From assembly GCF_000003195.3 (NCBI RefSeq), contig NC_012873.2, positions 22,222,347-22,286,346 of the forward strand: a DNA stretch of 64,000 nucleotides, written 5' to 3'. Origin of the DNA: Sorghum bicolor (taxonomy: Eukaryota > Streptophyta > Magnoliopsida > Poales > Poaceae). Under the pieces are notes generated by a model. The model did no database searches. It had not been told where the DNA came from and saw only the letters and a list, made by a program, of their open reading frames with translations. Below are positions 1-64,000 of this stretch, piece after piece. How positions within the stretch are numbered: the first letter of the stretch is position 1; each line of letters starts with the position of its first letter. Position numbers and translations under genes: made by a program.

Positions 1-1171
1 AGTCTCCTGTAATTTTTGTGGAATTTATTGATGAACAGAATTGCATGTGATTTTTAATGGGCCTAGAAATGAATAAAGAAAATTATGAATTGTTGTGTAT
101 ATAGGTTGAATAGAATAAGTAGGGTTTGGTGTATCTTTGAAGCGTCATGTGGGTTGCTGGTTGCATTTGAAAAATAATTGTAAAAGAGAATGCAATAGAT
201 GTTTGATTCAATTGTTTGTTCTTGGATGATGTTGACTACCTTGTAATGAGCATGACCGAGTACATTACATATGCATCATGTCATGACTCCTTTGTTACTT
301 TCTCATACAAGCATCCACTCGGGCATCTCGCACTACACTCATAAGCACACATGCATCATACAGGCTCGCAGGAGAACGAAGTGGGACCCGAGGAACCCGA
401 GGAGATTCAGGAGCAGGAACCTCCGGAAGCATAGGAACCCGAAGAGGAGCTGCAGGAGTGTCCGGATCACCGAGCCAGCACGTTTGAGAAAGGCAAGCCC
501 CGGAGCATTCTAAGTCTCCCTATTCTCGCTAACTTATATGATGCGCTATAATTGCTCTACTATATTGCATCTAAGTGATAGGATTTGATTGATACCGTTG
601 ATGCATATGTACTCCTTGTTATCCCTACTCGTTCACCTACCTTGTCCTATGTAGATTGGCACGGAGTCTATGCGTAGCTTGCTTAGTCCGGTAGAAGTCG
701 GGTGATTTCCTGTCACCTGCGAGAAATAGGTGGATACCTGCTTGATTAAGCATTGGTTGCTTGGGGAAAAGAATAACCAAGTGTGGATTGTAACTGGAGA
801 CCGGGCAGGGTCTTATGGTGGGTTGACCATAGTGCCCCTGCCTGCGTCGATTAAGGTCCAATCGTTGACGGCCCTCTTGTCATGTTGAACGCATGCCCCA
901 CACTTAGCTGGAAGGATAAGTCATTCCGACCGCGAAGCCTGAACACTATCCGGGCCGGGAATCGAGCCGCCATGCGCTGTATTGTTGATAGTTGAGGAGA
1001 ACGACGAGGGCGCGGCGCGCAACCTTGGTATACCTTGGATACCTCGGTCGCCGGAACGGTCCTCGGGTACTGGCGGTGCCTGCGGAACCCGCGAATTGGT
1101 CCTGGATAGTGTAATACGGTAATCTATAGCTCACTTGATCAGTGAGTGTGGTTTGTGTGGGGAATACCTCG

Positions 1172-1199
1172 CCAGCTGGTTAGAAATCGATTCGAATCG
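1172..1199 (+). promoter_or_regulatory. Paired palindromes conserved between LTR families
   Basis: CCAGCTGG (1172-1179) and CGATTCGAATCG (1188-1199) are perfect palindromes 8 bases apart. The same pair occurs in the 3' LTR of A (11773-11800), in inverse order in both LTRs of the minus-strand element D (31611-31639; 53559-53587 with one changed base) and in the LTR of H (61766-61794), with 8-9 bases between. The surrounding LTR sequence is far more diverged between A and D. The position, about 0.8-0.95 kb from the LTR 3' end, is also kept. A protein-binding site is an inference. Confidence 0.6.
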
Positions 1200-1516
1200 C
1201 CATCGCTCCTGGATAGTGAGCACTTGACATGAGCTTCGTCCTCGTAGTAAGGACTATGGAACACTTGGGTTACGTTGATGAATGGTTTTAAGAAATGCTA
1301 TGATGAGGTACTATCATAGCCTTATACTTGCTTGTAATAGTGCAGGTGCAAACCTAGATGATAGGTAATGATACTTTCAACTTGAGCAAATTAAAAGAAG
1401 AAAGACTTATGTAGGTTATGATAGTAAAATCCTGCGGCTTTGCAAAATGGTTGTCAGCTACCCGACTATATAGCCTTCATGATCCTTGATGAGTCTTTAT
1501 TTTAAGTTTATGACGG

Positions 1517-1574
1517 GTAAGTCTAGCTGAGTACCTTCTCGTACTCAGGGTTCTACTCCAATGTTGTTTTGCAG
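1517..1574 (+). promoter_or_regulatory. Conserved hairpin block in LTR (GTAAGT ... TGAGTAC/GTACTCA ... TTGCAG)
   Basis: A GTAAGT is followed by a 7-bp stem, TGAGTAC (1528-1534) and GTACTCA (1541-1547), with a 6-base loop, and then by TTTTGCAG ending at 1574. The minus-strand LTRs of D (31179-31229) and H (61399-61453) carry the same order of signals with the stem preserved and loops of 4 and 6 bases. The GT...AG bracket looks like splice sites, but 50-58 bases is shorter than usual plant introns, so a structural or regulatory RNA element is equally likely. Confidence 0.5.
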
Positions 1575-1997
1575 ATGGTCAAATGTATTATGGTTATTGC
1601 ATCCTCTGTCTGTACCCAGCCATGGGTGATGACTAGACCAAGGGCGATGGTCACTCCCTCTTTTCTTTTGCTTTTGTGGGAATGACCGAACTATGGCACT
1701 GTATCAGACTAAGTGTGTGTGTTGTATTTTCGAACTATGAAGCTTCCGCTACTTGAAGAACTTGGTTTGTAATAACATTAAGAACTCCGATGTATTATAT
1801 GAATGTTGTAATCTGGATGTATTTGTGAATGGCGACCGCTAAACTTATTACAATCTTGGTTGTTGTGCGATATGTGGTTTGAAATCCTTCGAGATTTCAC
1901 GGACTACCGGGATTATATGGGCTTAAGGGTGATGGTTTGACTATGCAAATGGTCACTGTTAGGCTTAATCTCTTATAATTTGGTCGGTTCTGTTACA

Positions 1998-2013
1998 GCT
2001 GGCATCGGAGCAA
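1998..2013 (+). other. Primer binding site of element A (initiator tRNA-Met type)
   Basis: Directly after the LTR end stands GC then TGGCATCGGAGC (2000-2011), two changes from the TGGTATCAGAGC complement of initiator methionine tRNA used by most plant chromoviruses. It would prime minus-strand cDNA synthesis. Confidence 0.8.
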
Positions 2014-2813
2014 GGTTTAGCGAGTTACTGTTCATAAGTACGTTCTAAACAAAATCTAAACTGGTCTAATAAAGGATTTTATTAATTAATAATGATCAAG
2101 GTGTTAAACTAAGTTTTGGAAAACTATCTAGTGTGCCATGGTCATATCCTTTATGCCCAGTTAAGGACTCTAAGGTGGCTAGTTAAGTACTGACTTGGGG
2201 GTTAATGCAACATATTTTTATTTCGTCGCTCATACGACGTGCAATAGTATGAGTGCCATTCACTTGAGTGGTAATGTATGGATCCATTTTTCCTCTACGT
2301 CACGGTAAGTGGGAGCTGTGAGAGCATAATCGGATACACTGCCGGTCTATGGGAGTGTTGTTAGGCACTGTGTCATGCACACATGTTTTTGGTGTGTCTT
2401 GGAAACAGTACCGCATGTTGGGAATTCCGTCCTGAGAGGCGATGCCGTCATTAGGGCGATGATATGGGTAGCAACACATGCTTGGACGGGTGTCAGTGTA
2501 TGTGAAGTGCATAGTTTTAAATTTTGTTTTGCATTAGCATACTGTGGGTGGGCTGAAATGAGTTTTCTGCAGGTACCCTAACCACGTTCTCGCTTAGAAC
2601 GCTAGTTACGTTATGAGAGAACGTTGTGTGCCACCGCATATACCGCTTAGTGTTAACCTTTATTTCTAAGTTTGTGAGATCGTAAGTTCGTGCATGCATC
2701 ATGTTCATGTCATATCATTGCTTACTTTCCCCCTTAATTTAATCTGTCCCAATTCTAAATAAAATAATTAAAGGTAATCCTCGCTCTTACCCACGGTATT
2801 CCATTTGCAGCAG
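2014..2813 (+). other. Leader of element A, non-coding
   Basis: About 800 bases without a credible gene; the short ORFs here have no recognisable content. The last bases before ORF0 (near 2780-2810) are pyrimidine-rich and end in TTTGCAG, a good splice-acceptor match 3 bases before the ORF0 start codon. Element D has CTCTACAG one base before its ORF0 start. Confidence 0.6.
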
Positions 2814-3857
2814 ATGGCACGCACTAGGCTCACCGCTCGCAAGTCCACTGGTGGGCGGGCCCCTCGCCATCCGTTGGCAGCTAGGAGCTCGCGACATAAG
2901 AGCAAGTTCCTGGAGGAGTTTGGGATGCCCACTTTGCTTTGGAGGGTGCTCAGTTCGATGGGGTATCCCGAAGGAAGGGAGCCTCGCTACTATTGGGATA
3001 AGGAGCCGCTTGGTGACGAGACCCTGGTGGGGATCGAGGCAGTTGTCCCTACCAATGGAGGAGACCCTGCTTGGGGTGGCTGGGTGTATGAGTCCCGAGG
3101 TGTCACGCCTTTCCACGGTGCCAGCAGGGCAGCTTTCGCAGTTCTGAGGGACCTCATGGAGAGGTTTCAACAGGAGCTGGCCCACGCCTTCGCTGGGGTG
3201 TTTCCCCGGAGTGACCCCTACACTTCGGTGTGGGATCAGTCCGAGGTGAATGCTCTAGAGAGGAGTGCGGATGAGGACCAACACAGTGACGGTGCAGCTA
3301 TGAGTGCCATGTACGCGTTGATGAAGACCTATGGAGGCCTGGAGCATTGTTTGGGCCGCTTGTCCGGGTCTCTTCTCACCGTCCAAGATGAGAAGCGTCA
3401 GTTGCACCGTGAGTTCGACTCTGAGGTTGAGAGGCTGCAGGCAGAGTTGGCCCGTGTGACCAGAGAGAGAGACCAGGCAGTCCAGAAGAACAGCGAGCTG
3501 AGTCAAGACCTGCTTGCAGTGCGAGAGCAGAGGGATAGGGTGGCCACTACTCACAGGAACTGCGAGCGCATGCTAGTTCATGTGCTTGGACAGAGGAATG
3601 AAGCCTAGCACGAGGAGGACACTTTGAGGGCCCGACAGTTAGAGCTAGAGCAGCAGCTAGCTAATGCTGAGAAGTACAATGAGAACTTGCATGAGGAGAT
3701 CCACCAGCTGCATAACCAGCTCCACCCTCATCACCTGCCTGGAGCAGCTGAGCTAGACTCTGAGGACGAGATGGACGCGGATCCCGAGATAGGAGCAGCT
3801 GCTAGTGGAGATGAGGATGAGGATGGCTCTGGCATGGACAGTGACCATAGCGAGTAG
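2814..3857 (+). pseudogene. ORF0 of element A: histone-H3-tail-like N-terminus, coiled coil, acidic tail
   Basis: An ORF between leader and gag, 347 codons with one in-frame TAG at codon 265 (3606-3608). I take the ATG at 2814. Residues 2-27 (ARTRLTARKSTGG, then RAPRHPLAAR) match the H3 N-terminus at 17 of 26 positions, with H3 residues 6-13 including the K9 context identical; K4, K14 and K23 are replaced by R and K18 by H. Residues about 30-150 are tryptophan- and aromatic-rich with no family I recognise. Roughly 190-305 form a coiled coil, and the last 45 residues are dominated by D and E, ending SDHSE. Element D has the same plan. Extra ORFs upstream of gag are known in some grass chromoviruses, function unknown. 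Chromatin or histone-chaperone interaction is my inference. Confidence 0.75.
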
Positions 3858-4174
3858 ATGCTAGTGCTCTAGAGCTAGTCCTTTTTCTTGTGTTGTTGTA
3901 TGTTGCATGGCATGTCGTGTACTTTTGGATCTGGGCTATGTAAAACTTTATGAGTTAATGCTGAAAGTCCAGTGTATGTATGCTGGCAAGTTAGATGTAC
4001 GCGAACCTTGTTGCGTGAACGTTAAGCAATCTGTTAGTGATGTTGTGCGTAGATGATGAATTGTTGTGCCTCTGTTTATTGTGTGAATTTATTCTCTCAG
4101 TAAATTCAGTGCGGCATGATTCTACACATTTCTACCGTTGATGGCAACTCCTAACGATTGCTTATCATTGACGT
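3858..4174 (+). other. Spacer between ORF0 and gag of element A
   Basis: 317 bases, no gene. It ends in GTATGCAG at the gag start, resembling a splice acceptor; element D has TGTAACAG at the same place. Confidence 0.5.
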
Positions 4175-5280
4175 ATGCAGATCGTACAAACACGTGGCGG
4201 GGGTAACAGCAACCCGGGCCTTGGAGCAGGTACATCCGGAGGTGGGGCTCAACGGAATGAGGACAGAGCACCAACACCGCCACCACCACCGCCTCCTTCG
4301 TACACTGCGGACGTGTTTTTCGCGCAGTTTCTAGGAAGCCAACACAACATGGAACAGATGCAACGCAACATGGAAGAGGCTCTGCACAACATAGCTGACA
4401 ACACCCGTCGTGGGGATAACCAGGGTGGCCGGGAAGTCAACCAGTACAGTTCGTTCAAGGACTTCATGGATACCAAGCCACCAATCTTCAAGGAGGCTTT
4501 GGAACCGCTCGAAGCAGACGAGTGGATCAACACCATGGAGCAGAAGTTTCGTCTTCTCCGTATGACAGAAGAACTTAAGGCTGAGTATGCGGCACATCAG
4601 TTGCAAGGACCCGCTGGGATTTGGTGGTCCCATCACCATACCACCTACCCATAGGGGACCCCAATTACCTGGAACCGTTTCACCACAGCTTTCCGGGGAA
4701 ATTACATTCCTCCGGGTGTGGTTGAAATGAAGGTTGGGGAGTTCATGAGGCTGTCCCAGGGGACGAAATCTGTGAAGGAGTATCTACATGCTTTCAATAA
4801 TCTCGCTCGCTATGCCCCTGAGTTTGTAAACACGGAGGCTAAGAAGATTGCTAGTTTCCAGAGGGGCTTGAATCCAAAGATGCTGAAGACCATGGGTACA
4901 GGAGCCAGAGCTACCTTCAATGCTTACATCAGTGACTGTCTCACCCAGGAGAACAACAACAACAACTACAGTGCATCCAAGTCACGAAAGAGGGCTTTTG
5001 AAGCCGGATCATCTCAGTCAAGGGCACCAGTGGCAGGGCGACAGCAGTATCGTCCTCCTGCCCCAGGTGCTAGGTTCCGACTGCCGTAGAGAAGGAACAC
5101 TGGGCATTCAATACAGCAGAAGCCGTACAAGGTGGCGATAGCCCCTGCCAAGCCGAAGGCAATTCAAGCCGCAGCACCTGCCATCAACAATGCGCCCAAG
5201 GGTCCATGCTATAACTGCCACAAGATGGGACACTTCGCTAAGGAATGTCCCTACCCCAAGAGGCAGCAGCCAACCTATCC
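4175..5280 (+). pseudogene. gag of element A (capsid and nucleocapsid), broken by stops
   Basis: Gag forms the virus-like particle in the cytoplasm and packages element RNA. The frame from 4175 has a proline-rich N-terminus, a retrotransposon gag capsid domain around 4470-4900 (EADEWI..ME..F, GIWW, SVKEYLHAFNNLARYAP), a basic linker, and a CCHC zinc knuckle CYNCHKMGHFAKEC at 5207-5248. TAG codons at 4652-4654 and 5087-5089 interrupt it; the reading frame continues unchanged after each, so these are point nonsense changes. It continues in frame into protease, the single-polyprotein layout of chromoviruses. Confidence 0.88.
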
Positions 5281-7200
5281 AGCTCGTGTGCACCATACCT
5301 CGAACGAGGGGATCCCGGAAGGAGAACCGGTAACGGCTGGTATGTTCTCTGTCAACCAACATCTTGCAGTTGTTTTGTTTGATTCTGGATCATCGCATTC
5401 ATTCAAGAGCCAAGCATTTGCACAAAAGCATAGTCAACCAATTACAGATCTGGGGTATGGCTACCGCATCAGCTCAGCAGGGGCAGATGTGTTGACCAAT
5501 AGAGTGGTTCGAGGGGCAACCCTGGATATAAGTGGCCGAGTATTCTGAGTGAATCTAGTGGTCATGCCTGGGTTAGTTTTGGATGTCATCATGGGCATGA
5601 ACTGGATGAGAGAATGGGATGCTGTCATAAATACTGGGAAGAGAATGTTATCTCTCAGAGAACCACAGGGCAGCAGCTCTTTTCAAGTACCTTTGCCCCG
5701 TCGTCTTGACTTTGCTAGCATCTCTTGTGCTACGCACGTGGTTCCATTACCACAGATCTCAGTAGTCTGTGAGTTCCCTGATGTTTTCCCTGAGGAATTA
5801 CCAGGACTTCCCCCGGATAGGGAAGTAGAGTTTGCAATCGAGTTGATACCAGGTACAGCACCAATATCTAGAAGGCCGTACCGGATGCCACCAAACGAAC
5901 TCGCCGAGTTGAAGAATCAACTAAAAGAGTTACTAGATAAAGGGTTCATCCGGCCAAGCTCGTCGGAATGGGGTTGTCCAGCGTTGTTTGTGAAAAAGAA
6001 GGATCAATCGTTGCGCATGTGCGTGGACTATCGTCAACTCAATGCAGTGACAATCAAGAATAAGTATCCTTTACCAAGGATTGATATCCTGTTTGATCAG
6101 TTGTCCAAGGCAAGAGTGTTTTCTAAGATAGATTTGAGGTCTGGGTATCACCAAATCAAGATTCGTCCGCAAGATATCCCGAAGACTGCTTTTTCCACCA
6201 GATATGGGTTGTATGAGTATCTTGTCATGTCCTTTGGGTTGACAAATGCTCCTGCATACTTTATGTATCTGATGAATTCAGTCTTTATGCCAGAATTGGA
6301 TAAGTTTGTTGTGGTGTTTATCGATGATATCCTGGTTTATTCAGAAAATGAGCAAGATCACGCCGAGCATCTGAGAATCGTGCTAACACGATTACGAGAG
6401 CATCAGTTATATGCCAAGTTCAGCAAGTGTGAGTTCTGGTTAAAGAAAGTTCAGTAGTTCTGGTTAAGCAAGTCCGAGGCACATTCTGTCAGAAGAAGGG
6501 ATTGCTGTGGATCCGTCAAAAGTGCAAGAGGTTATGGACTGGAAGGCACCAACTTCTGTCTCGGAAATTAGAAGTTTTCTTGGTCTGGCCGGGTATTATC
6601 GCCGATTCATACCTGACTTCTCCAAGATTGCCAAGCTAATGACAAGTTTGCTACAAAAAGATCATAAGTTTGTCTGGACGGAAGGGTGTGAGTTAGCCTT
6701 CCGCACCTTGCGAAAGTTGCTAACCACTGCTCCCGTTCTGGCACAGCCCAATATAGAAAAGCCTTTTGATGTGTTTTGTGACGCATCGAAGAGTGGCCTG
6801 GGGTGTGTGTTGATGCAAGATGGCAAGGTGATAGCTTATGCTTCCCAACAGTTGAGAAAGCACGAAGTCAACTACCCAACGCACGACCTCGAGTTAGCAG
6901 CAGTAGTGCACGCTTTGAAGATTTGGAGACATTATCTGCTGGGAAAGAAGTGTCACATTTATACCGATCATAAGAGTTTGAAGTACATCTTCACTCAATT
7001 CGAGCTAAATATGAGGCAACGACGCTGGTTAGAGCTAATCAAGGACTATGATTTGGAAGTTCACTATCATCCGGGCAAGGCTAATGTAGTAGCAGATGCG
7101 TTGAGTCGTAAACCACACTATCAAGTGGTTCAACCGTTGTTTGAAGATGGGTTCAATCTCATGCATCCTGAGGTCTTATGTCACATACAACTCAGTTGTT
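5281..7200 (+). pseudogene. pol of element A, first part: protease, reverse transcriptase, RNase H
   Basis: The aspartic protease shows LFDSGSSHSF with the catalytic Asp near 5381 and ILD-type [10 protein letters not shown] near 5580. Reverse transcriptase follows with LPPDREVEF, the motif [22 protein letters not shown] and the active-site FIDD at 6317-6328. RNase H begins FDVFCDAS near 6764 and includes [14 protein letters not shown] at 5546-5548 lies inside the protease. Around 6455-6490 a short duplication of GTTCTGGTTAAG shifts the frame from the second to the third, so RT and RNase H are in different frames. Order and motifs are typical of Ty3/gypsy chromoviruses. Confidence 0.92.
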
Positions 7201-8669
7201 CACTCGAGAGTCAAGTCATTGAAGGACAGAAAACAGACAAGGGTATTTTCCACATCAAGGAGAAGATCAAAGATGACCCAAAGACTCAATTTCGAGTTGA
7301 TGAAAAAGGGGTACTGTGGTTTCAACATCGGTTAGTAGTCCCTAAGGATCGGGAATTGAAGAATCGTATCATGGATGAAGCCCATCTCTCAAAACTTTCT
7401 ATTCATCCTGGCAGTAGCAAAATGTATCAAGATCTAAGACCCCACTTTTGGTGGACCAAGATGAAGAAAGAAATAGCCGCTTATGTAGCCCGTTGCGACA
7501 CGTGTTGCAGAGTTAAGGCCATCCATATGAAACCTGCAGGTCTGTTGCAACCGTTATCAGTTCCAGAATGGAAATGGGAAGAGGTCAGTATGGACTTTAT
7601 CACAGGATTACCGACCACGAGGAAGGGGAATGACTCGATTTGGGTGATCATAGATCGATTAACCAAGTCGGCTCCTTTCATTCCAGTCAAGAACACATAC
7701 AGACCTCCCGAGTATGCCGATATATATATGGCTGAGATTGTTAAGTTGCATGGTATTCCCAAGACCATCATTTCAGATAGAGGACCACAGTTCACCGCTC
7801 ACTTCTGGGAGCGAATGCATAAGAATTTGGGAACCAGTCTGATAAGAAGCACGGCGTACCATCCCCAGACTTCAGGTCAAACGGAGAGGCTAAACCAAGT
7901 ATAAGAAGATATGTTGAGAGCCTGTGTGCTATCATCCAAAGGATCATGGGAATCATGGTTACCTCTGGCAGAATTCTCCTACAATAACAGTTATCAAGAG
8001 AGCATCAAGATGGCCCCGTTCGAAGCTTCGTATGGTCGGAGATGTAGAACTCCGTTGAACTCGGTTGAACCTGGTGAGAGAAGATACTATGGTATCGACT
8101 TCGTGAATGAGGCAGAGAAGAAGGTACAAATCATACAGCAGCATATGCGCGCAGCGCAATCTCGACAAAAGAGTTATGCTGATAAGAGAAGAAGGCCACT
8201 TGAATTCAAAGTAGGTGACTATGTGTACCTCAAGGTTACGCCAATGAAGAAGGTTCAGCGTTTCCGAGTTCGAAGCAAGCTTGCACCCAGATATGTGGGA
8301 CCGTATCAAATACTAGAGAGGAAAGGCCCAGTGGCCTACAAGATTCAGTTACCTGAAGAGTTGAGCTCGATCTTTCCGGTCTTCCATGTGTCGCAACTGC
8401 GGAAATGTTTGAAGGTACCTGAGCAAAGAATTGAACCTCGAGGGATCAAGATAAAAGCAGACTTGGAATATAAAGAGCAGCCAGTGGGAATTGAGGATAC
8501 CAAGGAACGAGTAACCCGAAACAGAGTTGTTCGAACATACAAGGTGGTGTGGAGTCATCATGACGATAGGGATGCCACCTGGGAAACAGAGGATTACTTA
8601 AAAACAGTTTATCCAAAATTTCATAAGAAATGGTTAGTAACCCAAAATCTCGGGACGAGATTTCCCTAA
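7201..8669 (+). pseudogene. pol of element A, second part: integrase with C-terminal chromodomain
   Basis: The HHCC zinc domain lies at about 7375-7510 ([18 protein letters not shown]). The DD35E core spans about 7580-7890 with [18 protein letters not shown] and GQTERLNQ as the three acidic motifs. A TAA at 7902-7904 follows immediately. The GPY/F-type module (RYVGPYQIL) and a chromodomain ending YKVVWSHHDDRDATWETEDYL complete the protein at 8669. Plant chromodomains of this type direct integration toward heterochromatin; the group found in Tekay elements lacks parts of the methyl-lysine aromatic cage, so the exact ligand is uncertain. Confidence 0.92.
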
Positions 8670-8681
8670 GGGGGGGAGGGC
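8664..8681 (+). other. Polypurine tract of element A
   Basis: CCTAAGGGGGGGAGGGC directly before the 3' LTR, just after the pol stop; it primes plus-strand DNA synthesis in LTR elements. Confidence 0.85.
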
Positions 8682-11600
8682 TGTAACACCCTAGGTGTTA
8701 AGCTTGCACTTAGCCTTATCAAAGCAATGCATAAGCATTCTCATCAAGCATAGCATCATGGGCATGTCATTCATCCCAAAACATGATTTTATGTGCTTTA
8801 TTTCATGTGTTTTAATTATGCTAAAAATATGATGCTTGCTTCTAAAAATGTGAAATATTCAAACTAGGTTGATCTATGAGTAAGAAGAATTTAGGGTATT
8901 TTTGTGTAAATTTTGAGCTATGGAATTTGAGAAATGGAATTTATACAAGATTTCCAAATTGAATTTATTTAAAAACCTAGAACTAAGTTTTAATTTGTAA
9001 TTCAAATTCTATTTGGAATTTGGTCTTGCTTATTAAAGCAAAGTTGTAGAGTTTTTGTTTTGGAACAACTTTGTTTTTGGGTGCAAGAGGTGAAAATGAT
9101 TTTAAATTGGTCCAAATGAATTTAGAAAGAATTTGGAGAAAAGAAATTCAAAAAAAAAAGAAAGGGGCAGGCGCTGCTGGGCCAACCCCGCTTCCCTTTC
9201 GGCCCAGCGAGCGGCCCGGCCTGCTCCCCCTCTCCCCCTCTCTCTCCCGCACGCGGACGCGCCTCGCTCCACCCGGCACCGGCCACGTGGCGGCCGTACG
9301 CCGGAGTTGGACGCGCCGCGGCCGGCCTCCAACCCCCCTGGTCGGGACGCCGGCTCGGGCTCCCAGGCCATTTCCTCCGTTCTGTCCCCCGCGCCCTCCT
9401 TCTCCTTCCTCCCTCCGCTCGAACCGCGCAGTAGCAGCAGCTCCTCCGCGCGCCATTGCCGGAGAAAGCCCCGCCGCTCGCCGCCGACCGCACCAGAGCC
9501 TCAAGCTCACCGCCGAGAGCACCAGCGCCTTCGTCATCGTTAGGGTAAGCTTGTGCGCGCGTTCTACCGAGGTGAGAGTCCGTCAAGCGCCGTGAATCGC
9601 TCGCCGGAGTTACCCCGAGCTCGCCGGAGTACTCCGCCACGACGGATCTTGTGTTTCTCTGCCTCTTTTCGCTGGTTCTTGGGTGCGCTAGGTCGGTAGG
9701 GTGGTGAGGAAGCTCGGAGAGGCGTTTGCGCACGCTCTACCGCGCCGGAGCGGCCTGGCCACGGCGAGCAGCGCCGCCGTGCCGCCATGCATGCTTGTCG
9801 GAGGTGTTCCGGTCATCCTCCGGCCAATCCAAGGGTACCGTTGGGTGCGCCTCGCTGCGGGGAGCACGTTGGTGCTTACCCCGTGGCCGGAGACCTCACC
9901 GCCGGCGAGATCTGCTCGTCGGAGGTGAGCTCCCTCTCGGTCTCGCTGACCGGTGGGGTCGGGGACCCACTATCAGTCGCAGGGGGACCCCGGTGGGTGT
10001 AGATCTGGGTGCGCGTAGCCTTTTTCGTCGGTAAAATTTATATTTCCAGAAATTGATTCAAAACTTGTAAAATTTATATCTTGAGTTCTATAGCTCCAAA
10101 TTGGATGAAATAAGTTTTGGTGTGCTCTATATTTCCAGATCTACAGTTTGATGTAATTGCATGTCATGTTTGAGTAACTTTTCTGAATGAATATATTTAA
10201 TCCATGTTTTTGCTAAACTTGGAAAATGCATAGTAAATAAAATATGGTTCAGAAAAATGTGAAACTTGATTTGTTGGCTCTGCATGTATGTTTACTCACT
10301 GGGAAAATATTGCTACATATTATTTGGTGTATAAATGAAATTATGGTAATTTAAATGCTTGCATGGCAGTGATATATGATTTTTTAATAATTAATTGGAT
10401 CATGCAATAAATCTGGAAAATTTTGTGGGTGTTTCTTATGATATTAGACAAATTGTAAAAATATGAAATCTGTTGTTTGACACTTATATCACAGTAGAGT
10501 GATTATACTTACCCTATGAATTAATCTTGTGATTTTTGTGGCTCAAAATAAGTATCCAAAAATTATGAAAAAATTTACAGTAGACTTTATGCTTAGCTGG
10601 TAGTCTCCTGTAATTTTTGTGAAATTTATTCATGAACAGAATTGCATGTGATTTTTAATGGGCCTAGAAATGAATAAAGAAAATTATGAATTGTTGTGTA
10701 TAGAGGTTGAATAGAATAAGTTGGGTTTGGTGTATCTTTGAAGCATCATGTGGGTTGCTGGTTGCACTTGAAAAATAATTGTAGAAGAGAATGCAATAGA
10801 TGTTTGATTCAATTGTTTGTTCTTGGATGATGTTGACTACCTTGTAATGAGCATGACCGAGTACATTACATATGCATCATGTCATGACTCCTTTGGTACT
10901 TTCTCATACAAGCATCCACTCGGGCATCTCGCACTCCACTCATAAACACACATGCATCATACAGGCTCGCAGGAGAACGAAGTGGGACCCGAGGAACCCG
11001 AGGAGATTCAGGAGCAGGAACCTCCGGAAGCACAGGAACCCGGAGAGGAGCTGCAGGAGTGTCCGGATCACCGACCCAGCACGTTTCAGAAAGGCAAGCC
11101 CCGGAGCATTCTAAGTCTCCCTATTCTCGCTAGCTTATATGATGCGCTATAATTGCTCTACTATATTGCATCTAAGTGATAGGATTTGATTGATACCGTT
11201 GATGCATATGTACTCCTTGTTATCCCTACTCGTTCACCTACCTTGTCCTATGTAGATAGGCACGGAGTCTATGCTTAGCTTGTTTAGTCCGGTAGAAGTC
11301 GGGTGATTTCCTGTTACCTGCGAGAAATAGGTGGATACCTGCTTGATTAAGCATTGGTCTCTTGGGGAAAAGAATAACCAAGTGTGGATTGTAACTGGAG
11401 ACCGGGCAGGGTCTAACGGTGGGTTGACCATAGTGCCCCTGCCTGCGTCGATTAAGGACCGATCGTTGATGGCCCTCTTGTCATGTTGAACGCATGCCCC
11501 ACACTTAGCTGGAAGGATAAGTCGTTCCGACCGCGAAGCCTGAACACTATCCGGGCCGGGAATCGAGCCGCCATGCGCTGTATTGGTGATGGTTGAGGAG

Positions 11601-12597
11601 AACGATGAGGGCGCGGCGCGCAACCTTGGTATACCTTGGATACCTCGGTCACCGGAACGGTCCTCGGGTACTGGCGGTGCCTGCCGAACCCGCGAATTGG
11701 TCCTGGATACTGTAATACGGTGATCTGTAGCTCACTTGATCAGTGAGTGTGGTTTGTGTGGGGAATACCTCGCCAGCTGGTTAGAAATCGATTCGAATCG
11801 CCATCGCTCCTGGATAGTGAGCACTTGACATGAGCTTCGTCCTCGTAGTAAGGACTATGGAACACTTGGGTTATGTTGATGAATGGTTTTAAGAAATGCT
11901 ATGATGAGGTACTATCATAGCCTTATACTTGCTTGTAATAGTGCAGGTGCAAACCTAGATTATAGGTAATGATACTTTCAACTTGAGCAAATTAAAAGAA
12001 GAAAGACTTATGTAGGTTATGATAGTAAAATCCTGCGGCTTTGCAAAATGGTTGTCAGCTACCCCACTATATAGCCTTCATGATCCTTGATGAGTCTTTA
12101 TTTTAAGTTTATGACGGGTAAGTCTAGCTGAGTACCTTCTCGAACTCAGGGTTCTACTCCCATGTTGTTTTGCAGATGGTCAAATGTATTATGGTTATTG
12201 CATCCTCTGTCTGTACCCAGCCATGGGTGATGACTAGACCAAGGGCGATGGTCACTCCGTCTCTTCTTTTGCTTTTGTGGGAATGACCGAACTATGGCAC
12301 TGTATCAGACTAAGCGTGTGTGTTGTATTTTCGAACTATGAAGCTTCCGCTACTTGAAGAACTTGGTTTGTAATAACTTTAAGAACTCCGATGTATTATA
12401 TGAATGTTGTAATCTGGATGTATTTGTGAATGGCGACCGCTAAACTTATTACGATCTTGGCTGTTGTGCGATATGTGGTTTGAAATCCTTTGAGATTTCA
12501 CGGATACCGGGATTATATGGGCTTAAGCGTGATGGTTTGACTATGCAAATGGTCACTGTTAGGCTTAATCTCTTATAATTTGGTCAGTTCTGTTACA
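8682..12597 (+). repeat. 3' LTR of element A (3916 bp)
   Basis: It begins TGTAACACCCTAGG after the polypurine tract and ends TTCTGTTACA; its last 1996 bases match window bases 1-1997. At 3.9 kb each LTR is more than half as long as the 6.7-kb internal region. It contains an AT-rich start, a sharply GC-rich block (9160-9990), another AT-rich stretch, and the two conserved motif blocks (11773-11800 and 12117-12175). Confidence 0.93.
9160..9990 (+). other. GC-rich island inside the LTR of element A
   Basis: About 830 bases of high GC with many CpG between AT-rich flanks. Open frames run on both strands here, but they are the by-product of GC-rich composition and encode nothing I recognise. The LTRs of element D have a block of similar composition at the matching position (33070-33800 and 55060-55830), and H enters one at the window end, where it aligns with A near 9950-9980. 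It may hold the promoter or R region; no clear TATA box decides this. Confidence 0.5.
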
Positions 12598-13460
12598 AAT
12601 CCGGCCGTCAAAAGCTTGTGGATTTCACTGGCTTGGAACCGGCTCGAATCTCCAAGGAGTGCTCGGCGACTTCCCTCGGTATGCCTGGCATGTCCGAGGG
12701 ACTCCATGCAAACATGTCGGCGTTCGCACGGAGAAAGTCGACGAGCACGGCTTCCTATTTGGGGTCGAGGTCGGCGCTGATCGTCAGCGCCTTGCCATCA
12801 GAGTTGTTGGGGTCGAGCGGGATCTTCTTGGTTCCTTCCGCCGGCTTGAAGCTGCCCGCGTGGCGCTTGGGCTCTAGAGCCTCAGCGGCCAGGGCCTCGA
12901 TCTTCGAGACGAGCTCGGTGGAACCTTTGACTGCCTCCCCATACTCAACGCATTCGACGTCGCACTCGTATGCGTGATCGTAGGAGGAGGTGACGGTGAT
13001 GATGCCCTTGGGCCCGGGCATCTTTAGCTTCAAGTACGTGTAGTTGGGAATTGCCACGAATTTGGCGTAGCCTGGGCGTCCGATGATGGCGTGGTATGTG
13101 CCTCAGAACCCCACCACCTCAAAGGTGAGGGTCTCCTTTCTGAAATTGGCCGTTGTGCCAAAGCAGACCGGTAGGTCGATTCGACCTACCGGCAACGCCT
13201 TCTTCCCTGGTACGACGCAGTGGAATCCACCAGCGCTTGGCTGGAGCTGCGTCCTGATGATGCCGAGGAGGTCGAGGGTCTCGAGGTAGATGATGTTGAG
13301 GCTGCTACCGCCGTCCATCAACACCTTTGAGAGCCTAGCGTTGATGATGATGGGATCGACGATGAGCGGGTAGATGCCAGGGGTGACTACCCTGTCGGGG
13401 TGATCGTCTCGGTCGAAGGTGATGGGGGTGCTCGACCAGCTGAGGTACTAGGGCACAGCC
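12598..13460 (-). pseudogene. Protease region and start of reverse transcriptase, element B
   Basis: Minus-strand frame with a retropepsin-like segment, MDGGSSLNIIYLETLDLLG near 13270-13324 (catalytic D-G-G form usual for Tat elements), then YHAIIGRPGYAKFVAIPNY and the linker ending SADLDPK. A TGA near 13103 breaks it. After DLDPK comes TAG (12757-12755) and then EAVLVDFL..DMFAWSPSDMPGIPREV, the beginning of RT, until A interrupts at 12598. The TAG occupies exactly the same codon as a TAG in element C. Confidence 0.85.
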
Positions 13461-13478
13461 ATGCTTGTCGCAAAAACC

Positions 13479-15908
13479 TCATGGCGTTCCCTCTTGTGTT
13501 GCTTTTGCAGTCAGCTGTGTCGAGGGGCCTCCGTAGATCATATAGCAGTCGTGGACGGCAGGGAAGCCGTCGTCGTCTTTGCCATCCCCTTTGTCACCGC
13601 TCTTTTCTTTCTTTGGGTCGTCACGGGCGTCCTTCTTGAACCCTAGACCATCAAAATGCTTTTTCCGCATACGACAGTCCACGAGCTTGTGGTTGGCTCC
13701 TCCCTTATGGTAAGGGCATGGCTCCTTTAGCATCTTATCGAAGATGCCCACCTCTAGAGGGCCTCGGGGCTTTTTGCGTTCCATGGCGGCGACGAGATCG
13801 TAGTCGAGGTCTTCCCGCTGGAACGACCGTGTTTTCTTCTTCTTCTTGTTCTTCTTGGGCCCTCGACCGAGACTCTCATCCTCATCGGTGGGCGGCTTGC
13901 CTTTCCTTCCTTCACAGCTGAAGAAGTCGCCGACCGCTTCCTCCCCTGCCGCATAGTTTGCCACTACGTCCATCAACTCGTCGATGGTCTGGGGACGATT
14001 CCGGCCCAATTCCCGCACCAAGTCTCGACTGGTGGTACCAGAGACGAAGTCCAGGATGACGTCGTGGTTGGGGATGTGCGGCAGCTCGGTGCGTTGCTTC
14101 GAGAAGCGTCGAGCGTACTCTTGGAGGGTTTCTCCCAACTTCTGCTTGCATTTGCTGAGGTCCCACGAGTTGTCGGGTCGTATGTAGGTCCCCTTGAAGT
14201 TACCCTCAAACACTCTGACCAAGTCGACCCAATCGTGGATCTGGTTAGCCGGGAGCTCCTCGAGCCCTCTGCGGGCGGTGTCAGAGAGTAAGAGCGGCAG
14301 CTGTTTGATGATGGCTCGATCGTCCCCTCGAGCGCCTCCTAGCTGACCGGCAAGCCTAAAATCTGCCAGCCACAGCTCTGGCTTGGTCAAGCCGTTGTAC
14401 TTTGCAATGCTGGTCGGGGGTCGGAATGGGCTGGGCAGTGGCGTGCTGCAGATTGCCCTGCTGAACACCCACGGGCCTGGTGGCTCTGGGGCCATCCGGT
14501 CCTCATCGCTGTCGTACCTTCCGCCGCGATGGGCGCTGTAACTGCGCTCCTCTGCGTCTCCATATCGACGGCGACGATTCTCGTCGATGTCACGTCGCGC
14601 GTCGTGTCGTCGTTGGTTGTCGATGGGGAGGACGAGCGTGGTCTTTTTCCCTCGAGGGGGCGGCTGCTGATGGACTGATACCTCCTTTTCATTGTGGGCC
14701 GGCTCATCGCGCTTTTCTGTGGCCGCTCCACGACGTCGAGAGGCCGTGCTCTCGGCTTGCTGTGCTACCTGGAGCAGAGTCTGCACCTCGTCTCGAATGC
14801 GTCGCACTTGGGAATTTGACGGCTCAGGCATATTACGCAGCAACATTGTTGCCGCCACGACGTTCTGGCCCGCTCGAGGGAAGCGGCTGACAGTTTGCTC
14901 AGGCTCTTCTTCTCCGACGATCTACCTATGGACTTCTTGAGCTCGTCTGTGGACACTTCCGCCCGGTGGGTAAGGCAGGTCCTGCTCAAGAACTTGCTCG
15001 AGCAGGACCAGGCGCTCACGATCTTCGTCGAGTTTTGTCTTGAGCTCTCGCAGCTGCGCAAGTTGCGCGACTCTATCTTCTTGCGGCGGTGGGTCGACCT
15101 GTCCGTCGTTCCCAGGCGTCCTGGGGTCTTCTCTTGCTGCAGGGGCTCGACCGCCAATAGCGGCATCCTGCGTCTCGTCGGTAGTTTCTACCGCCCCGTC
15201 GATATGATAGCACTCCCTAGTAGGGTCATAGCTATCGGTCTTGGAATCGGAGTCCGGCTCGGCGGCGTAGAAACATCCACGTTCCTCTTCCAGCAGCCGC
15301 TGCCTGAGCGAGGTGATCGTGTACTGCCCAGGGCCTAGGCGGCAGAGGCCTCGTACCTGAGAGAAATCTGGTAGCTCAGACGTCCGCTGTTGCACTCCGG
15401 TGTCGCGTGGGAGGACCATTGGTCTTTCCACGTATGTCTGGGCGCTTGGACATATTATCCTGGCGAGCGACGCCGCGGCATTGTCCAGGCCGAATGGCAA
15501 TGCTCTTCTTGGGGCGACCAGCCCATGTGGAAGTAGCCTCACGGTGGGGGAGAGCGCGTGGGGCGCGTCACCTCCTGTCGTCGTGCGATCCTTGTGGTGC
15601 CGAGTCATCATGCCCACGGCTTTGGCGCATGGTGCCGTCGGCTCCTGTGTCACCTCCTGCCTAGCATGAACCGTCGGTCGTGACGAGGCAGAAGGGCGAT
15701 GATGGTGCTGTCCACGCTTCTTCTTGGGCGGGGAGGCGTGATGGCGAGGGCGTCTCGGGGCCCTCGTCGATGCTGGCGCAACGCGGGCTCCTCCCGGTCC
15801 TTTGATTGAGAGCAAGATCATGTCGTAGCCGGAGCCAGTAGACATGAACTCGAGACTCCCAAAACAAATCACCGTGGAGCACAGAATCGGTGAAGAAAGA
15901 GTGGCCAT
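13479..15908 (-). pseudogene. gag of element B
   Basis: The gag polyprotein starts at the ATG at 15908, 39 bases from the primer binding site. The N-terminal part (to 14922) is basic and low-complexity with a coiled segment (LKTKLDEDRERLVLLEQV). After an in-frame TAG at 14924-14922 the same frame continues to 13479 with the Tat-type capsid domain (AKYNGLTKPELWLADFRLAG, SWDLSKCKQKLGETLQEYARRF) and a lysine-rich linker with a C/H cluster (CPYHKGGANHKLVDC). It ends in TGA at 13479, after which the protease continues in another frame, so at least one frameshift and one nonsense change separate this from a working polyprotein. Confidence 0.88.
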
Positions 15909-15946
15909 CTGGAAAAGAATGGGAAATCAGTGAAAAACGCGGAGGA

Positions 15947-15963
15947 CCCTACATGGCGCGCCA
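15947..15963 (-). other. Primer binding site of element B (tRNA-Arg type)
   Basis: On the minus strand TGGCGCGCCATGTAGGG follows the LTR by two bases. It differs at one base from the site of element C (TGGCGCGCCAGGTAGGGG), which complements the 3' end I recall for plant tRNA-Arg (CCU). Confidence 0.75.
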
Positions 15964-15965
15964 AC

Positions 15966-17029
15966 TATCGGTGTTTTCCCCACGGGGGGTCACACCAACT
16001 AGTGAATTTGTATGCGTGCTCCCCTTTCCAGATGGTGATGCAAAAAGACACAAAGATTTATCCTGGTTCGGGCAAGAGAAGGCCCTACGTCCAGTGGGGG
16101 AGGAGAGTTTGTATTATTCTGCACCTAAGTGCTTGTACAGGGGTGAATACAAGCGTGGTATGAAGTAAGGTGGAGATGGGAGCTCTACTGCGTGTGAGCG
16201 TTGTATGTTGTGGTGTCTTGTGTGTGTTTTTCTGTATCTCTTCCCGGGTCTCCCCTTTTATAGTTCCAAGGAGGAGCCTGGGGTACAAGTATAGGTGTCA
16301 GAGTAGGGGTCGATAGAGGTATGGCGCGCGGACCCACTCGAGGCCTCCGTACCGGCGTGGTCTCGAGCCGTCCCGTCTTGGTAGCCTGATGATGATTACG
16401 CGTGCCCCTGTATCCTGCTCTGTGCGCCGTCTTGGACTGGCTTATCTGCTACATGCCTGTACGTCATGGCAGCGGTTACGTCAGGGCGGTCGTAGTGTTG
16501 TCATTCGACACCCAACCCTTCCCCAGGAAGGAAACGTGTCTGGTCGAGGGTCGGTTGCTGTGTAACGCCTCGCCAGCCAGAGCGCTGACCTTGGACATCT
16601 CGAGGGGGTCCTGATTAGACGTTCTGACCGTGCTTCCTACGTCCTAACACGCCCTGGGTTATTTGGTGGGGAAGGCTGCAAATAGAATGATTTGATGGGT
16701 GCCTGTTCCCTATCATGCTTCCCGTGACCTGCGTGTTAGGTGAGAACGCGACAGGCGCATTAAATGCCCTGGTCCCCGTGCCCGCATCAGGCGGCAGGTG
16801 GCGTCCTTGCGCTCGATGCCTTCCGATTCGCTCGAGCCTACTTCCGTATTCGACGGTGGCCGGTGCTCGAGCCCTGATCGATTCGCTCGACACCCTTTCC
16901 TTCTTCGAGGCTGCGTCCGTCGATAACCATACGCGTGACTGGGCAGAGCGTCGAGTAGGAGGCCGCGAATTGTGTATGGATAATCCCGACATGGTCATCA
17001 GTTCGGGTACCCCACTGATATCCTCGACA
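15966..17029 (-). repeat. 5' LTR of element B (1064 bp)
   Basis: On the minus strand it begins TGTCGAGGATATCAGTGG and ends ACACCGATA; the usual terminal CA is TA here, a point change next to the primer binding site. It aligns with the LTR of F (26746-27819), including the GCATTTAATG and TCTCACCTAAC blocks and a TATA box (TATAAAA at 16262-16256). Confidence 0.87.
16256..16262 (-). promoter_or_regulatory. TATA box in LTR of element B
   Basis: ACTATAAAAGGGG on the minus strand, present at the same place in the LTR of F (27528-27540). Transcription would start about 30 bases further, inside the LTR, toward gag. Confidence 0.6.
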
Positions 17030-17031
17030 GG

Positions 17032-17600
17032 TGTCCTCAGGATAGTTCTGTTCAAGCTGTATGACTTCAGGCGTTACCACTTCTCCTTCGTAGCCTGCCC
17101 ATCCGTCCTTGATGATTTGCCTCCTATGGTTGCGGTTGCATTGTCTTCTTCTTGTCCTGGCCTGCTTAGAGTCTTCAACTATATAGTTAGGGTCAGTAAA
17201 ATAGCGGTATACCTTCTCAGAGGGGAAGTGCATGTGGACTTCTCTGGTTCCAATGTAGGTGATTGCTTTAACGATGCTGAGGAACGGTCTCCCAAGGATG
17301 ATGGGTGGATCGTACTCGTCTTCTCCCATGTCAATAACCTGAAAAACTGTATGGACAAAATGATCGTCTATTTTGATAGGGACATCAGTTACTATACCTT
17401 CAACCTTTTAGAATGTATGATCTGCCATCTGGAGCTAAATGTATGTCAGTTTTAGGGGCATGGTTCTGAACAGAAGCTGATAGGTGACTGCGGCCATTAT
17501 GTTGACGCCTGACCCGATGTCGCAAAGTGTCTTCCGAAAGTTGTATCCATTAATGGAGCACTGGATGCTTGGCATACCTGGGTCGTCCTTTTTGGTCAGG
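17032..17600 (-). pseudogene. Second (distal) retropepsin-like domain of element G
   Basis: Minus-strand pieces carry IQCSINGYNFRKTLCDIGSG..VNIM (near 17575-17490) and, after two stops, EYDPPIILGRPFLSIVKA and the strand-rich C-terminus, ending in NYPEDT where the LTR of B begins. DIGSG is in the place of the catalytic D-[ST/L]-G motif and ILGRPFL is the usual second motif. It repeats the architecture of the copy immediately upstream (17640-18172) at a spacing of about 560 bases. Confidence 0.75.
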
Positions 17601-17639
17601 AACGGTGACTTAAGTCGACGATCTTGACCTCCTTGAACT

Positions 17640-18172
17640 GTAGTGACCATCTTAGCTGACTCGGTCCACATTTGCTTGTTCATGTTCCTCCTGTTGGTCC
17701 TCTTCCTTGGTTCATGTCGGGATTGCTCTGAGATTTGTGTAGTCTTGTTCTTGAAGGAAAACGTCTCCTTCCTCCCCTTGATGAGGAAACTGATCTTGGC
17801 AGCACTAGCGTAGATGACAGCTCCCGAAGTGTTCAGGAATGGCCTCCCTAGAATGATGGGTGCCCTCTCATCAGTACCAGTCTCTATCACCATGAAGTCT
17901 GCTGGGGCGTACAAGGTACCAACTCGGACACAAAGGTTCTTCAATATTCCCTTTGGGAAACTTAGTGTCCGATCTGCAAGCTGCAAACATATGGTTGTTT
18001 CTAGTAAAGGATGTGTAAAGAATTTTTCATAGAGTACCCTGAGCATAATGTTGACGCTGGAGCCAAAGTCGCAGAGTGCTTCTAAGAAGTCCACCATGCC
18101 GATGGAGATCGGGATGACAGGGCGTCCTGGATCGCATCTTTTGACCTGCAGAAGGTCAGTAATTACTTCCAC
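17640..18172 (-). pseudogene. First (proximal) retropepsin-like domain of element G
   Basis: A continuous minus-strand frame contains GRPVIPISIGMVDFLEALCDFGSS, VNIM, LQLADRTLSFPKGIL and PIILGRPFLNTSGAVIYA, the pattern of an Athila protease domain. The catalytic region reads CDFGSSVN where relatives usually have DLGASVN. The frame runs straight on into the second protease-like copy, so the two were one polyprotein. Confidence 0.78.
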
Positions 18173-18189
18173 AACGGGGTTACTCTAGT

Positions 18190-18780
18190 AGTTACCTGCA
18201 TCAAACATGTCTACAAGATTTGCAGATTGTAATCCTTCCGGTTGTGATGATATACCGGGGTTAGAGCAGGAACAGCAGCAGTTATTTGATTTAACTAAGA
18301 TTCAATCATTTTATTAAAGCTAATTTGATTCTTGATGGCAATAGAGAAATTATCCATTCTATTATTTATATTTTCTAACATTTTATCATTAGATGCCAAT
18401 TTCTTAGATAGGTTATCCATTAGCTTTCCTTGATTAGACACTAACTCTCTCAAAGGTAGGAAATTATTATTATTATTGTAGGAATTATTACCTTAATAAT
18501 TACCTGAGTAGTTAGGTCTCTGTTGATTCCTACCTTGATTTTGTTGAGGACAGTTGTAGTAGTAGTAGTTGTTGTTGATGTAATTTATGTCGTCAAGCAT
18601 CTCAGAGCAGTGATTGCCTGAGTGTCGAGTATCTCAAGTGTGTTTGTGCTCGTGGATCCAGGTTTTTCACTTTGTGGAGTCTGGGAGTTGTAAAACTCCT
18701 CCATATTTTGCTCCAAGTGTACCTGCTCATAGAGACAAGGCAGAGATCAAGTGCATGGGCCCTGTTGGTGGAAAACACCA
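18190..18780 (-). pseudogene. gag C-terminal remnant of element G
   Basis: Minus-strand translation with stops gives a degenerate zinc-knuckle-like HSGNHCSEM, then DDINYINN, tyrosine and asparagine runs, CPQQNQGRNQQRPNYSGNY, and NNFLPLRELVSNQGKLMDNL with an asparagine-rich coiled segment. This order is typical of the C-terminal gag of grass Athila elements. Stops at several points show it is dead. Confidence 0.75.
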
Positions 18781-20350
18781 ACAGAACCAAAAATGTATTT
18801 GTTCTTCTCTAACCTTAAGCATAGTGAGCAAGACAAAGTTGACGGTTAATAAGATCATGAGTGTAGCATTTAAAACATTTGTCACATCAGATCGCTCAAC
18901 CTAATGGAAAGATAATCTATCTATACTTATGTTTTTTATATATCTTCCAAAGATTACTTGTGCAACATTTTAGCTCATATGATTAGGAGTGTGGGATCAC
19001 AAAGGTGGAAGGACTAAACATATTGAATCGATTGGGTTGGTTAATCTAGAGTTGTAAATCATACATGTTTGTCTCTTTTATTCATGTGAACGCCAAAACC
19101 AAGGAGAAGCTTATAAAAGTGATAGTCAAGTACCTTAAAATGTTACCTTACTTGAAGAGTGATGGTATAGTATCACCTTGTGAAAGCTTTCCTTTCTTAG
19201 CGGTTGTGCATCGTGTTTGTGGCACCCACCATGGATCATCTCTTGCGAGCTATGCCTTCCTTGTGTAAATTGTTAACCTTCATGTGTTTCTCTCTTTGTC
19301 TCCAATGTGAGTTTATCTCAGGACTTTCTAGGTCGATATTGAAAGTTTTCCTGCAGGGGTTAGTCCAACAAAATATCCAATATCTACTATAGCATACTAT
19401 CGGCTCAAAAATCAACCTAGACACCATGTCTAATTTGATTTTGGAGGGCATTTTAACCTAAGCATCATGCTTAATTTAAAATCCCTTGGAAGTAAGATCA
19501 TCATTCCTAAACTAAGCACCATGCTTAATTAAGAGATAAATGAAACTACTCCAAACCTAGACATATACTAAAGCAAATAAAGGTAGCATGAGAGCATTTA
19601 TAGAGATCTACTCAAGTGGAGATGATGTAGTGTGATTAGTATTTAACAAATTGAGGATGTCCCAAAGGTTGGGATAACCAACATTGCCACATGGCAAAGG
19701 ATGTTTTTATGTAAAGTACGCCCCCAAGCTTGAATTTTGCAAAATTCAAGTTTGGATGAATTTAATTCAATGTTGTATGATGATTGGTTGGACATACCTT
19801 GTGCTTGTCATTCATCCGATCTTCTTGCTCCAATCCTGGAAAGGTTAGTGACAAGAATACCCAAAGGAATTTTTTTACAATTATCCTTATATGATCAATA
19901 AACAAGGTAATGTTGCAAATAATTAAAAGCTCATGTTACAATCTGATCAGTGCTTATTTTAGCACACTAAGCTTGTCCTTGGGAAACCATCAATTTATGT
20001 CGGCGAAGTGGTTTCCCCTCCAACGCTGACCTATATCAAGATCGACTCAACGAGATCTGCAATATTTATTATAGACATATGCATCGAGAACCGCCCTTTT
20101 AAAGTTTTTACAAATAGAAAGGAAGAGGGGGTTGGAGATCTCGAATGTGGTGATGTTGAAGAGACCAATAGATTGGGAAGATGTTGCATATGAGCATGGA
20201 GTAAACGAAGTGGCTATGAAATAAATTCCATGCTCATTAATGTTTGGAGTGAAATCCATGTGGTGTGGTGAAAATGGTAAGGTGAGTGTGGTAAAAAAGG
20301 AAAAGAAAAAGGATACACGGACGACTTGGTTGGAAACTAGCACAGCTATC
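18781..20350 (-). other. Leader and decayed gag 5' region of element G
   Basis: About 1.6 kb of AT-rich sequence with no intact reading frame, between the primer binding site and the recognisable gag. I see no other element in it. Confidence 0.55.
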
Positions 20351-20370
20351 GTTCCCCGGCAACGGCGCCA
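20351..20370 (-). other. Primer binding site of element G (tRNA-Asp type)
   Basis: Minus strand TGGCGCCGTTGCCGGGGAAC, complementary to the 3' end of plant tRNA-Asp; this primer is usual for Athila elements. Confidence 0.85.
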
Positions 20371-20377
20371 CAAAGCT

Positions 20378-21612
20378 TGTTGGGTATTTTAAACGCAAAC
20401 AGAAAAATCCACAAGTGCACAGATACCGATGTAGCTTTCACCCAGGAGTATTCCAGTGTATCGATTTTCCACAGGGAACGTGAGTGTACTAATTAAAATT
20501 CAAGATCGCCCAAGGATAACTATATAAATATTTTGGTGGGAAGAGAGGGAGTTTCCTGAGAGTTCTCTAGTTGATCTAAGAATCAAGAATTACTTCAAAG
20601 ATTATTTATTTCGGGACATCAGAACACTAAACACAGAAAGAGATGAGAAGGGGGCTAGGAAGCTCTGACTTCGGTCCTACAAACACCGATCCGAACAAGG
20701 TTAAATACGTCGACCGTTAGGGCTATCACTACCCTAGGGCTACCACAACAATCCGCAGGATTGGGTGTAATTCCAGGTAAATGCAAGACTAAACACCACG
20801 TATAATCTATTAATTACTACTCTAGCATTTCAAAGACTAGAGCACTTGATGCAAGTGGGAATCCAATAAATAACTTGAATGTAAATAAAAGTAATTAAAG
20901 AACTCAGGAATTATGAATTGAAGAACTTGAAGAACGATGATGAACGAACCAGTTGCTGCAAAAGTACAATGTTGAGAAAGATCCGACAGATCCGGCTCCT
21001 CCTCTGCTCTCCTCTCCTCTCTCCCTATTTTCTAGATTACAACTAGAACTAACTAGAACTAGAACTAGATGAACTAGAACTAGAACTAGATGAAATAGAG
21101 GGGTCTTCTCTACTTGGTTGAATAATTGAAACCCTAGCTTTGATTCTGTAGAAGAGGTATGTTCTCCAGGGCCAGGGGACCTACTTATACAGCCCTTCCA
21201 AATGAACGTGGGCCGTCGGATCAAACCGACCTTCATCGCACGGTTTTCCTTGGTCCTCAAAGGCGGTGGAGCACGATCCACGAGACCTGCCCTGATTGGT
21301 CACTAGGGCAGTGCGGGTGCCCAAGGGGGAGGGCGGGCGCCGTGCCCTCGGGTCCGCTCGACCTCGCGTTTGTTCCCGTGGCTTCTGGAGTCTTCTAGAT
21401 GTTGGATAATTGCAGTGCACGTTAATATCTCTATGTAAACCCGATGTTTCGACCTTTCCTCCATATTTCCTCATAACCCCCTGCAAAAATAGACAAACAC
21501 CTAAACTTGTGGAATTCTGTCCGATGAAACCCTAATTTTGGATGTTGGTTGCATATAGGTCCTTTTCTATGATTAGTTGACGGTTAAATGTGAGCATTAA
21601 GGACCGTCAACA
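20378..21612 (-). repeat. 5' LTR of element G (Athila, 1235 bp)
   Basis: Starts (minus strand) TGTTGACGGTCCTTAATGC and ends AAATACCCAACA. Its inner end (plus-strand TGTTGGGTATTTTAAACGC, then AGGAGTATTCCAGTGTATCG) is characteristic of grass Athila LTRs and is related to the solo LTR at 58418-60053. Confidence 0.87.
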
Positions 21613-21955
21613 ACCACCCCGACAGGGTGGTCACTCCCGGCGTCTACCGACTTGTCGTCGACCCCATCATCATCAACACTAGACTCACGAAGGTACTGAT
21701 GGACCGCGGCAATAGCTTGAACATCATTTACCTCGAGACCCTCGACCTTCTTGGCATAGAGAGGGCGCAGCTCCAGCCAAGCACGGGTGGTTTCCATTGC
21801 GTCGTGCCAGGAAAGAAGGCATTGCCTGTAGGTCGAATCGACCTGCCAGTCTGTTTCAGAAGGAAACTCTCAACTTCGAAGTGGTGGTGTTTCGCGGCAC
21901 ATACCACGCCATCATCGGACGACCAGGATACGCCAAGTTCATGGCTATCCCCAAC
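21613..21955 (+). pseudogene. Protease fragment of element F
   Basis: Frame from 21627 shows VVDPIIINTRLTKVLMDRGN, SLNIIYLETLDLLG and YHAIIGRPGYAKFMAIPNL, very close to element B. The catalytic motif reads MDRGNS instead of MDGGSS, and a frameshift follows near 21855, so it is inactive. The 5' side is cut by G and the 3' side by the pol deletion. Confidence 0.85.
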
Positions 21956-21999
21956 TTACCCGCCTGCACCAAGTCGGTGTTGGCCCTCTCGATCTCCTT

Positions 22000-24900
22000 A
22001 TAGGAATGTGCAGGTCCTCGATCATCTTACCCGCCTGTAGGATGGCTCCCTCCTTCTCCAGCAACATTCTCTTCAGACAGTCAACGTCGTCAGAGAGACT
22101 GTGAGAATATTGGATTCGCTCTACCTCGAGGTCCTCACGGGCCTTCTTCCCGGCCTCCTCCATGGCGTTTTGAGCGATTTTGCTCTTCACACACTCCTCC
22201 TTCATCCCGCGATAAGCATGCCGGGCAGAGGCGAGGTTTGACTCAACGAGACTCTTCTCCTTGTCGAGCTCGGAGGCCGCATCTTTGTAATGCGCGGCCT
22301 CCTCCCGAGCCTTGGAAGTTGCCTCCTCAGCCGAGGCGGTCCGCTCCCTCAACTATGCGACCTTGTCCCTCGCCTTCTCTGAGGCTTCCGAGCCACGGTC
22401 AGGGCAGCCTCCCTCTCCTTCTTCTCCTCCAAGGCCGCCATAAGATCCTTGTAAGCCTAGACGAGCTTCTCTTGCGACTCGAGGAGTTACTCCTTAAGAA
22501 GAGGGAGCTGCTCCCAACCACCTCTCGTCGCATGAATAAAGCCCGACTTTAGGCGGGAGGTCTCTTTCAGATACTACAAGCTGGTAATCAAACTCTAATA
22601 ATACGAGACTAAGTACCCAAGAAGCTAAGGTCCAAAGATACTTACGAAGAAAGCATGGCCGAGCCCATTGTTGACGATGTCGGACATAAGGCCCACAACG
22701 TGCTTCATCTAGAGATGAAGCTCCTTGAGGTGCTCCCACTTCTTTGCCTCCTTCCGGTCGTCCATCATAATATTAGGCTCCTCCGAATAGGTGGAGGCTC
22801 GAAGACGGATCCTCCCAGGGCCCCAGTTCTCCATCTCTTCTACCATGCGCGCATTGATGCCCCGTATGAGCTCTTCTATGGTCTCAAGAGACCCCCCATG
22901 CCGCAGGAACAGATCAACAAGGGAGGGGAACCGCCCGTCGTCGTCTACCGACCTCCAAGTCTCGGTTTCGCCAGCATCGCCGCCACCTGAGGTCCCAGGC
23001 TCATCTCCCCCATCGGCACTAAGATCCACCCACGGCCGTCGGTCTCAAAGGAACCCGGGGTGATCCCCTCGATACCGTAGATCGTGCTGTTGATCTCAAA
23101 CTAGGGATCCACTGGTGTGCGCATAGCACAAGCAAGTGCCACAACACCATCTTACTGCCCAGGTTTGGCCGAGATGGAGGCTGGCCCCACTGGACGGAGC
23201 CACGTGGGGGTTGGTGGACCATAGACAGGCAGCGCCTCTTCCCCGGTCCCGGGCCCTTGCGACGGCAGCGACTGTGGCTGATGTGGGCTTCGCGGTCACT
23301 GCTCGAGCAGCTCTTCCAGCTGCTACCACTGCTGCTGCTACTGCCATTGAAGCTCCCACAGCTCTTGCTACTGGAACTGCTCCAACTGCTCTTCGAGCCA
23401 CTCTCCATGCTACAGCTGTGGCTGCTCCTCCAGCAGCAGCAGCTGCTGCTCTTGCTGCAGCTGCCACGCCTGCGCCTCTTGCGGCAGTCCCCCTGCAGGC
23501 GGCGCTGCTCTTCCTTTTCTTCTTCTTCTCCCTTATGCCCTTCATCATCCATTTTCCTCCTCTCTTCGACAGAGTGCAGCCTGATGGGCCATGGCGTCTG
23601 TTTCCCAACAAGAGAGGCCTCGACCTATTTGTCCGTAGTACGAGCGTTTGTCGAGTGCGGATCGCTACCAGACCCCTCACTGATGGTGATGGGGTCACCC
23701 ACTCCCCTAGACTGGGGTGGCTCGGGGGCTCCCTCCTGGCCCTGGGGACGAGGCGTCTCGACCCACCCAGGTGACGGCAGGGCGGTTCCAGAGACGTCGC
23801 CTCCCTCCGATGGTTGAGGCGGGGTCTCCTTGATGTCAGCAGACAGTCGTGGATCGAAGGAACCTATGCACACCCCAAGGCAACACGTCAGTCGCAAAGG
23901 GATTTAGCGCTAGACTGATCCAACTCTGGAACCACGAAAAGAAGTGTAAATTACTCACCCGAGCCCCTGGAAACCGCCCCCACCTTAAGCCTCTTGGCCA
24001 TCGAGGGCTAGGCCTATTCCAATGGCCTCTTTAACTTGAGAAAAGGGGGAAATAGCTTAGAGAGATGGAAACCAACAGGGCACAAGACATCAGAAACAAA
24101 AATTACAATGTGTAAACCTTACCCCACGGGAAGAACAACCCGCCTGCCGGTCCCTCGACCAGTCGGCCTCGTGCCGCCGCACGTCGAGGCCCGGGCTTCT
24201 CCTGGGTAGGCACAGGCCTAGACTCCACGCCTCCCACCTGGTGAGCGCCGGTACTAGCGCTCCTACGGCCTCCTTCCCTCTGAGTTGAAGCCGCCACGGC
24301 AGCACGGTTGCGGGTCAATGGCCCCGTCACCATGGTCTTGACCTGATGGCCCGCCTCGGACGCTGGAGGGAGTTGTGGCTGCAAAACAGCCCGACCTTGT
24401 GTGGGCGCAGGAGGGGTATCAGCACGAGAGCGGCGCGGCGATGCCCCATTTTGTTTCCCGTTGCGAGGACCACCTGATGTCCTCCTAGAAACCCCCGCCC
24501 GTGATGTATCGACGTCGGCCTGCGGCGGGCCTTCAAGGATTCTGTCGAGGCGAGCTGCCATCCCCTCGGAGTCGTCACTGCCGTCGTCGCCCTCGTTCCC
24601 ATCATCCTCGTCATGAGAGTCCTCCTCGGACTCCCCCTTCTGCCTCGACTTCGCGCGGCGTTTCTCGAACGCTTGCCGCTCGACGTTATTCTTCTTCTCT
24701 TTTTTCTTTTCCAAGTCCTTTGCGGACTTTTGGTTTTTTGCGGACTCACGCCTCCTCTCACGATCGACGTCGTCCTCCTTTACCGGAGGCCTCGAGGACC
24801 GAGCGTCGATCGACCCCTGTACGAGCGAGCGTAAGTATCGGAAAAATCGGAAAGGTCGAAAAAGGCGACACGACCTGCCGCGAGAACTTAGTAACAGTGA

Positions 24901-25847
24901 TAAGGAGAACTTACCAAGTCATAGTAACCCTCCTCGGGCTTGATGGGGAAGCTATTGACTTGCTCGGGCTGGAAATCGCTAGCGACAGCCGCCCTAACCC
25001 TAGCGGCGACCTCCTCGTCCGCAGGGGCCTAGTTGGACATTCGGCATGCCTCGAGGTCCCGAGACGAGATACCGGGACCCATCTTGTCCATTTTCAGTGG
25101 TCGAGACATCAACGGGAGTACCCGTCGATGATGGACCACTGAGAGAACAAGCGCAGAGGTCAGACCTTTCTCACGCAGCGTCTTCATGGCGCCGAGGATG
25201 GGGCAGAGTCACGACTGAAGGGTCTTGATGACGCCGTAGTTCTAGTTCTCCGGGCGCTCTGAGATCAAGCGCCCGGTGTAGGCAAAAAAGAGGTCGTCGT
25301 CGTTGCGGAGGTAGAACCACTGGGAATCCCATTGGGTGTGGTTCGGCGTCAGCCCAATCGGGATATATTCTCGAGGCTCCTAAGCCTGGCCTGTCTTCTG
25401 CACCAGGTTGAGGTAGTCGGCCCGCACCGGCTTCCTCACCCCTGTGGCCCCACCAGGGGCGCGGAAGAGCTCGCCCTAGTAAAGATGGAACCATAGGTCC
25501 CAGTGCAGCATCATCCCCAACAAGCCTTCACATACCGCGGCAAAGATTGCTGCGGCGGTGATGGCGTTTGGAGAGAATTGCTGGAGCTCCACACCGTAGT
25601 GGTGGCTGAGCGCCCTCATGAAATGGCTTGGGGGAGAGCCGAGGCCATGGCGATGGAATTTGGTGAAGGAGACCACGTACCCTTTAGGTGGATTCGGTTC
25701 CCGGTGGTCTGCCGCTGGCGTGATCCACTCTGGCCATGACGAAGAAGTACGGGGGCGCAGGAGCCCCTCCTTCTCTAGGTCCATCAACCAACGGTCCGTC
25801 ATCAACGACGGGCACCAGTCATCTGGGGCGACAAGTCTCACCGGCAT
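22000..25847 (-). pseudogene. Antisense gene (aORF) of element F, decayed
   Basis: Grass Tat elements often carry an extra gene in antisense between pol and the 3' LTR. Here it starts near 25847 (VRLVAPDDWCPSLM), with a Transposase_28-like (putative gypsy-type transposon) region: GYVVSFTKFHRHGLG, LQQFSPNAITAAAIFAAV, then WDSQWFYLRNDDDLFFAY after a stop. A donor GACTTG|GTAAGT near 24915 matches the donor of the E homologue. Later exons encode a charged region (24103-24714), a glutamine- and serine-rich repeat tract (23300-23475), and a coiled coil (21990-22352). Several stops disrupt it. The role of these proteins is not established. Confidence 0.75.
23300..23475 (+). repeat. CTG/CAG-rich triplet tract in aORF of F
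   Basis: Imperfect runs of CTG, CTC and CAG triplets such as CTGCTGCTGCTACTGCC and CCAGCAGCAGCAGCTGCTG. In the antisense gene this would read as glutamine-rich or serine-rich sequence depending on frame. Confidence 0.7.
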
Positions 25848-25974
25848 CCTGGCGGAAGGAGAAAGACGGCTCTGCTAATTGTGGGCTCGAGGGTGCACTG
25901 TGCTTCAAGAGGACAAGGAGAGTAGAGGCAAGGGCAATGGCGGAAAGCAGAAGGGGTAGCAGATAAGAGATCCA

Positions 25975-25988
25975 GCAATATTTATAGA
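25975..25988 (-). promoter_or_regulatory. TATA box of the antisense gene in element F
   Basis: Minus strand AATCTATAAATATTG, about 130 bases upstream of the first ATG of the antisense gene. C has TTATAAAAG about 110 bases and E has CTATATATT about 160 bases upstream of their antisense genes. Confidence 0.55.
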
Positions 25989-25989
25989 T

Positions 25990-26745
25990 TCCCAACCCTG
26001 ACGGGCGGATCCGGCGAATACGGTAACCTAGTTAGTAAATGCGCCGCCTAACGGTCTTATTACTCCTCCTCACAGGAAGCTACAGATTCCACAACAGCAT
26101 AGTGCTCCAACGTCTCCCTCCTAAAAAGGTGCGCCCAACAGGCAAGAAAACGAACCGCCATAGCTCTTCCTTCCCCTGCAAGGTAAAATAGGCACGCTCC
26201 ACAACAAGAACCTCGAGGGAGCGTAGACCGGCCCGCCAGATAGGTTAGACGGACGCCCTCGAGTACCAGATTAAGGAACGCCCAGCGAGGGGTCGAGAAT
26301 GAGACATGCCTTGACATCTCGCTGGGAGTATCCAAGGCAGGGTCGAGAGGAATGCCCACGGAGGGAGGCATCGAGCCGCTGGACTCTATCGAATGAGACC
26401 GGTAACCCCAATCGGACTGGCCCTACTTTAATGAGAACGCCTCCGGGCTGTAGCCGACCCCCTCGAAAGGGGCACGGGTTCTCACATGGATTACCTAATA
26501 AAAGCTCATCTCGGGGCGATGACGCTCGCTCCACCGGGAGTACGTCACGATCCCTGCCTCGAGAAGGCAAAACCGGCAGCAAGGGCTCAAAGCCCCTCTT
26601 CTAGAACAGATGACTTTTGGAGAAAGGGGAGATCGAGAGAAATTCCATTAGAAAAAGCAGTATAGCCCTCGAAGGGGTCAAAGACTCCTCCAAGGGCTCG
26701 GGGGCTACTCGAGCGCAAGCGCCCGAGCAGAGACTCGGGGGCTAC
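25990..26745 (+). other. 3' untranslated region and polypurine tract of element F
   Basis: No gene. It is rich in CTCGAG-type sequence and ends with two copies of CTCGGGGGCTAC or close variants (26698-26709 and 26735-26745), the second directly before the LTR, where it serves as polypurine tract. Confidence 0.65.
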
Positions 26746-27819
26746 TGTCGAGGGTGTCAGCATGGGGTACCCCGACCGATGCTCGTAACGAAAGGACCCA
26801 CATGTAAGTCGAGGCTCTAATTCGACGCTCCCGCTTACACACGTAATCACCAAAGCTCGATGTTGACCGTGGCCTTGAACACGGAAATAAGGTCGTGCGA
26901 ATCAACAGTGGCTCAATTAAACAACGACCGTCGAATACGGGAACGGCTCGAGTGAATCGGTGGGCCTCGAGCGTAAAGGCACCGAGCGCCGCCTGACGTT
27001 GGTACGGGAGCCAGGGCATTTAATGTGCCTACCACGCTCTCACCTAACCCGACAGTCATGGGAAACATGATAGGGAACAAGCATCCGTCTAATCCCCACT
27101 TTTCACAGATTTATCCCCCAAAAACAAACAAAAGTACCGCCTGACACAGTGTGGCAGTCGAGATGTCACATCGCGGCATCCCTCGAGGCACCCAGAGTAA
27201 ACACACAGCTTAATGAAGCCATTCGCGATGCCCGACCCTCGAGCGAATACATTCCTTCCCAGGGAAGGGACAGGTGATTTCAGTCAGTGCTTCAACCACT
27301 CTGGATGTGACCACTGCTATGGCGTACAGGCATGCTCGCGCCTAAGCCAATCCGAGACGAAGTACAGGAGCCAAACTTAGAAGCACGCGCAATCATCACC
27401 AAAGTACCCAGTAACAAGACGGCTCGAGGCCACGCCGGTACGGAGGCCTCGAGTAAGTCAGCACGCCGTGCTCCTATCGAGCCTTATTCTATTGCCTACA
27501 TCCTGTAACCTAGGTCTCCCCTTGGAACTATAAAAGGGGACACTGAGGAAGAGATACACAAGACACTACTCGTAGAAAAACCATCCATACACCACCACCG
27601 GCTAGGACTTAGAATCCTCAGCAACATTGGCCTGTATTCACCCCTGTACAAGCACTTAGGTGCAAGATCATACAAAATCTCCTCCCCCGCTGGACGTAGG
27701 GCCTTCTCTCGCCCGAACCAGGATAAACCTTTGTGTCATTCTTGCATCACCATCTGGGAGAGGGAACATGCACACAAATTCACTCGTTGGTGTTACCCCC
27801 AGGGGTCAAAACACCGACA
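26746..27819 (+). repeat. 3' LTR of element F (1074 bp)
   Basis: Begins TGTCGAGGGTGTCAGC after the polypurine tract and ends CAAAACACCGACA. It aligns with the LTR of B and, more loosely, of E. A TATA box ACTATAAAAGGGG lies at 27528-27540. The flank gatgg (27820-27824) is the presumed target duplication; the other copy is outside the window. Confidence 0.87.
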
Positions 27820-28527
27820 GATGGTGCGTGTGTTCTCTTGCATGAGTCCTTGTATGTCGCCTGGCGATCGACCTGCACTTATACGCACACGCGTACAATT
27901 ACGCAGTCGTCACGTCGGGGGTTGTTGGAGCATTGACTTCCTCCAGTAGATCCTTCTCAGGAAAGTATCAGGTGGCCTTGAGGATTAGGCGGAATAGTCA
28001 GGCCCCATACATGGAAGCACTGACTATTACACATCAAGGGGTCACTCGACGGGATGTTACGTCGGGCCTGACAGAACTGTTGTGTACCTTTCCCCAACTT
28101 CCAAGACAAAGCTGGTAAAAGATGGGATGTGATGGGGGTACCATCCATCATCATAGCCCTGGCTGCCATGGTGTTAGGTGAGAACTTGTTAGGTGCATTA
28201 AATGCTCTAGATCATGTACTAAAGGCAGACAGTCGGGACGCGTCCCGTGCTCGAGGCAATGCGATTTGCTTGACCCTGATTCTGTGATCTAGGGGTGTGC
28301 GGTTTTGAGGTCCTGGTGCTCGCTCGAGCCGTTTTTCATCATTGAGATTTACGTCGATTGGCCTCGAGTAGAGGGCATAATTGGTATGCGCCTGTCTGGG
28401 ATGTTGAGGCCTGCTCCTAGACTGGCCCAAGATGATTTGTATGCTGGGCTTCTTCCTTCTATTAGAGTAGGTTGTTTATTTCTTATGGGATATTCAAGGG
28501 GGTACCCCCTTTTTGATATCCTCGACA
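27820..28527 (-). repeat. 3' LTR of element E, truncated by F
   Basis: On the minus strand it starts TGTCGAGGATATCAAAAAGG at 28527, preceded by the polypurine tract AGGGGCTTGGGGGCTAC (28544-28528), and shares GCATTTAATGCACCTAAC and TTCTCACCTAACACC with B and F. About 350 bases of its 3' part are missing because F is inserted at 27819/27820; the continuation lies beyond the left end of F. Confidence 0.75.
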
Positions 28528-28848
28528 GTAGCCCCCAAGCCCCTACTCAAGCACAGACAGGGATATCGGTGTCGAGTTTCTGTGGGGGACGCGCGAGCGT
28601 CCCCTGTGGGGGTATCCCCTGAGGCCTCAGAGGAGTCGGTAGACTCCTTCGAGGATTCTATTGATCTTAGGATGTTGGCTAGTTCTGTAATTTCTCAGTG
28701 ATCCTGTGCAAATCTGATAGCGTGAATTGTGGGTCATCACACCTTACCTGATGGGTCCCTTGTGTCGTCGAGCCTGGATATTTTCAACCCTCTTTCATTG
28801 AGGGGTGTCAAACCTGGTGGAGCCCCCAAGCATCGTATGCCGATGGCC
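28528..28848 (-). other. 3' untranslated region of element E, first part
   Basis: No gene is visible. The polypurine tract of E is at 28528-28544. The stretch ends in ATGGCC where the Cassandra composite begins. Confidence 0.5.
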
Positions 28849-29128
28849 TGTAACATCCCGCCTCCACGAGGTCGGGCCCGCTTACATCTAGGAGCTTTTT
28901 TAGGATATAGTCATCTCTCGCAGACCAACACTAGTCTTTTCTGCACACTTTGTCCTCACTTGCGCACACTTGGGAAGTACTTCCTGGTCGGTCACCCATC
29001 CCTAAATTTCTCTAGGCCAATCATGCTTAACTTTAGAGTTCTTTGGACATGGGCTTCTAGAAAAGAAGTTGCAACTTGTTGGTATAAGTCTTCTATTAAT
29101 CCTATTAAACCCTGGGCCGGGTGTTACA
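28849..29128 (-). repeat. Inverted Cassandra LTR
   Basis: Its minus strand begins TGTAACACCCGGCCC and ends GGCGGGATGTTACA, with both termini intact. It contains the 5S-like block (AACTCTAAAGTTAAGCATG, GGGATGGGTGACC). It is closer to the expected family ends than the direct copy next to it. Confidence 0.87.
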
Positions 29129-29129
29129 T

Positions 29130-29412
29130 TGATGCAACACCTGGCCCATGGCTTAATAGGATCAATAGGAGACTCATACCAATAAGTCACAACTTCTTTT
29201 CTGGAAGCTCATCTCCTAAAAACTCTAAAGTTAAGCATGCTTGGCTTAGAGAAATTTAGGGATGGCTGACCAGTCGGGAAGTACTTCTCGAGTGCGCACG
29301 AGTGAGGACAAAGTGTGCAAAAAAGACTAGTGTTGGTCTGTGGGGACTGACTATATCCTCAAAAAGCTACCAGATGTAAGCAGGCCTGACCTTGTGGAGG
29401 CGGGACGTTATA
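29130..29412 (+). repeat. 5' LTR of Cassandra element
   Basis: Starts TGATGCAACACC (usually TGTAACACC) and ends GGGACGTTATA (usually GATGTTACA). The 5S-derived segment at about 29218-29300 keeps AACTCTAAAGTTAAGCATG and GGGATGGCTGACC, corresponding to the 3' half of 5S rRNA with its internal RNA polymerase III promoter region; box function cannot be judged here. Confidence 0.85.
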
Positions 29413-29415
29413 GAA

Positions 29416-29427
29416 TGGTATCAGAGC
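29416..29427 (+). other. Cassandra primer binding site
   Basis: Exact TGGTATCAGAGC, complementary to initiator tRNA-Met, three bases after the LTR. Confidence 0.9.
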
Positions 29428-29437
29428 AGACTCTCAT

Positions 29438-29705
29438 AGTTTCACTGGCACGTGTGTCGTCGTTGTGCAGGCATGGTGTGCATGGCTAGTGTGGACCCAG
29501 AGTGGTCACATAGCATGGCACATGCGCAGACACTAGACAGATAGACGTGGCCAAAAGAGGATGTTCCTTGCAGTTTCACGGGCGCGTGTGTCGTAGATGT
29601 GTAGGCTTGGTGTGCATGGCTAGTGTGGACCCAGACTGGTCACACAACATGGCACATGCGCAGGCACTAGACACATAGATGTGGCCAAAAGAGGACGTTC
29701 CTAGC
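29438..29705 (+). repeat. 134-bp tandem duplication in Cassandra interior
   Basis: AGTTTCAC...GTGTGTCGT...TGGTGTGCATGGCTAGTGTG...GTGGCCAAAAGAGG...GTTCC occurs twice, starting at 29438 and 29572, about 90 per cent alike. It makes up most of the interior and explains why it is longer than a minimal TRIM interior. Confidence 0.85.
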
Positions 29706-29750
29706 TTGGGGCTGATCGACGAGGACATTGATCTCTTATGTGGGTGAGGA

Positions 29751-30031
29751 TGTAACACCAGGCCCCACGACTTAATAAGATTAATAGGAGACTCATACCA
29801 ATAAGTTGCAACTTCTTTTCCGAAAGCTCATCTCCCAAAAACTCTAAAGTTATGCGTTCTTCGCTTATAGAAATTTAGGGATGGGTGACCGACCAGCAAG
29901 TACTTCTCGGGTGCACACAAATGAGGACAAAGTGTGCAGAAAAGACTAGTGTTCGTCTGTGGAGACTGACTATATCCTAGAAAAGCTGCCAGATGTGAGC
30001 GGGTCTGGCCTCGTGGAGGCAGGATGTTACA
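29751..30031 (+). repeat. 3' LTR of Cassandra element (281 bp)
   Basis: Begins TGTAACACCAGGCCCC after a GTGGGTGAGGA purine tract and ends GGATGTTACA; followed by TGGCC. It carries the same 5S-like block as the other two copies. Confidence 0.88.
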
Positions 30032-30036
30032 TGGCC

Positions 30037-30658
30037 ACATGGCCTTACCGATTCCGACTTTCATCCCACGAATCCTTTCAATCGGTAGCAACATTGAGCT
30101 GGTAGCAGGAAATCCAAGTGTTCTTAATGTTCTCATTGAGCTGGTAGGAACATTGAGCTGGTAGCGGGAAATCCATGTGAGAATCCATGCCCCGTTCGAT
30201 GGGTGTTGGCTACTAGCCCTGAGGCATTCTCATTGATGCCAGACCTATGGATGCATGGATGCCACTCCCATTCAATAGGGTTTGGTGGCTCGTTGCCTCC
30301 CTCTTTGGGGATTCTTTGCCTTGCCGTGCATCTTAGCCTTGGATACTCCCAGTGGGGTCTCGATGATTCAATCTTGAACCTTGCCTCATGTTGGCCCCCT
30401 TCTAGGTGACCTGACTCTTGTACTCAAGGGTGACTGTTGAACCCTTACTGAGGGTCAGTCCTTGATCCCTCGAGATTCTGGTGTGGGCTGGAAGCCGTCA
30501 TGCCTTCTCGTGGAAGGAAACGCATTGACGAACTATCTTCTTGCCTGTTGGGTGTGCCTTTTTAGGAGGGAGCTATTGCACAATCTCCTTCAGGCAGAAA
30601 CGGCAAGTAACTTGTCGTGGGAATCTAGGAACTATTGGATGGCGCATTTCTTGCGGGG
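30037..30658 (-). other. 3' untranslated region of element E, second part
   Basis: No intact gene. AACATTGAGCTGGTAGC followed by GGAAATCCA-GTG occurs at about 30089-30121 and again at 30149-30179, a short imperfect tandem repeat. The part from 30530 aligns in inverse orientation with 26060-26180 of element F (CTTGCCTGTTGG, CTTTTTAGGAGGGAG). Confidence 0.6.
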
Positions 30659-33600
30659 TGTGGCAGAACCTCCTAAGTGTTTGGGTCCACCGACACCTAT
30701 CATTGTCCTAAGGACCTCTGATGGTGATGTCGGGGATCCTTCCACTTTAGAAGCCCGATGAGCATCCCAGGACGCCCATTCCACCGCTACCTGAGGCGTA
30801 TTAACCAAGCTCGTCCTGACCACTAGCAATGGTCAATTAACGAGAACTTCTTATTCTCGCCCTTACAGGATAGCGAGTGGCCACCTTAACACCAGGATCA
30901 TTCGTTGCGAAGACATTGCAGTACCACAAATGAGATATAACCAAAATAGCATTTTGGAGTAAAATAGCGGAAGCATTTCATAACTTAATTTACAAAAGTA
31001 GTTCTTCCAAGTAGTAAAGTGTTATTACAAGCCAGGTCCAGTGGAGCAACTTAAACTTTAGTACACATATTATAAATTTATAGACCCTGCCCATGGGTCA
31101 CACTTACTCCTCTTCGTAGTCAACTTCAACGACGGTCACACAACAGGGTCCGAAACAAGTCAGCTCCTGAGCTTCACCTGCAACAAGGGTTATAAAACCC
31201 TGAGTACGGGAGTACTCAACAAGACTTACCCGGCAGAAAAAGAGGAGAACTTACGAATGCAGGCTTAGGGTAGACAAGGAGTGGCTGAGCAAGGAGCCAA
31301 ATTATTTTGCTAAAAAGCTTACTAATAGTGCGTCCTTACTTTCAAGTTTTACCCACGAATTCCTCTCCTCAAGAGGCCGAGGAGTTCGAGGACAGTCTAT
31401 CTAGTTGCTTCTCACAGACAAGTCTGTAAGTTCCTAGTCCTTAATCAAAGTATTATCCATCCAACGGCCATAGCTTCATGTCACTCTGAGTCCGGGAATT
31501 GGGATCCGAACCTCATGAGACATTTTCCCCTTTTTCATTTTACCACTTAGTTGTATCTTTAACTACGACGAGGGTCGAAGGAATTGAGTATCCCAATCGG
31601 GGAGCAACGACGATTCGAATCGCTTAGCAATCCAGCTGGAGTTCCTAACCACCCGACATATGTAGAACTAAATCTTGCATATGTCAACCCAAATCTAGCT
31701 CTCCCCAAATTTGACCGGGTTCGCGGCACCCGAGAGCACAGTACCCCACCATCCAGCCCATTTGCTAGGAGGGTACACGCTACTCTCACCATCGCTCCAT
31801 GCCCAGTGCGCGAGTAGCCGTTCGCGTCGAGGGATCACAAGACCAGGCTTACCGAGGGCAAGTGGCTAGTACTATAAATTCTCAACCTAGCAGGCCATCA
31901 ACAGAAAGGTCCTTAATCAACATAGTTGGAGACACTACTTTAAGACTCCATTCTTAAAGCATGTCCACCGACCGGTCTCAAGTTGAAACATCATTGACCA
32001 TAAGGTATTCCACAACAACCCTTCAAACTTTCTTATTGAAAACCTATCTAGTAGGAGGGCTAAGCATCACTGCACAATTTTAAAATAAAACAGGTGCCAA
32101 GGACAAGGTATCAAATATCAAGGTAGTAAATGCAACAAGTAGGTTAACCCAATTCTCAACTATGTAATGCAGCATTTTCAATTCATATGTGATAAAAGAT
32201 TTAAAACATTCATGGAGGGGTTAATGCATCCGGGCCTAGCTTGCCTTGGTTGCAGAGCTGAGAGGGTTCCTCGGAGACTAACCAACCTTGGGATGCGTTT
32301 CAACAGTCGCTCCTTCGGTCACGTGCACTATACGCAAAATGATGAATGATCATGATATGCATATGGCAAATATTTAAGAAGGACCGAGTTGAGTACAACT
32401 TTCCTTCTCAGTGCAAGGACGGTTAAACAGTAATTAAAGTTGTTTATCATTTTAGTGTTTTTACCCAAGAGGTTGCATCCGAAAATTAAGATTTCTCTAA
32501 ATTCATAATTACCATTAATTAACGAATTATTAATCCTTTTTATCTTAATTAACTCTTATTTGAGTATTAATGACCGTAATTAAGCATTAATATCAAACAA
32601 TAATTAAGTGCCAAAGGTCATTAAGGTTAATGACCTTATGTCATCATACAATCCCAAAATCACTCAAATCCTAATTTGAGAGACTAAGCTAATCATTACT
32701 TAACTATTTTGGACTTATTGCTAAATTATTAATTAAGGGTATAACAAAATTTTATACAAACATTATCCAAATGCGACCAAATTTTGTGTGAAGCCAGGGA
32801 ATAATATTCAGAGGCCTCTCACAAATTTTGGTGATTTTTGGACATACCCATAAATTATTAAAATTCATGAAAGTTTTATTTACTAATTAAAAGATACAAT
32901 TTTCATACATATGTAAATTATCAGAAAAGGAAATCTAGCATTTTTCCTTTGTTCTACTCACTGCATAGAACATAACCTAATATTTTCACTATTTTTGGAC
33001 CAGCATAGAATTTTCTACACAAATTCAAATATAAATCAATTTTAAACAAAAAGAAAAAGAGAAAGCAGCACTGTGCTAATGCGGCCGGCCCTCTTGGCCT
33101 CGGTCCAAGTCGGCCCGAGTGCTTCCCGCGTCACGCGCGGGCACCCCCCCTCTCACGCGGTGACTGATGGGCGGGTCCCGCCCGTCAGCTCCGTCTTCTT
33201 CCTCGCGCCCCGATCGGTGGGATCGACTCTGCCCCGCCCTTCGCCGGTAAGGTGCCTCCCTAGGGAGAACTTGGCATCCAGCTCGTGCTCCACGCTCCTG
33301 CGCAGCGTTCCCCTCCCCCGGTAGACGTTCTACCACTCTCCGATGGCTCCGACCATGGCCGTGGCGGACACCGATGCTGGTCGACGCGGCAACAGCTCCT
33401 AGGACCCGATAGAGCATAAGAGGGAGGGTTTGGGAGTATTAGAGGCTCACCGCGATCTTGAGGAGCTACTCAGAAGCTACGGAGAGGTCGAGATGAGCGT
33501 TGGCCACGGTGAGGCACTCACGGCAGCGCTTCGGCCGGGTTTGGAGAAGAACCACTCGGTTGGGGGCTACAAGAGGCTAGAGCTTGCGCTAGGGGGCGCA

Positions 33601-34602
33601 AACTGTTGCTGGGTTCTTGGCGAAGCTGCTGGGGGGATCTGGTAGCTTGGAAGGGAACAAGGGAGATGAATTTTGTGGGCGAAGAAGTTCACCGGCGTCA
33701 GGTGCGAGAGAGGCAGGCAGACACAGGCAGGCAGGAAGCTGCGTGCTCGCACGCATGCACGCGGCGCTGCACGCGCGGCAGCCACGCTGGACAGGGGCGC
33801 CGTGATCTCTATCGGATCACTATAGCAAGCTCTATCCTCCCCCTTTCTGTCTTTTTGCGAAATTCATCCAAAATTTGAACTGAAGTCAAAATTTAGTTAA
33901 AACAAAAGTTGTGAAGCATAAAATTCCCTACAACACCTCCTTAAGGCTCAAATTCAAATTCTGAAAGGAACCAAGTGAATTTAACCAAAACAGTTTGAAA
34001 TTCAAATTCACATTTGAGGGAAATTCCAATCTTGAATTTGACCAGAACAGAAATGCAAAAATTACTTTCGATTTTCCATAACAACTTGAAACATCCCAAC
34101 ACGAAAGTTGTTCAACTTTTTGAGCTCTACAACTTTCATGTTGGTCACTCTTCGAGATTCCAAATAGATTTTGAATTAGGGATTCAAATTGGAAAAGGGG
34201 ATAATTTTTGGAAATCTGTATTTTCAAAATTACTTTGAATTTTGCATTGAAACTTCAAAAACTCAAAACTCCAAAGTTGTACATCTTGACAAGATCTATA
34301 ACTTTGCTTTTGAACTCAATCTCAAATTTTGCTTGGTTTTTAAATTGTACAAAAGGGGGCAAAACTAGGGTTTGAAAATCAGGGTTTCCCCTCCCTACTT
34401 TCTCGGAAATCTTCAACACTACGGATTTCACAACCACACTAGCTTCAATACACATTGTAAGCACACTTTAATTCCCTAAGCACAAGCAATCAAAGTAAAC
34501 TTGTTTTAAGTTGGTGCATCAAGTTGTGCTTAACCAATATGCTATGCAATGCTCATGATGACATGATCCAGTTTTAGTAACCGTAACATCAGGGATGTTA
34601 CA
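30659..34602 (-). repeat. 3' LTR of element D (3944 bp)
   Basis: Plus-strand edges TGTGGCAGAACC and AGGGATGTTACA. On the minus strand it follows the polypurine tract AAGGAGGAAGGGT at 34603-34615. It contains the paired palindromes at 31611-31639, the hairpin block at 31179-31229, a GC-rich block at about 33070-33800 and AT-rich sequence elsewhere. Two overlapping 77-codon frames near 31559-31817 recur in the other LTR but only because the DNA does. Confidence 0.93.
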
Positions 34603-34792
34603 ACCCTTCCTCCTTAATGAAATCTCGTCCCTGAGATTAAGGCGAGCAATGGAAAAGGAAATTTGTCAAGTTAATTCATTATTAACCTTTTCATAAGACT
34701 AGAGGTTGGGGAAGAATACTTCATTATAAACATATATGTACATTAAGTACATGGTTTTAGCTACCCTTTTTCCCTCTAAAGCACACTTCTTT

Positions 34793-35404
34793 CTATTGGG
34801 TGTTAGATTGAAGAAAAGCATGAAACTCTGGAAAATTCTCCATTAGATAATCCTCAGATTCCCATGTGGCTTCCTCTTTAGAGTGCTGACTCCATTGCAC
34901 CTTGTACCATTTAGTAGTTGTTCTTCGAGTAACTCTATCCTTTCGATACAATACCCGAATAGGATATTATGCATAAGTCAGATCCGGTTCAAGTTCCACA
35001 TCTTCAATATCTTGAACCTGGTCTTGTACTCGAAGACACTTTTTCAATTGAGATACATGAAATACATTGTGTACCCCGGATAATCGTTCTGGCAATTTAA
35101 GGCGGTAAGCTGCCTGTCCACACTGGTCAATGACTGGAAATGGACCAGTGTAGCGAGGTGCTAATTTGCCTTTAACCCCGAAATGATTCACTCCCTTCAT
35201 CGAGGATACTTTCAGATACACATGGTCACCCTTGGCAAATCTCAAGGGTCGACGTCTTCTATTAGCATAGCTCTTCTGTCGGGATTGAGCAACCTTCAAG
35301 TTATTTTGAATTTGTCTAACTTTGTTCTCAGTTTTCTTCACTAAGTCAACCCCAAAGAACCATCTTTCACCTGGCTCAGAACAGTGTAGTGGAGTCCGAC
35401 ATCG
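34793..35404 (-). pseudogene. Integrase C-terminus and chromodomain of element D
   Basis: After the interruption by C the minus-strand frame continues with CRTPLHCSEPGERWFFG, the GPY/F-type module (APRYTGPFPVI), FHVSQLKKCL and then a chromodomain. A TAA in the chromodomain near 34971 cuts it. Downstream codons still read RVTRRTTTKWYKVQWSQHS and ATWESEDYLMENFPEFH up to a stop at 34793, so the domain is complete in sequence but truncated in translation. Confidence 0.88.
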
Positions 35405-35409
35405 ATGGC

Positions 35410-35869
35410 TGTGGGGGTATAAACCCCTATACCCTTACGGTTAGACTTCGGCCAAGAAGCTTGGCCCATTACGAGACGAGTTCAAGGCTTGATCCGACAA
35501 CCTGGAGTTTCGCGCAAGGAAACAAGATGGGGAGATCAAGCAGGATTCTAGTCGGTTAGAATAGGAATTGATATCGAATTATCCATGGCAATTGTAACCG
35601 ACTAGGATTAGATTCCAGATCTGTAACCCTGCCCTCCAGACTATATAAGGAGGGGCAAGGGACCCCCCTAGGACATACGATTCTCTCAACACAAATCAAT
35701 ACAACCAGACGCAGGACGTAGGTATTACGCCAACTCGGCGGCCGAACCTGGATAAAAAGCTTGTCCGTGTCTTGCGTCACCATCGAGTTCGTAGTTTGCG
35801 CACCGTCTACCGATAAACTACTACCGTGGGTATACCCCAAGGTAGACTGCCGACCAGCTTTCGTCGACA
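35410..35869 (+). repeat. 5' LTR of element C (460 bp)
   Basis: TGTGGGGGTATAAACCCC to TTTCGTCGACA. Differs from the 3' LTR only at four substitutions (two near the start, two in the middle). Confidence 0.95.
35641..35650 (+). promoter_or_regulatory. TATA box of element C
   Basis: CTATATAAGG in the middle of the LTR; the copy in the 3' LTR is at 47167-47176. Transcription should start about 30 bases downstream. Confidence 0.75.
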
Positions 35870-35870
35870 G

Positions 35871-35888
35871 TGGCGCGCCAGGTAGGGG
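35871..35888 (+). other. Primer binding site of element C (tRNA-Arg type)
   Basis: TGGCGCGCCAGGTAGGGG one base after the LTR; complementary to the 3' end I recall for plant tRNA-Arg (CCU). Confidence 0.8.
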
Positions 35889-35917
35889 GTGTGCGTGCAA
35901 CTTTTCCGGCGAACAAG

Positions 35918-38900
35918 ATGGTCACGATCCCAGCTTCCGCGACCGTGCCTGAAGGCCTCACGTTCACCGTCGGCCAGATCACGTGGACGATGTGCAGCGG
36001 CGGCCTCACGACCACGGTTTCGAAAGAGATCCAGATCCAATCTGAGATCACGCCGTCTCCGACCACACGCGTGACGACACCAAGCGCCCGACCACCGTTC
36101 CCACCCTACAGGGGAAAGAAGATCGACTGCTCGGACCTTCTCCAAGCACTTGATCGCGCTGACTCCAAGCTACTGGAAGTTTCCCAACTAATAGACGGAG
36201 TTCTGCGTCGGCCCGACCAAGCTGCTCCAGCAGATTTTTTCAAATCCCGCCGGCCAACTCGTGTCGCCACACACGAACGGCTGGGAACGTCTCTGACGAT
36301 AACCTCAACACCCTCAGGACGGTCCGTCGAGCTCAAGAAGGAAGATTATCCTTGCGGCCTGAACAACTCGGCCTCTGTTTACTCACAGCACACCCAATCC
36401 GTTTTCAGCAAGGCGGGTTGGTCGCCGACAAGGAACAATCGTCACTACGTCAACATGGTGACAATCCGAGAACTACGGGACGGCCAGGTTTCCAGCACCA
36501 ACTCAAGCACCGGTTCCGTCCCCACCGAGGTTATAAACACCGAAGACGAGGACTACGACCTGGATTTTCCTTCACACCCTCCGGGTTTCAACCGATTCCC
36601 GATATTCCCCCCCCCGGCGAGGGGATATTGTGTTCAATGTCAGCGCCGATGAACCGGTCGTTGATGGAGAAACAGATGACCAGAGGCAACTCCGCGAACA
36701 GCGCAACGCCGATCGCGCCCGACGACGCGCAGACGAGCAACAACAAATGGCACCAAATAATCTCAACGATGCCTTTGACATGGTCGGGGACCAGCCAGTC
36801 TACAAAACGCCAAGCGCCAACGTGGCTGTCGCCATGGCTAACCTAGATCGGCTTCCTGATACCCCCGAATGCCATGGAGTCCGGACCAGCATCCGAGCAC
36901 ACCTGATCGCTGCAATGGGACAGACAGCCACTCTGCTCAAGAGAGTCCAGGACGTCTCTTATACGGAAGCCACCTCCGACCAGACTAATCGTAGCCGGGC
37001 CTCACCCAGCAGGCGTCACCGCAGCCGCTCCCCCGACAACCGTCGAGGGGACTCACGGCGCGACGATGGTGGTCGGGACGCCGACGGTCGCCGCAAGCAG
37101 AACCGCGTACGCGGCCAAGAAGTAAATCAGCACAGGGATCTCCGCCACAACATCCCTCCCAAAGATGCCCGGGACCGCATCAACAGGCGCGCCGCAGAGA
37201 GAGCAGTCCACGAAAACCTGCGCCGCATCGAGTACGATGCAACGCACTGTCCTCCGGGCCTAAGACAGTTCTCCTCACACCTCCGCCAGGTCGTGTGGCC
37301 CCGCAATTTCAAGCTCGAAAAACTTAAAAAATACGACGGCAAGGAAAATCCAGAGAACTGGATCACCCTCTATGAAATCGCCGTCCGATCAGCGGCAGGG
37401 GATGAGCACGTCATGGCTAACTACTTCCCCGTAGTCCTCGACCAGGCTGGTCATCAGTGGCTTCTCGGCTTGCCCGAGGACTCCTTCGACTCTTGGGAAG
37501 AGCTACGCCAGGCTTTCATCGACAACTTCATCGCCACATGCGAGCAGCCTGGAAACAAGTATGACCTTGAAAGGATAAGGGACAGGAAGAACGAACCTCT
37601 GCGCGATTACATCCGACGATTCTCGGATATGCGCCTCAAAATCCCGAAGATTTCCCATGACGAGGCTATCTCAGCCTTGATCAAGGGCCTGCATTTCCAC
37701 GAAGCGCTGAGGAACAAGCTGTTGCGTAAACGTCCAACAACGGTAGCAGAGCTCCTCGCCACGGCCAAAAATTACGCTGATGCCGATGACGCAGAAAAAC
37801 TAATCCGAGACGATGCGAGAGGTCCCGACCAGCCTCCCCGGCGAGATGACGGTCGTGGTCGCTACGACAGCAGAAACCACCGCCGCTCCGACAACCGCGA
37901 TCACCGAGAGGGTTGGGATCGGCGGCGCGACAGCCGCGACGACTTCAGAGGAAAGCGCCCTCGCGACTACGACCACGAAGTAAATACGGTCAAACGTCCC
38001 AATGGACGACGGGACTACCAAGAAGACTACAACAAAACATTGAAGGGACCATGCCAACTACATCCAAAGTCCAATCATACCATGGAAGAGTGCCGCGTCC
38101 TCAAAAGTATCTATACACGGCGGGCCGCCCAAGACGACTCCGCCAAGAAAAATAACAAGCGCGACGGACACGACCACGAAGATGAGGACGAGGACCAAGA
38201 TAGGGACCCCCGACACCAGTACGTCAGCCCCACTGACGTGGTCCACTCCATTTTCGGGGGCAAGGTCTCCATTGAATCTAAGCGAGAAAGAAAGCTGTTA
38301 AAGAGGGCTTGCCTCAACATAGACAGCACGGGTGGGCTGATCGCAGACCCAAAATTCCCCCCGTGGTCCCACAGGGAGATCTCGTTCAGCAGGAAGGACC
38401 AGTGGGCTGCTATCCCAGAGCCGGGTCGTTTTCCCCTGATTCTGGACCCTTGCATCAACAGCATCAGATTCGAGCGCGTGCTCGTGGACGGGGGAAGCTC
38501 CATTGACATCCTCTTTCGCAACAGCCTGCCCGCCCTCAAGATATCTCCTGCACAACTAAAACCTTACGACGCCCAATTCTGGGGGGTTTTGCCAGGTCAA
38601 AGTTCAGTGCCTCTCGGACAGATAACATTGCCTGTCCAATTCGGCACACCCGACCACTTCCGGACGGAGTTCATCAACTTCGTAGTCGCGGATTTCGACG
38701 GGACCTATCACGCCATACTGGGCCGACCATCGCTGACAAAGTTCATGGCAGTCCCGCACTACTCATACCTAGTCCTTAAGATGCCCACGGAGAAGGGTGT
38801 CCTAACCGTCAGAGGCAACGTCTACACTGCGTACATCTGCGAAGAAGAAAGCTTCAAGATCACCGAGGCAATCGACCTCTCAATCCGCATGGCAGAAACA

Positions 38901-39059
38901 GCAAACCAAGCCGCACAGCTGCCTCCCGACCAGCTCCGACTACCCGAACAGGCGACAGCCAGGAAGAACTCAAAATCCAAGGAGTACAAAGAAGTGCAGC
39001 TGGTCGAAGGCAGCCCCGAGAAGACAGCCCTCATCGGGGCCAACCTGGATCCAAAATAG
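35918..39059 (+). pseudogene. gag and protease of element C (one homopolymer frameshift)
   Basis: The ATG at 35918, 30 bases after the primer binding site, opens a gag frame that runs to a run of nine C (36607-36615). The rest of the polyprotein is in the next frame, so one base too many in this run breaks it; a sequencing or assembly error in the homopolymer is a real alternative. After it come a coiled, arginine-rich region, the capsid domain (NWITLYEIAVRSA, SWEELRQAFIDNFIATCEQP, YIRRFSDMRLKIPKI), a C/H cluster CQLHPKSNHTMEEC and the protease (VDGGSSIDILFRNSL near 38490, YHAILGRPSLTKFMAV). The frame ends LDPK then TAG at 39057-39059, at the same codon as in B. Confidence 0.9.
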
Positions 39060-42000
39060 GAAGACGCGCTCGTCAGGTTTCTAAGGGACAACGTGAGCGT
39101 TTTCGCATGGAAACCCGCAGACATGCCCGGTGTCCCAAGAAACCTGATCGAGCACTCCTTAAATGTCTCGAAGACCGCAAGACCAATCAAGCAAAAACTG
39201 CGACGGTTCGCTCGTGACAAAAAGGAGGCTATTAGGACAGAAATAACACGGCTTCTAGCAGCCGGATTAATAAAAGAAGTGTATCACCCCGATTGGCTTG
39301 CCAATCCGGTTCTTGTACGCAAAAAGAATAATGAATGGAGAATGTGCGTTGATTACACTGATCTCAATAAACACTGTCCTAAAGATCCTTTTGGTCTCCC
39401 TCGCATCGACGAGGTGGTCGACTCAACGGCCGGATGCGAACTCCTCTCCTTTCTAGACTGCTACTCTGGTTATCACCAGATCTCGCTAAAGGAAGAAGAC
39501 CAGATCAAAACGTCTTTTATTACACCTTACGGCGCATACTGCTACACGACCATGTCTTTCGGACTCAAAAACGCCGGAGCCACTTATCAACGGGCCATCC
39601 AGCAATGCCTCCACGACGAGATTCGCGATGACCTCGTCCAGGCCTATGTAGACGACGTGGTCGTAAAAACAAGGGACGCGAGCACCCTAATCGACAACTT
39701 AGACCGAACTTTCAAGGCGCTCAATAGGTACAAGTGGAAGCTCAACCCCAAGAAGTGCATTTTCGGCGTTCCTTCTGGTCTACTGCTCGGCAACGTCGTC
39801 AGTCGCGACGGCATACGACCAAACCCTTCAAAAGTCAAAGTCGTACTCGACATGCGACCACCGAAGAACGTCAAGGATATTCAGAAGCTAACCGGATGTA
39901 TGGCCGCCCTCAGTCGTTTCATCTCAAGGCTGGGAGAAAAAGGCCTCCCTTTCTTCAAACTATTGAAACCGTCAGAAAAATTTTCTTGGACAGAGGAAGC
40001 CGACGCTGCGTTCACTCAGCTTAAGACCTTCCTCACTTCACCACCTGTCCTCACAGCGCCTCAGCCCAATGAAGACCTACTTCTTTACATTGCCGCAACC
40101 GACAGGGTTGTTTCCACGGCAATAGTGGTCGAGCGAGATGAACCAGGTCACGCCTACAAGGTCCAGAGACCCGTTTACTTCATAAGTGAAGTCTTAAACG
40201 AGTCCAAGGCCAGGTATCCACAAATACAGAAGCTTATATACGCCATTCTGATAACGTCAAGAAAGCTGAAGCACTACTTCGACGGCCATCGAGTCCTGGT
40301 GACAACCAGCTTCCCTCTCGGGGACATCCTGCGCAATAAAGACGCCAATGGCAGAATCGTGAAATGGGCGATGGAATTGTGCCCATTTTCCCTGGAGTTC
40401 CAGAGCCGAACTACGGTCAAGTCTCAGGCCCTGGTCGATTTCATTGCTGAATGGACGGATCTCAATGAGCCTCCCGTTCCCGATGTCTCAGACCACTCGT
40501 CAATGTTCTTTGATGGGTCCTTGAACATCAACGGTGCCGGCGCTGGGATACTGTTCGTATCACCCAACAAGGACAAACTGCGTTACGTCCTTCGGATCCT
40601 TTTTCCGGCGTCAAACAACGTCGCCGAATACGAAGCATGCTTGCATGGCATAAGACTAGCCGTTGAGCTGGGAATCAAGCGACTCTATGTCTATGGCGAC
40701 TCCGCTTTGGTCATCAACCAGCTCAACAAGGAGTAGGACGCAACCCACGAGAAGATGGATCTCTACTGCAAAGAAATTCGCAAATGGGAAACCAACTTCT
40801 ACGGCATAGAGTACATCCACGTGGTCTGGGATAAGAACCAAGCAGCAGATACGTTGTCGAAGTTAGGCTCATCTCGGGCCCAGATCCCGCAGGGTATTTT
40901 CGTCCAGGACATCCACGAGCCGAGGGTAGGCTCCTCCCTGGTCGACAAGCAACCCACCGAGGCAATGCTCATAGACGACGCCACTCCGACAACCGGTGGG
41001 CGTGACTGGCGTACCCCGTTCATCAAATACATATCGGACGGGACAGGCCTTCAGGACAAAACAGAGAACGAGCGCCTCATTCGACGATCAAAGAACTACA
41101 TCCTGGTCGACGGCAAACTCATGCGGAAAAACGCAAGCTCTGAAGTACTGCTCAAGTGCATACCCCAAGATGATGGTATCAAGCTCTTAGAGGACATACA
41201 TGCTGGATCCTGCGGCAATCACGCCGCATCCAGAACGCTGGTCGGAAAGGCTTTCCGAGCAGGTTTTTATTGGCCAACCGCGGTCGGCGACGCAGAAAAA
41301 CTGGTTCGACATTGCGAAGGATGTCAGTTTTTCGCTAAGAGGACCCACGAAATTCAAACCATCCCGTCGTCTTGGCCCTTTGCTTGCTGGGGGCTCGACA
41401 TGATCGGGCCATTTAAACCAGCCCCGGGCAATTTCAAGTTTGTTTTCGTGTTAATCGACAAGTTCTCCAAGTGGATTGAATACATGCCTCTAGTCAAGGC
41501 AACCTCCGAGAAGGCTGTGGAGTTCCTCAATCAAATCATACATAGATTCGGCATCCCGAACAGCATAATCACCGACCTGGGCACTCAGTTTACTGGCACC
41601 ACTTTTTGGGACTTCTGCGATGACAGAGGCATAGTCATAAAATACGTGTCAGTGGCACATCCACGTGCCAACGGTCAAGTTGAACGTGCTAACGGAATGA
41701 TCGTTGACGCCCTAAAGAAAAGGTTGTACACCGAAAACGACAGAGCACCCGGTCGATGGATGATAGAATTGCCGGCAGTGGTCTGGGGCCTCCGAACTCA
41801 GACCAGTCGAAACACAGGGGTGTCTCCCTACTTCATGGTGTACGGTGCAGAGGCGGTCCTGCCTTCTGACATACACTTCGGATCTCCTAGAATCGAACAC
41901 TTCGACCAGGCGACCGCTGACAACGCCAGAGAACTCGAAATCAATTGCATGGAGGAAAAGCGTTTAGATTCTTGTCTCCGAACAGCAAAATATCTCGCGG

Positions 42001-42233
42001 CAGTCAGGCGATACTACAACAGGAACGTCAAGGACCGTTCCTTCGTGGTCGGCGATCTGGTACTTCGATGGAAAACAAGCCAGGAGGGAATGCACAAGCT
42101 ATCCACTCCCTGGGAAGGACCCTTCGTGGTGACCGAGGTCACACGACCTACGTCCTACAGATTGGCATACCCAGACGGAACACGAGTGCCTAACTCTTGG
42201 CACATAGACAAACTGCGACGTTTCTATCCATAA
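39060..42233 (+). pseudogene. pol of element C: reverse transcriptase, two RNase H domains, integrase
   Basis: In frame with gag after the UAG. RT contains [30 protein letters not shown] and YVDD at 39645-39656. The connection/RNase H part is followed by a second, archaeal-type RNase H starting [15 protein letters not shown] near 40503, the mark of the Tat lineage. Integrase has the HHCC domain (HAGSCGNH ... HCEGCQFF), then GLDMIGPF, ITDLGTQFT and ANGQVERAN with all three acidic residues, and a C-terminal GPF-type module; there is no chromodomain. One TAG at 40734-40736, where the context suggests a lost tryptophan, lies inside the second RNase H. Otherwise it is open to 42233. Confidence 0.92.
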
Positions 42234-42510
42234 AGTTTTAATAACTTTCCTTTGTAAGTATCTTATCATTGTTGATAATGAAATTCTCTATTTTTTGCCT
42301 ATACCTTGTCGCACACAGCACTCGGCAAAACTCCTGCAATGGATGCTCTTAACGACTACCAAGACGAATACGGTGACACGTCACTCAGATATTCTTATAG
42401 CGCTCAAAAAAACAGTCATGACAAAAAGCAAACTTCATTACAAACTTTACATACAAAGTTTACAATAAATACCCTGACGGGCAGACACTAGTCTATTCCT
42501 ACAGACTACT
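42234..42510 (+). other. Convergent intergenic stretch between pol and antisense gene of C
   Basis: 277 bases separate the tails of the two convergent genes. The sequence is AT-rich; I see no gene. Both transcripts would have to end here or overlap. Confidence 0.6.
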
Positions 42511-45500
42511 CTATTGGCCTAGCTGCTCGGGCTGATCACCCGCCTGGCCCTGCTGCCCGGACGAAGGGGTCGGGGCCACCGGCGCCTGGCTGGTCGAGAC
42601 CGCAGGCGTCGACCGCCCATCTCCCGCAACGGACGCGCCCGACAACTCCCTGGCCGACTTATCTGAACTCGGCTGGTCTGGGGGAGTGGCCGTTCCGCAC
42701 AGATTGATGTCGCCGATCACTGTCGATGACAAGTGCAGCAGACTACCCCGAAGCTCGTCCGCTTCCTGTGGGCCGACCTCCTTCGGGTACCCCTTCTCCA
42801 GCCTGCTCAAGTCGACCAGGGGGTAGTGGGCGCGCACCATGCTGAGGACGTGCGCGCCGGCAAACTCCCCGGCGTCCTTCACGAACTGCTGGAGCCAGTC
42901 CCACGCCCGTTGCGCCCTCTCGACCGGGGTCAACTGCGGCGCGCGGGGCTGGCTCTCCGGGAGCTCGGGACTGATCAGGTCTAGGACTGGGGACACTCCT
43001 TTCCAGATCCTGCTACAGTTGACCTTCCAGGAGTCCCGGTCCTTGATCAGATCATCCAGGTGCTTCTTGGCGTTCATCTTGAGCACTACAAACGAAACAA
43101 AGCGTTATTTTCGGCATACCAAACAAACAAAGGGGCGACAAGCAGCAGCTAACAAGGCGGCACCCATTACCAGATAATTCCTGGTCCTTTCGACCCAATT
43201 CCTCTCCTGCTCGCCGCCCGGACTCCAGCGCACCGGCGAGCTGTTGGGTGAGCTGCTCCTTCTCTTGTCGGAGGCACGCCACCTCCTCCTCCAAGTCTGC
43301 GTGAATCATAAACTGGTCAGTAAAGCAAACTACACAAGTACGCAAAGCTGCTCGGAGCGTGTGACTAACCTTCTCGCTGCCGGTACTGGTCGGCCAAGCG
43401 ACGAGTGAGGTCGAGACGACGCTCCTCTTGGGCACTCGTCTCGGCCACCTTCTCCCTGACTTCCGACCGCAGCCGGTCTACCTCCGCGGCAAGGGCCTTG
43501 TTCTCGGCCACGACGCCTTCTATCTGGTCAAAGCACCGTTTCCGGTACTTTGCCGTTTTCATTGCGCCCTACAAAGCGAGCATATAACGACCATGCAAGA
43601 CAAGGCATAGAATGTACAGCAGCACAAAAAGTCGCTTACCTTGACTTCGTCGACGAGGCGCTTGGCCGCGCGCTCCACCCTGGCGGCCTCCTCGGTCTCG
43701 GCGAGCTCCTCGTGCCCGATAAAGTGATCCCCGCGTTGGCGCCACACATACACGTGTTGGCGGCCATCACGGGGACGACCCTCAATCTCTTCCACCTCGT
43801 CATCGGAGGCCGCCCGGGTTTCCTCCTCCTGCGCTGCGTCACCCCCGGTGGTGGTCCCAGGCATTACTGGCCCTCGGACCAGACCTGGGGAGCCTGCAGC
43901 CGAAGAGGTTCCTGCTCGGGGCAGCGTGGGGACTTCACTCCCCCCGGCAGGAGGAGGGGTCGGGGATCTTCCCTCCTCTTCTGTGGAGCCAGCTGGGGGA
44001 GCCTCTTCAGCCCTGGTCGGGCTGCCTGTCGTAGTTGGTGCCGCGGTCGGGAGCCCCTCGGTGCTCCCAGGCTCGGCTGCAGCTGTAGGCTGCTCTGTGG
44101 TCTGGGGGGCCGTATCTTCAGCAGCGCGGACAGGCTCCCCCATCCCCTGGCTGGCAGCCTGGCCGGGGTCGACATCCGACGCCGCACTACAGGAACAAAA
44201 GTATAATTAAAAAAAAAGCAAAGAGGAGTCCAAAATACGTAAGTCGAACACTTACAGGTCTGATCGACGGTGGGTCGCGGTGAACCTCCTCCTCGCCCGG
44301 CCGGTCGGCACCTGCGCCCCCATCTCGACAACTTGCGGTGCAGGGGGGTCGCTGGCCACTCGATCAGTAGCGGCCGGCGCATTATCTGGGCGGCTCCGAG
44401 GCCGTCGGACTAACGACGGCGCAGCCTCCTCGTCGTCGTCGTCGTCGTCAACGATCCGCACGAGCCGACGACGCTTCGGCGCTTGGCTGCTCTCCGCCGG
44501 TAGATCTGCCGGCAACATCGGTGTCGGCAAGGGATCTGCCGGCAATGGCCTTTTCCCCGCTACCCTCTCCTCGGTGGTCGGGACGGGGCGGGCTTGTTCC
44601 TCCTCACTGCTGGTGTAACGAGTACACCTAGCAGTATTGCCTTCTGGCAAGTCTTCTCCCGCAGGATTCTCCATCCCCGGTGCCAGTGATACATACACTG
44701 TGCACCGGTCGACATCGCCGATCTGCAAAAGCAACAAAGATGAGTCAGCTACAGACAATATACGAATGCTAAAACAAAATACTCTGCAACATACCTTTGG
44801 TGCTGGTCGGCCTAACTTGAAGGTCTGCACCCGATCACTGCCGCGGATGAAGCCTCCGTCCGCAAAGTTGAACAGCTCGTTCAACAGCCGTTGTACCTCC
44901 GCCTTCTCCAAGATCTCCGGTCGCATCCTGCTCGGGTCCACGCTTCCGGAATACTCGTACGCCGAGTGCACCCTCTTCTGGCAGGGCATCACCCGACGAC
45001 AAATGAAGTTGCCGACCACGCCAAGCCCATCCAGGCGCGACCAGTCGATCAGCTTCATCAGATCCGCCACTTGACCGTCGAACTCCGGGCGGTCGGTCCA
45101 GCTTACCCTCTTCTCGGGAATGTACCCCACGTCGCAGAACGTGGAGCTGCCCGGTTCCTCCCTGACGTAGAACCACTTCCTATACCATTCGGTCAAGGAA
45201 GTGTTCCATGGACAGTGCAGGTAGTGATTCTTCATTCCATCACGGAGGTTGAGGTACACTCCACCTGCAACCTTGGAGCCTCCAACTGCTCCCTTCTTCC
45301 TCAAGCAGAAAAGGTAACGAAAAAGATCGAAGTGCGGCTCTATGCCAACATAGGCCTCGCACAAATGAATAAACGTGGAAATAAGGAGAATTGAGTTCGG
45401 GTGCAGATTGCAAATCCCGATCTCATAATACAGAAGAAGACCTTGGAGAAAAGGATGAACCGGAACCCCAAAGCCCCTCTTAACGAAATCTTCAAACACG

Positions 45501-45682
45501 ACGATCTCACCGGCACGAGGGTCGGGGAAGCTTTCTCCTTCCGGTGCTCTCCAGCCGCCGAGCTCCGAGCTGTGCAGGAGTCCCATGTCGACGAGGTCAC
45601 CGAGGGATTTGGTGGTGCTGCGGGACTTCTTCCACTCCTTGGCCATCAGTTCAGCCCTCTTCTTGGCGTTGCTCTTTGCCAT
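42511..45682 (-). CDS. Antisense gene (aORF) of element C, six exons, intact 933 codons
   Basis: Exons read on the minus strand: 45682-44796 plus base 44795, 44722-44256, 44186-43640, 43568-43370, 43296-43171, 43085-42511. The five introns (44794-44723, 44255-44187, 43639-43569, 43369-43297, 43170-43086) are 69-85 bases, begin GTATGT, GTAAGT, GTAAGC, GTTAGT, GTAATG and end CAG or TAG. Phases fit at every junction, giving 933 residues without a stop. Exon 1 (starts MAKSNAKKRAELMAKEW) carries a Transposase_28-like domain (VVFEDFVKRGFGVPVHPF, CEAYVGIEPHFDLFRYLF, WYRKWFYVREE). Exon 2 has a bipartite basic patch PKRRRLVRI and an aspartate run; exon 3 is proline- and acid-rich; exons 4-5 are coiled coil. 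Nuclear action is inferred; function is unknown. Confidence 0.85.
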
Positions 45683-45791
45683 TGGAGGTGAGAAGTGGAT
45701 TTGGGTTACGAAGATGCAGGTGATTGAAGGAGGCGAAAATGGAAGGCTTGAGGGCAATGGCAGGGTAAGGAGTACAGGCGGAACTGTCAGG

Positions 45792-45800
45792 CTTTTATAA
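45792..45800 (-). promoter_or_regulatory. TATA box of the antisense gene in element C
   Basis: Minus strand GGGTTATAAAAGCC, about 110 bases before the ATG at 45682, leaving a 5' untranslated region of some 80 bases. It gives the antisense gene a promoter of its own, independent of the LTR. Confidence 0.65.
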
Positions 45801-46090
45801 CCCGCAACTCCACCTCTCCCACTTCCCGTATTCTCGGGAAGTGGGCGGGCCATGCGGCGGATGCGGCGTTTCGGTTTATAATGATTATAGACAATTAATG
45901 CGGCGGAGTTTTCGTACCAATTGATGGTTCCCTTTTTCTCAAACCACGCAAAGGGCGGCTGTACAGTTGCCAGGCGCAACTTTTCATGTGTCCATCCGAC
46001 AACCCATCAGGAGGTCTCGTCATGTCAACTTTAACTGAAAAGATCGTTTCAATAAAAAGAAGACAAATATGCCAGAGAGTCAACAGTCCG

Positions 46091-46371
46091 GGGACTGCAC
46101 CGACCACCGAGCACTCGACGCTCGGGGACTGGTCGCCCAGTCTATCAGCTCGGAACTTCAAGGACTGCACCGACCACCGAGCACTCGACGCTCGGGGACT
46201 GGTCGCCTAGTCTATCAGCTCGGAACTTCAAGGACTGCACCGACCACCGAGCACTCGACGCTCGGGGACTGGTCGCCCAGTCTATCAGCTCGGAACTTCA
46301 AAGGCTGCACCGACCACCGAGAACTCGATGCTCCGGGACTGGTCGTACAGTATAGCAACGTAGAATTCTAA
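46091..46371 (+). repeat. 70-bp tandem repeat in the 3' region of element C
   Basis: Four copies, the last one diverged, of a 70-base unit starting GGACTGCACCGACCACCGAG and containing CTCGGGGACTGGTCG. The first three differ at only one or two positions. Tandem repeats in the 3' untranslated region are known in plant Tat/Ogre-type elements and can seed satellite DNA. Confidence 0.92.
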
Positions 46372-46935
46372 GGAGCGCACTTGGTGCTTGGGGACTGGTC
46401 GTCATACTATTATACACCCGGGGACTGGTCGATTAGTCTATTCAATTGCAGACGGACTGGTAAATTCAATTTTTTAGACCTTGCTACAAGGCTCATACTT
46501 CGCCTTCCGGCAAGCTCGGGGACTACATCGGTACGATGCATCTGGCGATGCATCTTAGTTACAGAATTTCTTTGAGGTCTTTTATTTTGACCCTGGCACC
46601 ACGTGCCTACGTCACCTACTACCAGGCTCGGGGACTAAGTGGGCACACTTCACCTTGCGGTGAATATGCTTGCTTTTTTGATGTTTATACCTTTCAAAAA
46701 AGTAAAGTGGGCACACTTCACCAGGAAAGAAATCTTTTTTAATTTAGAGCACCATGCATTCTTCGAACAACTCGCTTCTTCGATGTCAATGTTGATCAAC
46801 TGTCTTTTGAGCTGGTCAAAGAACCGTTGCAACTGTTTTGGTGACTTTCCCACTTATTGAAGACGTCAAGTCTCACAGATCGAAGAAGCTCAAGACGGCG
46901 TGTTACATCACAATACATGGTGCTCGGGGACTAGC
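46372..46935 (+). other. 3' untranslated region of element C with repeated polypurine-like motif
   Basis: No gene. CTCGGGGACT or a near copy recurs (about 46389, 46419, 46516, 46627 and 46923), besides the copies in the 70-bp units; the last stands directly before the 3' LTR in the place of the polypurine tract. GTGGGCACACTTCACC also occurs twice (46639 and 46708). Confidence 0.7.
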
Positions 46936-47395
46936 TGTGGGGGTATAAACCCCTATACCCTTATGGTTAGACTTCGGCCAGGAAGCTTGGCCCATTACGA
47001 GACGAGTTCAAGGCTTGATCCGACAACCTGGAGTTTCGCGCAAGGAAACAAGATGGGGAGATCAAGCAGGATTCTAGTCGGTTAGAATAGGAATTGATAT
47101 CGAATTATCCATGGCAATTGTAACCGACTAGGATTAGTTTCCAGATCTGTAACCCTGCCCTCTAGACTATATAAGGAGGGGCAAGGGACCCCCCTAGGAC
47201 ATACGATTCTCTCAACACAAATCAATACAACCAGACGCAGGACGTAGGTATTACGCCAACTCGGCGGCCGAACCTGGATAAAAAGCTTGTCCGTGTCTTG
47301 CGTCACCATCGAGTTCGTAGTTTGCGCACCGTCTACCGATAAACTACTACCGTGGGTATACCCCAAGGTAGACTGCCGACCAGCTTTCGTCGACA
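46936..47395 (+). repeat. 3' LTR of element C (460 bp)
   Basis: Same length as the 5' LTR with four substitutions; followed by ATGGC, the target duplication, and then by integrase codons of element D. Confidence 0.95.
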
Positions 47396-49471
47396 ATGGC
47401 CATATAGTGCCTCGAATGGAGCCATCTTAATAGTTTGTTGGTAGCTATTATTGTATGAAAATTCTGCTAGAGGCAAGCAGTCATCCCATTTGTCTGGAAA
47501 ATTTAGGGCACATGACCTTAACAGATCTTCTAATGTTTGATTCACCCTTTCAGTTTGCCCACCTGTTTGATGGTGGTAGGCTATACTGTATAAAAGTTTA
47601 GTGCCCAAGGATTTATGTAAGCATTTCCAAAATTGGGAGACAAATTGTGTGCCCCTATCTGACACTATGGTCTTTGGCACCTCGTGTAGACTTAGGATAC
47701 GATCAAAATAAAGTTTGGCATAGGTGGAAGCAGGATATAATATCTTTATAGGTAAGAAGTGTGCTGTTTTGGTAAAACGATCCACAATGACCCAAATAGA
47801 ATCAAAGCCTTTTGCCGTGTTGGGCAATCCCACTATGAAATCCATGCTAATATCATCCCATTTCCATGCTGGAATAGGCAATGGTTGCAACTCTCCAGTA
47901 GATTTGAGATGAATAGCTTTGACCTTTCGGCATGTGTCGCATTGGGCCACATAGCGGGCTATTTCTATCTTCATTTTTGTCCACCAAAACCTCTGCTTCA
48001 GGTCCTGATACATTTTATTGCTCCCTAGATGAATAGAATACCTTGTTGTATGAGCTTCATCCAGGATTTGCTGACGTAGCTCAGGTACCTTTGGAACCAC
48101 TAACCGGTTTTTGAACCAGATTACTCCTGCATCATCCACCATAAAGTTTGTGGGTGCTCTATTAGAAATTTTCTCTTTAAGATATTTCATGCCTTTGTCT
48201 TCTTGTTGTGCCACTATGATTTGAGCTTCAAGATTAAAATCAATCTTTAGATTGGCAAGGCTTCCTTGGGAAATCATTTCTATCCCCAAGTTCTCTAGCT
48301 CTTGGCACAAAGTTATATCTATAAGCGCCACAGTTAAAAAATTACAGTGAGCCTTACGACTGAGGGCATCAACTACTACATTCGCCTTGCCAGGGTGATA
48401 ATGCACCTCAAGATTGTAATATTTGATCAATTCTAGCCACCTACGCTGGCGCATATTAAGTTCAGCTTGAGTGAAAATATACTTCAAGCTCTTATGATCT
48501 GTGTATAGGTGACAAGTGTTCCACAACAGATAGTGGCGCCAGATCTTCAAGGCATGCACTATGGCGGCTAGTTCAAGATCATGGGTCGGGTAATTTTCTT
48601 CATGTGGCTTAAGCTGCCTAGAGGCATATGCAATTACTCGACCCTCTTGCATTAGCACACAGCCTATCCCTATTCCTGATGCGTCACAATAAACATCAAA
48701 GGGCTTCTCAATATCTGGCTGGGCTAACACAAGTGTAGTTGTTAATAACCTTTTCAGAGTTTGGAAGGTCTGCTCACATTCAGACGACCAAACAAATTTT
48801 GTTTGATTTTTGAGCAAGGTCGTAATCGGCTTAGCAACTCTTGAAAAGTCCGGAATGAAACGGCGGTAATATCCCGCCATACCCAGAAAACTACGGACCT
48901 TATGCACTGTAGTCGGGGGCTTCCAATTCAAAACATCTTCTACTTTACCTGGGTCTACAGTGACTCGCTCCGCTGATAATACATGACCCAGGAAATGAAC
49001 TTTGTCTAGCAAGAACTCACATTTGCTGAACTTGGCATATAGTTGATGCTCCCTGAGACGGGTCAACACAATCCTCAGATGTTAAGCATGTTCTTTCTTT
49101 GTTTTGGAGTAGATCAAACTGTCATCAATGAAGACGACCACGAATTTGTCTAGCTCTGGCATGAAGACAGAGTTCATCAAATACATGAAATGGGCTGGTG
49201 CATTGGTCAACCCAAAGGACATCACCAAGTATTCATACAACCCATAACGGGTTGTAAAAGCCGTCTTGGGTACGTCTTCCGGCTTGATTTTGATTTGGTG
49301 GTTCCCCGATCTCAAATCAATCTTTGAGAATACTTTTGCTCCGGCTAAGTGATCAAATAGCAAGTCAATACGGGACAATGGGTACTTGGTTTTAATTGTC
49401 ACCTCATTTAAGGGACGATAATCAACACATAGCCCTAGTCTTTGATCTTTCTTTTTCACAAATAAGGCTGG
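47396..49471 (-). pseudogene. pol of element D: reverse transcriptase, RNase H, integrase core
   Basis: Minus-strand frame with [22 protein letters not shown] and FIDD at about 49121-49132 (followed by S where relatives have I), then RNase H ([29 protein letters not shown]), the integrase zinc domain ([21 protein letters not shown]), and the core [26 protein letters not shown]. It stops in ALYG where element C is inserted. Stops at 49472 (TGA) and 49082 (TAA) break it without changing frame. The long open part 47396-49069 shows slow decay. Confidence 0.92.
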
Positions 49472-50230
49472 TCAACCCCATAGAGATGAACTGGGCTGAA
49501 TAAAACCTTTTTGCAACAACTCTTGTAATTGGGTTTTCAATTCTGCTAGTTCTTTCGGTGCCATTCGATAGGCCCTTCCAGAGATTGGGGCTGTCCCTGG
49601 TTTTAGTTCTATGCTGAACTGGACATCCCGGTCTGGTGGCAGACCTGGTAGGTCCTCAGGAAATACATCCGGAAAATCCCAAACTACCGGAATATTTTCA
49701 ACTTCATTCACATTAGTGGCATGAACTTGCCCAATTGCCCATTTGGGAGTAGCTAATTGGATTAGAAGGTAAGAATTTTCATTGGGCAATGGGATCTTAA
49801 TGGTTCGACGCAAGGTGTCTAGCACAACCCCTCGTTGTGCCATCCAGTTCATGCCTAGTATGACATCAATATCCTGGTCTTTAAGAACAATCATACTAGT
49901 GGGAAAACTATACCCACCAAATTCGATGGGTATCTGGTAAACCATTTCCTTAGAACTCAGTCGTTCTCCTGGCGACTGTATATAGAAATGATCCTTTGTT
50001 TCCCCGATGGGTATGCCATGCTTCATCACAAAGGTGTGGTTGATGAATGTATGAGATGCACCAGAATCGAAAAGCATTAAGGCAGGATGTTTCGCAATAG
50101 GGAACGTACCCATCATTACCGGCTCTCCTTCCGGTATTGTTTCCACCTCTATATGAAACACTTGTCCCACCTTCTTCACAGGTTTACCCCTTTGTGCATT
50201 CTGTCCTTTTTGAGCCCCATTTTTAAACTA
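49472..50230 (-). pseudogene. Protease and start of reverse transcriptase of element D
   Basis: LMLFDSGASHTF carries the catalytic aspartate (codon at about 50066-50068) and DVILGMNWM the second motif; then [14 protein letters not shown] and LKTQLQELLQKGFIQPSSS lead into RT. Open from 50179 to the TGA at 49472. Confidence 0.9.
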
Positions 50231-51319
50231 GATTTGTTGGGGTTGGCCGATGGGTGGCCTTTGGAAAGTGGGGTTATTTTGTCGAGGGTAGGGGCATTCT
50301 TTAGAGAAATGCCCAGGCTTACCACAATTGTAACAAGGATAATTGTGGTTTGGCAGAACAGTAGGACGAACACCTGGAGCATTCGGCTAGCGTGGTGCAG
50401 TGGTGGTGGCAATAGGTCGAGGATAGACCAGCTGCCCGGGTCTATATGGGGAAGGAGGAAAGGGACCACGAAATGGTGGCAGCACTGGAAAGCGTCCGTG
50501 GCCTTGTGGGTGATAAATGATCCTCTGGCGCTTTTGACCGCGACCAGAGAAGGAGGAAGAAGCGGCCTTCTTCTTGGCTTCTTTGTGCTTTCTGTTGTTT
50601 TCTTCCGAGGTGATGGCGATATTAACTGCCTCGTAGTACTTGGCATTCTGGCATGTGGTCATCATAGTTTGAAGCTTTGTATTGAGACCACGCATAAAAC
50701 AGGCCTTTTTCTTTCGGTCAGTATTCACGTGTTCCATGGCATACTGAGAAAGGTGATTGAATTTGGCCACGTATTCCATCACACTTTTGTCGCCTTGTTA
50801 CAAGGCGAGGAATTCTTCCGCTTTCATAGCCACAAGCCCTTCTGGAATATAATGGGCGTGAAACGTGTCCTTGAATTCCGCCCAGGTGACCTGGTGTCAT
50901 GGATTTTGGATAGCAAGGAAATTTTCCCACTAGGCCCCCGCTGCTCCCCGAAGCTGTTGGGCTGCGATGAGCGGCTTTTGAGTCTTTGAACAGCGGATCA
51001 GGCTGAACTTATGCTCTATTGTCCGGAGCTAGTCGTCAGCCTCTAAAGGCTCATCAGCCTTGGTAAACACTAGTGGCCTTGTTTCGGTGAAATCCACATA
51101 CCGAGTTTCTCCTTCTGGATCACGCTGTGCTCGGAGCTTTGGGAGAGGGTGAGGTTGGCGCTGCGCCAATTCGCGCAACAGGCGAGCATTGTTTGTGGTG
51201 GTGCTCAGAAGAACAGCAATTGCATCCGCTAGGGAAGGCGGAGTAGGTGGAGGGTTGGGGATGTCCTCCCCTCCATGAGACGGTCTGGCTCCATCAGATC
51301 CACGTGTGCGCATTGGCAT
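50231..51319 (-). pseudogene. gag of element D
   Basis: Starts MPMRTRGSDGARPSHGG at 51319, just after a TGTAACAG. The capsid region (VDFTETRPLVFTKADEPLEA, GAAGAWWENF, SVMEYVAKFNHLSQYA) is followed by a basic linker and a CCHC knuckle CYNCGKPGHFSKEC near 50294-50335. Stops at about 51029, 50897, 50799, 50387 and 50228, all in one frame. It aligns with gag of element A. Confidence 0.88.
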
Positions 51320-51534
51320 CTGTTACAAGAGTTATATGTACTCATTACCACTTGGAACCCATAACTTAGAAACATAATTTACAAACTCCAACTTGTTTAT
51401 CAAACAATAGTTCAGCAAACCGAAAACAAACAAGAACAACTTTTCAAACTTAAAGAAAAACACTTCGCTACAGACGCAGCCTAACTACGGTAGACTAGGA
51501 ACCCTATAACGACGTCGCCCGCAACCTCACCGAA

Positions 51535-52239
51535 CTAGTCGGTGTGGTCAGAGCCATAGCCTGGGTCGTCGTTATTGTCGCCATGGTCATCCCCCGGATT
51601 ATCATCACCAGAGTCGGATTCCTCTTCGTTCCTGGGTTCTTGGTCGGGCTCTCCATCATCTGCCAACTCTCCGTCAGTGTCCATCTCCCCTTCTCCTGGA
51701 GGTGGATGAAGCTGATGGTATAAGTCGAATGCAATATCGCGGTATTGGATCGCCATGTCACTAACGGTGTCCAGATGATGCGCCAACTCGAGCTTCTCCA
51801 GCTGTAGCTGATCCTCCCGCTGCCATGTGACGTCCCTCTGTGCAATGACAGTGGCTGCCATCTTCATGTACAGATTTTCCGTGTACTTGCTTTTGGTTAA
51901 CTTGCCCTTCATTCGGGTTAGCTCGTGCATATGTGTGCTCTTGGCCTCCTCTTCCCGAGCAATAGCTCCATTTCTTTCTTCCACCAAGCGAGTCAACCTC
52001 ACCTCGGAATTCTCGATGGCTTGTCTTTGATTTGTTAACTGAGCCTTGAGTTCACCAATCTCTATAACATTATACATTCTCTCTCTTGTTACTTCGGCCA
52101 ACTCCGCTGACAACCTTTCCATCTCCTGCTGAGATGGGGAGCGGCTACTGCTAGCTTGATCATTTCTTGGGGCCAACCGGTGTCGAGGCACCCCTTTAGG
52201 AACGGTTCTCTTGCGAGGAGTTTGCTTCCAATGACCCAT
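51535..52239 (-). CDS. ORF0 of element D: intact 234 codons, H3-tail-like start, coiled coil, acidic tail
   Basis: Open from the ATG at 52239, one base after CTCTACAG, to 51535, the only intact protein of D. The N-terminus MGHWKQTPRKRTVPKG followed by VPRHRLA lines up with the H3 tail (KQT, RK, T, K, PR, LA, with one gap). Where element A has lost H3 K4-Q5 and K14, this copy keeps them, and where this copy has lost A7, S10, G12 and G13, element A keeps them. Residues about 35-165 are coiled coil; the last 60 are rich in D and E and end YGSDHTD, like SDHSE in A. The aromatic middle part of A's ORF0 is absent. Function unknown. Confidence 0.8.
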   Translation of the reverse strand: MGHWKQTPRKRTVPKGVPRHRLAPRNDQASSSRSPSQQEMERLSAELAEVTRERMYNVIEIGELKAQLTNQRQAIENSEVRLTRLVEERNGAIAREEEAKSTHMHELTRMKGKLTKSKYTENLYMKMAATVIAQRDVTWQREDQLQLEKLELAHHLDTVSDMAIQYRDIAFDLYHQLHPPPGEGEMDTDGELADDGEPDQEPRNEEESDSGDDNPGDDHGDNNDDPGYGSDHTD

Positions 52240-52595
52240 CCTGTAGAGGGTAAGTTTGGATTAGTAAGGAAAACCTTAAAGGTTAGCAAGAATGGGATTG
52301 AATCTATACAACCCAACCCGACTAAAGAGGAAGGAATTTAACCAAGTGACATATCATGATGCATGCGCGTACTTACGATTCGTAACAAAAATTCATTATA
52401 ACACCCAAAACTTTTACAACATAGGGCTATGCTTTACGTTGCTCCTCCACATGACCTTGAAGATTCTAGTAGAGCCTATAGACAATGGTAAGGTAGAACT
52501 AAAGCACTTCGACTCAAAATAGGCAATTTTATATTATTGAATCCAAATAAGTTTGAAGTTTTTCAAAGGATACAACAGTCATCTTAGCAACGAAT
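52240..52595 (-). other. Leader of element D
   Basis: 356 bases between primer binding site and ORF0, without a gene. Near its end CTTACCCTCTACAG gives a splice-acceptor-like site next to the ORF0 start. Confidence 0.55.
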
Positions 52596-52607
52596 GCTCC
52601 GATACCA
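52596..52607 (-). other. Primer binding site of element D (initiator tRNA-Met type)
   Basis: Minus strand TGGTATCGGAGC, one base from the standard tRNA-Met complement, two bases after the LTR. Confidence 0.87.
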
Positions 52608-52609
52608 GC

Positions 52610-55600
52610 TGTGGCAGAACCTCCTTAGTGTTTGGGTCCACCGACACCTGTCATTGTCCTAAGGACCTCTGACGGTGATGCCAAGGATCCTTCCACTTTA
52701 GAAGCCCGATGGGCATCCCAGGACGCCCATTCCACCGCTACTTGAGGCGTATTAACCAAGCTCGTCCTGACCACTTGCGATGGTCAATTAACGAGAACTT
52801 CTTCTCGCCCTTATAGGATAGCGAGTGGCCACCTTAACACCAGGATCATTCGTTGCGAAGACATTGCAGTACCACAAACGAGATATAACCAAAATATCAT
52901 TTCGGAGTAAAACAACGGAAGCATTAAATAACTTAATTTGCAAAAGTAGTTCTTCCAAGTACTAAAGTGTTATTACAAGCTAGGTCCAGTGGAGCAACTT
53001 AAACTTTAGTACACAGATTACAAATTTACACACCCTGCCCATGGGTCACGCTTACTCCTCTTCGTCGTCAACTTCGATGACGGTCACACAACAGGGTCCG
53101 AAACAAGTCGGCTCCTGAGCTTCACCTGCAACAGGGGTTATAAAACCCTGAGTATGGGAGTACTCAACAAGACTTACGCGGCGGAAAAAGAGGAGAACTT
53201 AGGAATGCAGGCTTAGGGTAGACAAGGAGTGGCTGAGCGAGGAGCCAAATTATTTTGCTAAAAAGCTTACTAATAGTGTGTCCTTACTTTCAAGTTTTAC
53301 CCACGAATTCCTCTCCTCAAGAGGCCGAGGAGTTCGAGGACAGTCTATCTAGTTGCTTTTCACAGACAAGTCTGTAAGTTCCTAGTCCTTAATCAAAGTA
53401 TTATCCATGCAACGGCCATAGCTTCATGTCACTCAGAGTCTGGGAATTGGGATCCGAACCTCATGAGACATTTTCCCCTTTTTCATTTTACCACTTAGTT
53501 ACATCTTTAACTACGATGAGGGTCGAAGGAATTGAGTCTCCCAATTGGGGAGCAACAACGATTCGAATCACAAAGCAATCCAGCTGGAGTTCCTAACCAC
53601 CCGACATATGTAGAACTAAATCTTGCATATGTCAACCCAAATCTAGCACTCCCCAGTTTTGACCGGGTTCGCGGCACCCGAGAGCACAGTACCCCACCAT
53701 CCAGCCCATTTGACAGGAGGGTACACGCTACTCTCGCCATCGCTCCACGCCCAGTGCACGAGTAGCTGTTCGCGTCGAGGGATCACAAGACCGGGCTTAC
53801 CGAGGGCAAGTGACTAGTACTATAAATTCTCAACCTAGCTGGCCATCAAAGGAACGGTCCTTAATTGACACAGTTGGAGACACTATTTTAAGACTCCATT
53901 CTTAAAGCAAGTCCACCAACCGGTCTCCAGTAGAAACATCATTGACCATAAGGTATTCCACAACAACCCTTCAAACTTTCTTGTTGAAAACCTATATAGT
54001 AGCAGGGCTAAGCATCACTATGCAATTTTATAAAGAAACAGGTGCCTAGCAAAAGATAACAAATATCAAGGTAGTAAATGCAACAAGTACGTTAACCCAA
54101 TTCTCAACTACGTAATGCAGCATTTTCAATTCATAAGTGATAAAAGATTTAAAACATTCAAGGAGGGGTTAATGCATCCAGGGCTTGCCTTGGTTGCAGA
54201 GCTGAGAGGGATCCTCGGAGACTTCCCAAGTCTCGGATCCTACTTCCTCGAACGGAACACCGACCTTGGGGTGCGGTTCAACAGTCGCTCCTTCGGTCAC
54301 GTGCACTATACGCAAAATGATGAATGCTCATGATATGCATATGACAAATATTTAAGAAGGACCGAGTTGAGTACAACTTTCCTTCTCAGTGCAAGGACGG
54401 CTAAACAGTAATTACAGTTGTTTATCATTTTAGTGTTTTTACCCAAGAGGTTGCGTCAGAAAATTAAGATTTCTCGAAATTCATAATTACCCTTAATTAA
54501 CTAATTATTAATCCTTTTTATCTTAATTAACTCTTAATTGAGTATTAATGACCGTAATTAAGCATTAAGATCAAGCAATAATTAAGTGCCAAAGGTCATT
54601 AAGGTTAATGACCTTAGGTCATCATACAATCCCAAAATCACTCAAATCCTAATTTGAGAGACTAAGCTAATCATTACTTAACTATTTTGGACTTATTACT
54701 AAATTAATAATTAAGGGTATAATAATATTTTATTCAAACATTATCCAAATGCCACCAAATTTTGTGTGAAGCTAGGGAATAATATTCAGAGGCCTCTCAC
54801 AAAGTTTGGTGATTTTTAGACATACCCATAAATTATTAAAATTCAAGAAATTTTATTTACTAATTAAAAGATACAATTTTCATACATATGTAAATTATCA
54901 GAAAAGGAAATCTAGCATTTTTCCTTTGTTCTACTGACTACATAGAACATAAACTAATATTTTCACTATTTTTGGACCAGCATAGAATTTTCTACACAAA
55001 TTCAAATATAAAGCAATTTTAAACATAAAGAAAAAGAGAAAGCAGCACTGTGCTAATGCGGCTCGCCCGCTTGGCCTCGGCCCAAGTCGGCCCGAGTGCT
55101 TTCCGCGTCACGCGCGCGCGCCCCCCTCTCACGCGGTCACTGACGGGCGGATCCCGCCCGTCAGCTCCGTCTTCTTCCTCGTGCCCTGATCGGTGGGAGC
55201 GACTCTGCCCCGCCCTTCACTGGTGAGGTGCCTCCCTAGGGAGAACTTGGCGTCCAGCTTGTGCTCAATGCACCTGCGCATCATTCCCCTCCCCCGGTGG
55301 ATGTTCTACCACTCTCCGATGGCTCCGACCACGGCCATGGCGGACACCGATGCCCGGACCCGATAGAGCATAAGAGGGAGGGTTTGGGAGTATCAGGGGC
55401 TCACCGCGATCTTGAGGAGCTACTCAGAAGCTGCGGAGAGGTCGAGATGAGCGCTGGCCACGGTGAGGCACTCACGGCGGCGCTTCGGCCGGGTTTGGAG
55501 AAGAACCGCTCGGTTGGGTCTACAAGAGGCTAGAGCTTGCGCTAGGTGGCGCAAACTGTTGCTGGGTTCATGGCGAAGCTGCTAGGGGGGCTCTGGTAGC

Positions 55601-56625
55601 TTGGAAGGGAACGAGGGAGATGAATTTTGTGGGCGAAGAAGTTCACCGGCGTCGGGTGCGAGAGAAAGAAAAGGAGCGCGTCGGCTGGTGGAGTGGCTTT
55701 TATCGCGAGTGGAGGAGACGCCGAGCTTCCACGTCGGTTGGCGACACAGGCAGGCAGGTAGCTACATGCTCGCACGCATGCACACGGTGCTGCACGTGCG
55801 GCGGCCGCGCTGGACACGGGCGCCTTGATCCCTATCGGATCACTGTAGCAAGCTCTATCCTCCCCCTTTCTGTCTTTTTGCAAAATTCATCCAAAATTTG
55901 AACTGAAGTCAAAATTTGGTTAAAACAAAAGTTGTGAAGCATAAAATTCCCTACAACACTTTTTTGAGGCTAAAATTCAAATTCTGAAAGGAACCAAGTG
56001 AATTTAACTAAAACATTTTGAAATTCAAATTCACATTTGGGGGAAATTCCAATTTTGAATTTGAGCAGAACAGAAATTCCAAAATTACTTTTGATTTTCC
56101 ATAACAACTTGAAAAATTCCCAACATGAAAGTTGTTCAAATTTTTGAGCTCTACAACTTTCATGTTGGTCACTCTTCAAGATTCCAAATAGATTTTGAAT
56201 TAGCGATTCAAATTGGAAAAGGGGACAATTTCTGGAAATCTGTATTTTCAAAATTACTTTGAATTTTGTGTGAAACTTCAAAACCTCAAAACACCAAAGT
56301 TGTACATCTTGACAAGATCTACAACTTCACTTTTGAACTCAACCTCAAATTTTGCTTGGTTTTTAAATTGTACAAAAGGGGGCAAAACTAGGGTTTGAAC
56401 ATCAGTGTTTTCCCTCCCTACTTTCTCGGAAATCATCAACACTAGGGATTTCACAACCATACTAGCTTCAATACACATTGTAAGCACACTTTAATTCCCT
56501 AAGCACAAGCAATCAAAGTAAACTTGTTTTAAGTTGGTGCATCAAGTTGTGCTTAACCAATATGCTATGCAATGCTCATGATGACATGATCTAGTTTTAG
56601 TAATCGTAACATCAGGGATGTTACA
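52610..56625 (-). repeat. 5' LTR of element D (4016 bp)
   Basis: Same ends as the copy at 30659-34602 and colinear with it. It has the paired palindromes at 53559-53587, the hairpin block near 53130-53175 and the GC-rich block at 55060-55830, with an insertion of some 60 bases near 55670-55740 relative to the other copy. Confidence 0.93.
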
Positions 56626-56673
56626 TGGGGATTCTACCTTCCTAGGTTGTCGGATCTGCCTGTTGCAACCGAT

Positions 56674-56682
56674 CCTATATAT
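56674..56682 (+). promoter_or_regulatory. TATA box of the antisense gene in element E
   Basis: CCTATATATTC about 160 bases before the ATG at 56841, followed by a GAGA-rich stretch (56763-56800). It matches the position of the TATA boxes in C and F. Confidence 0.5.
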
Positions 56683-56840
56683 TCGAGGGGTCAGGCTTGC
56701 TGCCTCCACTTCCATCTTTTTGCCATTGTCTCCTAGCTTCCTCTTCCTGCCTATCTGCGCATGAGAGAGAGACAAAAAGAGAGAGAAAGAGAGGAATAGA
56801 GCTAGGGACCTCTCTTGCTGCTGAGTCGATCTGTGCGGCC

Positions 56841-58412
56841 ATGACCATGACCTTGCTGCGCGCAGAAGAGTGGAGCCCGTCAAGCGTGATGGAGTGCAAG
56901 CTGCATGACCTGGTGAGCGAGGAGCTCCCCTACCCCATTACTTCAAGAAGCCAGCTAGAATAGTTTTTGCCATTTGGCAGGACTGGGAACAGTGTCCGCC
57001 GAAGGGCTACATGGTCAGCTTTGTCAAATTTCATCGCCACGGGCTCGGATCTCCCTCGATCAGGTTTATGCAGGCGACATCGTCAAGCTGCAGCACTTCT
57101 CTCCCAATGCCATCTCCAACACCGCAATCTTTGCTGCAGTCTATGAGACCTACCTGGGGACGATGCCGCACTAGGAGCTCTTGCTTCATCTCTTCCAGGG
57201 CGAGCTGTTCCAAGCTCTCGATGGGAATAAAGGCGTGAGGAAGTCTATTAGGGCGGGCTGCCTCAACTTGGCGTTGCAGACCGGCCACACTGGGGAACCC
57301 CATGAGTTCATTCCTACTGGGCTAATGTTAAACCATGCCCAGTGGGACTCGCAGTGGTTCTACCTGTACAATGATGAGGGGCTTCTTCCTCTATACATTG
57401 GGCACGTCATTATGGCGTGTCCAGAGCACTGGAAGTACAGTGTTCCCATGGAGCGCCAATCTCGGTTGTGGCTCCTCCTCAACGATTTTGAAGTGGCTCT
57501 ACCAGGAGGGTCCAATGGCGGCTCTTGTCCTCTCTGCCGTCCATCATTGGTGGGTGCTCTCGCTGATGGCTCGCCTACTGAGGATGAACGAGATTGGGCC
57601 GAACGTTGTGCTTGAGGACCTCGATGCATGTCATATGTCGAGGGAGGCACTTCCCAACAAGGAGATCGTGAAAAGGGTCAGGGCTGCTGTCGCTGGCACT
57701 TTCCAGGTCAAGAGCATCAATGAGTTCCCAATGATGCCCGAGGAGGGCTACCTCGATCTGGTGAGTGCGTCAACCTAGAGTGTCTTAAGCTATATCCTCT
57801 GCTTCCAATCTTTCTAATGTCTAGATGTTTTTGTGCATGGAAAACTAGACTTCAGGTCATCGAGGCCCCCGACGAAAGAAGATGAGGCAGAGCATGAGGT
57901 AAGACACTCGGCAAGAGCTCGAGCAGCGTCGTGCTAAGCAAAGGCATGAGGGGAAGCCTAAAGAGGAATCCCTTGATGAGGAATACGAGGGTGATGGCGG
58001 TGATGATGGCGAAGATGTCGAGGGGATGGCGGCGTGCCTCATGCTCTGCCTCATCCTTCAACCTCCACCTTGAGCTAATACGTTGTCCATGCAGGAAGAC
58101 ATCCTCGTGGAACCACGAGAGGAGAGGCAAGGAGGCCCCACATCATGGGTGGAGCCTTCGTCTCACCGCTCATGTGGTAGCACCCCTCCTACCCTTGCTT
58201 AGGGCTAAATTGAGCTATCCCCGCGTCCGCCTAAGGCCCATGCACCTGCGCCTCGAACCAAGATATATGCGCTAGGGACTTGAACTCAGGGCCAGGCCAC
58301 CTCGGAGGATCGAATCACGGCCTTGTTGAGCCAGGAGGAGGCGCGCATGGAGAGCTTGAGCCCTGAGGGGCGCCGGGGGATGCGATCAAGGCCTGCACCC
58401 AACATCAGGTCT
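56841..58412 (+). pseudogene. Antisense gene (aORF) of element E, first exons, decayed
   Basis: On the plus strand because E is inverted. From ATG 56841 the frame reads LLRAEEWSPSSVMECKLHDL, breaks, and resumes in other frames with PKGYMVSFVKFHRHGLGSP, LQHFSPNAISNTAIFAAVYE, WDSQWFYLYNDEGLLPLYIG and MPEEGYLDL, matching element F. A donor at 57761 (GATCTG|GTGAGT) and an acceptor at 57855 (TTCAG) bound the first intron, the same intron as in F. At least three frameshifts and stops make it a pseudogene. The solo LTR at 58418 interrupts it. Confidence 0.75.
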
Positions 58413-58417
58413 GGACT

Positions 58418-60053
58418 TGTTGACACTTCTTAACGCAACTACTAAAAATAGACTCTTAGACCTATCCCTATCAACGGCATCAAAATTACTTAACATCACT
58501 TAAGCTAGGTTGTCATCCCTAACATGATGTAGAAGTGTTGATATTAAATCTATATGCTTTTCTAGGAATAATAAATAAAGATCCACAAGCACACAGATAA
58601 TATCAATGTAGCATTTTAACCAGGAGTATTCTAGGTATCGTTATTTATATTTTTACCACTGGGAAGGGACTTGCAATGGATAATGAGCAATGAGCACTAC
58701 ATGTATTCAGTGGAGACCTTAGCCATGTCTTTATCTATCTCTCTTGTAGGGTGTCACATAAGATAAATATATGAATATAAATAATAAGTGACAGATTATA
58801 ACTAGGAATTCATAGCCATAAGATAAACATGATAATCATCTTAATTAGAGTACTCTAAGTCTATAGCACTAGCATGGTATTAGGATAGTCTATAAGAATA
58901 AATCCTAAGTATTCTAACTATATTGTCAAAGCATACATTGATTAGTGCAAGTACACCTAGAATCATCACTAGAAAAGGTTATATCTATGCATAGTGATAT
59001 TAGCAAGAAAGATCATGAACAGAGCAAGGACTTCCTTGTAATAATAGTGCTCTACAATCCTTAGAATCAGGAGAAGGAATACAAAGGACTCAACATGACT
59101 GTCACTCCCGTGATCTACCTCAAGCTCTAGACTATAAGGGTTAATCGCAAATAAATACGTTCTAGGCACCTCGCCTACACAATATCTATCACCTACCCAT
59201 CGGCCTAATGAGTAAGCGCTATATGATCCTATGCATAAACATAATTATAATTTAACTATGCTAAGCATATAATCAAAGTAGACTAAGAACTGTATAATTG
59301 AGAATATAAGCAAATAGAATAAAGTCAATTTTGATATAATCAAATAGATCAAAGTCATATTCATAGTAGCAAGCACTAATATAAATATAACCAAGAGAAT
59401 AAGAGTTTACCACATACTAAAGATTGATCTGGACTCCAAGATTAACTTGACTCCTAGATCTAATCCTATGTAGCTATGCTAAAGAACTATAGAGGTCTAA
59501 TTGAGATGGTGGCTAAGAATCCTATAGAGACAGATAAATTCGAGGGACCCCTCTCTGTCTAATTATTCTCTTGATCTTCTTAGATAATAATGAACTCTCC
59601 CTCTAGGGGGGTCAGGGTCTTTATTTATAGCCCCCAAGGAATCACCACAGCCCTTGGATCAAACAGACTTAAACGTGCGCTTAAGATTAATCCTCAAAGT
59701 TGGTGGAGGCAGGATCCGCGAGGTGGAGCCTGATTGGCTCTGCCCCCGGGCGGCCACCCCTGAGAGGTGGGGCGCCCGCCCCTGCCCTATGGCAGGTGGC
59801 CCCCTCCTTTCAGGTGTTGTCTTCCCAAGCCTTCTGGAGTATTCCTGAGTTGACGTTTCACGTGTTGTCTCTATGTATATCTAACATGTGGACTTCCTTT
59901 GGTTCTTATTCCGTTAACCCCTATAGAAATAGATAAACTCCAAAACTTATGGAATTCTATTAGTGATAGCCCCTATAGCTAGATAGTATTCTGATTTTAA
60001 TCCTTTCTCATGCTACATTGATGGTTAAAAAGAGTACTTATCTACAGTCAATA
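58418..60053 (-). mobile_element. Athila-type solo LTR with target duplication
   Basis: A 1636-bp LTR-like unit, related to the LTR of G (plus-strand AACCAGGAGTATTCTAGGTATCG; GGTTAAAAAGAGTACTTATC at the far end). It starts TGTTGACACTTC and ends CAGTCAATA. GGACT is present on both sides (58413-58417 and 60054-60058). No internal region remains, so it arose by recombination between two LTRs. Confidence 0.85.
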
Positions 60054-60600
60054 GGACTCCCGCAAGGTCCGTCGTGTGGTGCCTTCTCGAGGCCCCCTAG
60101 CCGTACCCGCGGTACTGCGAGGAGAATCGCTCTCCTTGTAGGGTAAGTTTTTGAATCGTGACACCTTCCTTCTACTTTTGGGTCCTCACTCTAACACACA
60201 TGTGACCTGCTTGTTTGCCTTAGGCTCAAGCAGCAACTAGAGGAGGCGCAGCCATCTTTCGCTAAAAGGCTTAAGCTGGGGGCAGGCGCCAAGAGGTCTA
60301 GTGGTCTCGAGGGTATGATTTTCTGTTTCTCGTGCTTTGACTAGGTTCATACTAGTGCAGGATGTCTGGGCTTAAGGTGAGCATAACAAGTATTGTTGTG
60401 GCTGCAGGACCATCAGACTTAAGGCCTCCTACTGGGAGCGATAACGCTCGACCGCAAGCACCAGAGGGTGGTGCCGTTCTTGGGGCCTCAATGTCCGATC
60501 CCTCCGCCTCAGGTCAAGCCGAGGCGCCTCATTCCCAGTCGTTGACACCATTTTTTGGGCATGTATCTTCGGACGCATATCTGGGAATTAGTGAAATATA
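60054..60600 (+). pseudogene. Antisense gene of element E, later exons
   Basis: Exon-like pieces with good splice sites: donor at 60144 (AGG|GTAAGT), acceptor at 60223 (TTGCCTTAG), exon 60224-60312 (KQQLEEAQPSFAKRLKLGAG), donor at 60313 (GAGG|GTATGA), acceptor at 60407 (GGCTGCAG), and a last open piece to about 60600 with serine-, proline- and alanine-rich sequence. It continues the gene broken by the solo LTR. Introns of 80 and 95 bases resemble those of C. Confidence 0.6.
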
Positions 60601-60644
60601 GGTCGGCAGGTGAAAGAGTGGTGAATGGTTATCAAGGAGGTTAC

Positions 60645-60965
60645 TGATGGGAATTGATGTCGATGGCTAAAAAGCAAGATGTGGCCAAGTCCAGGGATGA
60701 TGATTGATCTATGCTGATGACTGATACTAGTGGTTGCCGATGCTGATGGAAGATGGTTTGCCAATTGCCGATCACAACAGGGGGAGGCGCGAGAGTTGCT
60801 GACAGGATGGTGGCGGTGTGCCGATCGCTTGTGGTAGATAGATTAATGTTTACCATAGCTGTTAGAGTTTGTTTTGTGTACTGATTCCGTTCAATTTGGA
60901 ATTAGAGTCCTAGTCGTGTCTGGTTGTAATTCTTCTGGACAGGGTATAAATATAGACCCTGTAGC
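60645..60965 (+). repeat. LTR-like fragment (possibly Ty1/copia), cut by H
   Basis: Starts TGATGGGAATTGATG and has GGGTATAAATATAGACCC near 60938-60955, a TATA box of the kind seen near the U3 end of plant LTRs. The sequence stops where the LTR of H begins, so the rest lies beyond the window. Assignment is weak. Confidence 0.4.
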
Positions 60966-63900
60966 TGTCACAGAACCGACCAAATTATAAGAGTGCAAGT
61001 ATAGAAACGATCGACAAGCAATCAAGTTTCCAAACTTGAGCCCATATAATCCCAGTAGTCAACTGAAATCACGAAGGATTTCAAACCAACTCGCAACAAA
61101 CCAAAATCGTAATAGTTCAACATAAATACAGCAAATGTTACATAGTCATTCATTGCCGTCGAAGCGGCACCACATCGGAGTTATTAAGTTATTACAACAC
61201 ATGTTCGAAGTAGCGGAAGCAAAATAATTACACAAACTTGTTCAAGTTCAGTTCACAAGTTCTTGTTATTGCCAGAGTCTACACCATCCTTCCAAAAGCA
61301 ACAGGTACGAGTTTGTTAGAGAACCATGCCCAACTATTAGTCCTCATCCCCAGCGGGATGGAGACAGGTCTTGCAGAAGCCATTATAAAAGATATCATCT
61401 GCAACAGGTGGGAAATAAACCCTGAGTACGAGAATGTACTCAGCTAGACTTACCTGTCTAGTAAAACATAAAAGACACCAAGGATCATACAAGGCCAATA
61501 TCAATTAGGGCTATTTGACTCAACATTTGCCAAAAGCTTGCATTAAAACTAACTCATTGTGGAAGCATCATGTTTATTCATTATCAGCCTACCACTAGAT
61601 TAGCACCTGTAATAAAGCACTTCACTTGATTATTACAAGCAATACTAACCATATCAAGTTCATCATATGTTCTTCCTTGCTATCATCATTATCATGAACC
61701 AAGTTCATTAGTGAATGCTACGTTTGCCGCTGCTCTGTCAAGTTCTCACTGACCAGGAGAGACGGCGATTCGAATCGAATTCCTATCCAGCTGGAGGGGT
61801 ATTCCTAGCACTCACCCAAGCATCCCCCGTCGGAGAGCCAACAGGTCACCTTTGGTACAACTCAGGAATCGCGGCTCCGATCAGCGCTGCACTCCCAGGG
61901 CTACCACTCTGCCAGGGAGGTCAGGAATTTTAACTCACCTGCCTTTGGGCTTACGCCAATGGTCCCCCGCACACCGCACTTCCTCCGGTAGTGCGCACTT
62001 TATACTTGCCGGTCTTCCGGCCTGAGTCATACTACTCGGCTTCGCGGTCGGAACGAGTTATCCGGCCAACTAAGTGTCAGGCATGCGTTCAACATGACAA
62101 GAGGACGTACAACGGTCGGTCCTTAGCTGCCACAGACGGAGTTACTACAACCTTGCAAAACTCCGCCCGGCTTAAGTCAAATTAATCAGGTTCCATCCCC
62201 GGTAGCACATATAGACCATCGTGATCCGACACAACCCTATATCGCGCAGGTTACAGGAAATCACCTGACTTCTACCGATTAAGCATGGCTAAGCTGCTAC
62301 TCGATCCTAACTCTACAACCAAGGTAGAGTAAATTATCTGGACAAGGATGGAGTAAAGTGCAGCAAAGGTTTCATCACAACTCCTATACTTAATGCATCA
62401 ATAGATATAACATATTAAATAAACTTTCGAAAGTAAAGGGAGGCTTAGAATGCTCCGGGGCTTGCCTTTCACGAACGAGGCTGGCTCGTGGTTCGGGCAC
62501 TCAACTTCTTCTTCGGGCTCCTCGAGTCCGACTTGCTGGACCTCCACCTCCTGGCTGCCCTCCTGGCCTTCGGGGTTCGCTTGGAGCTCGGAGGAAGCGG
62601 TCACGTCCGATGCACCTATTGCATGCTCAACTAATAAGGAGATGTGCATAAAAGAGGATGAATGCTTGATACAAAAATAAACTCACTGGACACTCATCTA
62701 CGGAGTGACGGTTATAACAAGTTCACACAAGGTAGAAGTTAACTACTCAAAACCCACCAAGTACTAGAACAGCAAGCACCCAAAACAGGACAGCTCAGTA
62801 ATCAGACCATGACTAGTGCTAGGTAGATCCAACAAACATGAGTGAAGACATTCTGGAAAGCTTATGAAATTACCTACAATTCATCTTTAAACATCACAGC
62901 AAGATTCATAAGTTAACCAGGTCACTTAAACAAAGTTCCAGGTTCTGTCCCAGAAAAAACAGAGAGCACCTATTTCTGGAACCCAACTTGGAACAGCCAT
63001 AACTTTTAAACTACTAGGCCAATTGATCCCAAATTTAAACCACGGCTAGATCATAAAGTGTACAACAACTTTGATTTAGACAAGTTTTCCAGAAAACTCA
63101 GTTATCATTAAGTAAAAGCTAAATTACTTCCTTGCTGTCCAGAACAGCTTTTAGCCCACCAAATAATTATTTAATGACATAACCAAAACATAAACAATGC
63201 CAACCACATGGCTTATGAGCACAAGCACACCACAAGATGGCCAGAACATCATATGATAACCTCCAAATATTTATTAACAAGGCATTTATTAATTTAATTC
63301 TAGAAAGTAGCATAATTACAAGATACTGGTGGAAGTGCTCAGAAAAATCTACAAAAATTACAGCAGCACAAGTATAGCACCAAAGCATCATCATAAAATT
63401 TTCAGAGCAAATGCACACACCAAATTAAAGCTATGCATTTAACATGTGACAAGGTGTTTATTTCATAAATTCAGAAACATGGCTTACAAAGTGTCAAACA
63501 GCAGATTTCAGATTATTTACAGGTTATCAATACCATAAACAAGTTTATCCCAAAAGTAGAGCACCAGCATAAGCACCAATTATTTTATATGATTTAATTA
63601 AGGAAACAAGCCAAACTTCAAACATAAATTACATATCAAAGCTACAGTACTTTAAAAAACATGAAATATTTATCATTGCCTTCTAACACTACACAGAGAC
63701 TACCATAAAAATTTCATAGCAAGAAAAGCAGTATAACAAGAGATATGAATTTATTCATGAATAACATCATTAATTCCTAATAATTATTTTTCCCAGCAAA
63801 CATGGTTCATTTTATATTTTTATTAAAAACTAGCCATCTCAAGAAATACCAAAAAATTGGTTTCACAATTTTTGGATCTCAGAAACAGGAGATATGATTT

Positions 63901-64000
63901 TTGTAAGAAAGCTAAAAATCAGGATTTGAATAAAAGAAAAGGAGGGAAGTGAGGTGACACTGACTGTGGACCCCGCATGTCAGGGTCATCTTCCTCACCG
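60966..64000 (-). repeat. LTR of element H, third chromovirus family, incomplete
   Basis: On the minus strand it ends CTTATAATTTGGTCGGTTCTG and TGACA, almost identical to the end of the LTR of A, and aligns with A across its length with clear divergence. At the window end it reaches the GC-rich block matching A near 9950-9980. It carries the hairpin block (61399-61453) and paired palindromes (61766-61794). The left flank is not a primer binding site, so it is a 3' LTR of a minus-strand element or a solo LTR. Confidence 0.85.

Follow-up and report, generated by a model that had tools for sequence, protein, structure and literature searches.

The ORF0 protein of element A, a Ty3/gypsy LTR retrotransposon with a chromodomain in Sorghum bicolor, begins with a genuine likeness of the N-terminal tail of histone H3. 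The preliminary description of this DNA proposed such a likeness in a chromodomain-bearing Ty3/gypsy element; the proposal is borne out, and the likeness is spread over the ORF0 family. Comparisons of codons and copies indicate that long-term selection has maintained the tail. ORF0 may be a decoy or recruiter that alters the H3K9me2 silencing of its element, a reading whose probability falls a little short of an even chance.

Element A and the H3-like start of its ORF0

The plus-strand parts of element A occupy positions 1–12602 of the window, that is, of the whole 64,000-nucleotide stretch that was analyzed (Table 1). The element has LTRs longer than 3 kb and a chromodomain that is weak yet recognizable (best PDB chromodomain match, E 1.3e-4); this layout and the chromodomain type point to an assignment to Tekay. 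Between the 3′ LTR and the in-window part of the 5′ LTR, 27 transitions and 22 transversions were counted at 1996 aligned sites (K2P 0.025), which at a substitution rate of 1.3e-8 would correspond to an insertion about 1 My ago. The sequence directly following the 5′ LTR presumably resembles the plant tRNA-iMet primer binding site. Pfam gives no match for gag positions 4175–4651, and the ORF that follows includes a CCHC zinc knuckle. In the pol region, RVP_2, RVT_1, RT_RNaseH, and Integrase_H2C2 are above the Pfam cut-off and rve is below it. ORF0 is a sense ORF between the LTR end at 1997 and gag at 4175, as are the 5′ extra ORFs of grass Tekay elements. It is closed by a TAG at 3606–3608, and the same frame continues to 3857.

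Table 1 Features of element A and the ORF0 of element B in the window.
Feature	Position	Strand	Evidence
5′ LTR start of element A	C4:22220423, upstream of the window		Start and TSD AATCC read at locus L069
5′ LTR of element A, 3′ part	1–1997	+	97.5% identity to 10602–12597
PBS-like sequence, directly 3′ of LTR end	1998–2015	+	Position after LTR
H3-tail-like ORF0 N-terminus (Met and residues 1–26), M-ARTRLTARKSTGGRAPRHPLAARSSR	2814–2894	+	Translation, tblastn, PDB searches, shuffles
ORF0 of element A, to in-frame TAG, 264 aa	2814–3608	+	Translation; homologs; sibling copies
Predicted dsRBD-like domain (alpha-beta-beta-beta-alpha, model residues 38–117)	2925–3164	+	AF2 models of window copy and P0020; fold matches
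Predicted long helix (model residues 160–263), probably a coiled coil	3291–3602	+	AF2 model of window copy, up to the stop
Acidic C-terminal stretch in ORF0 frame, beyond the in-frame stop	3756–3854	+	Sequence
gag region, frame interrupted by stops	4175–5089	+	Translation
Protease, reverse transcriptase, RNase H, integrase core; broken frames	5132–7904	+	Pfam
Group-II-like chromodomain, integrase C-terminus	8505–8615	+	Pfam Chromo E 0.0025, below curated cut-off
Polypurine tract	8668–8681	+	Sequence preceding 3′ LTR
3′ LTR of element A	8682–12597	+	K2P 0.025 vs in-window part of 5′ LTR
TSD AATCC (5 bases)	12598–12602	.	Partner copy just beyond window edge
Class III ORF0 of element B, tail MGHWKQTPRKRTVPKGVPRHRLAPR	51535–52239	−	Sequence comparison

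The N-terminus of ORF0 reads MARTRLTARKSTGGRAPRHPLAARSSR. A tblastn search of the whole window with H3 aligned 26 residues of the tail, starting from H3 residue 1, with 65% identity and an E of 5e-6; the next-best row had an E of 0.70. The match at 17 of 26 residues that had been noted earlier is thus confirmed, in register from residue 1, as is the complete identity of residues 6–13 (TARKSTGG). Shuffling the letters of the tail 200,000 times gave a maximum of 12 identities. In a search of PDB chains with the window tail, the best 60 of 134 rows with E ≤ 1 were all H3-type (best E 3.8e-4), with alignments in register save for expression tags or a missing Met. A search with the family profile A2 reached an E of 1.6e-7, and the best 60 of its 136 rows were again H3-type. 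In the PDB searches with the tail and the family profile, no H3 likeness extended past about residue 28 of ORF0. The AF2 models show no histone fold after the tail, but instead a helix–three-strand–helix domain and a long helix. ORF0 therefore has an H3-like modifiable stretch within a non-histone protein of a genetic parasite, which is the sequence hallmark of a histone-tail mimic.

ORF0 classes, body, and selection on the tail

Protein searches for relatives of ORF0 returned 40, 90, and 3 matches, and in most of the 145 sibling copies that were scored the listed frame is open over 359 codons. The tail is found in other family members, which disposes of the possibility, raised in the preliminary description, that they lack the match. 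The ORF0s belong to three classes. Class I proteins (the window copy, P0020, others, and many fragments) are long and have a tail, a globular domain, a helix, and an acidic end. Those of class II (P0039 and P0040, with P0091 and P0104 as fragments of the same kind) are short, with a tail, a coiled-coil-like body, and an acidic end. Class III proteins (element B, P0050, P0127, and others) begin with M(A/G)R.KQTPRKRTGPKGVPRHQLAPR, followed by a coiled-coil-like body and an acidic end. Acidic C-terminal ends were seen in P0001, P0014, P0020, P0039, P0040, and P0127.

The alignment took in 34 of 36 tails, all except P0048 and P0121. The pattern used required K9 and P16 and limited positions 6, 8, 12, 17, 20, and 21; the conservation of these positions is therefore read from the pattern-free body-anchored and class III sets described below. 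In the alignment, R2 is present in 25 and K4 in 27 of the 34 tails, versus 16 for T3 and 15 for Q5. Position 14 is K in 16/34 and K or R in 30/34. Where H3 has K18, T22, and K23, the tails have H18 (32/34), P22 (22/34), and R23 (30/34). The window copy carries R at position 4. The earlier claim that K9 is the sole H3-like lysine retained describes this copy and does not extend to the family, in which K4 and K14 are often kept; the K4R/K14R/K23R design that leaves K9 alone appears limited to the window copy and its near kin. P0027 and P0051 are identical to H3 throughout residues 1–13, and are thus nearer to H3 than the window copy. In class III tails, P7 and R10 mostly replace the A7 and S10 of H3, and an additional residue follows K14. 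When N-termini from the database were anchored on the body, the tail was present in 34 of 35. We infer that the 5′ end of a gene for H3 was captured once, long ago, and that its descendants then diverged.

Copies of class III ORF0 of the P0050 type (150 scored of 1505 candidates) are in many cases 97–99% identical, with mostly open frames, which points to recent spread. One sibling ORF0 (G000:C7:41976168-41976959) lies within a 1345-codon open frame, as if fused in frame downstream. In P0038, the start of the ORF0 globular domain is joined, as judged by eye, to a piece resembling the 459-aa ORF at 13479–14858 (−) of the window; P0038 is possibly a chimera of two elements.

In AF2 models of the window copy and P0020, the body has an alpha-beta-beta-beta-alpha domain, in agreement with fold comparison, and the long helix of the P0020 model spans residues 159–296. 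A Foldseek search of the PDB with the dsRBD-like domain gave a best E of 0.015, with no match at or below 0.001. In fold comparisons, the top-ranked matches of the globular domain, which are tied, are the plant small-RNA proteins DRB7.2 and DCL4 (dsRBD2). Unlike these proteins, with which it shares 13–18% identity, the ORF0 domain largely lacks the RNA-contact lysines, as judged by eye. Canonical dsRBDs contact RNA through a GPxH loop and a KKxAK motif. By eye, helix 2 of the ORF0 domain starts with GASRAAF or GAGKAAY, with one basic residue, and no GPxH loop was seen. Of the 95 Pfam families matched by 53 members, the 25 that were listed do not include dsrm. The dsRBD-like domain and long helix of class I are thus a prediction from the models. 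No dsRBD-like domain was found in the class II (P0039, P0040) and class III sequences examined, and a small-RNA part of the function therefore cannot be general.

When 14 chosen ORF0s, including the incomplete P0030 and P0033 with its internal deletion, were compared pairwise, identity was higher in the tail than in the body for 90 of the 91 pairs, with means of 62% and 32%, respectively. Relative to L061, the tail of element A differs at 86% of silent and 32% of replacement sites, and that of element B at 74% and 14%, respectively. Thirteen of 23 tail residues are identical between element A and L061, nine of them with different codons. Class I loci anchored on the body only (57 of 60; three were without the anchor) retain K9, P16, and L20 in 57/57 and R8 in 54/57. 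A read based on the tail pattern covered six of eight regions and L042, and missed L063 (P16 to S) and L067. In class III, K9 is retained in 24/24 copies, and R8 and K9 together in 22/22 tails. The tails of 24 class III copies (L063 left out) have 22 silent and 6 replacement variants that are shared, the latter including W3 to Q, a two-step change that contributes two, and 7 silent and 10 replacement singletons. Shared variants of the class III body, with indels not handled, number 50 silent and 16 replacement, and the body is as constrained as the tail.

Over the whole ORF0 of 49 young class I copies, singletons comprise 98 replacement and 59 silent variants, whereas shared variants comprise 37 and 93 (Fisher p 9e-9), a contrast that indicates purifying selection on the protein during the spread of the family. 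By contrast, the tail core of these copies has a replacement/silent ratio of 0.89 versus 0.15–0.26 in other parts of ORF0. Replacement:silent counts in the tail core are 12:5 for singletons and 4:3 for shared variants. In the first 30 copies, residues 2–31 had a ratio of 0.29 versus 0.15 and 0.14. The ratio set contains 49 of 51 distinct sequences, seven of them with stops, and some places were fetched twice; ranking by similarity to the query favors conserved copies. The ratio of 0.89 counts against strong recent constraint on the tail in the young class I family, and because of it and the small counts, a dN/dS claim from these copies alone was dropped. Neutral decay of the tail, which the preliminary description had considered, fails as a long-term account in view of the tail–body, codon, and class III comparisons, although the young class I copies taken alone lack clear tail constraint.

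Possible roles of the tail

In plants, SUVH4/5/6 write H3K9me2, whose readers are CMT3 and ADCP1; ADCP1 recognizes R2-K4-K9me2 (PMC6318295). ORF0 would be a small protein of grass Tekay-type retrotransposons that bears a captured and long-kept H3 N-terminal tail. Removal of Met would leave a free H3-like N-terminus, and in the nucleus, where the protein would act, the K9 region could serve as a ligand or substrate of the host factors for H3K9me2, namely SUVH/KYP writers and CMT3/ADCP1-type readers. The long helix would render ORF0 multivalent. As a decoy or recruiter, ORF0 would then weaken the H3K9me2 silencing of the element or turn it to use, and in class I the dsRBD-like domain may additionally contact the small-RNA branch.

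Recruitment or titration of host K9 readers or writers, which was among the roles proposed earlier, is the best candidate reading of the sequences. The preference for R2 and K4 over T3 and Q5, together with the retention of R8-K9, P16, and L20, would fit a substrate or ligand of the K9 machinery rather than a K27 mimic, which fits less well because the H3 likeness stops near residue 28. Since the H3-like start is kept in very different relatives, it is probably a bait or handle for the silencing machinery. Several findings count against a decoy or recruiter: R4 and the TAG-interrupted ORF0 of the window copy, the high tail ratio of young class I copies, and the class III body constraint that equals that of the tail. 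The P7, R10, and extra residue of class III may also be rejected by HP1-like pockets. A two-handed anti-silencing protein, in which a K9-methylated or K9-read H3 tail would titrate or redirect the loop between H3K9me2 and DNA methylation while a DRB-like dsRBD of class I would reach the small-RNA branch, is conceivable but rather unlikely. If it existed, it would be a retrotransposon-encoded histone decoy maintained through three ORF0 classes.

The chromodomain of element A has W-S-H-H where related chromodomains show W-x-N-Y. For the CHD_II chromodomains of Tekay, PMC3350952 and PMC6317226 report that Y24 is missing and usually Y48 as well. The earlier suggestion that the tail is bound by the chromodomain of its own element is thereby weakened, and such self-binding was set aside as the main model on account of the missing cage residues.

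The tail could instead dock the RNP or integration complex on heterochromatin factors or H3 chaperones and so guide integration, without countering silencing. The same tail and helix data would suit this tether, the element also bears a chromodomain, and gene-poor chromatin is a safe insertion site. However, a group-II-like chromodomain without cage residues speaks against it, a free H3-like tail would be expected to draw readers and not nucleosomes, and Retrosat2 and its homologs are scattered, with no clustering in centromeres or similar regions, according to Gao 2012 (PMC3485330); a tether is unlikely. Similarly improbable is a tail that acts as a nuclear import or chaperone signal of the H3 type, with a K9 context devoid of epigenetic function. 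The import signals of H3 tails use K14 and K23, and both positions are mostly basic in the 34 tails; however, the near-invariant R8 and K9 of classes I and III are not needed for import, and the retention of P16 and L20 in class I exceeds what basic charge explains.

A captured H3 fragment kept merely as a basic RNA- or DNA-binding arm, its H3 likeness functionless, would accord with the Arg-rich tail and with its variation among young class I copies. Such a relic is decidedly unlikely, as conservation between classes whose silent sites are nearly saturated and whose bodies have diverged extends to residue identities and not only to charge, and none of the 57 class I loci or 22 class III tails has R in place of K9. 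A chance likeness or a host fragment in one copy is scarcely credible: nothing was found in its favor, and the tblastn, homolog, and sibling searches, the PDB matches, the 34-tail alignment, and the shuffles are all contrary to it. Chance is ruled out by the shuffles and database searches, and a single-copy accident by the family-wide distribution. If the decoy or recruiter reading and its dependence on K9 are true, a plant retrotransposon would be imitating the substrate of heterochromatin in order to fight or exploit it. Such a finding would extend histone mimicry, described chiefly for viruses, to the plant transposon arms race, and the conserved H3K9-type tail makes the function testable precisely and cheaply.

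Relation to described systems and other features of the window

Literature searches, judged by titles and the starts of abstracts, found no paper on an H3-tail mimic of a plant retrotransposon. Steinbauerova et al. (Genetica, 2011) are said to have noted partial histone H3 similarity in part of the extra ORFs of Poaceae chromoviruses, and the H3 likeness itself is therefore to be treated as probably known. This weakens the statement in the preliminary description that no description of such a mimic was known. New here are the in-register, long-kept tail in three classes, the dsRBD-like link, and the functional reading.

In the literature examined, no function has been established for the additional 5′ ORF that grass Tekay elements carry. 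The ORF0s of Retrosat2, RIRE3, RIRE8, SorSat2, and ZmSat2 are likewise sense ORFs between the 5′ LTR and gag in the consulted part of Gao 2012 (PMC3485330). Element A shares with Retrosat2-type elements its gypsy type and LTRs of more than 3 kb, and is likened to them by layout, not by ORF0 sequence; its LTR starts with TGTAACACCC, that of Retrosat2 with TGTCACACCC. Unlike the H3-tail reading presented here, the same part of Gao 2012 models ORF0 as hydrolase-like or other enzymes, and the word "histone" is absent from its main text, as it is from that of the aORF review PMC7264820. PMC11728184 describes the 5′aORFs of maize Tekay and sorghum Sb7 as weakly similar to a soybean DRBM protein (TM 0.35–0.37, E 0.04–0.25), and the AF2 models here agree with a DRBM-like fold. 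"Histone" has no occurrence in its main text, and its consulted sections contain no tail, selection, or class analysis of 5′aORFs.

Viral histone mimics with ARSK or ARKS motifs are, like ORF0, parasite proteins with an H3-like modifiable motif; however, those quoted in the relevant part of PMC10208167 are short motifs, whereas the likeness in ORF0 covers about 26 residues from residue 1 and belongs to a retrotransposon. The VANC proteins of Arabidopsis VANDAL elements (PMC5735166, PMC10398659, and PMC13317346) are element-encoded extra proteins that counter silencing, which for ORF0 is only proposed; the VANCs recognize short DNA motifs of a DNA transposon. To our knowledge, VANCs have no H3 tail.

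The LTR-like repeats of element B (minus strand), each about 4 kb long, occupy 30659–34602 and 52610–56625 and are 93–94% identical. Element B appears to be split by a nested insertion, with 467-bp repeats at 35408–35874 and 46934–47400 that are 98.9% identical. At 46092–46345 there is a short tandem array with units of about 70 bp.

The ORF0 ATG of elements A and B lies 0–3 bases past a 3′ splice-acceptor-like sequence (TTTGCAGCAG-ATG; CTCTACAG-G-ATG); the sites examined were 2754–2820 and 4121–4190 in element A and those just upstream of 52239 and 51319 (−) in element B. The gag of element B likewise follows an acceptor-like sequence (TTGTAACAG-ATG), and in the gag of element A the acceptor AG falls slightly within the listed ORF. 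An identical 16-mer is found at the ORF0 start in 26 of 30 copies. In the leader of element A, 21 ATGs precede ORF0 and a donor-like GTAAGT occurs near 2303; ORF0 may therefore derive from a spliced RNA.
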